Source of the DNA: Rhizophagus irregularis
Lineage: Eukaryota > Glomeromycota > Glomeromycetes > Glomerales > Glomeraceae
Length of the DNA stretch: 64,000 nt
Direction of reading: 5' to 3'
NCBI RefSeq assembly: GCF_026210795.1
Contig: NC_089429.1
Span: 1,984,001-2,048,000 of the forward strand
A model generated the notes under the pieces. The model was not told the DNA's origin, did no database searches, and was given only the letters and a program-made list of their open reading frames with translations. Both the position numbers and the translations under genes were made by a program. Positions 1-64,000 of this stretch are shown in pieces (position 1 is the stretch's first letter; each line of letters begins with the position of its first letter).

Positions 1-131
1 AAAGGTTCACTCTCGTCGCCAATCTTCTTTATAATCTGTCTATACAACACGCTGGATAATCCTCTATATGCCGCTTTTGCAGAGAATACTCCACAGTTCT
101 GACACTGGTTTATTACGATTGATGTTGACAT
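1..131 (-). CDS. Partial small protein of the virus-like element, cut by the window edge
   Basis: The first 43 codons of an open frame begin with ATG at 131 and run off the left edge. The visible part contains one closely spaced cysteine pair (CQNC, residues 10-13) and then a basic helix-like stretch. I do not recognise a family. It lies in the same orientation as the other genes of the element, about 150 bp downstream of the NPxTGRxI-repeat gene. An AAAGATAAC motif resembling the element's promoter-like motif sits about 60 bp upstream of the ATG, which supports the start and supports its being a real gene. Confidence 0.5.
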   Translation of the reverse strand, partial: MSTSIVINQCQNCGVFSAKAAYRGLSSVLYRQIIKKIGDESEP

Positions 132-190
132 GGCTATCTTTCTTTGATTATTCGCTCACTTAGTATCGTTCACAATCTTTTTTATATATT

Positions 191-203
191 GTTATCTTTA
201 AAT
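191..203 (-). promoter_or_regulatory. Promoter-like motif of the virus-like element (weak match)
   Basis: On the minus strand this reads TATTTAAAGATAAC, about 60 bp upstream of the ATG at 131. It matches the AAGATAAC half of the motif found upstream of other genes of this element. Role inferred from recurrence only. Confidence 0.35.
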
Positions 204-283
204 ACCTGTCATTTGTAGAAAAAAAAATAACTGGCATTAAGGGATCAATCGTTGGAAAGACCGGAAGACCGGAGGACTGACCA

Positions 284-868
284 TTAGGAAGCGCAGTCCT
301 TGCACAACTTGTCCGTTAAGTCACTCGGGCTTACAGGCATGAGACATTCCCTACACAACTCAATATTAAGCTCTGCAAGTCTCGGGGCATGGTCCTCCAA
401 AGTTCGTGGACGACCGGAAGGACCGGAGGAAGGTGTCCCATTAGTCGTATCCTGCTGTAAGATAAAATCATCATATTCATCTTGGTCAGCCTGAATAGCG
501 GCCCTGATTTGTTGTATATCATTGAAAGTTAACCGCTGGCCATCAAGATTTTCCTCATTATAGCGTGTTTCATTGATGATTTCCTCTATAAGCTCCTCCT
601 CTTCAGAATGAACAAGGTAGTAGTCCTCGACTACCTCGTAGTCACTCTCAACCAGTCTATGATACGTTCTAGTACCGTGTTGAATATAGCGTCCTGTATC
701 TGTATTTAAATATACAGGTTGTTCCTGGGGTGGAGGCAGTGCAGTTTGTCTACGGATAAGCCTTCCATTGATATAATCATGGGATTCCATAACTATTCGA
801 TTAAAGGTATCTCCACCAACACGGATTGGACGTCCGGTTATAGGATTAGTTATATAAGGGTATGACAT
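284..868 (-). CDS. NPxTGRxI-repeat protein with C-terminal Cys cluster (viral-type)
   Basis: A 194-residue protein starting at ATG 868. Near the N terminus it carries two copies of a short motif: NPITGRPIRVGGDTFNRIV (about residues 8-26) and a degenerate second copy, NTDTGRYIQHGTRTYHRLV (about 54-72). The NP-x-TGR-x-I-x3-G-x-x-x-x-x-L/V pattern is well known in proteins of nucleocytoplasmic large DNA viruses and relatives (the 2-cysteine-adaptor type). A middle acidic stretch follows, and the C terminus has LCRECLMP and LCKDC, a possible four-cysteine zinc site. The gene lies downstream of the nested LINE and has the element's promoter-like motif about 35 bp upstream. Exact function unknown; the motif suggests an adaptor or virion-associated role, which is inference. 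Confidence 0.65.
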   Translation of the reverse strand: MSYPYITNPITGRPIRVGGDTFNRIVMESHDYINGRLIRRQTALPPPQEQPVYLNTDTGRYIQHGTRTYHRLVESDYEVVEDYYLVHSEEEELIEEIINETRYNEENLDGQRLTFNDIQQIRAAIQADQDEYDDFILQQDTTNGTPSSGPSGRPRTLEDHAPRLAELNIELCRECLMPVSPSDLTDKLCKDCAS

Positions 869-901
869 GTCTTTTTTCTGTACGTGTCTACATACCTAAT
901 T

Positions 902-914
902 GTTATCTTCAATT
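902..914 (-). promoter_or_regulatory. Promoter-like AATTGAAGATAAC motif
   Basis: The minus strand reads AAATTGAAGATAAC about 35 bp upstream of the ATG at 868. The same motif precedes the F-box gene in both copies (9982-9995, 61122-61134) and, with small changes, the helicase gene. Its core resembles the AAAATTGA early promoter of Mimivirus. Confidence 0.5.
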
Positions 915-937
915 TACAATAACCAAGTGACATCGTC

Positions 938-952
938 ATCAGTCCTTGTCAA
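938..952. repeat. 15-bp target-site duplication, 3' side of the left LINE
   Basis: Minus strand TTGACAAGGACTGAT, identical to 9126-9140 on the other side of the LINE. It fixes the LINE 3' end at 953. Confidence 0.8.
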
Positions 953-1219
953 GGCAAACATGGCATAGTAGCCTTTATCTTTATTAAATTTATTTATCGA
1001 ACTTACAAAAATAAAACAAAATTTTCAAAGTACAAAAAGAAAAATAAAATTAACTAAAAACAAAACTATATAGTCTCCAAAACAGTAATAAAGCTATAAA
1101 ATTAATTCAAAAAGGAAAAAATCGCATAACACTAAAACTATCCTGATCTTCCGCCTAGATATATTCCAACCTAAGAAGAAGCAACTATGCAAACAAACCA
1201 ACGAACAATGCGCCCATTA

Positions 1220-4200
1220 TTAAAATCGACACACCACCCTGCTAAAGCTGTTAGTAAGTTGCACCGTTAGACGACCCATAAAACCCGAATAGTGATTAAA
1301 CCAAGGCAAACCATATTTCAACGAGTTCTTTAAATAATCAACGTCGGAGTCACGTGTGGCGTCGGAAAGGGTCGGAGGAGGTAAAGTTGAGAAAGGTAAG
1401 TACGTAGACTTTGGCAAATTTGAAGGCCGAGAAAGTTTGAGTTTATGAGTAATATTCATCGCGTCTTCCCATTTAGATTTATCATAGGAGCGCGGTAGCC
1501 AAATTCGTTTTCTAATCTTTTGGATAAAGTGATTGTGGATAGCAGAGATAATCTTCATCGCAGAGTTACGTGGAATAGAAAGTTCTTCAAAAAATTCTAC
1601 AAAGGATTTTGGAAGGCAGCCACGGACGAGGCTATATGAAGTCCAATTTGAAGAAGAAAAGGACCAACAAGGAAGAGATTTAAAGTTGTTAATAATTAAA
1701 GAGGGATCTTTCTTAACGAGATCACCAGCTTCTTGGAGTTTGTTGATAAAGTGATGTTGGTACGAGAGGAGAATCTGTTCCATAGCGATTCGTCTACATT
1801 TGCACATAAACAAGTGCATGAAATCTTCCTTGGAGTCGAGGCACGAACGACACAATAAAATGTCGATATACAAGTCCGGGCGAATTCTTTTAAGATGTTC
1901 CAAGGTAGGCAAATCTTCCAAAAAGAGTTTGAATTTAAAGGTGCGATGAAAGGAAGCATGAGCATGAGTAAATGAAGCATCATGCTGAGGTTCAGAATTT
2001 AGCGAGAACCAGGTAAGATCCCAATCAATACCGAAATCTGAGATAGAAGATAAAGCAATGGTAAAGTTAAAACGCGATAAACGCGTTAATCTATGCATCC
2101 ACAGCATTTGCGAATATTGCTTAAATAGGCATCGTGGGTTGGATTCGCATAAAATATCATCATATTTTAATAAGAAATCGTGAGGAGATACTTGATCCAG
2201 ATCAGAAAGAAGAATTGCTAAAGAAGAAGTATGCGCAGAGTTGGCCAGAGAGTCCGCGTAGTCATTATAAAAATTACCAGAGTGACCTTTCACTTTAACA
2301 GCCGTGACGGATAAAGATTTGGAGGAAATGAGACGTTCAATAATAGCCCAGAGTTCAAAATTGGTGGTCTTGTAATAAAGCCTACTATTAGAATAAGAAA
2401 AGGTAGCACATAGACGAAGACCGTCTATGGCAGATTGAGAGTCAGTATAGATAGTGACCGTGGAAGACGGAGGAGTGACAGTAAGAGCAGCATGTATAGC
2501 GGCGATTTCAGCTCTTGTAGAAGAAGGCCAATTGTGAAAAATGCCATGAGCGTGAGCAGCGATAGATTGGAAAAAACCAGCGCCATCAAGGACTTGTACC
2601 CAAGACCAACCCATAGAAACATCAGGAGTGCCAAGGTTAATTAAAGAACCATCAGTATAAAAACAATAATGATTATCAGGAGGAGTCGCTAACGGTGAGG
2701 CAGCAAAAGCAAAAGAGGCAGCCGAACCCAAGGAGGGAAAAGGAGAGGGAGAAGGGAGAGTGATCACATCTTCTTGTGAGAAATTAGGTAGAATGTCCAA
2801 ACGACCATAATAGGATCTTACAATTTCGTCAAGGTCCGCCCAAGTAAAAGGAGAAGTAATAGTGGTGGTGTCATGTCTAATACGCTCCTGCGTTGTTGGG
2901 AGAAGTAAAGATCTAAGAGGAGAAAGTTTAGGGATGATACATAGAGGAGTAACATCTGTTGGATTGCTTTTAGTATGGGTAACCGGTACATGTTTAGAAC
3001 AACCGGGACAAGGAGTAAGCGTGATAACATCATTAGGTCGAGTCGCACAATCGGAGATCCAATGGACAATCTTGCAGGAATATTGTTGTTTGCTAAGTTG
3101 TTTTCCAAAAAGAGGAGAGCCATCTTCGTCTAAAGTCACGATCCATTTCATGGATTTTCTGGAGGAACCAAAAGCTGGAACTAAATCAATGTTTGAAGGA
3201 ATAACTTCTGAAGAGAATTGATCCAAGAGCAGAGAGTTGGAATTTGGAACAGTGACACATTGGTGGATGTCATTGAACCATTTATGTGGGAGGACTCGAT
3301 GGCCTTTCCTACTTGATAGATTGGATAAATAAACATTCCAAGTGATCATATGAGTTCCTTGAGGCGTGATGAATTGAGATAAGTAATAGAGTTGCAAACT
3401 TCTTAGACGTCGGAAGTAAGAGATAAAAATTTTTGGAGTCATCACTTCAAATAAAGGTGTGTGACCATCAGGTACGGTGAGGTCAGATGAAGTTGAAAGT
3501 CGAGAACGTGACAACTTGAAAGGAGTGGTGGTCAGGAGAGCAATAGTGCAAGCGATATAATCCTGTTTAAAAGCAAAAAGTTTAGACCATAAAGTCCAAT
3601 CTTTAACTAACAATGGAGAAATAGGAATCAAAAAAGAAAATTGAATTAAACGTAATCTATATAAAAATAAATATTTCATAAAAAGGGAAGAAGAATTAGC
3701 TAATAAAAACAAATTAGTTAAATGTGTTTGTGATTGGTGAAAAAATAAATTAATTAATCCCAAGCCTTGAGATAAAAACAAAATAGAATCTGGGAGTACA
3801 CGTGAAAAATTGGCCTTATGTTTAATCAAGGAACGGATACTGCTGGTTGCCAAGGCACATTCAGATTCAGAGAGGTGTGTGACTTGCATGCGATATTCCA
3901 ATTTCGGAATAAGGACGGTATTGTGTAAATAAACTACTTGTTTAGCAGATAATTTGGCGGGGCGAACGGTAGCAGCGAAAGAGTTACATTCTCGAGCAAC
4001 TTGCTTTCTGACAAAATCACGAGATCCAGCGACATTGAACCAGACGCCCAGGAAGCGAAAAGAACTATTCATGGAAATAGGCACAATAGGAATAGAAGGA
4101 ACTTTGTTCAGTCCAGATAATTGCAAGTCAAACACGACTGGAGAAGGCGAAGGAGCTGAAGTGGGAGGCAACGTATTAGTAATTAAAACATATTTGTTGT

Positions 4201-6841
4201 GATTAGCGGAGGTATTATTGATTTGATAAAATTCTTCCGTTATAGAGAGCATCAATTCCATTCCAGATTTGGATGATGAAATTAAAGTGGAATCATCCAT
4301 AAAGACCAAGTTGTTGATTCGTAATTCATCTGAACTTGTCTCAGCCAAGGAATTAAATAAAGAGGGAGCACAAAGTGTATATGGATCCATCATTTCATTT
4401 TTAAGAACGGTCAATAAAGGGTCTATATATATAACCCAAAGCAAGGGAGAGATAACTTCGCCTTGATCTATACCAATGCGAACACGGTAAGAGGGAGTAA
4501 TTCCATGAGCAGTAAAAACGCGATTAGAGCGTTGCATGAAAAGGGATAAAATAAACTTGATAGCAGAGGCAGGAAGTTTGATGCGTTCAAGAGCGAAACG
4601 CAACATCTTGAGATCAACCGAGTCGAAAGCCTTTGAAATATCTTGCGAAAGGATCCAAAGCGGCGATTTGTTGACATGAGCATCATGGATAATAGATTCT
4701 AGAACGACAATAGGGTCGCGACAAGAACCACCAGGGAGACCAGCGAAGTTTCCTCCTTTGAGAATTTCCTTTGAAGCCAAAATGGAAGCGAGACGATTAT
4801 AAAAAAGTTTGACCAAAGATTTCCTAATTACTTCAAGTAAAGTAATAGGTCTTGTATTTTTGAGTTGACATTTCCATTCGTGAGGTTTGGGGATAGGAAA
4901 GACCATAGCTTGACGCCATAAATCAGGAATATCTGCAGTATGGAAGCATGATTGGACCAGAATTAAGACCAAAGCCAAAGTGTTGGAACCCAGATGCTTA
5001 AGCATCTCATAAGTAATCATAGAAGGACCAGGGGCTTTGTCATTAGGCATAGAAGAGACCGTAGACAACCATTCTTCTAGAGTAGGAGGATCCAGTAAAG
5101 AGTTATAAATAGAGGAATCCACATCGTCCATAGGGCGATAGGCAGAAGACCATCTTTCAGGGAGAGTTGAAATGTGTTCTGGAGGAGATGATTTTATCGG
5201 TACGGAATTCTGAAAGTGGTTGATAACAGCAACGTCAATATCATGTGGGTCCGTCAATAATTTTGGATGTGTAGGGTGGTCAATAAAGACACGATCCAAG
5301 GTAATACGACGTCGAGTTCTTGAGAGGGCGGAAGCAATAAATGAAGAGATGTCAGTTTCAAAATTGTTATCCCTATCATCCAATTTAGCACGAATGGAAG
5401 AATCTTGAAAATCTTTTTCTTTAAGGAGAAGGAGGCCATAAAGGGCGCTAGAAATAATCTTTAATGAATCCAATAGAGATTTAAAATCGTCTTGCCTACA
5501 AATGGATAAAGAAACAGGCAAAATAGGGGGAGAAGGAATAACCTTCTTATAAAAATGAAGGATTTTTTGAAGTCTAATAAAATGAGTGGACCAAGTACGT
5601 TCATATCTATTATAATAAGTGGAAGGATATTTTCGCAACAAACGAACTGAATGCGAAAGACGGCTGAGAAAACGATAATGTTGAGTTAAGGCTTCCAAAT
5701 CCTTGGGCATCGTGGGTGTATGCTGATTACCAACTGTAACAGATGGAAGCAAAGCATTAGCAGCTTTCACTATACGAGAATGTAAATATTCGCATTGTTG
5801 ATTAATATGCCATGTTGAAAAGGTTGATAGTGGTACGTCGCATAAAGAATCAGTATGAGTAGAGAAGGATTCCCATTGTTGATCAGTAACTGAATCAAAT
5901 ATGAATATGCGGCGAGTTCGACGTTGAAGTTGTTTAGCGCGAGCAACCTTGATTGATGCAAACAAGAGTGAATCATCAAAATAAGTGATGATGGGATTGT
6001 GATCGGAAGAACAGGTGTCTTGAGCGTCAAATATATAGGAGGTGAGAGTAAAACTTTTCAACATTGGACAAGACCAAACATAGTCTATACGAGTAACTTG
6101 ATCGTCACGGTGAAAGGTGCCTAAGGAATCAGAAGCATTAACAGGAATAGTTTCTTCATATCCATGAGATAAAAGATGATGTAGTAAACAATAAGTTCGT
6201 TGGGAAGCAACAGAAGGGCGGTTAAAATAAATAGGATAGTAAGTGTCTAAATGCATGTTGAAATCGCCGCAAATGGCGTGATAAAAATTTTGTTGTTTAG
6301 TTTGCACTAATAATTGTAGAAGAAGGTCAATGGTTTCTGATCGTAATTTGGAATCGGAAACAGGGGGAATATAAATAACAAAAATACGCAATTTAACGTT
6401 GCCTTTAAAATAAAGATCAACAGATAAAATACGTGAGGAATGTGAAATAAAATCTTGTACATGGGAAGCAAGGGATTTTTCAATGAAAAGGGAAACGCCA
6501 CCAGTAGATTTAACTTGTTTGGTTTTATCTATATCAGATGAAAAGACAGTATAATTAGGAAGGCGTTTGGATAAATAATGGATTTGTTTAGGGGATAAAT
6601 GGGTATCTACGATACCACCAAATGAAATATGTTTAAGATTGAAAAAATTTGAAATTTGTTCAATTTTAACTTGGCTATTATGGCGAAGACCATTAACATT
6701 AAAAGATGAAATATTAAAAGAATTAGGGATAGGGGAAGAGTTTGGAGTAGTAAATAGAGATTCATGTTCAGAAAAAATATAAGTATCTATGGGGTTGGGT
6801 GGGTTACGAACAAATGTATCATAATTAAAATTGTCTGACAT
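1220..6841 (-). CDS. LINE ORF2: endonuclease / reverse transcriptase / RNase H
   Basis: A 1873-residue polyprotein that nicks target DNA and copies the LINE RNA at the nick. Visible order: an APE-type endonuclease (about 40-290) with SSFNVNGLR, GDFNMH near 192 and SDHNPI near 280; a reverse transcriptase with LPGGSCRDPIV, the DISKAFDSV catalytic aspartate, GIDQGEVISPLL and the FMDD active site near 847; an RNase H (about 1390-1530) with TDGS, AEIAAIHAAL, YTDSQSAI and GHSGNFYNDYAD; and a C-terminal Cys/His motif, CRSCLDSKEDFMHLFMCKC, near 1670. The usual endonuclease glutamate position reads VDTH. All core catalytic motifs are present and the frame is uninterrupted, so the enzyme may be functional. 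The ATG at 6841 follows the ORF1 stop by 47 bp. Confidence 0.93.
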   Translation of the reverse strand: MSDNFNYDTFVRNPPNPIDTYIFSEHESLFTTPNSSPIPNSFNISSFNVNGLRHNSQVKIEQISNFFNLKHISFGGIVDTHLSPKQIHYLSKRLPNYTVFSSDIDKTKQVKSTGGVSLFIEKSLASHVQDFISHSSRILSVDLYFKGNVKLRIFVIYIPPVSDSKLRSETIDLLLQLLVQTKQQNFYHAICGDFNMHLDTYYPIYFNRPSVASQRTYCLLHHLLSHGYEETIPVNASDSLGTFHRDDQVTRIDYVWSCPMLKSFTLTSYIFDAQDTCSSDHNPIITYFDDSLLFASIKVARAKQLQRRTRRIFIFDSVTDQQWESFSTHTDSLCDVPLSTFSTWHINQQCEYLHSRIVKAANALLPSVTVGNQHTPTMPKDLEALTQHYRFLSRLSHSVRLLRKYPSTYYNRYERTWSTHFIRLQKILHFYKKVIPSPPILPVSLSICRQDDFKSLLDSLKIISSALYGLLLLKEKDFQDSSIRAKLDDRDNNFETDISSFIASALSRTRRRITLDRVFIDHPTHPKLLTDPHDIDVAVINHFQNSVPIKSSPPEHISTLPERWSSAYRPMDDVDSSIYNSLLDPPTLEEWLSTVSSMPNDKAPGPSMITYEMLKHLGSNTLALVLILVQSCFHTADIPDLWRQAMVFPIPKPHEWKCQLKNTRPITLLEVIRKSLVKLFYNRLASILASKEILKGGNFAGLPGGSCRDPIVVLESIIHDAHVNKSPLWILSQDISKAFDSVDLKMLRFALERIKLPASAIKFILSLFMQRSNRVFTAHGITPSYRVRIGIDQGEVISPLLWVIYIDPLLTVLKNEMMDPYTLCAPSLFNSLAETSSDELRINNLVFMDDSTLISSSKSGMELMLSITEEFYQINNTSANHNKYVLITNTLPPTSAPSPSPVVFDLQLSGLNKVPSIPIVPISMNSSFRFLGVWFNVAGSRDFVRKQVARECNSFAATVRPAKLSAKQVVYLHNTVLIPKLEYRMQVTHLSESECALATSSIRSLIKHKANFSRVLPDSILFLSQGLGLINLFFHQSQTHLTNLFLLANSSSLFMKYLFLYRLRLIQFSFLIPISPLLVKDWTLWSKLFAFKQDYIACTIALLTTTPFKLSRSRLSTSSDLTVPDGHTPLFEVMTPKIFISYFRRLRSLQLYYLSQFITPQGTHMITWNVYLSNLSSRKGHRVLPHKWFNDIHQCVTVPNSNSLLLDQFSSEVIPSNIDLVPAFGSSRKSMKWIVTLDEDGSPLFGKQLSKQQYSCKIVHWISDCATRPNDVITLTPCPGCSKHVPVTHTKSNPTDVTPLCIIPKLSPLRSLLLPTTQERIRHDTTTITSPFTWADLDEIVRSYYGRLDILPNFSQEDVITLPSPSPFPSLGSAASFAFAASPLATPPDNHYCFYTDGSLINLGTPDVSMGWSWVQVLDGAGFFQSIAAHAHGIFHNWPSSTRAEIAAIHAALTVTPPSSTVTIYTDSQSAIDGLRLCATFSYSNSRLYYKTTNFELWAIIERLISSKSLSVTAVKVKGHSGNFYNDYADSLANSAHTSSLAILLSDLDQVSPHDFLLKYDDILCESNPRCLFKQYSQMLWMHRLTRLSRFNFTIALSSISDFGIDWDLTWFSLNSEPQHDASFTHAHASFHRTFKFKLFLEDLPTLEHLKRIRPDLYIDILLCRSCLDSKEDFMHLFMCKCRRIAMEQILLSYQHHFINKLQEAGDLVKKDPSLIINNFKSLPCWSFSSSNWTSYSLVRGCLPKSFVEFFEELSIPRNSAMKIISAIHNHFIQKIRKRIWLPRSYDKSKWEDAMNITHKLKLSRPSNLPKSTYLPFSTLPPPTLSDATRDSDVDYLKNSLKYGLPWFNHYSGFMGRLTVQLTNSFSRVVCRF

Positions 6842-6888
6842 TAGAACACAATGATAATAAAGTACGGGGAAAGGAGGTGAGAAGTCAG

Positions 6889-9012
6889 TTATTGCGAAGG
6901 AGCAGAAGCTCGATCAGAGGGAGAACCACTAAGAGAAGCAATAAAACCTTGGATGGAACCAGTGAGCGATTGTAAGGTGTCTTTAATCGCTTTTTGATCT
7001 TGAATAACTGAGTTCAATTCATCTTGCGGGGAAGGGTTAGCGGTGGAAATGGGAGCAGAGTGTGTAGTCTTGTCGGGTTGAGATTTAGGAGAAGAGGATT
7101 TCATTGGACCAGAAGACGAAGGAGCATCGGGATGTTGAATTAAGGTACCAGTGTTTTCAGGAGGGTCTTCTTCCATTCGATCAGGTTCAGAATTAACAAC
7201 AGGAGCGGAGGGAGGATTGATGCCTAAATGGGCTTCAATAGCAGATAGCCGTTGATTGTTAAGTTCAAGATTTGAAATGCGGGATTCCACACGAGCAACA
7301 TCTTGTTGAAGATTCTTTAAAACATTAAGAATCTTAAGGGCAGCATCAAGAGCATTAGGAGAATTCGGATCCGGGAGTGGAGCACGAGCATTGGACGAAA
7401 AAGAAACAGATCTATCTTTGCCTTTTCGATTATTGGAAGGCGAGCGTCCATGAGCAGTTGAGGAGGAGTTAACTGGACCAGAGGAAGAGGATTTAGTATT
7501 GTTAGGGCTAGAATTATTATTATCAGAGCGGTTAGAGTTGGAATTAGAACGTTGAGCAGAGGCAGAACGGTTCCGAGATTTAGAACGAGAACGAGAACGA
7601 GAATTGTTGCGCGGCGTTCTATGTTGGGTGGGCCTTTGGCCAATGTTGAAGCGTTCTTTAAGAGCAGCCACAGGGTCACGTGTACGTGAACGACCACGGC
7701 GTTGATTAAGCGGACAGGAGGTAGGAGCACAACCGAGTTTACCACATCGGTGGCAAAGAGCTTTCGAATCGTTGGATGTTCCCCATCGAAGAGTGCGACC
7801 TTGGAAACCAATAGTTTGCTCCATAGCGGCATCCATTGTTTCTTGCGAGTTGAAGGTAACATAAGCCCAAGGTTTGGGTTTATAAGAATTTAGGGAAAGG
7901 GGAATGTTAATAGCTTTTGCTCCATGTTCTTTGACCAAAGGAGCGAGATGGATATCTTTAGTATTAGCGGGAAGTCCAGAGAGAACAGCCACGAACGCTC
8001 TTCGAGCAGCTTTTTGATCTAAAGAGTAATGGCAAGGGGTAACACGTAAGCAGGTGGAAAAGCAGTAAACTGCCCATTAATTTGTGAAGTGGGAGATGGC
8101 ATCGGCGTGATCATATATGATGCGAGCTTGTTGCATCTTAGCACCTTTTCTTGAGTAAAGATGGAGGGCAAGGAGATTGCCGAATTTCTTGAAATACGAT
8201 TGGAGTTGCGGTTTAGTAATAAAGAACGGTATATCCGTGACTTGAATTGCACGGAGGTCTTCATCTGACCGGAGTTGTTTGGGATCGTACAGGTGGAATT
8301 GTAGGTCCGGAAATTCAGAGTGTGTACTACCAACACACATGTCGCGGGCCTCCGCAGTATGGAAGTGAATGATAAGACGCTTAGCGTCCCCTGAACCAGT
8401 CATACGAGCACGACCGGTATATGATTCGTATGTTTCTAAAAATAAATTGTTAACGGCATCAATGATTGCCTTATTAGTTTTAAGTTTCTCGAGAGTTTGG
8501 GGAGCAGAGTTGGGCGCAGCCGCAGCCAGATAATCTTGACGATTAATGGTAGTAGTTGGGGAGGGATCGACAGCCTGATCGGGCGATGTACCATCATTCA
8601 CGTCCATATTAGGGGACGCGTTAGGGGATGAGTTATTTTCTTTGTTTCGAGGTGCATGAATAGACGCGTCAGCTCCAAAGGACGCGTCTTGGCCAGGCGC
8701 AGTAGGCGCAGCAGAATTATTCGGGGTAGAAGCTTGAGTATTTTCTTGAGAAGTGCTGCGGGAATTATTTTGTTGAGGAATAGCGGTCGAAGTTGAACCA
8801 ACTAAACCACCGTCAGCTGGCACGTCGGCAACGAAATCTTCATCCATGGTGTTATCAGTGATGATGCGGGAACGTTTTTGAGTAGTGCTATCACTATCAG
8901 AGCCAGAGTTATCGGAGAGTTGTTTTTTATTATTTTTCTTTTCTTGACGGGCAGCCTTATTACTATTAGGGTTATAGCTGCCGCCACCTCTTCTAGCAAG
9001 GTTTCGAGACAT
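6889..9012 (-). pseudogene. LINE ORF1, gag-like RNA-binding protein, one in-frame stop
   Basis: ORF1 starts at ATG 9012 and is 708 codons long, with one in-frame TAA at 8077-8079. The second LINE at 62102 has CAA at that codon and stays open. The N-terminal third is Ser/Asn/Gln-rich and low in complexity. A nucleic-acid-binding fold (RRM-like, about 190-440) follows, then a zinc knuckle, CHRCGKLGCAPTSCP (near 420), an Arg/Ser-rich stretch (about 440-520) and a predicted coiled coil (about 570-610). This resembles ORF1 proteins of Tad-type LINEs, which coat the RNA. The single stop means this copy needs read-through or ORF1 supplied in trans to move. Confidence 0.88.
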
Positions 9013-9125
9013 GTTAGAAGGTATGAGTTGGGTAAAATATAAGAGTTGTTAGTACGAAGATATAAAATTTCCTTTTCCGAAAATTTTTGGTCAATAGATC
9101 GTCGGGAAGAGATCTATCAGTCCTT

Positions 9126-9140
9126 ATCAGTCCTTGTCAA
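9126..9140. repeat. 15-bp target-site duplication, 5' side of the left LINE
   Basis: Minus strand TTGACAAGGACTGAT, matching 938-952. The GACAAGGACTGAT motif also occurs once more about 50 bp away in the viral spacer, so the target is a repeated motif. Confidence 0.8.
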
Positions 9141-9553
9141 AAAAATGCGAGGATGCCTGATGACGAGGTTACATGGTCATCAGTCCTTGTCGCGAAACAC
9201 GAGGATACCTGATGAATAAGTTATTGGATTATTGGCCTAAAAAGCATTCATGGAAAAACTATGGATTATATTACAGAAAATGTGAACGGAGTTCATGTCA
9301 CGTGATACCCTGAACAAATGTGTAGAGTGTCCCGTGATTTCATGCGGTACGTAGATCGTTTCCTTTTTGGGCGATACCCGTTCCACAAAAAATCGATTTT
9401 GGTAAAAATGCGTTTGGAATCTTGTGTAACATAAATTTCCTTTTTCGGTAATTCGGGATTACGCGGTAATGCCGGCCGGATCTAAAAAATATGACTCTGC
9501 AGGGTAATTCCTACGAAAGTCAAGTACAAAATGCTTACTCCTGTTGAGTCCAT
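9141..9553. other. Spacer of the virus-like element between F-box gene and LINE
   Basis: About 410 bp with no coding frame. It differs from its twin at 61563-61974 by only about two changes. It contains an ATATTTTTT run just after the F-box gene and short inverted pieces of GACAAGGACTGATGA / TCATCAGGCATCCTCG around the LINE target. High conservation between copies reflects their recent common origin. Confidence 0.6.
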
Positions 9554-9958
9554 TCATACCACTCCCAGTCCCCAAGGATCGCCTCCCCATCTTTGTTCAC
9601 TTAATGCATACTCTATGGTTTCCCTCTCCTGCAAGTCCACGACCATCCCATTCCTAAGCATTTTCTCCATAATATAAAGCTGATCCTCGGTAAGGCGGTT
9701 TATCCATCTTTTATAGAGGTCGTTTACATCTTCAAACGTTATCCAGTCAATTTCCCTCTTTATATAATGCTTTCCAAGAGCTCGGATTTCACAGTACACA
9801 TCCCCGATCATAGTGGCATAATTTTTCCACCTCTTATATGCCTCTCGACGAACTTCCTGCCACCACACTCTATCTACCTTACTCACTGCAATAAGGTCAG
9901 TATCCGGGATCTTTGCGATAATGCGTTCGACTATTTCTACTGGTAATCGGTCCAACAT
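9554..9958 (-). CDS. F-box protein of the virus-like element (left copy)
   Basis: A 134-residue protein starting at ATG 9958. The N terminus, LDRLPVEIVERIIAKIPDTD followed by LIAVSKVDRVWWQEV, matches the F-box consensus (LPxEIxxxIxxxLxxxDLxxxSxVxxxWxxl). The rest is helical and Trp-rich with no recognised repeat domain. F-box proteins dock substrates onto SCF ubiquitin ligases, and large DNA viruses often carry them to redirect host ubiquitination; that role here is inference. The twin at 61158-61562 differs by two residues that I count. An AATTGAAGATAAC motif lies about 25-37 bp upstream of the start, and the gene is followed by a T6 run. Confidence 0.75.
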   Translation of the reverse strand: MLDRLPVEIVERIIAKIPDTDLIAVSKVDRVWWQEVRREAYKRWKNYATMIGDVYCEIRALGKHYIKREIDWITFEDVNDLYKRWINRLTEDQLYIMEKMLRNGMVVDLQERETIEYALSEQRWGGDPWGLGVV

Positions 9959-9981
9959 GATGTTATGTTACTTATACTATA

Positions 9982-9995
9982 GTTATCTTCAATTA
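9982..9995 (-). promoter_or_regulatory. Promoter-like TAATTGAAGATAAC motif upstream of F-box gene
   Basis: Minus strand TAATTGAAGATAAC ends about 24 bp before the ATG at 9958. It is identical in the right copy at 61121-61134 and recurs upstream of other element genes. Confidence 0.55.
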
Positions 9996-10473
9996 CTGTA
10001 TGCCTATTACACATGGATAAAAAATATAAACTAAATTCATACAGAAACCGCTTATATAAGAAGTTCTGCTAAGGTTTTCTCAGCCTCATTCATAGTGACA
10101 GCTCGCTTTGGGGACCTGTTGATGAGTCCTTAGTCACATTATAATACAACTCGAAGAGGGCCTCAAGCTTATCTAGGAGAGCTTGTTTATTCTTGTATGA
10201 TTCGCGGATTTTTGCTATCTTAGCAGTATATGCCGCATTATCTGGGAAGAGTTTTCTGGCCACGAACTTCACATATGATACAGGAGAATTTGCCGTCTGG
10301 ATTCGCTTGATATACTTCACATGGTCCTGGACGAGGTAACTGGTTTTGCTAAACCCAGATACTAATGCGACTACTATAGTATCTTTTAATGCGCGGATAA
10401 TCTTAGGGACAGTTTCGTCAGAGACAACATTAGGCTGAATGCACGATGCCTCGTAAATAACCTCCTCACTAGT

Positions 10474-10481
10474 GCTGTCAG
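10474..10481. repeat. hAT target-site duplication GCTGTCAG (left)
   Basis: GCTGTCAG is repeated at 14913-14920. The empty site in the right copy has this 8-mer once, which proves the insertion. Confidence 0.92.
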
Positions 10482-10650
10482 TAAGGTTGCTTGCCGAAAC
10501 CTGTTTGGCCTAATGCCGAAAGGTGAAACCTCTTATATAGTGCCGAAACGCCGAAACGCCGAAACTGCGAAACCTGTCAAAATTGCGAAACTGCCGAAAC
10601 ATGCCGAAACCTCTATAATAGGTTTCTCCGTAGTTTCGGCATAGTTGATC
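10482..10650. repeat. hAT 5' inverted end and subterminal GCCGAAAC repeats
   Basis: The terminal 19 bp pair perfectly with 14894-14912. At least eight GCCGAAAC or close variants follow within 150 bp. Confidence 0.88.
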
Positions 10651-10989
10651 ATAAGATTTGCATATAGTTACGCCAAGTTACACCAATTAATAATATAATT
10701 TAGATGATCAAATAATCTACAGATAAAAGATTAAACTTCAATATTTTACCGTCGTCTTAGTTCTTCTAAGCTTTATCTAGTGTTAGAATTTTCATTTCTA
10801 ACTCCCATATTAATATTATGATATTACACGTTTTTACAGTTTTTTTTTAAGGGGCTTATATTCATTAAAGGAAAATGCGTAACATGCATTTAATAAACCC
10901 AATTCCGTCATCTCCTTTAACACTGAACTAAAGTTTCTTTTACTTTCTTCCGTTTTCTTAATAATAATATTAATAATAAACTGTTTCAA

Positions 10990-13290
10990 ATGACTGATCA
11001 CATAGAAGATTCACCCATTAAAATGAAAAATAGAGGAGGTCGGCCACCTAATAGCATTTGGGAAGATATTAATAAAGGAGAAGCTGTTGGTTCTGGCAAA
11101 TTTGCCGCCTCCTGCAAGTACTGTAAGAATACATGGTCACGCGGTGAAGTTTCAAAGCTCGAAGAGCATCTTTCAAACCATTGTCCAGATGCGCCAGCAG
11201 CAGTTGTTAGAAGGTATATGACTAAAGTAATGGAACGGCAAGATAAGTCCAAGTCATCCAAAAAAAGAAAATACTCTGAAGGTCAAAGTAACATGGATGA
11301 TTACCATGATTCAACAGAGCTTAACGAACAAAGATGTACACGAATTAATCGTGCATTAGTTAAATTTTTTATTGCGTGCGGAATTGCGTTTAGAGTAGTG
11401 GAACATCCCTTTTTCATCAATTTTATAAAAGAGCTTAATGCCGGGTACAATACACCAACAAGGGAAGTATTAGTAAATCAACTACTTGAACGTGAATTAG
11501 CTCAAGTGAACTTCAAAGTTAATTCTGAGCTTGAAAAGGAAACGAATTTAACGTTAGGTTTGTTAAATTAAATAGGCTATCATACGTCATTTTTATTTAA
11601 TCTTACTTACTATATAATATTAATTTATAATTTAGCCTTTGATGGTTGGACGTCTGGTACACATCGTTCAATTTGGAACTTCATTGTAATGACTCCGTCG
11701 CGTAAAGAATATCTTTATCAACTTTCTGATTTGTCTGAAAATTCGCACACTGCAGAATATCTAGTTACGGTAATTGAAAAGGTTATAGAAGGTATTGGAG
11801 AAGATCGAATATGTGCTGTAGTTTCCGATAATGCGGCCAATGTTCGTAATGCACGAAAAATTATACATGAGAATCATCCAAAGATTGAGAATGTGCGATG
11901 CGTTGCACATTCTATCAATTTAATTGCATGCGACATCGTCAAGGAGAAGTTTGGGGAACGTTTATTAAAACGTGTTAATATTTTGACAACCTTTTTTAGA
12001 AGTTCTCATCAGGCTAATGCAAAACTTGCTCAAATAATTAAAGAAAAAGGAATTAGTGGAGGAGGATTAAAATTATATTGCAAGACACGCTGGACTACTG
12101 CTAGTGAATCCGTAAATTCAGTAATAAATTTGGAATCAGCACTAGAAGAAATGGCCAGCGATCACGATAAAGTGCTAACAAATGATAAAATAAAACCGAT
12201 TATTCAATCGAGAAATTTTTTTTCAAATTTACGAGTTCTTGGATTTGTTCTGGATCCTCTAAGAAAAGCGGTACTTTCATTAGAATCGAGAAGAGCTACA
12301 CTTGCAGATTGTTTCCTGAGCTTGGCAAGACTTGCAGCTACATTAAAAAAGTTACCCAAATCATTAAATCCTGCATTCCGAAGTCATTGTATCAAAGTAA
12401 TAAATGAAAGATTTGATGAATTCGATGATGATAAGTATATTACTTGTTTTTTTATGGATCCCAGATTTAGAAACGCGCCACTTAAAAAATGCGCCCTCAT
12501 GAGAATTATCAAATGTGCAGCTTCAATCGGGAAAAATTTAGGTTTCGACCGTTACGAAGCTGAAACTTTATGTGATCAAATACAGAAATATATTAATGAG
12601 CAAGAGCCATTTGACCTAGATATCGGTTTTGCTAAAGATAATCCCGTGAATTGGTGGAAATATATTAATACCGAACCAGAACCAGATGTCCTGCCAAGAA
12701 TTGCAAGTTATCTATTTGCAATATGTCCTAACTCAGCAACTTGCGAACGTGGATTTTCGACTTTAGGATGGCTATTTCATAAACGTCGCTTAAATCTTAA
12801 TGTGGATAAACTAGAATCCATGTGCAAATTAATTTTGTATTGGAAATCCAATTCAAAAACTGAACTTGGATTTTATGGAATTGATCAAAAAAAGAATACT
12901 CGTCTTAGTGATGATGAGATCAATATACGTATTGCAGAAGCTTTTGCAGAAGATGACGATGAGGAATATAATGAGGAGCAAGCTTCTACTCAGAGATTAA
13001 CTACAAGCGGCGAAACAATACCCGAAGACAATTGCCGTGTAGTAATCGAAAGTCTATGGATTGATCAATTTGTTAATTTATCGCATGATTCAATTACTAG
13101 TGAAATCGGCGATATTCCAAGAGATATATTGGATGATTCAGATGAAAATAATGCGGAAGATGATGAAGTTGATGATAGTGGTAATAACAAGAGACCCGGA
13201 GAAGGTGACTATGATTATGATATAGATGATGTATTAGGTATGGATGACGGTGATAATAATGACGATAATTATGATGATAATGAGGAATAA
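10990..13290 (+). CDS. hAT transposase with BED zinc finger (two exons)
   Basis: Two exons are supported: 10990-11557 and 11636-13290, with a 78-bp intron (GTTTGT...TTTAG), giving 740 residues. The splice reads through from NLTL into AFDGWTSGTHRSIWNF, the conserved start of hAT catalytic domains. Order: BED finger (about 20-65, CKYC...H..H), helical DNA-binding region, RNase H-like catalytic core with DGWTS and VSDNAANVRNA, insertion domain with RCVAHSINLIACD, and the C-terminal dimerisation block (W-W-x-Y, PRIASYLFAICPNSATCERGFSTLGWLFHKRR). A long acidic Asp/Glu/Asn tail ends the protein. It catalyses cut-and-paste transposition in the nucleus. No break is visible; the ATG at 10990 is the first in frame. 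Confidence 0.92.
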
Positions 13291-13910
13291 TAATAATGAG
13301 AAATAATTACAATAGTTAATCCAATGAGAATTAATTCTAATATCATGTGATTTAAATAATGATACTATTTAGGAAATAAATGATGTAATTATGCAGGGCA
13401 AAATATTCGCGATCAAAGTCCAGTTAACATATAATTATGCAGGCAATGCAGGCAATTGTAATTTTATATTATATTTTAAAACATTGCAATTTAATTAAGG
13501 AATAAGGATAAGCATATTATATTTTAAAAATAGTGCAATTTAATTAAGGAATAAGGATAAGCATATTATATTAGAATCAATAAGTTTTAAGGACTTCGTT
13601 AATTAAATTTATTACATTAGATCAATAAATTTTAAGAACTGCGTTACAAAAAAAAATTTAGAACTGCGTTAATTAAATTTATTACATTAGAATCAAAACT
13701 GTGTTTATTTTGTTACAAATACTTTAATTATGTAGAATGTTATTATGTTCATCAGTTCATGTTTTAAACATTATAACGAATTTTAAAATTATTATAAATA
13801 TTATGAAATTTGAATTTTTTTTTCGCAATTCAAAACCAAATTGTATTTTAATTTTCAAATTGTATTTAATTTTCAAATTTCAAGTTACGAAAAAATCATA
13901 AAAATAAAAA
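13291..13910. other. AT-rich spacer inside the hAT element
   Basis: About 620 bp between the two hAT genes with no coding frame. It holds imperfect short direct repeats: a piece beginning TTTAATTAAGGAATAAGGATAAGC occurs twice near 13490-13565, and an AATAAATTTTAAGAACTGCG-like piece occurs two or three times. Confidence 0.6.
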
Positions 13911-14585
13911 ATGGCAGCATTAGTACCTTTTGTCCCACCGCCACCACCAGTATTCCAATGGACGATTAACGCAGCTAGGCAATTAATCGCGGAGCGGAGA
14001 AACTTACATCAGCAATTCGAAAGAATTGCAAACCGTCATCATGTAAATGCATGGACAATAATAGCAAATAGGGTGTTCGTTGCAACGGGATTTGCAGCGA
14101 CACCCAGGCAATGCCAAACAAAATGGAATGCCCTCAAACGAGGTTATGAAAACCTCAGTAGGATAATAAATAATAATGATGACGACATTCCTATTATAAG
14201 CCCAAATAGTTTCGATAGAGCGTGTTTTGCTGATATGAACGATGAATTCTGGTTACAAACCGGTAATTATTATTAATTATTATTTTAAATTAATTTTATT
14301 TAGGCAATTCATTCAATTCATTAATATTTTTATTGGATTTTAGATCTGTTTAGACGAGAGTATCGACGGCAGCATGCTGCGCATGATCGACGTCGATATG
14401 AATATAGATTGCGAAGGGAAAGAAGAAGGTCGCGATCTAGGTCTCGATCAAGAAGTAGATCAAGAAGTAGAGATAGAAGACGAGATAGAAGTAGAGATAG
14501 AAGACGAGATAGAAGTAGAGATAGAAGACGGGACAGAAGTAGAGATAGAAGAAGAGGTAGAAGCAGGTCCCCACATAGAAGATAA
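13911..14585 (+). CDS. Second hAT gene: Myb/SANT-like domain plus Arg/Ser-rich tail
   Basis: Two exons fit: 13911-14262 and 14344-14585, with an 81-bp intron (GTAATT...TTTTAG), giving 197 residues. Residues about 20-110 form a trihelical Myb/SANT or MADF-like DNA-binding domain (WTINAARQLIAERRN, NAWTIIANRVF, RQCQTKWNALKRGYENL). After the splice the frame becomes RREYRRQHAAHDRRR and then an almost pure Arg-Ser/Arg-Asp repeat ending SRSPHRR. Such RS tails are known from splicing factors. Many Harbinger elements need a Myb-like helper for nuclear import and DNA binding; a similar helper role here is inference. The gene lies inside the hAT ends and is co-oriented with the transposase. Confidence 0.75.
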
Positions 14586-14754
14586 AGATATTATTAAATT
14601 TTAATTTTTATTATATTTTTAATCGTGTATTTTATTAGTTTAATATTAAATATTATAAAATAAATATTTACATACAAAAAATCATATTGTCTTTAATCTT
14701 TATTCTTATAAATTGTTTAAATGCCGAAACTCTAATTAAATCATATAGAAAGTA

Positions 14755-14912
14755 TTGCCGAAACGCCGAAACAGTTTCGGCAAGTTACGGCAGTTTCGCG
14801 ATTTTGATAGGTTTCGCAGTTTCGGCATTTCTTGATGATTTCGCGAAACTAGTTTCGGCAGTTTCGCGTACGCCATTCTGCCGAAACCCTCTAGTTTCGG
14901 CAAGCAACCTTA
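14755..14912. repeat. hAT 3' subterminal repeats and inverted end
   Basis: Multiple GTTTCGGC copies in both orientations end in GTTTCGGCAAGCAACCTTA, the complement of the 5' end. Confidence 0.88.
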
Positions 14913-14920
14913 GCTGTCAG
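14913..14920. repeat. hAT target-site duplication GCTGTCAG (right)
   Basis: Matches 10474-10481. Confidence 0.92.
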
Positions 14921-15042
14921 TGCTGTTAATAATGCTTGCGAATTCGGTATATGTTGACATGATTCTTTGTACTTTGTAAAAAATATAAATCTTCAGTTAC
15001 CTGTTCATTCAAATAAGAAAAAATAAGTATGAACCTCGGGGT

Positions 15043-15567
15043 TTACACTTGGGATACTGCAAGGCAGTAGAAGTGTCGCTCGGCCTTTTGTATCAATGGA
15101 GAGCCTGGTCTATATAACCAGGGGATAGCGACTTTCTGGATAATCCTAGCCGCTTTATTGTTCCTTCTTTCTATATATCTCCTAAAGGCTTTCTGGATCA
15201 TTTCAGCATGATGAGTATAATAGTCGAAATTAAAATGCTTTGAACAACTATATAAATGTAGTCGTACTGCTTGATCCATGGAAGTGTCGGCTCCCCATCC
15301 GCGATCAATAAAAGATTTACAGTAGGTACAGTACCACTTATTTGGTAGTCGTGATACTATTCTCCTAATGTGCACAATATAAGCATATACAGCTTGACGA
15401 GACCTTGGATAAGGTAGCCGCCTATGAAAACCTATTCTACTACAAGTCTCATAATATTGCACAGCATTCTGAATGCGCTTAGCCCACATGTGGAAACTTT
15501 CGTCGTCTTGTCTACCTAATCCGTCGGTGTTTTGCATTTGGGTATCTTGTAAGATTACATATCCCAT
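15043..15567 (-). CDS. IQ-motif / Cys-pair protein of the virus-like element (left copy)
   Basis: A 174-residue protein from ATG 15567; the frame stays open four codons further upstream but has no ATG there. It contains a Trp-rich N-terminal half, a YCTYC cysteine pair with downstream Cys/His that could bind zinc, and a C-terminal basic helix IQKAFRRYIERRN followed by ARIIQKVA, which matches the calmodulin-binding IQ pattern (IQxxxRxxxxR) twice. It lies just downstream of the polymerase gene in the same orientation with a short spacer. The right twin is at 59987-60511 and differs by two residues. I do not recognise the family; calmodulin binding is inference. Confidence 0.6.
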   Translation of the reverse strand: MGYVILQDTQMQNTDGLGRQDDESFHMWAKRIQNAVQYYETCSRIGFHRRLPYPRSRQAVYAYIVHIRRIVSRLPNKWYCTYCKSFIDRGWGADTSMDQAVRLHLYSCSKHFNFDYYTHHAEMIQKAFRRYIERRNNKAARIIQKVAIPWLYRPGSPLIQKAERHFYCLAVSQV

Positions 15568-15630
15568 AGGTTTATTCAATTATGCCATCACGATATGTCA
15601 GTAAAAAATAAACCTACCAGTTCTTAGCAA

Positions 15631-17484
15631 TCATGTCCAGATAACCTTGTTTGCATTTTTCACATGGCAGTATCCCGCGGTTTCAAACTTGAAAGTCTTT
15701 AGAGTCGTATCTGCATTCTCTGAACAAGTGAAAAGCGCGGGGCTATCTGGCTGCTCTTCTAAAATAAATCCGTCTGTATGGATACGTCGTACTTTATCCT
15801 TGTATGGTTGAATTGCCTCAGATGTGATTTTGCGACCACGTGCTAATAAGAATGGGGCGATCCTGGGATACTCACCTTTGAAGGGATTACCCGGGTTTGT
15901 AAACTGGAATTGCCACTGGTCAGATCCTACTGGTATGATAGAGTCGAGTGTATGGCCCTCTGGAAATGTAAATGGGTCTGTTTGATCTGTGGTGAGTGTC
16001 TTGTAATTACGCTTCCTCTGGCATAATGCTCCCCATAATGTGTTGAGGACTCGCTTTGCCACGCGGCCAGCTATGCCACCCTGGTTTTTAATTTTGAAGA
16101 GGAAGTGTACATACTCACCGAATATTACAGTTCCAGGGATTCTCGCTTGTCTATCATATATCAATGCATTTGGCTTCCCATCCTGTATTAACTGTATATT
16201 GAGACCAAGTTTTTTTGCTCGTTGTAAGTCGATGAATGTATAGATTCCCCTTTTATTCTGTCGGAAGAGAATATTATTTCCACTTACCTTAGCACGAAAT
16301 AATCCATACAAGGCATAACCCCTGTGGTCAACAAAGTCATTAAGTGTCTGGAATTTACCCCGTCTGATTGGAAAGTTCACATTCGATTGTTGGATACTCG
16401 GGTATAAACTTGTTGCGTCGTACTGTCTTCCATAGCCCTTCCACTCGTTATCTGCCCAGATTAATCCTCCCATCATTGCATCACTTATCCACTCTGCTTC
16501 TATCGGGTCAAGAGGATCATTAGCCGGAATCCCTACACTTAATCGTTCGAATAACCAGAGAGCCGTTCTTTTGTAAGACCAGTTATGGTATGATAAGTCG
16601 ATTCCTAAACCGAACTTCTTTGTCTCCTGTAGAAAGGAATTCCGCTCCTCGTGGATTCTCTGATATGCTTCTTCGAGAGTTTCATATACCCCAGTCTTAC
16701 AGTTTTTCTCGACGGGGATGAAAAAACTCTTGGAATTCTTAGTTTTTTGAAACTGCCCAATTGTGCAAGAATTAACCGTTTTGCCGTTGTATATTGTGAC
16801 TACATTATTGGTCCCATCTTCATGGTATACAATGGGTAAATTACGCTTTCTATCTATTTTACTGGGGTGGAGTCTTTCAGGATTTAACGCGAGGGAGTAA
16901 TGGCCTTCTGATAGGATGAGTGTTACACATCTATCGGACTTACTCTTAGAGATTCGGGTAATGTCAACCACAATATTAATTGCGAGACTTCCTGCGAGTT
17001 GTTCAACCTTGTCCATGCATGAAACTGGGATGGGAGCATCGCGATTGAGACCTAATGCCTTTTTGATATACTCGGGCTTTTCGATTGACTTTGGCATTTT
17101 AGAGAATGTGCCGTAGATATATTTTAGGCATTCATACAGGCAATCATTTAGCTGCCTGTTGCAACCCCTTGCAACTGGTGGGGCATCTCTCACATAAATT
17201 ATGAATCGTTCAAAATAATCAGGGTCTGCGTCATCCGGTAGTTGTGCTTCGTCGTAGTGGTCCAAGAGTGAGAGGAGACTGGCTGGTTGGTTTCCTGATG
17301 TCCATCCACCGGGTTTCCAGTTTTCATAGGGGAGCAGGATCTGGAATTTATGTGTCGGATACCGGAATTGGAGTCGCTGTCCAAGTTTTGCTATTGCTCC
17401 TCTGGAAAATCTTGCGCCTGAATACTGTAATTCTTTAATATCCGGTCTTGTAGGTAAAGCACGGACAATCTCTGAATAAACCAT
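15631..17484 (-). CDS. Family-B DNA polymerase of the virus-like element (left copy)
   Basis: 617 residues from ATG 17484. The C-terminal half carries polymerase motifs in order: motif A YDATSLYPSIQ (about 362-372), motif B KRVLNTLWGALCQRK and motif C RRIHTDGFIL, followed by a conserved Lys/Asn tail. DxxSLYPS and xTDG are typical of the protein-primed, organellar and viral B-type group. A clear 3'-5' exonuclease is not seen. The first 300 or so residues instead contain NDCLYECLKYIYG and GHYSLA, a Cys/His spacing reminiscent of OTU-like peptidases (tentative). It would copy the element's DNA. It looks whole, and the right twin differs at three residues. Family (Polinton-like or other) cannot be fixed from this window. 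Confidence 0.85.
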   Translation of the reverse strand: MVYSEIVRALPTRPDIKELQYSGARFSRGAIAKLGQRLQFRYPTHKFQILLPYENWKPGGWTSGNQPASLLSLLDHYDEAQLPDDADPDYFERFIIYVRDAPPVARGCNRQLNDCLYECLKYIYGTFSKMPKSIEKPEYIKKALGLNRDAPIPVSCMDKVEQLAGSLAINIVVDITRISKSKSDRCVTLILSEGHYSLALNPERLHPSKIDRKRNLPIVYHEDGTNNVVTIYNGKTVNSCTIGQFQKTKNSKSFFIPVEKNCKTGVYETLEEAYQRIHEERNSFLQETKKFGLGIDLSYHNWSYKRTALWLFERLSVGIPANDPLDPIEAEWISDAMMGGLIWADNEWKGYGRQYDATSLYPSIQQSNVNFPIRRGKFQTLNDFVDHRGYALYGLFRAKVSGNNILFRQNKRGIYTFIDLQRAKKLGLNIQLIQDGKPNALIYDRQARIPGTVIFGEYVHFLFKIKNQGGIAGRVAKRVLNTLWGALCQRKRNYKTLTTDQTDPFTFPEGHTLDSIIPVGSDQWQFQFTNPGNPFKGEYPRIAPFLLARGRKITSEAIQPYKDKVRRIHTDGFILEEQPDSPALFTCSENADTTLKTFKFETAGYCHVKNANKVIWT

Positions 17485-17567
17485 TTGATGTATTTATGAA
17501 TTGTGTTCAGTTGTAATATAGGTTTTTTATACAAAAAATATAAGATAACTAAGAAGTGCTTATCTTA

Positions 17568-20044
17568 TTAAAAGGAGTCAATCTTGCTGCATACACGATC
17601 AAGATCCTCTTCATCCCAGTCGTCGATGAGTCCATTGGCGGCTTCCCATTCACGTTCCATATCGGTTTTTGGACGTTCTTCGGGGATCTCTCGCGCTTTA
17701 CCCTTATCTGCCCTCATAGTTTCATAACCAGAGGGGGTGGGGATAATTTCAGCATCACGATTATCCTTGTATACTCTTATTAAATCTGCGAGTTCTTTAC
17801 GACTAGGTGTTTTAGGTAAGTATCCATTATATTCGATCCAGTCCTTGAAGCAGTCTACTACTTCCATAAGGTAATACTGGTACTCGTCCTCAATACGCGT
17901 TGTGGGACATTCCTCTACTTCAAACGCGAGTATTTCCCAGTCGTATTCATCTGACGCGTCTTGGTACTTGGCCCATAATTCCTTACCTGTATTGTAGAGA
18001 TCATCGAAGGTTTGGTCCTTTGAATTTTTAACCCACGGTTTGCGATCCCATCGGTGTCTTTCATGCCAAGCCCAGTGCGCTCGAGTGCCTTCCTTTGGTT
18101 CAGGATCCTGGTCGACTTCTGGTTCTGTGTCGGGTTCTGGGATAAATTGCTCTTCAGGAGCCGGTTCTGGGTCAGGCTTAGTGACAGATGCAGAAGATTC
18201 TGCGGGAGACTCGAGTTGTTGTTCAGGAGTTGGGTCCACGGTTGTAAAATCTGAGTCAGATAGCAAGTCATCTAAAACGTCATAGTCATCATCTGGTTCA
18301 GGGGTAAGTTCTTCTTGGTCAGGTTCCTCGTCAGATAGATAACAATCTGAGAAGCTATCTATAGGTTTATCAGTGTCTGACTCATTAGTATCTTCATCGG
18401 GATCCGGTTGTTCTTCCCTTAACTTTTGTGGACGTTCTTTTAAGTGATCAGGCTTGGGTGGAAGCGGTGGAGGAGTCTTGCGAATTACAGGTGCGGGTTT
18501 TTCCTCAGCGGGTTTCTCTTGTACGTCTTGTGGATTGTTGGCTGGATTATATATATTTGCCAAGAACTTCTCTAAGGCTTTGGGATCTGATGCGGGTTTT
18601 TTAGAAGTCTCTATATCGATTCCTTCTATGTCTATCTCGTCTGTTTCGTGGATCCAGTTTTTGCTGAGGAATTTCTTGTAGAGGTCCTCCCTGGATATGC
18701 TGTAAACTCGAGTGCGCTTCTTATCAATATACATTCGATCACTATTTATATTTAACTCATTTGATAGGATTCTAGAAGCATTTATCTTTGATAGGGGTGA
18801 AATGCAATGAGTTTCGCAATATGAAGTATATACCCTATAAAATTCTTGAACAGGTAGGTCGGTCATATAATTTTTCATTACGAGATATGTGTCCTTTATA
18901 AATTGGAATAGCGGTGGAAGAGTCGAGATGATATGTTCCTGTTTGGATGTTGTCATAGGTGGCGGATTTCCATTGAAGTCCGGGTAAGCATTCGCGATGG
19001 CTCTCAAGTATGCATAGAATGCCTCACTGGCGCCTGGGTATTTCATAGCGTCACCGAGTTTTTTGAAGTAGTTGAGGTCTCCCTTGCGAGATGGTGACAC
19101 GTCCAAGAACACTGTGCGCCTATCATCATTCTCCACTCTGAGAGCATTTTCGTTGGTTAGGATGATAGTGGACATAAAGTTCTTGTAATGTGTTGGCGTC
19201 TTGTATTTTTCATGGATTTCCATTATGTCACTCGTTACCTTATCTTTTAAAGAGCGATATAGATTATTCCACTGGCTTTTTTCTGTGGGCATTTCCTCGA
19301 GAAGGAGAAGAATCTTACCTTGTAATTGCCCATTGAAACTTCCAAGAATCGTCTGAGGATCGCTGGTCTTATAAACGAGTTGAGTGCCTAGGGACGCTGC
19401 GCTGAATGAAATCTGTTATAATACCTTTGCCCCAACCCTGTCCAGATTTCAGGTAAAGGATCGAGTACATCTTCCTTCCAGCAGATACACCGGCCAACCA
19501 CTTGATGATATACTCAGTGAGATTCCAATCACCCGAACACCAGATATCCTGAATGTGAGGAAGATAAATTTAACCGCGAGGTGAATTGTAGACTCAAAGG
19601 TAGATATCGGACGTAAGACGTGGAGGAATCCGGGAAGATATTTAGATAGAGTTGGCCGGTTAAGGATCTGAAGATTCGCTGTTTATGGGGATCACAGGTT
19701 GCATTACATACATCGGTATTCTCGACCATAAACCATTTGTAGATGTTGAACTCGGTCTTTTGAGAGGGTCCTTGTTCAGATTGTGTGTAGAATGCCTTCG
19801 TGATTGGACGGATAAGTTTACCAATATTTTTGTCAATAACGTGTTTCAAACTTTTACTATCCGGGTCCCACCAGAAAACCCCATGAAAATCTGCACAGGG
19901 AATGAAATAACTGCAAAGATACCTCTTGGCTTGATCGAGGTCACTCATACTCTTTGCAGCGACAATAAGCCGTTTAAGCTCATCGATACTGAAGGCTTTC
20001 GTTTGTTCACCGAACTTAGGGATAACTTGAGCTTGAGCGGTCAT
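17568..20044 (-). CDS. Primase/SF3-like helicase region of the virus-like element (left copy)
   Basis: The region upstream of the polymerase in the same orientation. The start-side part (from ATG 20044) has conserved Trp/Asp-rich blocks. A Walker-A-like GQGWGKG, an acidic Walker-B-like block and ILTNENALRVENDDRR (sensor/motif C) mark a superfamily-3, D5/DUF5906-like helicase, the replication helicase of many small eukaryotic DNA viruses and some phages. The other end is a long Pro/Glu/Asp-rich, probably disordered tail from about residue 230 of the larger 574-codon frame, then a helical segment. The left copy has a long intact frame of 574 codons; whether the start-side part is one gene, spliced or lightly broken cannot be settled here. 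The right copy (55510-57986) has about two or three breaks. Confidence 0.65.
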
Positions 20045-20671
20045 TTTTTCGTTCTATCAAATCGAGTACTAATTTATAGTTACCTAATCTTCAATTGCCG
20101 AATGTATTTTTTCCAAAGATCCGCGCTCCTACCCGGTTATCCTCCTGCGGTTCTACAGACCTTCTAGGGATTATACTTGCATGTCAGAGTAATATGTTTA
20201 CCTGAGTATGTTAGAAGTGCAGATTACCCGCTTACTTGCTCACTGCGTTCGCTTTACATAAAAGTAATCAACCCGCTAACCGAAGATATAAACCTACCCG
20301 CTGACCTACCTGTTATCAGTTCGAAAAGCCGATTGGAGGCTAAGAAATGTGGGACAGATTTTTTGGGACAGACGGGACCGATGGGACGCATTTTGGGGGG
20401 TAAAAATAAAACTTTTTCTGGGGGGATGTCCTTTCCTATATTTCTGAAATATCTGTCCCATTTGTCCCATCTGTCCCCCCCCTCTTATTCTCTCTTCTTT
20501 TGCTTCCTTTTCTATTGTTTTCTGGTTTTTGGTTATATATTTATGGGACAGATATGGGGACAGATATGGACAAATATATGGGGAGTCATACCCCCACGGA
20601 GGGGGGATGTAGGTACTGCGAAGCCGTGGCCGAGGTGGGGTGAGCGCTAGCGAGACACACTACCAGCCCGA
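20045..20671. other. Terminal non-coding region of the virus-like element (left copy)
   Basis: About 600 bp with unusual composition: G- and C-rich runs, repeated GGGACA / TGTCCC hexamers in both orientations (20350-20570), and a GC-rich end reading GAGCGCTAGCGAGACACAC. Matched by 54885-55509. This is the likely element terminus, and the hexamer clusters could be replication or protein-binding sites. The open frames that cross it look spurious. Confidence 0.6.
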
Positions 20672-20682
20672 CGACAAAGATA

Positions 20683-21368
20683 AAGATTCGTAAGTACAGT
20701 ACGAATCTTTATATATTTTTTATTTTTATTTTTTTTTATCATTTTGGAACAGTTTACTAACCGTTCCTTTCTTTTTTTTATAGGTTCAGGCGGGCTTTTG
20801 TGTGGAAAAACCAAGATTCGTAAATACGAATCTTGGTTTAATTTTTTTAATTTTTTTTTTTTAATATTAATGAACGGTTACTAATAACCGTTCTTTCTTT
20901 TTTTTAGGATCGGGTGGAGTGGGCTTCCGACCTTCGGGAAAAGAAGAACCAAGATTCGTAAATACGAATTTTGGTTTATTTTTTTTTAAATTTTTTTTTT
21001 TAATATTAATGAATGGTTACTAATAACCGTTCTTTCTTTTTTTTAGGATTGGGTGGGCTTCTGACCTTTGGGAAAAGAGAAACCAAGATTCGTAAGTACG
21101 AATCTTGGTTTATTTTTTTTGATTTTTTTTTTTAATATTAATGAACGGTTACTAACTAATAACTGTTCTTTTCTTTTCTTTTTAGGTCTCGGGTGTTTCA
21201 GATGTCTTCTGAAGAACGGAAAAAACCAAAGATTCGTAAGTAAGTACGAATCTTGGTTTTTTTTCTTATTTTTTTTTAATATTATGAACGGTTACTAACC
21301 GTTCTTCTCTTTTTTTTATAGGTTCGGGTGGATTGCTAAAGAACAATCAAAGATTCGTATATACGAAT
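20683..21368. repeat. Tandem array, five 121-144 bp units each with two palindromes
   Basis: Units start at 20683, 20813, 20951, 21085 and 21229, with a partial sixth at 21350. Each begins with a hairpin (AAGATTCGTA...TACGAATCTT), has a T-rich stretch, then a second hairpin (AACGGTTAC..TAACCGTT), then a polypyrimidine run ending in TAGG and a GGTTCGGGTGG-like piece. No coding frame spans it. It starts right at the end of the virus-like element. Confidence 0.88.
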
Positions 21369-21539
21369 ACATGAATCATGTAATTGTGGAATTGTATTTG
21401 AATTAGCAATATTTTTTGTAAATTAGATAGATGCAATAATAATAATATAATTCTAAAGTATTTAAGCATTAATAAATACATTTATTTAATAAATTTGATA
21501 AAAAAAATCAAAATAAATTCATAAATAAATGGGTTGTTA
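21369..21539. other. AT-rich spacer
   Basis: No gene or structured repeat seen. Confidence 0.5.
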
Positions 21540-22135
21540 TTAGACCATAATTCGGCTTAAAGTTTTAATGTCGAATATTGGTCAATTTAAGCCTGAATAA
21601 TGGTCGAATAATTTGTCCAAATTTGGGACGATTGGCACCCTCCCTATAAAAAAAAATTTTACTTAAAATATATTTAAATTGTATTTAATTTTCTTTAAAA
21701 TATACTTAATTTTCTTATTTTATACTTAAAATATACTGAAAATTGAATTTTCACAAAATTTAAATTAAATTGTATTTAATATATACTTAAAATATATTTA
21801 ATTTACACTTAAATTTTGCCTATTTCAGTATATTTTAAGAATATTTAAAATAAGAATATTTTAAGTATATTATTATGTACTTAAATTATACTTAAATAAT
21901 ACTTAATTTTTGCCTATTTCAGTATATTTTAAGTATAAAATAAAATTTTAAATATATTTTAAGTATAAAATAAAATTTTAAGTTTATTTTAAGTATATTT
22001 TGGCAAAAATATTTTTTATAGGGGCCTAAATGCGCCCAAAAATTCGACCTCAATTTGACACAGATTAGATCATCATTCAACCTATATTTGACCTGGTCAA
22101 ATTTAGGTCGAATTGTCAATTTTCTACTAGTGTGA
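21540..22135. repeat. Diverged inverted-repeat (MITE-like) block
   Basis: The block is flanked by TTTGGGaCGATT..CCCTATAAAAAA on the left and its imperfect complement, TTTTTTATAGGGGCCTAAATGCGCCCAAA, on the right (given here as two separated parts of the same arm). The centre is filled with TACTTAAAATATA / TTTAAGTATA repeats. The right edge ends TTCTACTAGTGTG. It looks like an old non-autonomous DNA transposon; no clear target duplication was found. Confidence 0.4.
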
Positions 22136-22416
22136 TTTGACACTTTTTTATTACACATCTGGAAAAATCTATCACAAAAGAATCAGCACTTGCGTAATTA
22201 GGATACTGTATATTATTATTATGTATTACAAAGTATTACGAACAAACGACATTACCTATTTAATTGCAATTGTCTTTTATTACCAAAAAATATCCAGTCT
22301 AAATTTTACTTGCAGGCTCAGTGATTAGAAAATAAATTTATATTGTTATACAAAATAATTGCTGTATCGATATTATCGATATTTAACTAACAAATACAAT
22401 ATCTAGTTATTTAGTG

Positions 22417-22659
22417 TAAGGTTGCTTGTCTAAACCTCTTCAAAATCCTATGATTAGTTTCGTCAAAATTTTACTATAGATTTATTATAGTTTCGGCAGA
22501 GTTTCGGCAGTTTCGGCATTTATAATAAGTTTCGGCAGTTTCGTCTTTCTCTAAAATTTCGCCAGTTTTTTAATATAACTTTAATATAGTTTTGGCAGAA
22601 TTTCACTTTTTGGCGAAACGCCATCTTGCCTAAACCCTAGGTTTCGGCAAGCAACCTTA
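22417..22659. mobile_element. Non-autonomous hAT (MITE) related to the 10482 element
   Basis: 243 bp bounded by TAAGGTTGCTTG and CAAGCAACCTTA, the same ends as the full hAT, with perfect 8-bp target duplications ATTTAGTG at 22409-22416 and 22660-22667. The interior is GTTTCGGC-rich and has no gene. It could be moved by the transposase at 10990. Confidence 0.92.
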
Positions 22660-23061
22660 ATTTAGTGATATCATTTGAATCGTTCGTTAGTAATCAAAGA
22701 AATTCACATTATTGATTAGGGTAATACTGTACAAAAATAAAATTGAAAAAAAACCGATAAATACGAGAAGAGTTCATTAACTTCAAAAGTCGTAAAATTG
22801 TTAACAATATTTGTGATATTTGTCATAAACAGTTTTTACCTATTTAACAGATTTACAAAATTAAAATAACGATTTTGAATTACTTAAATTATATGAATTA
22901 ACATAAGCGAAGCGAAAGAAAAATATTTTTAAGTATAACAATCTAGAGAAAATTGGATACATTATTGCGAATGGATCGTTATAAACAAATAAACTAGAAA
23001 GTATATCAATAACCTAAAGTTTTTGTCAAAGCTTATTTAATCAATTTGACAGGAATGTTTT

Positions 23062-24160
23062 TTACTTTCTTCCTTTGGAATAAGGAACAGTAGGCACATT
23101 ATCGTTTTTAAAATCAATTATACTAAGTGTTTCATTTATTTCGAAAATATTTGGTCGTTCATCCAGCTCTTGTTCCCAGCATTCTATTAAGATAAATTAA
23201 AAATTAGGTTGAAATGAGAAAAATAAAATTGCACTAGTTCCAAAGAAAACATTTTTTACACTTTACTTTGATAAAGTCTAATAAATTTAACATTCGTGTT
23301 CAGAACAGGTTCTTCTCTTACACCACTAAGTATTTTATATGTAATATGATCACCTTCAAGGCCATCAAATGGTGATGAGCGGCTAGTTAGCTCCCAGAAT
23401 ATAACTCCTAAACTATATATATCTGATTTCTCGTTTATCTTATGCAGAATTTTTTGATTGAGCATTTTAGGATCCACATAAGGTACTACTCCCCATACTT
23501 GAATATTATAATAACCTGACCCTTTTAGACATGATGAACGACCAAAATCTGCTAGCTTTACCGCATCTTTGTGAACTAAAATATTATTAGGGTGCTAAAA
23601 AAGAAAACGTTAGTACATATTATAGTAACTAATGTATTAGATAATTTATTAAAATACTAAGAATACTTACAAAATCTCCGTGTACGATTTTCTTTGTATC
23701 ATGTAACCAACAAATTGCACTTGCGATTTCTTTTGCAAACCTTAATTGGTTCTTCCATTCAATAGTATTGTTCCTTAGATATTTTCCTAATGTCCCACCA
23801 TCCGCATATTCGAGAATAAGCAAATATTTTTTTTCATCTAAGAAAATTACAACACATTAACAAATACTTAAATATAGGCATACATAATTGCATAATTGTT
23901 ACTCTACCTTTTAATAGCCCTAAATGTTAAACAAACCTAGAAAGAAAATAATCTATAAATAATTTATAAATAAGATAAAAAAATGTTGTCGATGACACAC
24001 CTCTTTGTTATTGACTGATTTTTTAATTGCGTACATTGTTGACGTATTCTTCCAATTTGCGATATAAACAGATGGAGATCCTCCAAAGCCTATAATCTTG
24101 GAATTAATAAGATCACAAGAGTCATAGTGATCAATTATCTTGTCCCTCAATAATCCATTC
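23062..24160 (-). pseudogene. Protein kinase of the expanded Glomeromycotina type, probably degenerate
   Basis: Exon-like blocks on the minus strand: about 23997-24160 (glycine loop GFGGSPSVY and YAIKK lysine), 23671-23837 (EYADGGTLGKYL...IVHGD), 23267-23594 (HPNNIL, ADFG, YVDPK, EKSDIYSLGVIFWELTSRSSPFD) and 23062-23183 (KCWEQELDERP, stop at 23062). Junctions fit GT-AG. Between the first two blocks the helix-C and beta-4 segment is missing apart from a GLLK remnant, so the ion-pair glutamate is absent, and no start codon exon is visible. The catalytic loop reads HGD instead of HRD, common in this family. It is closely related to the kinase at 45469-46711. Either a pseudogene or a pseudokinase with an unseen small exon. 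Confidence 0.65.
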
Positions 24161-26024
24161 AGCCTGTCAGCATAATACTGTAATCAGCATGCATGTAATT
24201 AAAAAAAAAGGGTATACATAAATTTAATTCAGTCTGTTGTGTAGCGTTAAAAAAACCCATTTGGTATAAATAGCTGGATTTAGGGTATGCGGATCATCCT
24301 TATAGACCAGTACTTCTATAATCCTTACTGCGCATTCCAGGCCTTTCATATTTGACAATCAGTTGTTTTTTGTCTGAACATACCCGATTGACACAGAATA
24401 CTATATGCGAGAAATGTGGGTGTTGTACAGACACTGCCGTGTGATCATTTGTTTAGGTTTAGTAACATAAGGGTACATACTGTGAGCTTGTTGATCACTA
24501 CTCTGTTTTCCGGGACCGTCGGTCTCAGAAATTTTAGTCTCATGATTTTCTTCGTAGTCGATTATGACATTTTTGTTTATTTTGAGCCCTGCTCACGAAG
24601 ATATTATTATCCTGTTTTTTCTTAAGAATATCAAACCTGTTTTACAAATGATCTGTTAATCATTGCAGCTATTGATATGGTAGAAATCTTGCCAAAAGAA
24701 TAAGGGCTGTGCAACGTAATATATTTGCATACAATTATTTATTCATTCATTTCAACCTATTTTTCTCGTATGATTAATAAAGCAAACACAATCAATTTAC
24801 CAAATTCAGATATATAATGGAGTGGGTTATGGATTGTGGGAAGTGAAGCGAACATGTATGCTAATCTATTCTCGAGATCATCAATCCAAATAAATGCACA
24901 GTAACGTTTAGTATATATGTCACACATATAATAACAGAAGAAAAAAAAATAGTCAAACTACGAGACCGTGACCCTTTGGTCACACATAGCGTAGCATGGT
25001 AACATGTGGTACAAATTATTTTTTCGGCATTGTGACTGTCCCTTGGAATCTACATGGATAAACATAGTATATAACGAAAAAAAATCTAATTATTAATGGT
25101 TATAGTGACGTAGTCGATCAATAACACGAGACAAAAAAAATCAATCACAAAAATACCTAGGTATAAACTAGTGCGAAATCTATTTATATAATATTGATAC
25201 GCATTAGCTTCTTAACAAGGCGCCTTTGCCAAGAAGCCTCCCATAACTGTCAATACCAAACTGTAAGCGACCGGTATAACAGTTATAGGATTGACTAAAA
25301 TATGGGATTTTCAATCAACGAAATGTATCACTAAAATGTTCAACTAAAAATGTACTACTAAAAATCTATAACTATTGTTCCTGAAATTGTCCGATCCTTA
25401 CAGTAATAACTAGGTGTGGTATACCCTGAGCGTCTTGCTGCTCAACCACGCTCTGTATTCATTTTTTACCATTCAGTCTGAAAATGCCTAAAGGCCCATA
25501 CATTATCAATTATGTGGATGATTAATAGACAAATGTATACAAAAAAAAATCTTTATGATTTTTCGAGGAACGAGGAAAATTATAAAGGGCAAAACATCTA
25601 TGACAGGAAACAACGAAAATTGAGATGAAATCGTCTCAAATGGGACACATTGCACAACTTGATTTCATACTAATGAATTTTCTTTCTTTAATTTCGTTAT
25701 TTTTTTGTCCATAGGCAAATACCTCAGTTTGTTGATATATACGGAAAATTATTATTCCATGATTATCACGCCTATAGATAGTAATACATTGTGAGACAAT
25801 AGTGAAACTATCTTCTACTTTAAAGGTAACAGATTTTTAACGATGAGTATATCGCATTGCCTAAATAGTGGTTTTAGCTAGTTCCACAAGTTTCGAATTA
25901 ATGCGTACAACCTTGTTTAGAAGAACAGTTACCAAAATAGTCATAAACATAATCGCAATTTATCCGTTTATGGAATCTGGTTCAGGTATGATATCGTTTT
26001 CCCTTTTAGGGTTTCTTCGGATGT
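24161..26024. other. Non-coding AT-rich stretch left of the 18 kb transposon
   Basis: No supported gene. It contains one copy of the dispersed motif ACTACGAGACCGTGACC with the palindromic GTGACCCTTTGGTCAC (24955-24983). The rest shows no structure I can name. Confidence 0.5.
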
Positions 26025-26030
26025 AAAACC
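26025..26030. repeat. Target-site duplication AAAACC (left of the 18 kb transposon)
   Basis: AAAACC directly abuts the inverted end and recurs at 44066-44071. Confidence 0.85.
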
Positions 26031-26228
26031 TATGGCACGCCGGACTGGACAGATGTTTAAAGGTGAACTACATATTGTTTAACGTTTAAGGTTAAATGTA
26101 AAGTCAAAATGATTTGCCATTACCGTCAAACCATTTGACTTTAGAGTCATATCCTTTGCCAATACCGTCATATCCTTTGCCAATATCGTCAAATTGTTTG
26201 ACTTTCCAGTTATGTTACACAAAAGTTT
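26031..26228. repeat. 198-bp terminal inverted repeat, left
   Basis: Reads TATGGCACGCCGGACTGGAC onward and matches the complement of 43868-44065 with about six mismatches and no gaps that I can see. Contains two adjacent CATATCCTTTGCCAATA-type repeats inside. Confidence 0.92.
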
Positions 26229-26428
26229 TACTAACGAGCAAAGCATTTAACGTTAAAGTTCAATTTGTTTGTCGCCAGGCAAAGAGTTTAATGTTTGGGT
26301 TCATATGAAATTCTATTTAAAGTCTTATCCATTAAAGGTTATGCGTAATTTTTAACCATTTTTAGTAAAATTTTTTGACCATTAAAGGTTATGCGTAATT
26401 TTTAACCATTTTTAGTAAAATTTTTTGA
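26229..26428. repeat. Left subterminal repeats of the 18 kb transposon
   Basis: About 1.5 copies of the 41-bp unit (complement of the right-end array) lie at about 26229-26300. Two perfect 50-bp direct units, ATTAAAGGTTATGCGTAATT..., follow at about 26329-26428. Confidence 0.75.
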
Positions 26429-26779
26429 ACATAAAAGGCAATTTAAGCAAATTTTATACATATTAAGATAATTTCAAATCACTTAATATGGTATGACCAA
26501 AAATAATTTAAAAATCACCTTTTTTGAAAATTAACAAAAACATCTCAAAAAATTTTTTTTTTCTCGCGAACATGTGGTATACCATTAGTTTAGGCAATAC
26601 GGTTTTTACCATTTTTTTTCTCACATTCCCCTTATCCAATTTTTACCCCTGACTCCTGTACGCATTTTTTATTTTTTCACGTACAAAACTTTTACTTCGC
26701 GTATAAATCTCTTTTCCAAATATCTTTTTTTGTGTATAAATATCTTTTCTCTCATATACCATACATAATATTTTCAATA

Positions 26780-29595
26780 TGTTTGGAAAGGGAAAGTGCT
26801 TTAAAAAGGATTGTGGCTGCCAGAAATTTTGGCAAAAGCCTGACGCCTCAGATGCTAATATGTGTGGTTGTGATCACCACGAAGCGTTTCACGAACAAGT
26901 AATAAGTTTATTTTCTTTTATTATCTGTTATTGTAATTAAACGGATTAATATAAATTTTATGAATTTTATTTAGAGACCAACAGGAGAAAGTAGTTCATT
27001 TGCTTCTGCTTCTACTGTGGAATCCAATAATGATAGGAACTCTTTAACAAGTTTACGCGTTCCACCTGAAACTCTATTTCTTGCTACAAATCGAATACCT
27101 CAAGAGATTGATTCGATACAGTCAAATAATGTCCGCGCATTTTTACGTTCAGAACAACTCAAAGGAAACTTGTCAGTTGTAGCTACTAATATGTCCAATA
27201 GATTAAATTTTGATTTACAGAAGGAACATAGCAAATACAAAATTAATTCCAAAAGAAGTTATAAAAAAAATAAGACCAAATCAATTTCATTTGATTTCAC
27301 CTTAATTCCAAAAAGAAACATATCCACTATCCCAAAAAGAGGGAATGAACTGTAAGCTTTTTTCTTTTCTTTAATATTTTTTAGTTTAATATAATTTTTC
27401 ATGTAATTATTTATTACAGATGGGACCAGTTGAATTCCCAAAATTTGTTATTAAGGAAAATTTCCTTTAATCAAGACGATCCATATTATATTAACAACCA
27501 AGTTACTTCAGTCTTCCCTTGTTTAAATCAAACTGGCTGGGTATGCTACAAAGCAAAGACTACTAGTGAACTTGAAGAGACTCCATTTGAAGCTAGTGCT
27601 ATTAAAGATCTTGAATATATTAGAAGGTATCATCAATATTTAAATTTTGATATTAATTTATATTATTGATACTGATTTAAATTGATTTTACAGAGCATCT
27701 ACGAGTAAATCCAAAGTATATATAAAACCCATTATTGACAATTTATGTGAATCTTCTGACAGTTCAACTGACAATGAGGAAATTGAATCACCTGATGGCT
27801 CACTTCAGAACCTCATGAAGGATTTCCAACGCAAATTACAAGACCAATATATTAATAGTAATACTACTATTCATATAACTGTAAACGAAAATTACATTGT
27901 TGAATCATTATTTCAATGGGTTAAGGATGCAAGTGATGATGATTTATTGCGTCGTCCATCAATCGTATTGGTTTTAGAAGAGTAAATAATTTAATATTAA
28001 TAATTTGTTTTTTGTTTTTATTTTAAATTTATTTTTCTTTATTACAATTTTAGTGTAACAGATACTGGAGGCGTTTTCCGTCAAATAACATCAACTTTCT
28101 GGAACAAAGTCCTTGAATGTGATTTGTACTTTACAAATGGGATAATCGATAACACAACGGAATCTCATATTCTAGGCAAAATGTTATTTTGGACCATCTT
28201 ACACTGTGGTCTATGGCCACAGTGGCTTCACAAATTGCATATACAATATTTTATTGATGAAAAAATAGACGTGGTGAACGTTCTAAAAACAACTAATCAT
28301 AATGTTTATCGCTTATATCGTCAAATAAAACACAATATTGACGCTAAAAAATCATTAAATGTATATTTAAGCAATAGAGAAATTGATGTAAGTATAATTT
28401 AAATTTAGTATAATTTTTTTAAATAAAAAAAAAATTAAATTATAAATTAATTTTTAATACTTAGGGTGAATTTAGTTCTTTAAGTAAAGAAGAACAAGCT
28501 GCTTTTATAGCAGAATATGAAATTATCACCATAAGAAAAAAAGCTCTTGAGGAATTAAAACTTGGATTCGATAGATTTAACATTATTAATGTCGACATAC
28601 TATAAAATACTCAGATTAATATTTATATTACTTAATTGAAACTTTCATTTTTTAGGAGTTAAAAAACAACTGCAATTATCATAATTTAGTTCGGGAGCTT
28701 TACTACAAATTTACATACGAAATTATAATGAATCAATTTGATTGCAACCATGTGGAACTTCAGGCACTCCATAAACCTGAATATCTTCAACTATTTAACA
28801 AGTTTAAAGAGATGTTAAAGTCCATGAGTGAAACGGAATTAAAAATAGTAATGAAATTTATCACAGGAGCAGAAATAATTCCAGCAATTCCCAAAATTAA
28901 GGTATTGTAAATACTTTCATTAATTTTATCATTAAATTAAAATATATTTAATATTAAATTTCAATTAGATCTCATGGGTTAACCTTAAACCAGAAGAAAC
29001 TTCTCTCTGGGTAAATCGATTACCACGTGCCTCTACATGCGGAAATATGTTAACCTTATGTGAAAATTACGAAATGTCCAGTGAAGGATTTAATGTCTTT
29101 AAAAATGATCTATATGTTGGATTTATGAATTACGAAGCTTTCTCAGAGTCCGTATATTCAAGAACTTACAATATTAATTATTCTTTACAAGATGAAATTA
29201 GGAATGCAATGGAAATCTCACCAAGTTCACCAAGTTCTTCTACAGTTGTGACCCCAATTCGATTATCAACAGCTCAATTTAATTCAACATCTACGGTTAG
29301 ATCTTCTGGTAATTCACTTGATAATGCTATTTTTATTGATGATGCAAACAACAATTCTTTAGAATTAAATGCAGATTCTCATCAGGTAACATTTTAACTA
29401 AATTATTATAAAAAAATTATTTAAATAAGATTTAATAATGAATTCTTAAACATAGAACTCTTAAACTTTTAGACCGCTAGTTTGAATACAGAAAGTCAAA
29501 GAGAATACCGATGGGTAAATGTTAACCCTTTAGAACGAAGAACAAGGAGGAGGAACAATGATTCCGAAGTTGAGGGCGAAACAACAAATAATTAG
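26780..29595 (+). CDS. HECT-type E3 ubiquitin ligase, nine exons, cargo of the 18 kb transposon
   Basis: Exons by GT-AG and frame continuity: 26780-26898, 26975-27351, 27420-27626, 27694-27981, 28054-28387, 28465 to about 28590, 28656-28901, 28969-29385 and 29473-29595; about 745 residues (start within one base). The N terminus is a Cys/His cluster (C7, C12, C14, C29, C31, H33, H34, H38), a likely zinc site. A basic Ser-rich linker follows. The HECT domain begins around DVTDTGGVFRQITSTFW, continues with LGKMLFWTILHCGLWPQWLH and ends with KFITGAEIIP and LPRASTCGNMLTL, where the Cys (about residue 590) matches the HECT catalytic cysteine. A Ser/Thr/Asn tail follows. It would transfer ubiquitin to targets. 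The sixth donor is not canonical, so that junction is uncertain. G2E3-like HECT proteins are the nearest relatives I can suggest. Confidence 0.78.
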
Positions 29596-32500
29596 GGCTA
29601 TCTCTATTAAAGTTTAAATATATTTTATCAAAGTTGTAGCAATCAAATTTTGAATATATTGATGATAAATGAAATTTATTTTGTACGTAATGAAAATATT
29701 CAAGTATCTTTCATTATTAATCTTTTCTCTCCCCTTGGTCAAACGATGAAGAATCGGTATATTAAGAACCGGTTAAGAATTAGTTTCTGAGTGAAATTCA
29801 CAATAATTAGTTATTGCTCAGTAAAATCATCGATGGTCCATATGGTTAGAAAATGATCTACATTCTAATAGAACATGCATAATGATCGAACAATGGGCTG
29901 TGCGACACAAATTCCTCCTAAATCTGCATAGTTCATAAGTTTGAAGTAAAGTAAAAAGCTTTTACACATTAACTGTTAACACCAGAAATCTAGAATTAAA
30001 TAAATGGTTCGTTGGTTTTTCTTTTTTATTTTTTATAGATTCTTACTTCTCCGAAGGGGACTTTTGCGCCATTACCTATATGAAATGTCTTTTGGACGCG
30101 GGTAGATCTTTTTTTCAGTGGGAATTTCGGGAATTGACTTCAAGAAACGCATTAATATTCCTTTTATTTTATTTTTTGTAGGTTCCATATTCATTGGACG
30201 CGGGTAGGTTATTTTTTAATGGAATTTCCGGAATTGACAAAAGAAATGTGTCGACGTTTAACATTTATTTTAGATATGGGTATATTATTTTTTTTTTAGG
30301 TTTTAGAACGAACTTTAAAATACACATTAACGGATCTTTTCTTTAATTTTTGTAGGTTTTAGGCTTCGATTCTTTGGAGATAAGTGTGTAAGCATTGATG
30401 CTTCAAACCTTTTGCTTTTCTTGCTTCTTTTAGGAAACATTTTACTCATATTTCCTTTTTTCTTTCTGGACTTCATTTCTTGGTTAATGGGTTTTACTGC
30501 AAAGCAGGACAATCAAACGAATAACTGGTGACCTGATACCAACCAAGGACAGAAATAAAAAAAAATAACTAAAAAGGTTTTAGTGTTAAGTTTCAAATAT
30601 TTTTTCTTTTCTTCTTTTAGGAAGCATATTATAAACATTTTCTTTTTTATCTTTGTAGGATCCGGGCAAAATTCCTGGGCGGTGCTATAACAAGAAGTAC
30701 TGTAAGTCGGTTTTGATACTTTGAAACTTTACTATTCTTTTCTTAAGAATTATCCATTAGGGATGACTTTGAGTACGAGTACCAATTATTTAAGGTATGG
30801 TAGTATAAGGGTTAGAATTTTAGGAAATTAACTTTTAGCTAATGTTCCTTTCAATTTATTTAGAAACAACCAAATTCTCTAGGGTATATTGATGTGGAAA
30901 CTTTGACATATACTTATATTTGTTGTTAATGGTTTGGAACATTGTTCCAGTTGGTTCGATTCCAACAAACAACTATACAAAATTCTAATATTTCATAATA
31001 ATAATAAAGTACAATGCATATAGTAAGTATAAAATCAAGATATCATTGTGATATTTTTCGTTAAAAAAAAATTTCCTGTGTAGGATCATTATACAGCTCC
31101 TCCTATCTATCTTACCAAATACTCCGATATCAATATTTTTTATTTTTGCCAAGTTGAAATTTTTCTGTCGTTGTGTTCTCTCTATCTCTTACAGGAATTT
31201 TTCACATACATTCTATTTTCCTCCTTTCACTTTCTGTCACACCCAACACGTTTCCTACCACCAACACGCTCTTTTTTGCTATTTTTTGCTATTGCTTACA
31301 CTACAGTTGTTCGCCCTAAGGTTCTTAATTATCATCACATTATTTTTTCTAAATCTGATTTAAAAGCTGCTATTGAATCCAAAAAAAAAAGAAGCTGAAA
31401 CTAAAAAAGAAATATGAAAGTTAATAATAAATAATGATACGAAAAGAAATAAGAAAATAAATACACACCCGGTCATCAAAAAAGTATGATGATTATCAGG
31501 TAAAACCAATTATTTAAATAAAGAGGGGGACGAAAGAGAGGGAAAAAAAGAAAGGAAGAACGGAAAAGAGCAATTACAAAAGAGAGCGAAGTAAAAAAGT
31601 TTTTATCTTCTTTCTAATCTTCAATTTTTCACGTTAGATCTTGCATTTGATAATGTTTCCTAAATGATCAACTTCCATCAAGTATGATGCTCCTAACGAC
31701 AAAGATCAATGCACACCTGAGCTTGATTCTTGATTTCAACAGACTCCTCCAACCTGAATTTTGGATGTGCTTAATTTTCTCCTACCAGTCAAACATTTAA
31801 AATCTCTTTATTACATTTACGTTCTACAACTAATAGATAATTGTGATGCTCCTAGCGACAAAGATCAATGTCCACCTGATCTTGATTTCAAAAACTTTCC
31901 CCAACCACGAATTTAATTTCTCCTCCCGGTCAAACATTTAAAATTTGTCCTCTTTATCACATTTATGTTCATCTAGCATTCACAACGTCAATTAATTTTA
32001 CGTAAATATATGCTTTCACCCCTTTAATTTCTGAAACAAGCATATTTAGATTTCTCCATGGCCATATACCGGTGATATTTGACCTCCTATTTTCTTTACT
32101 CTATTTCTTCCTGTTCCTCTCACTATTCCTCCTGTTTTTCTGGATTGGGTTCATGAATATAATTATAGTCTCAAATTCATACATTTCCCCTTTCCTTCTG
32201 ACAATTATTAACTGTTTTCTTCTTTCCAGAGATACGACTGGTATATATATATAGCATCTTCTACGACACCTATTCACCTTTTTATTATTCATCCCGTTTT
32301 TCCAGTTCTATGTTCTTTACTTTTCTTGCTATATTTATTTCTTAGCTTTCCTGGTTGCTTTTAATGCAATAACTAGGTGAGAAAAAAGTCGAATGTAATT
32401 TAATAATTGCATCCAATCACGTGTTTCTGACAATGAAAATTGGATTATCAAAATGGTGACTATTTTTTAAATCAGGATTGACATTTTTTTAAACGCATAT

Positions 32501-32603
32501 ATTTTAGACGCGTTCTTTATTTAGTTTAGTAAAAAATTATATGGGTTAATTGGCTTTTTTTTTTATTAAGATCTTTAATTTTCCATAAACCCATAAATAC
32601 AGT
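29596..32603. other. 3 kb non-coding stretch between the two transposon genes
   Basis: No supported gene. 30000-30690 holds degenerate repeats of a T-rich tract ending in TAGG plus GGACGCGGGTAG and GGAATTTCNGGAATTGAC pieces (two clear copies). About 31687-31825 and 31848-31975 are diverged direct copies containing GATGCTCCTAACGACAAAGA. Short open frames near 31154-31398 and 32072-32254 are low-complexity Phe/Leu and not convincing. Confidence 0.55.
30922..30973 (+). other. tRNA-like hairpin pair (too short for a real tRNA)
   Basis: GTTGTTA pairs with AAACAAC at six of seven positions; inside are a perfect TGGAAC-ATT-GTTCCA hairpin and a perfect T-arm-like GTTGG-TTCGATT-CCAAC. Total 52 nt, no D arm. 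Probably chance or a tRNA-derived remnant. Confidence 0.2.
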
Positions 32604-34064
32604 ATGGCATTAAATTTTCCTACTGTTGAGGAACAACAATTTGAAGACTTTTCTACTACAATAATACAAAATTCAATAAGCTTTCTTGGTAGCGGTGATA
32701 TTAATGCGTTGGAATTGTGTGTGGAAAGATTGAATCTCTTGTCAGCAATGTACTCATATTTATTAAACGTAAGAGAACAACCATACTATATCACTCAAAT
32801 AAATACAATTTTACTGCTTAAAGACCAGTTGGAAACTCGGATTGAAAATTTGCAAGACGAAAGTTCAAACATTAATAGCAGGTTGGTTTCTTTTAAACCA
32901 ACAGGCGGAAGATATAAAGTAATCATTTTGGAATGTGCATTACGCTTATTAAGACAGGAAGGTTTTGAATGGACCCAGATTGCTGAAATTTTTGGGGTTT
33001 CAACAAAAACTATATATCGACGCCGAAAAGAATATAACATACCAGATGACTTAGCATCTTATACAGAAATAACCAACGAACAACTTGATGATCTTATTAG
33101 AGATTTGAGGGCTGAGCATCCCTTCTTTGGACAAGTTCTTTTAATGGGATCATTATGCTCATTAGGAATAAGAATTCCGCGTCAACGGTTGCGTGAATCA
33201 CTGCAACGAATTGATACTTTTGGTGTTCTCAACCGTTGGTCCAGCATTATCCCGAGGAGAGTATATAGCGTAGCTGGCCCCAATTGCCTCTGGCATATTG
33301 ATGGCAATCACAAACTGATACGATGGAAGTTTGTGATCCATGGTGGGATAGATGGGTATTCACGATTAATTACTTATCTAAGATGCTCAGGAAACAATAA
33401 GGCTGAAACTGTATTACACGCTTTTACAGAAGCATGCAATACTTATGGAACTCCTAGTCGTGTTCGAGCAGATAGAGGAGGAGAAAACATTCGAGTTCAA
33501 CGTTATATGGAGTCATTTAGAGGAAATGGCCGAGGTAGTTTTATAGCTGGTTCATCCGTACATAACCAACGCATCGAAAGGCTGTGGGTTGATCTTAAGC
33601 GCATATTAAAGATTTACATTATTGCTTTTAATTATTTAGAGGAAAATTGCGGTTTAGATATTGACAATACTGTATATATGTTCTGTTTACATTATGTATA
33701 TATGCCAAGAATTAATAATACTTTAAAATTATTCGCAGATGCATGGAATTTGCATTCAATCCGGACAGAACATAATTTGAATCCGACACAACTTTTTACT
33801 CGAGGAATGTTACAATATGGAATAAGAGGGATTGAAAATAATTTAGTAAGTAATTTAGAAGAATACGGCATAGACTGGGATGGTCCTATACCAACTATTG
33901 AATCTGACACAGTTACGGTTAACGAACCAACAAATATTTTAAATGCCAATCAATCTTTAAATTTAGCTTCTAGAATTGACCCTTTACAAACAGATGAATG
34001 TTATGGAATTAATGTTTATTTGGAATGCGTACGTACCGTTGCTGATATATTACAAAATTCTTAA
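32604..34064 (+). CDS. Integrase-core DDE transposase of the 18 kb transposon (IS3EU-like)
   Basis: A single-exon 486-residue protein from ATG 32604. N-terminal helices and a possible coiled coil (about 10-95) precede a helix-turn-helix (about 121-146, [22 protein letters not shown]). The integrase core (about 220-345) has the catalytic triad D233 (LWHIDGNHK), D290 (RADRGGEN) and E325 (NQRIERLW), a D-D(34)-E spacing. HGGIDGYSR and [11 protein letters not shown] are signatures of eukaryotic integrase-like transposases related to IS3. It would cut and rejoin the element ends. It is the only transposase inside the 198-bp inverted ends, and no break is visible. A host-domesticated copy is unlikely given its place inside the element. 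Confidence 0.9.
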
Positions 34065-35411
34065 TTACAGTAGAAAAAAATAAATCTTATGATTAACATT
34101 TAAAACTGTATAAATGATTTATTATATTGTTTTAAAGTTCACTATGTATTATCGTGTACTGTTTTTTGTTTGTATAAATTGGCCTGCAAACTTTTTAATT
34201 AAATTACTGCATCTACAATGCAATTTTGACATAATGATTATGCAATTCATTCTAACCATAAATATTCTAACTGGCAATTTAATTTTTGTGAAAAATCAGT
34301 AATGACAATTTATATTGATTCTAGATAAAATCACATATTACTAATTTTAAAATTTTCTTATTCTACATATTTTATTTTAAAGATCTATCAATTAAGTTTT
34401 AATAGAATTTATATTCTAATAAAAGGAATCAATAATAACAAGTAATTTATTTGGATTAACTTAAAATATTTACTAAAATTTATAATCTAATACTATTAGA
34501 TTAGATTACAATTTTAATTAATTTAATTAATCCATTAACACAAATTATTCTTTATTATTTTTTATTTATTTTTTTTAAAAGTACTATATTATTCTTTATT
34601 ATTTTTTTTTATTTTTTTTTAAAAAGTGCTATAATACAAATTTTTATATATTGCAATTAATAAGATCAGAATTTTCTTAAAAATAATTAAAGTAAACTAG
34701 CATCTTTAATAATACTATATATTATTATAAAAGCTATATTAGTATAATTAATTAAAATTAAAATAAAGGATAAGATTTTGAATATAAGATGAAGAAATAA
34801 AGAATATAAATAGGTGTTATTATATAATAAGAAATATTACTACTCTAACTAAAAAGAAATTATTAATTTTAAAAATTTTTATTTATTTTATTTATTACAT
34901 ATGCATTACTTTTAAATAAAATTGTGTAATACTAACTAAAATTAAAATATATAAGAAAAATTTTAGTCTTAATCTCCCATTATATTATATAAGACAATTT
35001 GTGCTTGTATGTATTTAAAATCATGATGGCGTTAAATAAATAATTTGTAAATATATATATACTTAATAAAATACAATAAAATTTAGTAGAAAAATCTTAT
35101 ATAAATATTATAAATTTTTAAATAAATTATTAAAAATATAATAAAATTTATAGGTTTTTTTATTTATAATAAATAATATTAATAATATATAAATAAATTA
35201 AAAAAAACATCAATTTATATTAAAAAAGTAAATAAAATAAATATACAATTCAAAAATATTTTTTATTTTATAATTCTTAAATAAATACATAATATTTAAT
35301 TATTTTATTAAATAAAATAGAATTATTTATAATTTATTTTATTAAAAATAAAAATAAAATAAAAATTAAAAAATTATCTTAATATATATAAATTTTATTT
35401 AGTTATATATA
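34065..35411. other. Extremely AT-rich spacer in the 18 kb transposon
   Basis: Almost only A and T with long runs of TTTATTATTTTTT and TAAATAAAATA. No gene or ordered repeat that I can support. Confidence 0.6.
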
Positions 35412-35631
35412 GTGCTTCGATCCGGATGAAAACTTGAATATTTTCATGTGACGATTATGGCTGAGAAAGATTATGAATTTCAGATTTAAACAGACTATAA
35501 TTTAAACCAACATTAAAGTATTATTATCCCAAAAATTTATACTAATTCTGGCCAAACTCATAGTGCCAGCGAAATTTAATGAAATTCAATCCGGATGAAA
35601 ATCCGGATAAAACCGCTACGGATCGAAGCAC
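35412..35631. mobile_element. Short MITE with TA duplication (mariner-like ends)
   Basis: 220 bp with inverted ends GTGCTTCGATCCG... and ...CGGATCGAAGCAC, flanked by TA on both sides (35410-35411, 35632-35633). Subterminal CCGGATGAAAA repeats occur at both ends. No coding capacity. Nested in the 18 kb transposon. Confidence 0.8.
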
Positions 35632-35852
35632 TAGTTATATAATAAAAATATATATAATAATTTGTAATAATAAATTCTATTAAATATAAAAAATAATAAT
35701 TAATCATCCTCCATATCAGTAGATATTGTATAACTACTTTATTATTTTCTTAATCATTTTGATTTAATTGGTAATACATTTAATAATAAAGAAATATTAA
35801 TAATTAAAATATTTCTTAATATTTCTTATATGTAATAATACATTTATAAATT

Positions 35853-36870
35853 CTAATAAATGCATCTTATCACTAGTTGGCTGTACTGGAATTTAGTAGA
35901 ATATAAATGATAAAGACGATTAACTTTAGATGTATTTCTAATAATAATATTAAAATGCATTTTATTTCCAGCATTTTGAATTCCAAGAATTCCAAATTTA
36001 TCTTTATCAAGTCTATTCCTTTTATATATATAATTTATTTCATTATTCATCTCTCTCCATAATTTTATCTTATCTTTTTCTTCTTTATCATTATTACAAA
36101 TTAAACAGGAACATTCTACAAATATAAGTTCAACTAATTTATCTTTTTTTTCTATAAACATAATATCAGGTCATTTTTCCTGTTTTTTATAATTTTTTCT
36201 TCTAGTTGCACTAGCTTTACTTTGTTTTTCAGCACTAAATAAATAATATTAATTAGATTATTTTAATATTTATATTATAATAAAATTTAATTAAACTTAC
36301 GTGCTAAGTAAATTAACATTTCCAATTATAAGATCCTTTAATGTAGTACGTAAAAGTGGAACAATAACATCAGTTACATATGTTCCTTTACTTTGTATAT
36401 TAGCAAATTCAGATTTAAATGCTGGATTTTTCCATATATTACTCCTTTTAAAATGTAAATTAATTATATAATTATAAATTTATAATAAATAATATTTTTA
36501 AATATTAAAAATTACTTACAAAGTATTAAGAATTTCTTTTGTAATTTCACACAATTTTTCATTTGATTCTATCCAAGTATTATTATATTTATATTTATTA
36601 TATAATAAATTTAAATTTTCTTTTTTAAAATCATTTAAAAATTGATTGCATTCTTCTTGAATAATATTTATTAAACTATTTATTTTTATTTGTTTTGCTA
36701 ATTTTATAAAAGATTGGTATGCTTCTACTGATAAATTTTTTATTATATCTGAATCATCACTAATTACTTAGCTAGCAATTGAATCCTTCCAGGTTAATTT
36801 ATCAATATCTATATATTCTAAATCTAATTGTATTTCTGAAGCATATGAAGAATTATTTGTCCAAAAAAAA
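35853..36870 (-). pseudogene. Decayed copy of a repetitive Glomeromycotina gene family
   Basis: Exon-like blocks on the minus strand, separated by AT-rich GT-AG gaps: about 36540-36720 (EECNQFLNDFKKENLNLL, then TWIESNEKLCEITKEILNTL), about 36300-36445 (SEFANIQSKGTYVTDVIVP) and 35853-36235 (AEKQSKASATRRKNYKK, then VECSCLICN, LWREMNNEINYIYK and FGILGIQNAGNKMHFNI). The last block has an in-frame TGA (about 36165-36167) between its two halves, and another stop lies in the first block region. The domain order resembles a large uncharacterised family I associate with Rhizophagus genomes; the function is unknown. It is inside the 18 kb transposon in the opposite orientation, so probably a captured or inserted host copy. 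Confidence 0.55.
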
Positions 36871-37729
36871 TTATATAAATTTATATTAAAAAATTAAATA
36901 ATATTAATTGTTAAAAAAAACAAATACCTTAAGTTTCTTTTTTAAATCATTTATATTATATTTGATTTCTTTGTTATTAAGAACTTTATTATCTATTTCA
37001 ATATCACAAATACTATAAATACCTTCAAAAGCAATTTGAAATCAGCGCAAAAAATTGTATTTTAGTAAATAAAATATTAATATATATATGTTTTTAATAT
37101 CATGAGCTCATATAGTCATGTTATCAGAATATTATAACAAAGTTATCATTTCTGTATGGCCTATACATAGTGAAACAACTTTGTTTTTTACATATAAATT
37201 TTTAAAACTTATAAAATTAAAGTCTTAGTACTTTCCATACGTCCTCAGAGTTGAATATTCGATACTATGTAGCCTATAAAACAAGTACATATTATATCGT
37301 TATACTTTATTGTGTAAAGTTGAATTCAACACTAGTATGTTTATTAGATTCACCCAATAGACTAAAATATTATAAGTCTAAAAATTTATCAAAAAATGCA
37401 CCATTCATCATTTAATAAATTGATTTTTAATAATATTTTAAACATACCTATTCAAAATATTATTTATTTTATCTTAAGCTTCCATTTTTTAAAATTTTTC
37501 AGTTTTTAATGCTTCATTACTAGCTTTTTCTACTGTTTATTTAATTTTTCTTTTTCTATTAAAGGTTTATCTTTCATTATCTAATAAATAACAGAAAAAA
37601 AAGTAATATGATTTAATGGTGAAGTAATAAGAAAATTATAAATTTTGTTATATAATAATTCGGACATATTTGTTAATTAATAAATTAATCAAAAAATAAA
37701 ATAAAAAATATTACGCTGTCCTTTAAATA
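36871..37729. other. AT-rich spacer
   Basis: No supported gene. A short block near 37030-37330 is less AT-rich but shows no conserved frame. Confidence 0.4.
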
Positions 37730-38900
37730 GCTTTAAATAGTTTTTTTAATATTATATAATAAATTATATTTATAAATTACAATTACATATATTAGTAAAA
37801 TAAAAATTTTTTATATCTGTATCATTATATTTTATTTACCTTATATCAATTTCTTAGTATCGTTGATATAATTTCTATAAATTAAAAATTATTAATATTA
37901 TATTATTATTTACAGTAGTTTTAATAAATAAAATATTAAATTGGTAATTTTTTTTATATGCATTATTACATATTCATATACATTTATACTTATCTTTAAA
38001 ATTTTTTTTATCTGCATCATTATTTTGTGATTATATAATAATAAAAAATTATATAAGTTCGTTGAATTAATTTCTTAATATCGTTGATGTAATTTCTATA
38101 AATTAAAAATTATTGATTATTTACAGTAGTTTTAATAAATAAAATATTAAATTAGTAAATTTTTTATCTGCATTATTACATATTCATATATATTTATACT
38201 TATCTTTAAATTTTTATCTGCATCTTATCTGCATTATTTAGTTACATATTTATATATATTTATACTTATCTTTAAATTTTTTTATCTGTATAATTATTTT
38301 GTGATTTGTAATTATATAAATTTGTTGAATCAATTTCTTAGTATTGTTGATGTAATTTCTATAAATTAAAAATTATATATTTATATACATTTATACTTAT
38401 TTTCAAATTTTTTTATCTTTATCATTACATATTTACATACATTTATACTTATCTTTAAATTTTTTTTTATCTGCATCATTATTTTGTGATTTTGTGACAA
38501 TAAAAAATTATATAAATTCATTGAATTAATTTCTTAGTATCGTTAATGTAATTTCTATAAATTAAAAATTATTGATGTTATATTATTATTTACAATAGTT
38601 TTGATAATAAAATATTAAATTAAAAAATTTTTTTATCTGTATTATAACTATTATTATTCCATATTTATATACATTTGTATTTATCTTTAAATTTTTTTTA
38701 TTTGCATCATTATATTTTATTTACCTTTGAATTTTTGTGATTTTTGTAATTTTTGTAATAATAAAACTTTAATGAATTAATTTCTTAATTTCGTTGATGT
38801 AATTTCTATAAATTAAAAATTATAAAGTTATATTATTATTTACAGTAAATTTTGATAAATAAATAAAATAAATATTAAATCAAAAGGTTTTACATTTATA
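37730..38900. repeat. Degenerate tandem repeat, units of about 200-260 bp
   Basis: At least five copies of a unit containing TTTCTTAGTATCGTTGATGTAATTTC, then TATAAATTAAAAATTATTGA, TTTACAGTAGTTTT and TATACTTATCTTTAAATTTTTTTATCTG (each given in part) start near 37850, 38070, 38335, 38530 and 38783. No coding. Confidence 0.7.
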
Positions 38901-38943
38901 TTATTATATTTATATTTATTTATATGGAAATAATAATTTTATG

Positions 38944-39095
38944 CAGGTGTGTTGCAATGCACCCCCCCTTTTTGGAATTATTAAATAGTAAATTTGCTGA
39001 TCATAACATGATCATAAATGATCAACAAATTTACTATTTAAAAATTTCTAAAAAAAGAAGGGTGCGTTCATATACAGGTGTGTTCAAATTTTAAA
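38944..39095. mobile_element. Palindromic MITE flanked by CAGGTGTGTT repeats
   Basis: Direct repeats CAGGTGTGTT flank a near-palindrome: left arm GCAATGCACCCCCCCTTTTTGG with TTAAATAGTAAATTTGCTGATCAT, right arm its complement. The 10-bp flanks would suit a Mutator-like element. Confidence limited by the small size. Confidence 0.55.
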
Positions 39096-39883
39096 CCCTA
39101 TTTATATTTATCTTTAAAATTTTTTATAAGTTTTTATAATAATTAAAAATTATTTATTAAAGTAATTTCTTTTATTCATAATAATTAAAATTTTATAAAT
39201 CTGATTTTTTAATATTGTTTGTTGATCTAACTTCTATAATAACTAGAATATGCGATTTTCTGGAGGACTTTGTCCCCAAATATAACATCTATAATTGAAA
39301 AAAATCTTTAATATAAATAAATTGAATTGTGTAAAATATTATTGAATAATAAAATTTCATTATAAAAAATCATGCTTTAATAAGGTTTTATATAATTTTT
39401 TCTTAAAAATAATATATCTAAGGGATATAGGAAAATGCAATTCCATATCACAAAAATGCATTGTTTGTGATTTGACTACAATTTTTACTGAATTTATATT
39501 GATTTGATCACAGAATTACATAATTTGAATATGGAATTTACATGATTTGATCAATGAATTTACTATTTAAATTACGATTATTAGCAATTTATATGAATTT
39601 GATTTAAATAATAATATTTTATTTTTTATTTTTTTTTTTAATGATTTATATATGCTTTATTGATATGTAGTTTATATACCATACAAACAAATTATCATAA
39701 GCTATATGAAAATAATAATATTTTATTAAATTATTAAATTAAATATAAAAATATAACAAATCCTTAGTATCATGTAATTATAATTAGCCAATAATAATAT
39801 AAAATAATTTTTATCATTTAAAATAATAATATAAGTTGTAATAAGTGTTCTAAGGTTAATACAGCTACAAAAAATGAAATCTT
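39096..39883. other. AT-rich spacer
   Basis: Contains short repeated TTTATATTGATTTGATCA pieces near 39480-39600; no gene seen. Confidence 0.4.
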
Positions 39884-40655
39884 ATGAAAATTAATATTCA
39901 AGTGGTTTCAACCTGCCTGAACAACTTTCAATTAATAAATGAAGTTGATTTCATTTGTCCAAAGTGGAGATATTATGCTCTAAATTAAAAAAAAAAGAAA
40001 AGAGAGTTAATATCATCAAGAAAAATGCAAATTTCTTTAAACACTACACTTACATTCATGAAAATTAATATTCAAGTGATTTCAACCTGCCTGAACAACT
40101 TTCAATTAATAAATGAAGTTGATTTCATTTGTCTAAAATGGAGATATTACGCTCTAAATTAAAAAAAAGAGAAAAGAGAGTTAATATCATCAAGAAAAAT
40201 GCAATTTTCTCTAAACACTATACCTACATTCATGAAAATTAATATTCAGGTGATTTCAACCTGCCTGAACAACTTTCAATTAATAAATGAAGTTGATTTT
40301 ATTTGTCCAAAATGGAGATATTACGCTTTAAATTAAAAAAACAGAAAAGAGAGTTAATATCATCAAGAAAAATGCAATTTTTTTTTAAACACTACACCTA
40401 CACTCATGAAAATTAATATTCAAGTGATTTCAACCTGCCTGAACAACTTTCAATTAATAAATGAAGTTGATTTCATTTGTCCAAAGTGGAGATATTACGC
40501 TCTAAATTAAAAAAAAGAAAAGAGAGTTAATATCATCAAGAAAAATGCAATTTTCTTTAAGCACTATACCTACATTTATGAAAATTAATATTCAGTGATT
40601 TCAACATGCCTGAATAACTTTTAATTAATAAATGAAGTTGATTTTATTTGGTGAA
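39884..40655. repeat. 174-bp satellite, about 4.4 copies
   Basis: Units start at 39884, 40058, 40232, 40406 and 40578 (partial). Each contains ATGAAAATTAATATTCAAGT, TTTCAACCTGCCTGAACAAC and GAGAGTTAATATCATCAAG. Copies differ by only a few percent, so the array is recent. No coding frame. Confidence 0.92.
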
Positions 40656-42833
40656 AAAAGAAGTTTAATTTAAAAAAATTTATATAAAAAATAAATGTAA
40701 TATAAAAATTAATAACTGAGATAACAAAAATATGAAAATAATCTGACATGAATTTTAAATTAATTTTTACATTAATTTATCCCTTAAAGTGTTTTGCAGC
40801 TAAATTTGGTTGCGATTTACCACTACTCATGTACCGATCTAAACTGTAATACAATGAAATTCCATGGAATCCTCTGTGGAAATTCTGAAAATTCTGCGAA
40901 ATTTAAAACAATAACAATCATTTAAAGGATAAATTCAAGAGTTTAAAATAAAAATAGTAAGAAAAATATTTTTTATAAAATATTACATTATTTTCTAAAA
41001 GAAATACACTTATAAATTTAATTGTAATTATGTAATATCCAAATATTTAATCTTACAAATAGAAAAAAAATGTAAAAAAAAAATTTCATGATGTTTTATA
41101 AAAAAAGAAAAAAATTTAAAAAAATTTTCACACATCATACCATTATTAGGCATGCCCGTACAATAACATATTTAAAAATTTTTGATAAAATTAATTAACC
41201 AAGATTGGATTAGCCACAAAAATCTGCATATGATCATGATATTTTAATATTTTATCTATAATAAATACGGAATAGATTGGATGTAATTATTCATACGAGA
41301 AATATATATATATATATATATCTAACACTTTTTTTAATTGATTATCACAAGATCTATATGATCATCTATACGTTTTTAATTTTTTAACGAAAAAGAAATA
41401 TATTTAAAACTTTATTTAGTATTTCTTTGAAGATCAATAATGATCACCAAAATCAAATATGAATATAAAACTTATTGTTTGATGTCACAAGTTAATATGT
41501 AGTGAAAGTGGCACAAAAATGAATATTTTGTAATTTTATTCTAATGATATCAAAGAAGCAATATTGCAATATTGCAATAATAATATTCATAGTTATAGCA
41601 ATAGCAATAGCAATAGCAATAGTAATTGCAATTGCAATTTATATAGCATAGCTATAAACTTCAACTACGAAGTTCACATGATGCATTTTCAAAAAAATGA
41701 AAATCTGCATGAAGATTAGAGGATCACTAACTAATTAAGCGAAAAAGTGAATAGATAAGAAAGGTTATGCAAGATCGTCGTTGCGTCGAAAGTTATCTTA
41801 CCGCAAATTATATGTTGTAATATGTATTACTTGTATTCTGTAAATCTTATAAATAATGATAATTTAATCTTATATTTGAAAATCATATGATTAGACTATC
41901 AATTTGTTTTTCAATTTTAAAAGAAAAATTTAAGTTAAAATTAAAAGAAACTTTTTAATTAAACTATAATTTTTACTATAATTTATAACTTATCTATAAA
42001 TTTTTTACTTGTAATTAATATTATTTGTTAAAGTAACTTATTACATGTTAATTAAGTAATATTATTGAATTAAATTTTTTAATTTAGATTAACTCAATTC
42101 GATTTGAGTTAAAATTTAGATTAATTTGACTCAATTCAAGTTAAAAGTTTTATTAAATTTAACTTGACTCAATTTGACTCAACTCTATTAAAAATTAACT
42201 CAACTCAATTCGACACAACTTATTTATAGGATAATTCAACTCAACTTGACTCATTAGGAGTTCTACTTTTAATAATATAATAATTGTCTGATTTTTGTAT
42301 TTTTTATCTTTATAATATAATTTCTTTTAATATAATACCTGATTTAGTTTTATTTCTTTTTTCTAATATTTTATCTCTCATTTTTGATTATTTTCTTTGT
42401 AAAATTTTTAGGTGTTATTAATTAAAATAAAATCAAAAAAATTCATGATTGCATTGCAGTCTATATGGAAAGTTAAGGGTAAATTATTCTAATATATAAT
42501 TTATATTTTAAAAAAGTAATATTGGTAATAAAAGAAATTAATAATATTATATATATCATATATATAATAAATATTTATTTTTGAAAAAAAATTTTATTTT
42601 TATTTTTTAAATTAAATTTTACTTTTTTCTTTTATCTTCCTTTTATACTTCCATTAATTTTATTGTTTTATTTTTTTATTCCTTTTATTTTTTTTTATTT
42701 CCTCTTTTTGTTTCTTTTTTATTTGTTTTTTTCTTTCATTTTTCTTTCTTTACTGATTTTTTCATTTTCTTTATTCTTTTTATTTATTTTTTTCATTTTT
42801 TGTTTTTTTGTTACTCTTATCTTAGCTTTTGAC
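40656..42833. other. AT-rich stretch with simple repeats
   Basis: Holds a (TA)n run near 41303-41321, an (AGCAAT)n/(TAGCAA)n microsatellite at about 41595-41640, a degenerate AACTCAATTCGA/AATTTGACTCAA repeat around 42060-42260, and a T-rich pyrimidine tract at 42600-42810. No supported gene. Confidence 0.6.
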
Positions 42834-42950
42834 TATACATGCCACCCAAATTTTTTTGGGCTGCTGTGATTATAAGTAAAATCCTAAATTCAATTATGAC
42901 ATCCCAAATTATAATTATGATATCTCAAAATAATTTGGGCAGCATGTATA
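42834..42950. mobile_element. Small MITE with TATACATGC... inverted ends
   Basis: 117 bp with inverted ends TATACATGCCACCCAAATT and AATTTGGGCAGCATGTATA. Flanks CTTTTGAC and CTTTCAAC could be a decayed 8-bp duplication. No coding. Confidence 0.55.
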
Positions 42951-43257
42951 CTTTCAACTGCATTTTTTTGTTTTTTACTTTTCTTTTTATTGCTATTTCT
43001 GATTTTTATTAATATATCTCTATTCAATGAATAATAAAATTTTTGTTAAAAATTACTACTGCAATTTTAAATTTTAAATAGATCAAATTATAGTTGATTT
43101 AATTTTGGCCAGAATTATGTACTAATTCTGGCCGGAATTATACAATTTCCTAAAAAGAAAAGTAGTATTACATAAGATTCCAAATGTGTACTTGAATTTT
43201 CACTCAAAAAGGAAATGATTAACATATAGTTTGGCCGGAATTATAAATTGTAAACTT

Positions 43258-43868
43258 GTTTGCACTTTAACATTAAATGCTTTACCTGTTGGTAAATGGT
43301 TTGCACTTTAACATTAAATACTTTACCTGTTAGTAAACTGTTTGCACTTTAACATTAAATGCTTTACCTGTTAGTAAACTGTTTGCACTTTAACACTAAA
43401 TGCTTTACCTGTTAGTAAATGGTTTGCGCTTTAACATTAAATGCTTTGCCTGTTAGTAAATGGTTTGTACTTTAACATTAAATGCTTTGCCTGTTAGTAA
43501 ACTGTTTGCACTTTAACATTAAATGCTTGGCCTGTTAGTAAATGGCTTGCACTTTAACATTAAATGCTTGGCCTGTTAGTAAATGGTTTGCACTTTAACA
43601 TTAAATGCTTGGCCTGTTGGTAAATGGTTTGCACTTTAACATTAAATGCTTTACCTGTTAGTAAACTGTTTGCACTTTAACATTAAATGCTTTGCCTGTT
43701 AGTGAACGGTTTTACTTTAACATTAAATGCTTTACCTGTTGGTAAACAGTTTGCATTTTAGTATTAATGCTTTGCCTGTTAGCAAACTGTTTGCACTTTA
43801 ATATTAAATGCTTTGCCTAACTTAATAAACTGTTTGCTCTTTATCATTAAATGCTTTACCTATTAACA
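43258..43868. repeat. 41-bp tandem array, about 15 units, right subterminal region
   Basis: Unit: GTTTGCACTTTAACATTAAA followed by TGCTTTACCTGTTAGTAAACT, repeated about 15 times with few changes, and running directly into the right inverted end. The same unit, inverted, lies next to the left end in about 1.5 copies. Likely transposase-binding or spacing repeats (inference). Confidence 0.93.
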
Positions 43869-44065
43869 AACTTTTGTGTAACATAACTGGAAAGTCAAAC
43901 AATTTGACGATATTGGCAAAGGATATGACGGTATTGTCAAAGGATATGACTCTAAAGTCAAATGGTTTGACGGTAATGGCAAATCATTTTGACTTTACAT
44001 TTAACCTTAAACGTTAAACAATATGTAGTTCACCTTTAAACTTCTGTCCAGCCTGGCATTCCATA
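43868..44065. repeat. 198-bp terminal inverted repeat, right
   Basis: Complement of 26031-26228 with about six mismatches; ends CCATA. Confidence 0.92.
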
Positions 44066-44071
44066 AAAACC
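44066..44071. repeat. Target-site duplication AAAACC (right of the 18 kb transposon)
   Basis: Matches 26025-26030. Confidence 0.85.
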
Positions 44072-45468
44072 GCTTGTATTACAAAAAATATATTAACAGT
44101 CAAGTTTGTACTATCAAAGAAACAAATAAGTTATTTGTCCGTTGACCGTTAGATTTCATTTTGTGTGGAAAAAATTAACATTTGAATATAACCATATGTC
44201 TAGAGGATATGTGATTTAGTGGTGGTATTCTATATTCTTGGGAGACGCAGATTAGTAATCCAGCGTGCAAAATAAAGAGAAATAAGTTAGACTGGTACAT
44301 TTGGTTATAGATTGACGAATATCTCTTTTTTTACATGAACTACTGCATACTCGAATTAATAGTTTCACCTTATCATATAATAATGTCCTTGCGAGCATAA
44401 TGATGAACAAGCGTGAACATTTGCCTAAGTGTTATGTTCATCTTTTATGGATTGCGAATTAATGCTTATCCACATCAACAAAATGGTAAGTATAATCACA
44501 TCATATATAATGTATCTTGAAGGAATACTCATTTATCATCGTTATTTATAGAAATATTCGGTTGAATAAACATTAATAAGCGGATGCAATCAAAAAATAG
44601 GATATGTATCTTATACAACCATTATATCTTTTAAGTGTTGCTTCGCTGGAACCCAATGATGCGTAACAGTGTGGTACAGAGATTTTTAGCTAAAAGCCAC
44701 GTTATTGCACTATGTGTTTATAGTATGTATTCAACCACACTTATTTTCATTCATAATTACATCTACAGTAGATGTACCAGAAAGCATGTTTTAAGAATAT
44801 CCTCGGGACGAAGAAAATTTCTCCTATGGAGTTTCGAAGAATAAAGGGGCATAGAACGTATCAATATAACTTAGTGGAACTGGCTAACAATAGTCTACAT
44901 GCAAGTTCGTATTCGTGAAGCGATTCCCTTTGGGATTCCAATTTTCTACACATGGATGACGAATTTCCTCTTAAATATTATATCTCTTAAACAGAAGATT
45001 GTCGCAATTTAGCAAAAAATCTGATTCATATTTGGATCATTGTATACGATAATTCTTGTGAAAAATATTATAATAAAAATTATTCGCATATTAGGATCTT
45101 CGTCAGTGATAGATTGACAGAAAAAATCTGAAGATAGTGTTTGAAATATAAAAGTAACCCCATCTCAATCATAAACTATGTTTTGATTTTCAATTTCGAA
45201 TTTATCACTTTGATGTGATGCGTATTACAAATAACCATCGGTATATAACTAGGAATCAGTTGAATTCCATTACTCATTATTTATTGTCAATAAATTATAA
45301 AGAAATCTACTTCGTACCCCTGGGTATATTTTTTTTTGAGTACAAAAATACGAAATAAAAAAACGAAAGGAATTAGAAGAAAAAAGACAGATACCGTATT
45401 TTACTAAACACTGTTAACCGTTACTCTAATAATATAAAAACGAAAATCATAAGATTATTTGGTAATCA
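44072..45468. other. Non-coding stretch between 18 kb transposon and kinase
   Basis: No supported gene; the short open frame at 44635-44844 has no recognisable features. Confidence 0.5.
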
Positions 45469-46711
45469 TTACAAATGACTATATTTACTGGAATTTATAT
45501 CGTAATTGGACATATCTTGATCTTCTAATTCTTCTGTCATTGCACCTTTCTCGTTTTCTTTGGGATCAAAGTTCGTCTGCGATTTATTGTTTTCAGACTT
45601 AATAGGATCAATACTATTGAAGACTGAAATCACTTCGCAAATATCTGGTCTTTCATCTGGTTCACATTTCCAACATTCTGTTTAATTGATTAATAAGATT
45701 AGATGTAATTCCAATGGAACATTGCTCCGCAGTACTTCTTATACTTACTTTGATAAAGCGCAACGAATTTACTATTTGTGTCTGGCAAAGGATCTTCTCT
45801 TTTACCCTCAAAAATTTCATGCATGATTTCCAAATCATTTTTTTTCGGTTCATAATCAAAAGGTGATGAACGGCTTGTCAATTCCCAGAACACTAATGCC
45901 AAACTGTATATGTCAGATTTTTCAGTTAAATCACAAAACCCATAAAAAAATTTAGGATCCACGTAAGGTATTGTGCCACGTCGACCAGTGGATACTTTAT
46001 CTCCTTGCAGTAGCGAGCAACCAAAATCGGCCAATTTTATCATTTGTTGATGTATCAAGATGTTATTGGGATTCTAAAAAGAATATGTTAAAGACGTGTT
46101 ATAGAGAAACCTTCATTTGGGAGAACAAAATATAATTGTACTTACAATATCTCCGTGAATAATTTTATTACGATGTAAACAGGAAACTGCACCCGCAATT
46201 TCTTTAGCAAACTGTAATTGGCTTTCCCATTTAAAGGTTTCAGCGTTAGTCCTTAAGTAATTTCCCAATGTCCCACCGTTTGCGTGTTCAAGAACAAGCG
46301 AATAATTCGGTTTGCCTAAAAATAAAGATGTGTAAATGTACTTATTATCTTATGTATATTATGTAATTATTTTTTTACCTTGTAATTTCGTAACCCCATA
46401 AAATCGAATTATATTTGGGTGATGAGAAGCTATTTTCATAATCTTGATCTAGAAAGAAAGAATGGTAATATACAGTATAAGTAACCCGTAACGAAAAAGT
46501 TATGAAAATAAAACCATATCAGTAACGCACTTCATTAATGACTTCTTCTTCTTCAAGACTTTCGTTAAATATCTTAACCACATACTCCGCTAGCGTGTTA
46601 TTACAGCAAGCAACCCGAACAGAAGCTGATCCTCCAGAGCCAATTATCTTGGGATGAATCTTGAGGTCATATTTAATTACGCCATCTAATATATTAATGC
46701 TTTTGTGTGTC
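45469..46711 (-). CDS. Protein kinase of the expanded Glomeromycotina type
   Basis: Exons on the minus strand: 46531-46711 (acceptor before HKSINILDG), 46379-46448, 46146-46315, 45749-46073 and 45469-45677, all with GT-AG junctions and kept frame. Visible in order: glycine loop IGSGGSASVRV, VVKIF lysine, helix-C EEEEVINEIKIM, HHPNIIRFYG, EHANGGTLGNYL, catalytic loop IIHGDINPNNIL, LADFGCS, YVDPKF in place of APE, EKSDIYSLALVFWELTSRSSPFD and YQKCWKCEPDERPDICEV. The catalytic loop is HGD rather than HRD, usual for the family. An acidic tail ends at TAA 45469-45471. No start-codon exon was found upstream, so the gene is 5'-incomplete as described. A signalling role is likely; substrates unknown. 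Paralogue of the degenerate kinase at 23062-24160. Confidence 0.75.
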
Positions 46712-48436
46712 TGTTTATGGAAGTCAAATTATCAGTTGGGTGTCACAGCCAATATTACAGCACAAGTATGGTATAGTAGACACTCTATATAAATAAAAAA
46801 ATTTTTTAAAATAGACTCCAATGATATCTATATAAATAAAAAGTTTTTTAACGGAATAGACCTTAATACTCCGATGATTTTAAAGGAATTCTACATAAAT
46901 AGAAATGATCTAACCGTCCAAATTCAAAAAGGGAAATGTAACAATGCTGAATGCTGCATGCTATTAACTGTATTAACTGAGCTTTGACTCAGTTCCATAC
47001 TTGTGCAATAAAAAAAAAAACCATTTTATTCTCGAGGATTTTCTTTACAGGTTTCTGCAGCTTTTATTCTCCTTTTAGAAAAGATTTCTATGGCCGAATA
47101 ATTTCCCCTTTAGAGACGGCTCTATGGCTGAACTATTCTCCTTTAGAAACAGCTTCTACGGAAATTCTTCTTTCTAGATACTATTTACTCGAAACTTTAA
47201 ATTTGCTATTAGTATTATCAACGTAACTAGTGCCTCTTAAGTCTTTTCGCCAGTAGATACTGTCTTATATATTTTCGTTTTGGGACGTTGAAATCAAACC
47301 ACAACAAATGGCTATAAGTTTTTGATGGAGGTGTATTTAAACTTAATAGACAGAAATAATGGAAATAATTTTTCAGCGAGCAAAAGAGTTATTAAGAAGA
47401 CAGGTCAGTCCTATTTATAAAAAAATTGGAGTTACATGGGTATTATATCTGGAATGACATATTGCATATATGTATTACAAACTAAGAAGCATCAAAAGTA
47501 ATACATATTAGTAAATTTACGCCTAAATAATCATGTGAATAAACATGGTTCAAAAAATTTTAACTTCGTAAAATAAAATACCTGAAAACTTATTCTACTA
47601 TACTGGTAAATGATTTGTTGCAGACGTCTAATAAGAACGTTAATTCTTTAGAAACTATATAAACATTTTGACTTTTGTGCCGATACTTTTAGATGAAAAA
47701 TGATGTTATTTTTTTGCGTTACATGAACGATCAAAAATTGTCCGCATTCTGTCACGTAGTACAACTATTCAACATTATCAACTCTGGGCCACTAGCTTTA
47801 TTGACCAATAGATTTCCAGAGAATGCTCACGCAGTACAAAATGTTTATCCGGTAGTACGATTCACTGTATACAAAAAATACAACTACGAGACCGTGACCC
47901 AAGGGTCACAGTTGGCTTGTGAACAACCAATAATATGCATGCGCAGTCAATCTGTGGGATAATATTGTGCTTTTTGCTTGTTAATGATATAACAATTGAT
48001 ATACAAAAATTATAAGATAATATAGGTCCGGATAAAGTAGAAATACTAGTAAAAGATTAGAGACGAATGGACATAGTTCCATGGTTAAAATACGTATCGG
48101 GTAAATAGAATAATAGTGAAACCACTTATTTCAGCGTATCTGTTTCAACTATCAGGTTATTACAAGATATTACATGAAGGGTACGACAAATTTACACTTT
48201 AGCGCCCTTCAGGTGAATTTTGTATAAATCCACGTACTAATAATTTCTTTTCTAATCCGTTCCGTATTCTGTTAACTTGGGTAGGAATATTGTGATGACA
48301 TAAAATCCGTACAATGAATGTTCAATTAATCACGGCTTTTTATTCCCATTATCACCAATGTCTAACGAAAACAGTCAAAATGATATAAATAAAGAACACG
48401 AACAAATATTATTTATTATACGAAAATGTATTATTA
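46712..48436. other. Non-coding stretch
   Basis: A degenerate repeat of a TATATAAATAAAAA/GTTTTTTAACGGAATAGACC type lies at about 46780-46910. One copy of the dispersed CAACTACGAGACCGTGACCC motif with a palindromic GTGACCCAAGGGTCAC is at 47881-47916. The open frames at 46984 and 47693 are not convincing. Confidence 0.45.
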
Positions 48437-48556
48437 TTAACATTTAAAATCTTCGTTAAATAGTACTGCATAACTTGGGATTTCGTCCACATCTATTCTC
48501 ACATGCTCCGATTCTTCTGGAAAGGCTGGTGTAAGAATACGAGTAACTTTTGACAT
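48437..48556 (-). CDS. Possible small protein or exon of 39 residues
   Basis: ATG at 48556, stop at 48437-48439. The peptide starts MSKVTRILTPAFPEESEHV and ends with an acidic half closing in FKC. Codon choice looks coding (mixed third positions, no low complexity) and is unlike the surrounding AT-rich DNA. No family recognised. It may be a terminal fragment of a lost gene. Confidence 0.3.
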   Translation of the reverse strand: MSKVTRILTPAFPEESEHVRIDVDEIPSYAVLFNEDFKC

Positions 48557-48947
48557 GATCACAGGCCGTTAAAGAGATGATTCATATTTTTTCGATAATA
48601 GATTGTGCTCTTCGAGCTGTCTTCGACAGAAATGGAAATTTGCTTTATTAACCTGGTAATAAAAAATATTTGCGATATCAGGACTTCATCTGTAATACAT
48701 GTAAAACAAATACAACTGTTCGGTTTGATTTTTTTACTTCGCTATATTATCCTAAGCCTGTCCTTCGTTCTTGCGAACATGTTCACACCACAGTGATGAG
48801 CATTATTTTTGGGAAAAAGGAAAAGGTGAAATATGTAGAAAATGCGTTAAAAACCTTCAAATATAGATTCATCATTCTAAATAATTTCGATTACCACCGT
48901 AAATTCTAATCTGTTTTTGTGAGATAAGGCCATTCTTTTATTTTCTC

Positions 48948-50150
48948 TCCTTGTCTAAGTCATGAGCTGAGTCCGCTTTTTGTGCCTCCTCCAACAGCCA
49001 GATAATATGATCAAGGATTTTTTCCATGTCTTTCATACCATATCTTTGTACGCAATAAATAGAGTCTTACGTGATTCGATCCCGTAATCAAGATTCCCGT
49101 GCCTATTTTTCCCTCGATCAGCTTCTTCGGTATTATCTTTACTTGATGGTAAGTTGCAGAGGCGAGATAGGAATATGAATTGATACTTTTTTTGGCCTCG
49201 TAGATTACATCGATGGGAGATGTTGTAATGCAAGTTTGTAATCAAAAGTTTACGTAACGCTTCTTTATGCTTCTCATTCTTAGTGTCGGCACAATCACAC
49301 GAAGAAGTGGGATATACATCAATGCTAGGATTCAGATCATCGCTATGCCCATAGAGTTCCACAATGTTCCACACTTGAAGATTCATTCGTTAAATGGTTT
49401 CGAGGAAGTCTCTACAAACACTGTTAGCTTGAAGTTGTCTTTTGATGCTAGCGACTGCAATATCTCACACCATTCTTTTGATATATTTCACGTATAGCGA
49501 CTTTGAGGTTTTGGAGGGTTACATGTCTGATATTTCCTGTCATTTTTATGCCATTTCGGACTAACAACAACGTCGAAGTCTGAAAAGATTTTTGCTTGGT
49601 TAATAAAAAATTTCGGGCAGTAATTTGATCGTGATACCAGTCTACTTCGTACCCTGTGGGTAGGATTTTCTTTAACAAACAAGGACATATTCATAGGCTG
49701 ATATCTTTGTCACGGTTTTTATAACTGCTGAAAAAATTCATACCGTAGACGGACTTGACCAACGCCCGCAATGAGGCAACCTCGTCAAGTAATGTCTGTT
49801 CACGACTCGAAATAGTAGTTGAAACAGGAGAGTCGACTAAGATATGAACACTCTTATTCTTAGGCCGTTTCTCGGGACAGTGGTCTTCTATTCCCTTGTT
49901 ACAAGAAGTTCGGGTTAGTCCTGAAGTGAGAGATTGCTACTGATCGGAATTTCCACTTTCCATAATTTGAGCTTGTCTGAATTGACGAACTCTGGTGCAT
50001 TTTCCTTTTGAAGAATTTTTTAGTTCACTAATAGGCTCATCTCTACTAATAACAGAGAAAGTGTTCGCAGTGTATAATTTACCTTTGACGAGACAGAATA
50101 AATGATAGACATATAATATTTCCTTCACGAGGACAAGTATGAAAAACGAA
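48948..50150 (-). pseudogene. Fossil of a Crinkler (CRN)-type effector-like gene
   Basis: On the minus strand the start-side part shows LFCLVKGKLYTANTFSV and ISRDEPISELKN, the N-terminal ubiquitin-like header of Crinkler proteins. Further along are a SREQTLLDEVASLRALVKS helix and a GNLDYGIESR stretch reminiscent of the nuclease-like C-terminal domains often joined to these headers. Broken in several places; probably old. Crinkler-like genes are known in oomycetes, chytrids and Rhizophagus. Confidence 0.55.
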
Positions 50151-50503
50151 CAAAAAAAAAACCTAATCATTCTGTCGTACAAACACAGCCTACTTCGATA
50201 ATTTATCACTGGATCTTTCTCACAACCCCTTTTCCATTTTTAGTAAGCCGTAATGATTACTAAATCTATAGTTATTAGTCCTCCGCTATTATTATTATCA
50301 CATGATACTCTACACAATGAACAGAGGGTAACGTGACTATTAACTATTTTTAATGAAAATATGATGAAACTAATAATTCAATGTATTTTTTTAACCTTTT
50401 ATGACAGTAACATGTATCAATCGTATCATGCACATAGTTTAATTCATGTGACGAGACTTGAATAAAAGCCAAAAATTGCAAAATTAATCTTTCAAAAAAA
50501 TAT
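50151..50503. other. Spacer
   Basis: AT-rich, nothing supported. Confidence 0.4.
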
Positions 50504-50734
50504 TTAATTAGCCATTAATTGTCTTTCACGGCGTAGTCTAGAATGAACTTTATATTGACCACAATGAACACATAGCCATGTAATTGAATTGGTCCCACAA
50601 CCACAAGAAATACAAGGAGAAGGGGGCGTAGTACCTCTTCGTTTAATGGCAAAAGCATGCATCCCACAGTACTCATTTTTTGTGGGACGAGTGTAAAAAT
50701 CTTTTGTCCCCTTAATCAACCAATGACACGGCAT
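50504..50734 (-). CDS. Small cysteine-rich protein (possible zinc ribbon)
   Basis: A 76-residue protein from ATG 50734. Two CxxC knuckles, PCISCGCG (C40, C43, C45) and LCVHCG (C55, C58), are separated by TNSITW and could bind one zinc ion. The C terminus is Arg-rich (SRLRRERQLMAN). No signal peptide or membrane segment. A truncated, diverged second copy lies at 53052-53150 in the same orientation, with TNSVTHLCISCGQ conserved. That conservation between duplicates supports a real gene. Family not recognised; zinc binding is inferred from spacing. Confidence 0.6.
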   Translation of the reverse strand: MPCHWLIKGTKDFYTRPTKNEYCGMHAFAIKRRGTTPPSPCISCGCGTNSITWLCVHCGQYKVHSRLRRERQLMAN

Positions 50735-51169
50735 AATATATACTTAGCTTATATGTACTAGAGCATATTTCAAATGCTTAAAAAGAGAAGACAGGTAAGA
50801 GTAAATGGGAATATGTAGACAGATATATGTAAGAAGACGGGTGGGTAGACAGGTATGAGTAACTATTATATTTTATATATCGAACGAACCTCATTACTAT
50901 TTCATTGTTAATCTTTCCTATTATGGAAAATTTAAATAAAAGCTGCATTTACCAAAAATTGAATAATATTAATTGCCGATCAATATTGTTGTGTTTCCTG
51001 TGTATTTTATCTAGTCTTCTTTTTAAGAATTTCGTTGCCGATCATGAAATCATTGCCATACAACATTTTCTAACATAAATAACGTTTCATTATTTTTTTG
51101 CTTTATTATTTTTTGTATTTTACATACGAATTAATAACATATTCCTTATTCAACAAATAATTTATTAAA
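50735..51169. other. Spacer between divergent genes (shared upstream region)
   Basis: About 435 bp between the Cys-rich gene (minus) and the kinase (plus). Holds a short AAGAGAAGACAGGTAAGAGT / AAGAAGACGGGTGGGTAGAC repeat near 50780-50860; probably contains both promoters. Confidence 0.45.
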
Positions 51170-52795
51170 ATGGATGAAGTTAAACTAAGTGATGATGTAT
51201 TTGAACAAATAAAAGATTTTAATCGTCGTTCTTTGACTGAAGAACAAGAATCGTTAATTGATAAACTGATATTAAATGAAGAATTAAAAAATCGTTATAA
51301 ATTGTTTGGTTTATGTTATGAATGTAAACAGCCTAATATTAGTTTCAATTGTCAAGCATGTGATTTTAAATATTTTCAACAAAATTTCAAAAATTGGACA
51401 AGTGGAAATCATGACGTTGATGAATTTATTCAAAAAACACAATTAAAAGCTAAACACGGATACCAACTTATAGAGTGGATTGAATATGATGAATTTGAAG
51501 ACATTGAATATTTAGCAAAAGGAGGATTTGGAATTACTTTTAAAGCAATTTGGAGAGAAGGACCTATAAAGAAATATAGTCAAGGGAAAAGAAGGGGTAG
51601 AACGGAAGTCGCTTTAAAATGTTTACATAACTCACAAGACATTACAGCAGATTTTTTAAAAGAAGTATGACATTTTCTTATATATTTTAGTTTTATTAAC
51701 CTTTATAAATTAACTAACTATATTTTTCTTTTAAGATTGAGTCAAATATTTTAGCATGTGATGTTTTTATAGTTCGTTGTTATGGTATTACTAAAGATCC
51801 AAAAACGAATAATTTTGTGATGGTGATGCAATTACAAGAAGGTAGTTTAAGACAATATTTAAATAACAATTTCATTTCACTAGATTGGGAGAAAAAGTTG
51901 GGTTTTTTATATTGTATTACAAGGGGTCTTAAAACAATTTATAAAAGAGGATTGATTCATCATGATCTTCATTGTGGAAATATATTAAGTGGTCATGGTA
52001 ATACTTATATTACCGATTTAGGATTATGTCAACCAGCAAATGTAAAAAGTTCACAGGATGGTAATAAAAAAATATATGGAGTATGTCCTTATGTTGCTCC
52101 AGAAGTTTTAAGAGGAAAAGAATATACTCAAGCAAGTGATATTTATGGATTTGGAATTATTGCATATGAAATTTGTACAGGATTGCCTCCTTATCATGAT
52201 GTAGCTCATGATGATTTCTTAGCAATGAAAATTTGTCAAGGATTAAGACCAACTTCTAATTATAAAATTCCTCAACTACTTTTTGACATAATTATTCAAT
52301 GTTGGGATGCGAACCCTTTAAAACGACCTAAAGCAGATGAATTATGTAAGTCAATACGTAAAATGATGATTAGCAACATTAGCAAACAAAAAGATTCTGT
52401 AATCTACAAACAAGGCGAAGAAGCTAATGAAATTAACAAAAAGTCATCACTAACAGTTCAGTCAACATTATCGTCCACCGGTACACTCTCATATACAACA
52501 CATCCTCAAGCAGTTTACATTAGTAAACTTTTAGACTTTAAAAATCTTCCAGAACCAAAAAATGCAGACAATAATGAAATAGAATATTCAGGTAAACATA
52601 TAATTTAATATATGATTATAATCTAATATTCTAATTTTATAATGCTAACAACTAATATTTAATATAGATACTTTAAAAATAGATTTCACTAAACTTGATA
52701 TTAATTCTAAAGGTAATTACTTTTGCACATGATATTTTTGATCTATTAAATTAATTTAACTAAATGATTATTTTATTGTAGATGAAAGTAATTAA
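51170..52795 (+). CDS. Protein kinase with N-terminal four-cysteine motif (four exons)
   Basis: Exons: 51170-51664, 51736-52591, 52668-52712 and 52782-52795; frame kept, 469 residues. The N terminus carries GLCYECKQP and FNCQACDFKYF (about 47-70), a four-cysteine zinc-ribbon-like motif common before Glomeromycotina kinases. Kinase domain from about 105: glycine loop AKGGFGITFKAIW, EVALKCLHN lysine, IIESNILACD helix-C region, MQLQEGSLRQYL, catalytic loop LIHHDLHCGNIL, DLG instead of DFG, VCPYVAPEVL, SDIYGFGIIAYEICTGLPPY and QCWDANPLKRP. All catalytic residues are present except the HRD arginine (HHD). A Ser/Thr-rich tail ends in EYSDTLKIDFTKLDINSKDESN, contributed by the last small exons. Likely an active Ser/Thr or dual kinase; pathway unknown. 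Confidence 0.88.
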
Positions 52796-52859
52796 ACGTA
52801 GTTATTTGAAATTGAAATATTTAGGATATAAAATTTATATTCGATTTTTTATATTTTTT

Positions 52860-53520
52860 ATTTTTATTTTGAACTTTGTGAGAGATCAAGTATAATGTCA
52901 TAATTTTATTCTTACACATTTGATATGTTTGAAGATTTACAACTATTGTAGTAAAATTTTTTATGATTATAAATAAAGTATCGTCTTTTTTATTATTTAT
53001 TTATTATAGCAGTTATCTTGCAATTGCATAATATATTCTGCAAAAAATTAATTAATCATTCATTAAATGTTTTTCACGCCAAAGTCTCATCAGTTCATTA
53101 TGTTGACCACATGAAATACATAAATGAGTAACCGAATTTGTTCCAGGGGGAGATTAGCGAATGATGAAATGATATGCATCAAGGGTATTTAAGCGTTAAA
53201 ATATGAGAGTAAGAGAAATGAAAATTTTAATGTGATGGAGTAACGGCACAAAAATTTTACTTTGTGAGAGATCAAAGATAATGTTATAATGTTATTCTTG
53301 GGACATTTGATGGGAATATACGCTGGTGATCAAAATAATTGGAATAGTGAATGTAGAAAATGACTCTTTTAGACTGTTTCTAATGCATTTTACCCTTTTC
53401 TTTTTCCAAAAAAATATGCTCACACTGTAATAACGCTAAAAAAAACTTATTATACGAATTTTTTTAATAAATTTGATTATAAAATGTAAATAAGTATCGT
53501 CTTTTTTATTTATTATAGTA
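52860..53520. repeat. Diverged tandem duplication of the kinase 3' flank
   Basis: About 52868-53030 and 53262-53520 share ACTTTGTGAGAGATCAA, a TTATTCTT...ACATTTGAT piece and GTATCGTCTTTTTTATT-ATTATAG. The truncated Cys-rich copy lies between the two. Confidence 0.6.
53052..53150 (-). pseudogene. 5'-truncated duplicate of the small Cys-rich gene
   Basis: The minus strand reads PPGTNSVTHLCISCGQ, then HNELMRLWREKHLMND and a stop, aligned with the last 32 residues of the gene at 50504-50734. The start half, including the first CxxC, is missing: upstream of 53150 homology ends. A gene remnant. Confidence 0.7.
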
Positions 53521-54880
53521 CGTACTCATTCAACGAATATATTAAATTCGTAATAAAAAATGTTGATGTTTACAAAGATTCTATTTCGTCATTGGAATGT
53601 AAATCTGCCCTAATTATTATTACATAGTAGAATTTTTTATGACCTCATGACTAAAGATTTCTTTTTTGGTTAAGATTCTGATTTTGATTAATGGAATCAT
53701 GGAAACTGAACTCAGTTCTCGTTTAATAAAAAATTATCATAGGCACTGCGGTAGTTCTCTTGACTTTCCTGAAATGCCCATCATTGTGGCAAGATAGTTT
53801 CGAAGGTAATCATAGTACTCTACCTAGAGGGTACGGAGTAGATGTCAGAAATAATTGTACAAATATAAAGTGAGCCTTAATTGTTATCTAAATAAGCTAC
53901 CGTACTGATAAGCAATATAATATCCAGTTGAATTTATAATATTTCTTGGCAAGCTCAATCCTTTGGATAAATAGTATAAGCAACTATATCTTGTAAGGCC
54001 AGAAATAGTAGGGCCATGTTCTCTTAGTAAAATTCAGAGACAGAGCGTCAGAGTTATTATTAAGTTCTATTTTTCAGGCTAGTTACACAAAGTATAACAA
54101 TTTAATGATACAATGCAACTGTGACCTCTAGGTCACGGTCTCATAGTTATCGATATCCGCAGTTGATATCCGCAGAAGTCACATGATTTTCCGGAAAGAC
54201 AGTCTACATTCCTACCGATAAAGAAGTTACTACGAGATAATGGTACAATGCAACTGTGACCCATTAGTCCGTGGGACCTTCAAAGAAGTGAGAGTATCTC
54301 CTAAAACCTCTAGTTTAATAAGACCTTTGGTCTTATGGCAATGGCTAACATATATACGTGGAGACATGAAGCGTGGTATCATATGTTCTGCATATTGTTG
54401 TTATCGACAACTATCATTTTATAGTTTTTTACTCTCTATCTTTCTAGGAACGTAGTTCATAGTTTCTCAAGTTCTAGAAGGATTCTAGGGTCACGGTCTC
54501 ATAGTTGACTATCTTTGTATAACACAATATCTTTCTATTAACCGATAAGAACTAATAACCCGTTACTCGTCACTTGTGCATAGGTAAAATATCTAACTTC
54601 ATTTTCATGATCATTGTGTTCATACTATAACAATACCATAACAATAGATTTTTTACAGGCAACTTGCTGCGAGATGGTCTTCACAATAAATGTAATACAC
54701 AGTTATCGACAATAATTATAATAGTATGGGCAAAGCTTTCACTGGAGTCCAGAAGAATTTCGCAATACACTAGATACGTTAAGCATATCCCTTAATTAGA
54801 ACCAAATTGTTCAGCATAATTATCACTCGACTTTACCCACTATGTGCTGTATACAACTGATATTTAATTCAGAAAGAACA
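53521..54880. other. Non-coding stretch with dispersed palindromic motifs
   Basis: No supported gene. Three copies of the GGTCACGGTCTCATAGTT / AACTGTGACC motif lie at 54111-54149, 54241-54270 and 54481-54510. Confidence 0.5.
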
Positions 54881-54884
54881 GTCA

Positions 54885-55509
54885 TCGGGCTGGTAGTGTG
54901 TCTCGCTAGCGCTCACCCCACCTCGGCCACGGCCTCGCAGTACCTACATCCCCCTCCGTGGGGGTATGACTCCCCATATATCTGTCCATATCTGTCCCCA
55001 TATCTGTCCCATAAATATATAACCAAAAACCAGAAAACAATAGAAAAGGAAGCAAAAGAAGAGAGAATAAGAGGGGGGGGACAGATGGGACAAATGGGAC
55101 AGATATTTCAGAAATATAGGAAAGGACATCCCCCCAGAAAAAGTTTTATTTTTACCCCCAAAATGCGTCCCATCGGTCCCGTCTGTCCCAAAAAATCTGT
55201 CCCACATTTCTTAGCCTCCAATCGGCTTTTCGAACTGATAACAGGTAGGTCAGCGGGTAGGTTTATATCTTCGGTTAGCGGGTTGATTACTTTTATGTAA
55301 AGCGAACGCAGTGAGCAAGTAAGCGGGTAATCTGCACTTCTAACATACTCAGGTAAACATATTACTCTGACATGCAAGTATAATCCCTAGAAGGTCTGTA
55401 GAACCGCAGGAGGATAACCGGGTAGGAGCGCGGATCTTTGGAAAAAATACATTCGGCAATTGAAGATTAGGTAACTATAAATTAGTACTCGATTTGATAG
55501 AACGAAAAA
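54885..55509. other. Terminal non-coding region of the virus-like element (right copy)
   Basis: Counterpart of 20045-20671: a GC-rich end GGGCTGGTAGTGTGTCTCGC, then TCTGTCCCATA-type hexamer clusters in both orientations and a G8 run at 55073-55080. Also holds the promoter-like motif of the helicase gene at 55457-55469. Confidence 0.6.
55457..55469 (+). promoter_or_regulatory. Promoter-like CAATTGAAGATTA motif
   Basis: Lies about 40 bp before ATG 55510 of the helicase region; a variant of the AATTGAAGATAAC motif. Confidence 0.5.
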
Positions 55510-57986
55510 ATGACCGCTCAAGCTCAAGTTATCCCTAAGTTCGGTGAACAAACGAAAGCCTTCAGTATCGATGAGCTTAAACGGCTTATTGTCGCTGCAA
55601 AGAGTATGAGTGACCTCGATCAAGCCAAGAGGTATCTTTGCAGTTATTTCATTCCCTGTGCAGATCCTCATGGGGTTTTCTGGTGGGACCCGGATAGTAA
55701 AAGTTTGAAACACGTTATTGACAAAAATATTGGTAAACTTATCCGTCCAATCACGAAGGCATTCTACACACAATCTGAACAAGGACCCTCTCAAAAGACC
55801 GAGTTCAACATCTACAAATGGTTTATGGTCGAGAATACCGATGTATGTAATGCAACCTGTGATCCCCATAAACAGCGAATCTTCAGATCCTTAACCGGCC
55901 AACTCTATCTAAATATCTTCCCGGGATTCCTCCACGTCTTACGTCCGATATCTACCTTTGAGTCTACAATTCACCTCGCGGTTAAATTTATCTTCTCTCA
56001 CATTCAGGGATATCTGGTGTTCGGGTGATTGGAATCTCACTGAGTATATCATCAAGTGGTTGGCCGGTGTATCTGCTGGAAGGAAGATGTACTCGATCCT
56101 TTACCTGAAATCTGGACAGGGTTGGGGCAAAGGTATTATAACAGATTTCATTCAGCGCAGCGTCCTAGGCACTCAACTCGTTTATAAGACCAGCGATCCT
56201 CAGACGATTCTTGGAAGTTTCAATGGGCAATTACAAGGTAAGATTCTTCCTCCTTCGAGGAAATGCCCACAGAAAAAAGCCAGTGGAATAATCTATATCG
56301 CTCTTTAAAAGATAAGGTAACGAGTGACATAATGGAAATCCATGAAAAATACAAGACGCCAACACATTACAAGAACTTTACGTCCACTATCATCCTAACC
56401 AACGAAAATGCTCTCAGAGTGGAGAATGATGATAGGCGCACAGTGTTCTTGGACGTGTCACCATCTCGCAAGGGAGACCTCAACTACTTCAAAAAACTCG
56501 GTGACGCTATGAAATACCCAGGCGCCAGTGAGGCATTCTATGCATACTTGAGAGCCATCGCGAATGCTTACCCGGACTTCAATGGAAATCCGCCACCTAT
56601 GACAACATCCAAACAGGAACATATCATCTCGACTCTTCCACCGCTATTCCAATTTATAAAGGACACATATCTCGTAATGAAAAATTATATGACCGACCTA
56701 CCTGTTCAAGAATTTTATAGGGTATATACTTCATATTGCGAAACTCATTGCATTTCACCCCTATCAAAGATAAATGCTTCTAGAATCCTATCAAATGAGT
56801 TAAATATAAATAGTGATCGAATGTATATTGATAAGAAGCGCACTCGAGTTTACAGCATATCCAGGGAGGACCTCTACAAGAAATTCCTCAGCAAAAACTG
56901 GATCCACGAAACAGACGAGATAGACATAGAAGGAATCGATATAGAGACTTCTAAAAAACCCGCATCAGATCCCAAAGCCTTAGAGAAGTTCTTGGCAAAT
57001 ATATATAATCCAGCCAACAATCCACAAGACGTACAAGAGAAACCCGCTGAGGAAAAACCCGCACCTGTAATTCGCAAGACTCCTCCACCGCTTCCACCCA
57101 AGCCTGATCACTTAAAAGAACGTCCACAAAAGTTAAGGGAAGAACAACCGGATCCCGATGAAGATACTAATGAGTCAGACACTGATAAACCTATAGATAG
57201 CTTCTCAGATTGTTATCTATCTGACGAGAACCTGACCAAGAAGAACTTACCCCTGAACCAGATGATGACTACGACGTTTTAGATGACTTGCTATCTGACT
57301 CAGATTTTACAACCGTGGACCCAACTCCTGAACAACAACTCGAGTCTCCCGCAGAATCTTCTGCATCTGTCACTAAGCCTGACCCAGAACCGGCTCCTGA
57401 AGAGCAATTTATCCCAGAACCCGACACAGAACCAGAAGTCGACCGGGATCCTGAACCAAAGGAAGGCACTCGAGCGCACTGGGCTTGGCATGAAAGACAC
57501 CGATGGGATCGCAAACCGTGGGTTAAAAATTCAAAGGACCAAACCTTCGATGATCTCTACAATACAGGTAAGGAATTATGGGCCAAGTACCAAGACGCGT
57601 CAGATGAATACGACTGGGAAATACTCGCATTTGAAGTAGAGGAATGTCCCACAACGCGTATTGAGGACGAGTACCAGTATTACCTTATGGAAGTAGTAGA
57701 CTGCTTCAAGGACTGGATCGAATATAATGGATACTTACCTAAAACACCTAGTCGTAAAGAACTCGCAGATTTAATAAGAGTATACAAGGATAATCGTGAT
57801 GCTGAAATTATCCCCACCCCCTCTGGTTATGAAACTATGAGGGCAGATAAGGGTAAAGCGCGAGAGATCCCCGAAGAACGTCCAAAAACCGATATGGAAC
57901 GTGAATGGGAAGCCGCCAATGGACTCATCGACGACTGGGATGAAGAGGATCTTGATCGTGTATGCAGCAAGATTGACTCCTTTTAA
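55510..57986 (+). pseudogene. Primase/SF3-like helicase region of the virus-like element (right copy, broken)
   Basis: Same parts and order as 17568-20044: conserved Trp/Asp blocks, Walker-A-like GQGWGKG, ILTNENALRVENDDRR and a long Pro/Glu/Asp-rich tail. About two or three breaks compared with a continuous gene. Fossil state; the left copy is the more whole one. Confidence 0.65.
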
Positions 57987-58011
57987 TAAGATAAGCACTT
58001 CTTAGTTATCT

Positions 58012-58021
58012 TATATTTTTT
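58012..58021 (+). terminator. TATATTTTTT run after the helicase region (terminator candidate)
   Basis: TATATTTTTT lies 26 bp after the preceding stop. Similar T6 runs occur in every spacer of the element (59945-59950, 60531-60536, 60567-60576, 61088-61097, 61623-61632). A T-rich termination signal, as in poxviruses and African swine fever virus, is a plausible reading. Confidence 0.35.
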
Positions 58022-58069
58022 GTATAAAAAACCTATATTACAACTGAACACAATTCATAAATACATCAA

Positions 58070-59923
58070 ATGGTTTATTCAGAGATTGTCCGTGCTTTAC
58101 CTACAAGACCGGATATTAAAGAATTACAGTATTCAGGCGCAAGATTTTCCAGAGGAGCAATAGCAAAACTTGGACAGCGACTCCAATTCCGGTATCCGAC
58201 ACATAAATTCCAGATCCTGCTCCCCTATGAAAACTGGAAACCCGGTGGATGGACATCAGGAAATCAACCAGCCAGTCTCCTCTCACTCTTGGACCACTAC
58301 GACGAAGCACAACTACCGGATGACGCAGACCCTGATTATTTTGAACGATTCATAATTTATGTGAGAGATGCCCCACCAGTTGCAGGGGGTTGCAACAGGC
58401 AGCTAAATGATTGCCTGTATGAATGCCTAAAATATATCTACGGCACATTCTCTAAAATGCCAAAGTCAATCGAAAAGCCCGAGTATATCAAAAAGGCATT
58501 AGGTCTCAATCGCGATGCTCCCATCCCAGTTTCATGCATGGACAAGGTTGAACAACTCGCAGGAAGTCTCGCAATTAATATTGTGGTTGACATTACCCGA
58601 ATCTCTAAGAGTAAGTCCGATAGATGTGTAACACTCATCCTATCAGAAGGCCATTACTCCCTCGCGTTAAATCCTGAAAGACTCCACCCCAGTAAAATAG
58701 ATAGAAAGCGTAATTTACCCATTGTATACCATGAAGATGGGACCAATAATGTAGTCACAATATACAACGGCAAAACGGTTAATTCTTGCACAATTGGGCA
58801 GTTTCAAAAAACTAAGAATTCCAAGAGTTTTTTCATCCCCGTCGAGAAAAACTGTAAGACTGGGGTATATGAAACTCTCGAAGAAACATATCAGAGAATC
58901 CACGAGGAGCGGAATTCCTTTCTACAGGAGACAAAGAAGTTCGGTTTAGGAATCGACTTATCATACCATAACTGGTCTTACAAAAGAACGGCTCTCTGGT
59001 TATTCGAACGATTAAGTGTAGGGATTCCGGCTAATGATCCTCTTGACCCGATAGAAGCAGAGTGGATAAGTGATGCAATGATGGGAGGATTAATCTGGGC
59101 AGATAACGAGTGGAAGGGCTATGGAAGACAGTACGACGCAACAAGTTTATACCCGAGTATCCAACAATCGAATGTGAACTTTCCAATCAGACGGGGTAAA
59201 TTCCAGACACTTAATGACTTTGTTGACCACAGGGGTTATGCCTTGTATGGATTATTTCGTGCTAAGGTAAGTGGAAATAATATTCTCTTCCGACAGAATA
59301 AAAGGGGAATCTATACATTCATCGACTTACAACGAGCAAAAAAACTTGGTCTCAATATACAGTTAATACAGGATGGGAAGCCAAATGCATTGATATATGA
59401 TAGACAAGCGAGAATCCCTGGAACTGTAATATTCGGTGAGTATGTACACTTCCTCTTCAAAATTAAAAACCAGGGTGGCATAGCTGGCCGCGTGGCAAAG
59501 CGAGTCCTCAACACATTATGGGGAGCATTATGCCAGAGGAAGCGTAATTACAAGACACTCACCACAGATCAAACAGACCCATTTACATTTCCAGAGGGCC
59601 ATATACTCGACTCTATCATACCAGTAGGATCTGACCAGTGGCAATTCCAGTTTACAAACCCGGGTAATCCCTTCAAAGGTGAGTATCCCAGGATCGCCCC
59701 ATTCTTATTAGCACGTGGTCGCAAAATCACATCTGAGGCAATTCAACCATACAAGGATAAAGTACGACGTATCCATACAGACGGATTTATTTTAGAAGAG
59801 CAGCCAGATAGCCCCGCGCTTTTCACTTGTTCAGAGAATGCAGATACGACTCTAAAGACTTTCAAGTTTGAAACCGCGGGATACTGCCATGTGAAAAATG
59901 CAAACAAGGTTATCTGGACATGA
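58070..59923 (+). CDS. Family-B DNA polymerase of the virus-like element (right copy)
   Basis: 617 residues from ATG 58070, same motifs as the left copy: NDCLYECL and GHYSLA in the N-terminal part, motif A DATSLYPSIQ, motif B KRVLNTLWGAL, motif C IHTDGF. Three residue differences from the left copy. It looks whole. The short spacing to the next gene (63 bp) and shared orientation suggest a compact viral gene block. Confidence 0.85.
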   Translation: MVYSEIVRALPTRPDIKELQYSGARFSRGAIAKLGQRLQFRYPTHKFQILLPYENWKPGGWTSGNQPASLLSLLDHYDEAQLPDDADPDYFERFIIYVRDAPPVAGGCNRQLNDCLYECLKYIYGTFSKMPKSIEKPEYIKKALGLNRDAPIPVSCMDKVEQLAGSLAINIVVDITRISKSKSDRCVTLILSEGHYSLALNPERLHPSKIDRKRNLPIVYHEDGTNNVVTIYNGKTVNSCTIGQFQKTKNSKSFFIPVEKNCKTGVYETLEETYQRIHEERNSFLQETKKFGLGIDLSYHNWSYKRTALWLFERLSVGIPANDPLDPIEAEWISDAMMGGLIWADNEWKGYGRQYDATSLYPSIQQSNVNFPIRRGKFQTLNDFVDHRGYALYGLFRAKVSGNNILFRQNKRGIYTFIDLQRAKKLGLNIQLIQDGKPNALIYDRQARIPGTVIFGEYVHFLFKIKNQGGIAGRVAKRVLNTLWGALCQRKRNYKTLTTDQTDPFTFPEGHILDSIIPVGSDQWQFQFTNPGNPFKGEYPRIAPFLLARGRKITSEAIQPYKDKVRRIHTDGFILEEQPDSPALFTCSENADTTLKTFKFETAGYCHVKNANKVIWT

Positions 59924-59986
59924 TTGCTAAGAACTGGTAGGTTTATTTTTTACTGACATATCGTGATGGCATAATTGAATAAACCT

Positions 59987-60511
59987 ATGGGATATGTAAT
60001 CTTACGAGATACCCAAATGCAAAACACCGACGGATTAGGTAGACAAGACGACGAAAGTTTCCACACGTGGGCTAAGCGCATTCAGAATGCTGTGCAATAT
60101 TATGAGACTTGTAGTAGAATAGGTTTTCATAGGCGGCTACCTTATCCAAGGTCTCGTCAAGCTGTATATGCTTATATTGTGCACATTAGGAGAATAGTAT
60201 CACGACTACCAAATAAGTGGTACTGTACCTACTGTAAATCTTTTATTGATCGCGGATGGGGAGCCGACACTTCCATGGATCAAGCAGTACGACTACATTT
60301 ATATAGTTGTTCAAAGCATTTTAATTTCGACTATTATACTCATCATGCTGAAATGATCCAGAAAGCCTTTAGGAGATATATAGAAAGAAGGAACAATAAA
60401 GCGGCTAGGATTATCCAGAAAGTCGCTATCCCCTGGTTATATAGACCAGGCTCTCCATTGATACAAAAGGCCGAGCGACACTTCTACTGCCTTGCAGTAT
60501 CCCAAGTGTAA
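59987..60511 (+). CDS. IQ-motif / Cys-pair protein of the virus-like element (right copy)
   Basis: 174 residues from ATG 59987, preceded by ATAATTGAATAAACC, a weak form of the promoter-like motif. The twin YCTYC pair and the IQKAFRRYIERRN basic helix are retained. Two residue differences from 15043-15567. Function not known. Confidence 0.6.
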   Translation: MGYVILRDTQMQNTDGLGRQDDESFHTWAKRIQNAVQYYETCSRIGFHRRLPYPRSRQAVYAYIVHIRRIVSRLPNKWYCTYCKSFIDRGWGADTSMDQAVRLHLYSCSKHFNFDYYTHHAEMIQKAFRRYIERRNNKAARIIQKVAIPWLYRPGSPLIQKAERHFYCLAVSQV

Positions 60512-60593
60512 ACCCCGAGGTTCATACTTATTTTTTCTTATTTGAATGAACAGGTAACTGAAGATTTATATTTTTTACAAAGTACAAAGAATC

Positions 60594-61064
60594 ATGTCAA
60601 CATATACCGAATTCGCAAGCATTGTTAACAGCACTGACAGCACTAGTGAGGAGGTTATTTACGAGGCATCGTGCATTCAGCCTAATGTTGTCTCTGACGA
60701 AACTGTCCCCAAGATTATCCGCGCATTAAAAGATACTATAGTAGTCGCATTAGTATCTGGGTTTAGCAAAACCAGTTACCTCGTCCAGGACCACGTGAAG
60801 TATATCAAGCGAATCCAGACGGCAAATTCTCCTGTATCATATGTGAAGTTCGTGGCCAGAAAACTCTTCCCAGATAATGCGGCATATACTGCTAAGATAG
60901 CAAAAATCCGCGAATCATACAAGAATAAACAAGCTTTCCTAGATAAGCTTGAGGCCCTCTTCGAGTTGTATTATAATGTGACTAAGGACTCATCAACAGG
61001 TCCCCCAAAGCGAGCTGTCACTATGAATGAGGCTGAGAAAACCTTAGCAGAACTTCTTATATAA
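60594..61064 (+). CDS. Small Lys-rich helical protein of the virus-like element (right copy)
   Basis: 156 residues from ATG 60594. A Ser/Thr-rich N terminus is followed by a hydrophobic helix (KIIRALKDTIVVALVSGF) and a basic region (YVKFVARKLFP, IRESYKNKQAFLDKLEALF). No cysteine cluster and no recognised family. The upstream spacer has GTAACTGAAGATTTATATTTTTT, about 25-45 bp before the start, combining the promoter-like and T-run motifs. This is the gene interrupted by the hAT in the left copy; it looks whole here. Confidence 0.6.
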   Translation: MSTYTEFASIVNSTDSTSEEVIYEASCIQPNVVSDETVPKIIRALKDTIVVALVSGFSKTSYLVQDHVKYIKRIQTANSPVSYVKFVARKLFPDNAAYTAKIAKIRESYKNKQAFLDKLEALFELYYNVTKDSSTGPPKRAVTMNEAEKTLAELLI

Positions 61065-61087
61065 GCGGTTTCTGTATGAATTTAGTT

Positions 61088-61097
61088 TATATTTTTT
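61088..61097 (+). terminator. TATATTTTTT run between small gene and F-box gene
   Basis: Lies 24 bp after the stop of the 60594 gene and just before the promoter-like motif; candidate transcript end. Confidence 0.35.
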
Positions 61098-61121
61098 ATC
61101 CATGTGTAATAGGCATACAGT

Positions 61122-61134
61122 AATTGAAGATAAC
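61122..61134 (+). promoter_or_regulatory. Promoter-like AATTGAAGATAAC motif upstream of F-box gene
   Basis: Ends 23 bp before ATG 61158; identical to the left-copy site at 9982-9994. Confidence 0.55.
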
Positions 61135-61157
61135 TATAGTATAAGTAACATAACATC

Positions 61158-61562
61158 ATGTTGGACCGATTACCAGTAGAAATAGTCGAACGCATTATCG
61201 CAAAGATCCCGGATACTGACCTTATTGCAGTGAGTAAGGTAGATAGAGTGTGGTGGCAGGAAGTTCGTCGAGAGGCATATAAGAGGTGGAAAAATTATGC
61301 CACTATGATCGGGGATGTGTACTGTGAAATCCGAGCTCTTGGAAAGCATTATATAAAGAGGGAAATTGACTGGATAACGTTTGAAGATGTAAACGACCTC
61401 TATAAAAGATGGATAAACCGCCTTACCGAGGATCAGCTTTATATTATGGAGAAAATGCTTAGGAATGGGATGGTCATGGACCCCCAAGAGAGGGAAACCA
61501 TAGAGTATGCATTAAGTGAACAAAGATGGGGAGGCGATCCTTGGGGACTGGGAGTGGTATGA
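61158..61562 (+). CDS. F-box protein of the virus-like element (right copy)
   Basis: 134 residues from ATG 61158. N-terminal F-box LDRLPVEIVERIIAKIPDTD with the WW pair of the F-box third helix (VDRVWWQEV). Two residue differences from the left copy. Followed by a CATATTTTTT run at 61623-61632. Probable link to host SCF ubiquitin ligase (known for viral F-box proteins; inferred here). Confidence 0.75.
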   Translation: MLDRLPVEIVERIIAKIPDTDLIAVSKVDRVWWQEVRREAYKRWKNYATMIGDVYCEIRALGKHYIKREIDWITFEDVNDLYKRWINRLTEDQLYIMEKMLRNGMVMDPQERETIEYALSEQRWGGDPWGLGVV

Positions 61563-61974
61563 ATGGACTCAACAGGAGTAAGCATTTTGTACTTGACTTT
61601 CGTAGGAATTACCCTGCAGAGTCATATTTTTTAGATCCGGCCGGCATTACCGCGTAATCCCGAATTACCGAAAAAGGAAATTTATGTTACACAAGATTCC
61701 AAACGCATTTTTACCAAAATCGATTTTTTGTGGAACGGGTATCGCCCAAAAAGGAAACGATCTACGTACCGCATGAAATCACGTGACACTCTACACATTT
61801 GTTCAGGGTATCACGTGACATGAACTCCGTTCACATTTTCTGTAATATAATCCATAGTTTTTCCATGAATGCTTTTTAGGCCAATAATCCAATAACTTAT
61901 TCATCAGGTATCCTCGTGTTTCGCGACAAGGACTGATGACCATGTAACCTCGTCATCAGGCATCCTCGCATTTT
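61563..61974. other. Spacer of the virus-like element before the LINE target
   Basis: Counterpart of 9141-9553, with about two differences in 410 bp. Holds the T6 run, an extra GACAAGGACTGATGACC at about 61925-61940 and the target TTGACAAGGACTGAT at 61975-61989. Confidence 0.6.
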
Positions 61975-61989
61975 TTGACAAGGACTGAT

Positions 61990-64000
61990 AAGGACTGATA
62001 GATCGCTTCCTGTCGATCTATTGACCAAAAATTTTCAGAAAGAAAATTTTATATCTTCGTACTAACAACTCTTATAATTTACCTAACTCATACCTTCTAA
62101 CATGTCTAGAAACCTTGCTAGAAGAGGTGGCGGCAGCTATAACCCTAATAGTAATAAGGCTGCTCATCAGGAAAAGAAAAATAACAAAAAACAACTCTCT
62201 GACAACTCTGGCTCTGATAGTGATAGCACTACTCAAAAACGTTCCCGCATTATCACTGATAACACCATGGATGAAGATTTCGTTACCGACGTGCCGGCTG
62301 ACGGTGGTTTAGTTGGTTCAACTTCGACCGCTATTCCTCAACAAAATAATTCCCGCAGCACCGCCCATGAAAATACTCAAGCTTCTACCCCGAATAATTC
62401 TGCTGCGCCTACTGCGCCTGGCCAAGACGCGTCCTCTGGAGCTAACGCGTCTATTCATGCACCTCGAAACAAAGAAAATAACTCATCCCCTAACGCGTCC
62501 CCTAATATGGACGTGAATGATGGTTCATCGCCCGATCAGGCTGTCGATCCCTCCCCAACTATTACCATTAATCGTCAAGATTATCTGGCTGCGGCTGCGC
62601 CCAACTCTGCTCCCCAAACTCTTGAAAAACTTAAAACTAATAAGGCAATCATAGATGCCATTAACAACTTATTTTTAGAAACATACGAGTCGTATACCGG
62701 TCGGGCTCGTATGACTGGTTCAGGGGACGCTAAGCGTCTTATCATTCACTTCCATACTGCGGAGGCTCGTGACATGTGTGTTGGTAGTACACACTCTGAA
62801 TTTCCGGACCTACAATTCCACCTGTACGATCCCAAACAGCTCCGGTCAGATGAAGACCTCCGTGCAATTCAAGTAACAGATATCCCGTTCTTCATTACTA
62901 AACCGCAACTCCAATCCTACTTCAAGAAATTCGGCAATCTCCTCGCTCTCCATCTTTACTCAAGGAAAGGTGCTAAAATGCAACAAGCTCGCATTGTCTA
63001 TGATCATGCCGATGCCATCTCCCGTTTCACAAATCAATGGGCAGTTTACTGCTTTTCTACCTGCTTACGTGTTACCCCTTGCCATTACTCTTTAGATCAA
63101 AAAGCTGCTCGAAGAGCATTTGTGGCTGTTCTTTCTGGACTTCCCGCTAATACTAAAGATATCCATTTCGCTCCTTTGGTCAAAGAACATGGAGCCAAAG
63201 CTATTAACATTCCCCTTTCCCTAAATTCTTATAAACCCAAACCTTGGGCTTATGTTACCTTCAACTCGCAAGAAACAATGGATGCCGCTATAGAGCAAAC
63301 TATTGGTTTCCAAGGTCGCACTCTTCGATGGGGAACATCCAATGATTCGAAAGCTCTTTGCCACCGATGTGGTAAACTCGGTTGTGCTCCTACCTCCTGT
63401 CCGCTTAATCAACGCCGTGGTCGTTCACGTACACGTGACCCCGTGGCTGCTCTTAAAGAACGTTTCAACATCGGCCAAAGACCCGCCCAACAAAGAACGC
63501 CGCGCAACAATTCTCGTTCTCGTTCTCATTCTAAATCTCGGGATCATTCTGCCTCTGCTCAACGTTCTAATTCCAACTCGAACCGCTCTAATAATAATAA
63601 TTATAGCCCTAACAATACTAAATCCTCTTCCTCTGGTCCAGTTAACTCCTCCTCAACTGCTCATGGACGCTCGCCTTCCAATAATCGGAAAGGCAAAGAT
63701 AGATCTGTTTCCTTTTCGTCCAATGCTCGTGCTCCACTCCCAGATCCGAATTCTCCTAATGCTCTTGAAGCTGCCCTTAAGATTCTTAATGTTTTAAAGA
63801 ATCTTCAACAAGATGTTGCTCGTGTGGAATCCCGCATTTCAAATCTTGAACTTAACAATCAACGGCTATCTGCTATTGAAGCCCATTTAGGCATCAATCC
63901 TCCCTCCGCTCCTGTCGTTAATTCTGAACCTGATCGAATGGAAGAAGACCCTCCTGAAAACACGGGCACCTTAATTCAACATCCCGATGCTCCTTCATCT
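61990..64000 (+). mobile_element. Second LINE at the same target site (partial, runs off window)
   Basis: Begins directly after TTGACAAGGACTGAT (61975-61989), exactly where the left LINE begins. The leader and ORF1 align throughout with the left LINE but with about 4-5% base differences in the part I compared, far more than the viral flank. Only the leader and most of ORF1 are visible. Confidence 0.88.
62102..64000 (+). CDS. LINE ORF1, gag-like RNA-binding protein (open, 3' end outside window)
   Basis: ATG at 62102 (MSRNLARRGGGSYNPNSNK), open for 633 codons to the window edge. Same order as the left ORF1: low-complexity Ser/Asn N terminus, RRM-like region, zinc knuckle CHRCGKLGCAPTSCP, Arg/Ser-rich stretch, coiled coil near the edge. 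Where the left copy has a TAA stop this one has CAA (Gln), so this ORF1 is uninterrupted as far as visible. The protein would bind LINE RNA and form the transposition particle. Confidence 0.9.
   Translation, partial: MSRNLARRGGGSYNPNSNKAAHQEKKNNKKQLSDNSGSDSDSTTQKRSRIITDNTMDEDFVTDVPADGGLVGSTSTAIPQQNNSRSTAHENTQASTPNNSAAPTAPGQDASSGANASIHAPRNKENNSSPNASPNMDVNDGSSPDQAVDPSPTITINRQDYLAAAAPNSAPQTLEKLKTNKAIIDAINNLFLETYESYTGRARMTGSGDAKRLIIHFHTAEARDMCVGSTHSEFPDLQFHLYDPKQLRSDEDLRAIQVTDIPFFITKPQLQSYFKKFGNLLALHLYSRKGAKMQQARIVYDHADAISRFTNQWAVYCFSTCLRVTPCHYSLDQKAARRAFVAVLSGLPANTKDIHFAPLVKEHGAKAINIPLSLNSYKPKPWAYVTFNSQETMDAAIEQTIGFQGRTLRWGTSNDSKALCHRCGKLGCAPTSCPLNQRRGRSRTRDPVAALKERFNIGQRPAQQRTPRNNSRSRSHSKSRDHSASAQRSNSNSNRSNNNNYSPNNTKSSSSGPVNSSSTAHGRSPSNNRKGKDRSVSFSSNARAPLPDPNSPNALEAALKILNVLKNLQQDVARVESRISNLELNNQRLSAIEAHLGINPPSAPVVNSEPDRMEEDPPENTGTLIQHPDAPSS

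Follow-up and report, generated by a model that had tools for sequence, protein, structure and literature searches.

An IS3EU-like transposon lineage of Rhizophagus that very probably moves a predicted HECT ubiquitin ligase gene together with its transposase

An 18,035-bp DNA transposon occupies positions 26031-44065 of the 64,000-nucleotide stretch analysed here (the window; NC_089429.1) from the root-symbiotic fungus Rhizophagus irregularis, and encloses two genes, one for a DDE transposase and one for a predicted HECT-type E3 ubiquitin ligase. From their sequences and arrangement, the two genes very probably form a single mobile unit, belonging to an IS3EU-like cut-and-paste lineage of Rhizophagus. 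In two lineages, TATGG..CCATA inverted ends enclose both genes; both have been kept by selection, insertions generate 6-bp duplications, and shorter elements with like ends have spread. Few eukaryotic transposons are, to our knowledge, known to carry enzymes acting on host regulation. In R. irregularis, about two-thirds of transposable elements had stayed without a classification, and IS3EU is not named among the transposase profiles listed for the 2024 curation (PMC11075540).

Results

The first-pass annotation of the window had described 198-bp inverted ends, TATGG/CCATA termini and AAAACC on both sides, all of which were borne out by direct reading and alignment (Table 1). The 198-bp alignment of the two ends contains 6 mismatches, five of them within the outermost 24 bp, and a 21-bp direct repeat occurs approximately 3.8 times within the left end. 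The first 117 bp of the left end recur at 100% identity at C29:691268, and the outermost bases of the right end are unchanged at C29:815418; the left and right versions are therefore not the product of random decay. When the genome was searched for an empty site with 500 bp of each flank, no listed place had both flanks: the left flank hits diverged repeats, of which the longest is about 70% identical to it, and only the distal part of the right flank occurs elsewhere.

Table 1. Features of the focal element, in window coordinates.
Feature	Position	Strand	Basis or remark
Left target-site duplication, AAAACC	26025..26030	.	Read directly; exact match to right copy
Left terminal inverted repeat of 198 bp, beginning TATGGCACGCC	26031..26228	+	Alignment to right end
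HECT-type E3 ubiquitin ligase gene (predicted), 9 exons, 745 aa	26779..29595	+	Gene model; Pfam HECT above cut-off
Transposase, 486 aa, single ORF	32604..34064	+	PF24764 DDE integrase core behind an N-terminal HTH
Relic exons of a third, degenerate gene	35853..37041	-	Also in the C29 copy
174-bp tandem repeat, 4.4 copies	39884..40650	.	
41-bp tandem array, 15 copies	43250..43865	.	Just inside right end
Right terminal inverted repeat, ends CCATA	43868..44065	-	Alignment to left end
Right target-site duplication, AAAACC	44066..44071	.	Exact match to left copy

The HECT gene was modelled with splice sites that we picked to preserve the reading frame. All eight introns are GT..AG, no internal stops occur, and the product is 99% identical to the annotated R. 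irregularis protein P0121 (742 aa). Pfam HECT scores of 32.0 bits for the focal protein and 33.9 bits for that of a sister element on contig C8 exceed the cut-off of 23.9. The nine-exon gene proposed earlier stands. The predicted ligase combines an N-terminal Cys/His cluster with a C-terminal HECT domain, in which the catalytic-type Cys590 lies in an LPRASTC motif; this residue (C587 of P0121) is invariant in all five aligned HECT proteins, C8 included, and aligns with the Cys of a host HECT protein encoded on C28. A PDB sequence-profile search returned one chance-level match (E 0.061) and no convincing relative, and AlphaFold2, run with four sequences only, gave a mean pLDDT of 30.7. Two HECT searches, each scoring approximately 8,000 candidates, gave Rhizophagus proteins alone; all nine relatives found in the later one (7,992 candidates) come from this genus, and the module may therefore be young. 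No protein bearing both PF24764 and PF00632 was present among those listed (120 of 2,806 transposases; 4 and 9 HECT proteins).

The claim of an intact D-D(34)-E integrase-core protein was likewise upheld. The transposase matches PF24764 (E 2.6e-82) and HTH profiles, with no zinc-binding integrase domain and a single His before H231. Its catalytic residues D233, D290 and E325, the last two separated by 34 residues, show no variation across 34 aligned relatives (chosen among 120 listed of 2,806). A scan of viral_contigs with the transposase alignment yielded 66 pattern matches, none of which was confirmed as a relative.

A complete second element of the lineage lies at C8:4611612-4621287 (9,676 bp). 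Both genes are present with open frames between complete inverted ends of about 450 bp, identical in 425 of 460 aligned columns. The two genes are arranged divergently, and the transposase is 53% identical to the focal one. The element has TATGG..CCATA termini and a perfect 6-bp target-site duplication, CCATGG. Six shorter elements share C8-type ends and these termini, each with a perfect 6-bp duplication (6/6), and the genome searches list neither a HECT nor a transposase match inside them; further end matches of lower identity or shorter length, such as C8:4058591-4064940 and C8:1213939-1214050, lie outside this count. For the focal ends, 30 loci were cut out, of which 14 have both ends, representing 13 distinct short elements with a 6-bp duplication that is exact in nine and agrees at 5 of 6 bases in four; in the remaining 16, at least one end is missing from the stretch examined. 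Elements of only 418-481 bp with the same kind of ends, too small for either gene, have transposed, and neither HECT nor transposase is therefore needed in cis.

Both genes bear a signature of constraint. Between the focal element and the copy at C1:4114 kb, dN/dS is 0.20 for HECT (bootstrap 0.13-0.27; 626 of 745 codons) and 0.15 for the transposase (0.11-0.21; 481 of 486 codons), at similar dS (1.49 and 1.19). By these ratios, HECT is under purifying selection, like the transposase. The transposase comparison with C29 is uninformative (1.06, 0.59-2.87), and dS against C8 is saturated. The HECT and transposase trees share an identical five-taxon topology, R. clarus among the taxa, with modest support (57 and 78).

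These data bear on the possibility that HECT is a stably carried passenger that serves the host or nothing, as cargo does in other large mobile elements. The transposition of gene-less 418-481 bp elements would agree with such a role, but purifying selection has acted on HECT over a depth similar to that of the transposase, and the Cys/His cluster and catalytic-type Cys are kept between HECT copies only 30% identical, which argues for a continuing, element-tied function. We consider passenger status unlikely.

A second alternative, that a host HECT gene came to lie between two inverted ends by chance, or was picked up a single time by the focal copy, is highly improbable. HECT genes are ordinary host genes, and Pfam finds six other HECT loci in the R. 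irregularis genome (C28 and C6 among them), but none of these is near a transposase match of the focal kind. By contrast, of 14 PF24764 matches in the 147-Mb genome, all four above 260 bits, which are near-complete transposase domains, have a HECT gene of the focal family within about 3 kb. Counting fragments, a transposase match lies no more than 5 kb from five of the seven HECT-family loci, in two gene arrangements, against a chance expectation of about 0.006 pairs (7 x 13 loci x 10 kb / 146.7 Mb). At C10, the transposase is reduced to a fragment of 44 codons, and around the HECT matches at C5:5126 kb and C10:893 kb the nearest 5 kb hold no transposase match. In R. clarus, HECT P0123 and transposase P0004 are on contigs of equal length (1,735,819 bp). 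A further pair, P0128 (HECT, 320 aa) and P0038 (transposase), was left out of the linkage count because P0038 occurs on three contigs and P0128 is short; the longest contig for both is 1,954,759 bp. The independent, complete C8 element and the single tree yielded by both genes also stand against a bystander, a reading that the C8 element largely refutes. The proposal that HECT moves with the transposase is thus well supported by repeated pairing and by this complete element.

The check proposed at first pass, a second copy that pairs these ends with both genes, came out in favour of HECT as part of the element. Besides the C8 element, the 3' end and both genes occur together in two more copies, at C29 and at C1:4113-4132 kb, but neither keeps a 5' end in place. 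The first 117 bp of the C29 copy lie 96 kb away from the remainder, and the C29 stretches examined, which cover a small part of these 96 kb, yielded no match to element bases 118-1508. The left (691268) and right (815418) ends have only 4 bp of flank (GGAC) in common, and the locus is rearranged. Each of these ends adjoins a portion of a short family member, as a single 124-kb insertion would leave it; the 6-mers that flank the two halves differ (ATTTTC and GGGTTG), and C29 is therefore not claimed as an empty-site case. Window sequence outside the focal ends gave matches above 100 bits in the C29 stretches only to inverted-end sequence, in keeping with a unit bounded by those ends. The stretch examined at C1:4113 kb showed no left end. 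The transposase is damaged in both copies, by a stop codon and a break in C29 and by a split over two reading frames in C1; codon-aligned HECT rows contain one stop in C29, two in C1 and one in C10, some of which perhaps reflect alignment run-on into introns.

The element had also been called unusually large. The total of 18 kb holds, but it does not reflect gene content, because the right-hand 10 kb or so (34.1-44.0 kb, 19% GC) is largely taken up by tandem arrays and remnants of exons; non-coding repeats account for the size, and the C8 sister manages with 9.7 kb. Arrays resembling the 41-bp array are present at the right ends of the C29 and C1:4131 kb copies, and this array is a candidate transposase-binding site. 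The third gene, a relic in both the focal and C29 copies, gave no significant match in a Pfam search; it is probably not core to the element, since no counterpart was noticed among the C8 ORFs. An origin as a Maverick/Polinton or from a virus is scarcely credible: size, duplication length and integrase-type enzyme would agree with it, and viral/organellar-type DNA polymerase-like genes occur elsewhere in the window, but these lie at 15.6-17.5 and 58.1-59.9 kb, outside the focal ends, the focal interior has no stop-to-stop frame above 105 aa besides the HECT exons and transposase (a spliced gene of small exons is possible), and the remaining frames of the C8 sister are at most 154 aa.

Discussion

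In the two-gene unit that we favour, the transposase would bind the repeat-rich ends and join them to the target at cuts staggered by 6 bp, whilst the HECT protein would act in trans as an accessory enzyme, ubiquitinating a protein that limits transposition. A host silencing factor is the likeliest target, at somewhat short of an even chance, and the role proposed for the TET/JBP enzymes of other fungal IS3EU elements (PMC12730594) offers an analogue. The transpososome, with ubiquitin driving its disassembly or turnover, comes second and is a rather doubtful candidate. We tentatively suggest a transposon lineage with an obligate HECT E3 ligase of its own, which would serve as a ubiquitin counter-defence by tagging host silencing or repair factors, or its own transpososome, for removal.

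A conserved transposon-borne E3 ligase would point to protein degradation as a further route of escape from control. The role of HECT is open to direct test, since the predicted enzyme has a single catalytic cysteine, the ends are short and a compact version of 9.7 kb occurs naturally, and a defined family is now available for annotation in R. irregularis.

Compared with host HECT proteins of the same genome, the element HECT has a catalytic-type Cys motif in common (LPSAHTC in C28, YPIGRTC in C6) and an hhalign probability of 86% (local) or 94% (global), but stands apart by its strong divergence, its short N-terminal Cys/His cluster and its linkage to a transposase. Polintons/Mavericks are 15-20 kb elements with 6-bp duplications, long inverted ends and an integrase-type enzyme, all matched by the focal element; genes for capsid proteins and a protein-primed DNA polymerase B lie between their ends, whereas no polymerase- or capsid-sized frame lies inside the focal ends. 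Ginger1 and Ginger2 make duplications of 4-5 bp (PMC10045372), unlike the 6 bp of the focal and C8 lineages. Helitrons and Helentrons with VTD or OTU deubiquitinase domains, which their authors propose protect proteins that transposition needs (PMC9741609), likewise encode a ubiquitin-acting enzyme; these are rolling-circle elements that remove ubiquitin through a domain inside the Helitron frame, whereas the focal HECT is of the attaching type and a separate gene.

The closest fit is IS3EU, and the attribution made at first pass agrees with each literature feature tested. IS3EU elements are described as having TAYGG..CCRTA ends in fungal families, or TA..TA, with 6-bp duplications, inverted ends above 30 bp and an integrase-like DDE transposase without HHCC whose first catalytic D lies 100-300 residues from the N-terminus (PMC12730594, PMC10045372). 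The TATGG..CCATA termini of the focal element, of C8 and of its six shorter relatives, the AAAACC and CCATGG duplications, the ends of 198 and about 450 bp, and a transposase without HHCC whose first catalytic D is D233 all correspond. The lineage thus fits an IS3EU-like assignment, as judged from published feature descriptions. The words 'HECT' and 'ubiquitin' do not occur in the main text of either paper, and literature searches, with Repbase and most subscription papers outside their scope, found no report of a HECT ligase in IS3EU. Unlike the families published there, the focal element resides in a Glomeromycotina fungus. Fungal IS3EU (IS3EU/GingerRoot) families are reported to carry TET/JBP dioxygenases or alpha-kinases (PMC12730594), and the focal element, like the TET/JBP-bearing families, has an extra gene beside its transposase, here for a predicted HECT ubiquitin ligase; if our proposal is true, this ubiquitin-based module would parallel the demethylation-type TET/JBP module of its fungal relatives.

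Architecture of the focal element

As described in the first-pass annotation, the focal element is an 18-kb transposon with inverted ends and two genes, and re-examination confirmed 198-bp ends, an AAAACC on either flank, an intact transposase and a nine-exon HECT ubiquitin ligase gene within 18,035 bp. The termini read TATGG..CCATA. Of the six mismatches between the ends, five lie within the outermost 24 bp, and the left-end and right-end versions both reappear at the ends of a copy on contig C29, which suggests that left and right differ by design. Each end includes direct repeats of 21 bp, and immediately inside the right end a 41-bp unit is repeated 15 times in tandem; the ends of a sister element on C8 are also rich in repeats, though unlike the focal ends in sequence, and such arrays are plausible transposase-binding sites.

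Features of the focal element and its surroundings (window coordinates)
Feature	Position	Product	Description
Left terminal inverted repeat	26031-26228		Inverted match of 43868-44065, 6 mismatches in 198
Right terminal inverted repeat	43868-44065		Inverted match of 26031-26228
HECT gene	26779-29595	745 aa	9 exons, every intron GT..AG
Transposase gene	32604-34064	486 aa	HTH and PF24764 integrase core
Long inverted copies	7114-10482 and 14913-20675 versus 54881-64000		At least 9 kb long; identity 97-99.5%; separated by about 34 kb
hAT-like element	~10482-14912		DUF659 and hAT dimerisation domains; 8-bp duplication GCTGTCAG
Non-LTR retrotransposon ORF	1220-6841, minus strand	1873 aa	Intact; RT and RNase H domains; endonuclease slightly below Pfam cut-off

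Transposase residues D233, D290 and E325 are unchanged in all 34 aligned relatives, picked from 120 listed of 2,806. The HECT protein scores above the Pfam HECT cut-off, the Cys of its LPRASTC motif aligns with the catalytic Cys of a host HECT on C28, and a Cys/His cluster at its N-terminus, common to the focal and C8 proteins, may bind zinc. The closest named relatives of the two proteins are from Rhizophagus irregularis itself: P0001 (listed as 100%) and P0121 (99% identity). The remainder of the element (34.1-44.0 kb) has a GC content of 19% and holds tandem arrays together with exon remnants of a third gene.

The transposon sits in the spacer between the long inverted copies, which carry genes of DNA polymerase B-like and DUF5906 type along with further ORFs, and whose virus- or plasmid-like character we record as an observation only. 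The hAT-like element is inserted within the left copy, and near 60.63 kb the opposite copy has the corresponding empty site, where the 8-mer stands once.

Related copies and linkage of the two genes

The assembly examined comprises 146.7 Mb in 32 contigs, and within it the window corresponds to C1:1984001-2048000. A complete sister element of 9,676 bp occupies C8:4611612-4621287, with inverted ends of ~450 bp (425 of 460 columns identical), a CCATGG duplication, a transposase sharing 53% identity with its focal counterpart and, in divergent orientation, a ten-exon HECT gene (856 aa). The C29 copy retains element positions 1509-18035 as collinear pieces of 86-99% identity, interrupted by gaps and two big inserts (~6.3 and ~4.6 kb), and the element's first 117 bp sit 96 kb upstream; the C29 stretches examined, which take in a minor part of the 96-kb interval, contained no match to positions 118-1508. 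The ~96 kb of other sequence at this split (C29:691385-787815) could be a large insertion, a rearrangement or an assembly join. At C1:4113-4132 kb we found HECT exons 2-9, a transposase across two frames and the 3' end, with no left end in the stretch examined, and at C10:5131-5136 kb HECT exons accompany a 44-codon transposase fragment in the focal order and orientation.

The genome holds 14 PF24764 matches: four, at C8, the focal element, C1:4119 kb and C29, score above 260 bits, and the others at most 79. A HECT gene of the focal family adjoins all four, which, together with the complete C8 sister carrying both genes, supports the earlier proposal that the HECT gene travels with the transposase. 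In a protein search with 13 transposase loci, a transposase match lay within 5 kb at five of seven HECT-family loci, with ~0.006 pairs expected by chance by our arithmetic; none lay within 5 kb of the HECT matches at C5:5126 kb and C10:893 kb. Since only the best candidates were scored, these linkage counts are lower bounds. Canonical HECT matches occur at six other loci.

Selection and co-inheritance

Between the focal and C1:4114 kb copies, dN/dS was 0.20 for HECT (0.13-0.27; 626 codons; dS 1.49) and 0.15 for the transposase (0.11-0.21; 481 codons; dS 1.19). Against C29, HECT gave 0.43 (0.24-0.72); the transposase value, 1.06 (0.59-2.87), is uninformative owing to few changes and a stop in C29. 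In the codon alignment, the HECT sequences from C29, C1 and C10 contain one, two and one stops, respectively, so these copies have probably decayed. Both gene trees have the same topology, ((focal, C29), (C1:4114 kb, R. clarus), C8); the branch uniting the C1 copy with R. clarus has support values of 57 and 78. In Rhizophagus clarus, the contigs bearing the HECT protein (P0123) and the transposase (P0004) are of equal length (1,735,819 bp), which suggests linkage, though not necessarily adjacency, in a second species.

Mobility of the ends

Thirty loci were extracted with the focal end. Both ends were present at 14, representing 13 distinct short elements with 6-bp duplications (exact in nine, five of six bases matching in four); the other 16 had one end or none within the stretch examined. 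Twelve of the 13 measure 418-452 bp and have ends 77-79% identical to the focal end, and may therefore answer to a relative's transposase. C8-type ends were paired at seven loci (at least 88% identity), comprising the C8 element and six of 2.9-4.4 kb, defined by their ends alone, all with exact 6-bp duplications. A weaker pair (79% and 69%) ~6.3 kb apart at C8:4058591-4064940 is possibly another related element.

At two places, C29:691268 and C1:4093357, family ends are inserted in another copy's terminal repeat, which may hint at self-targeted insertion. Close to two contig ends, C4:21416 and C29:3285270 share a like element end and an identical flank, as if a subterminal segment had been duplicated between chromosomes.

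Proposed role of the HECT ligase and relation to IS3EU

At the level of sequence, the two-gene anatomy, mobile ends and long-term co-selection are evident. The transposase would act on the element ends and the HECT ligase in trans. PMC12730594 proposes that the TET/JBP enzymes of other IS3EU elements aid escape from methylation-based silencing, and PMC9741609 proposes that Helitron deubiquitinases protect proteins that transposition needs. Given these parallels, our first choice is that the HECT ligase would remove a silencing or repair factor. A role in transpososome turnover ranks second, and passive cargo third.

Fungal IS3EU elements are described in PMC12730594 and PMC10045372 as having inverted ends >30 bp, termini TAYGG..CCRTA and 6-bp duplications. 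HECT and ubiquitin receive no mention in the main text of either paper, and an alpha-kinase gene is also reported in PMC12730594 for all of its TET-bearing IS3EU families. Set against these published descriptions of fungal elements, the focal element fits IS3EU in its ends, in the length of its duplication and in the kind of transposase it encodes.
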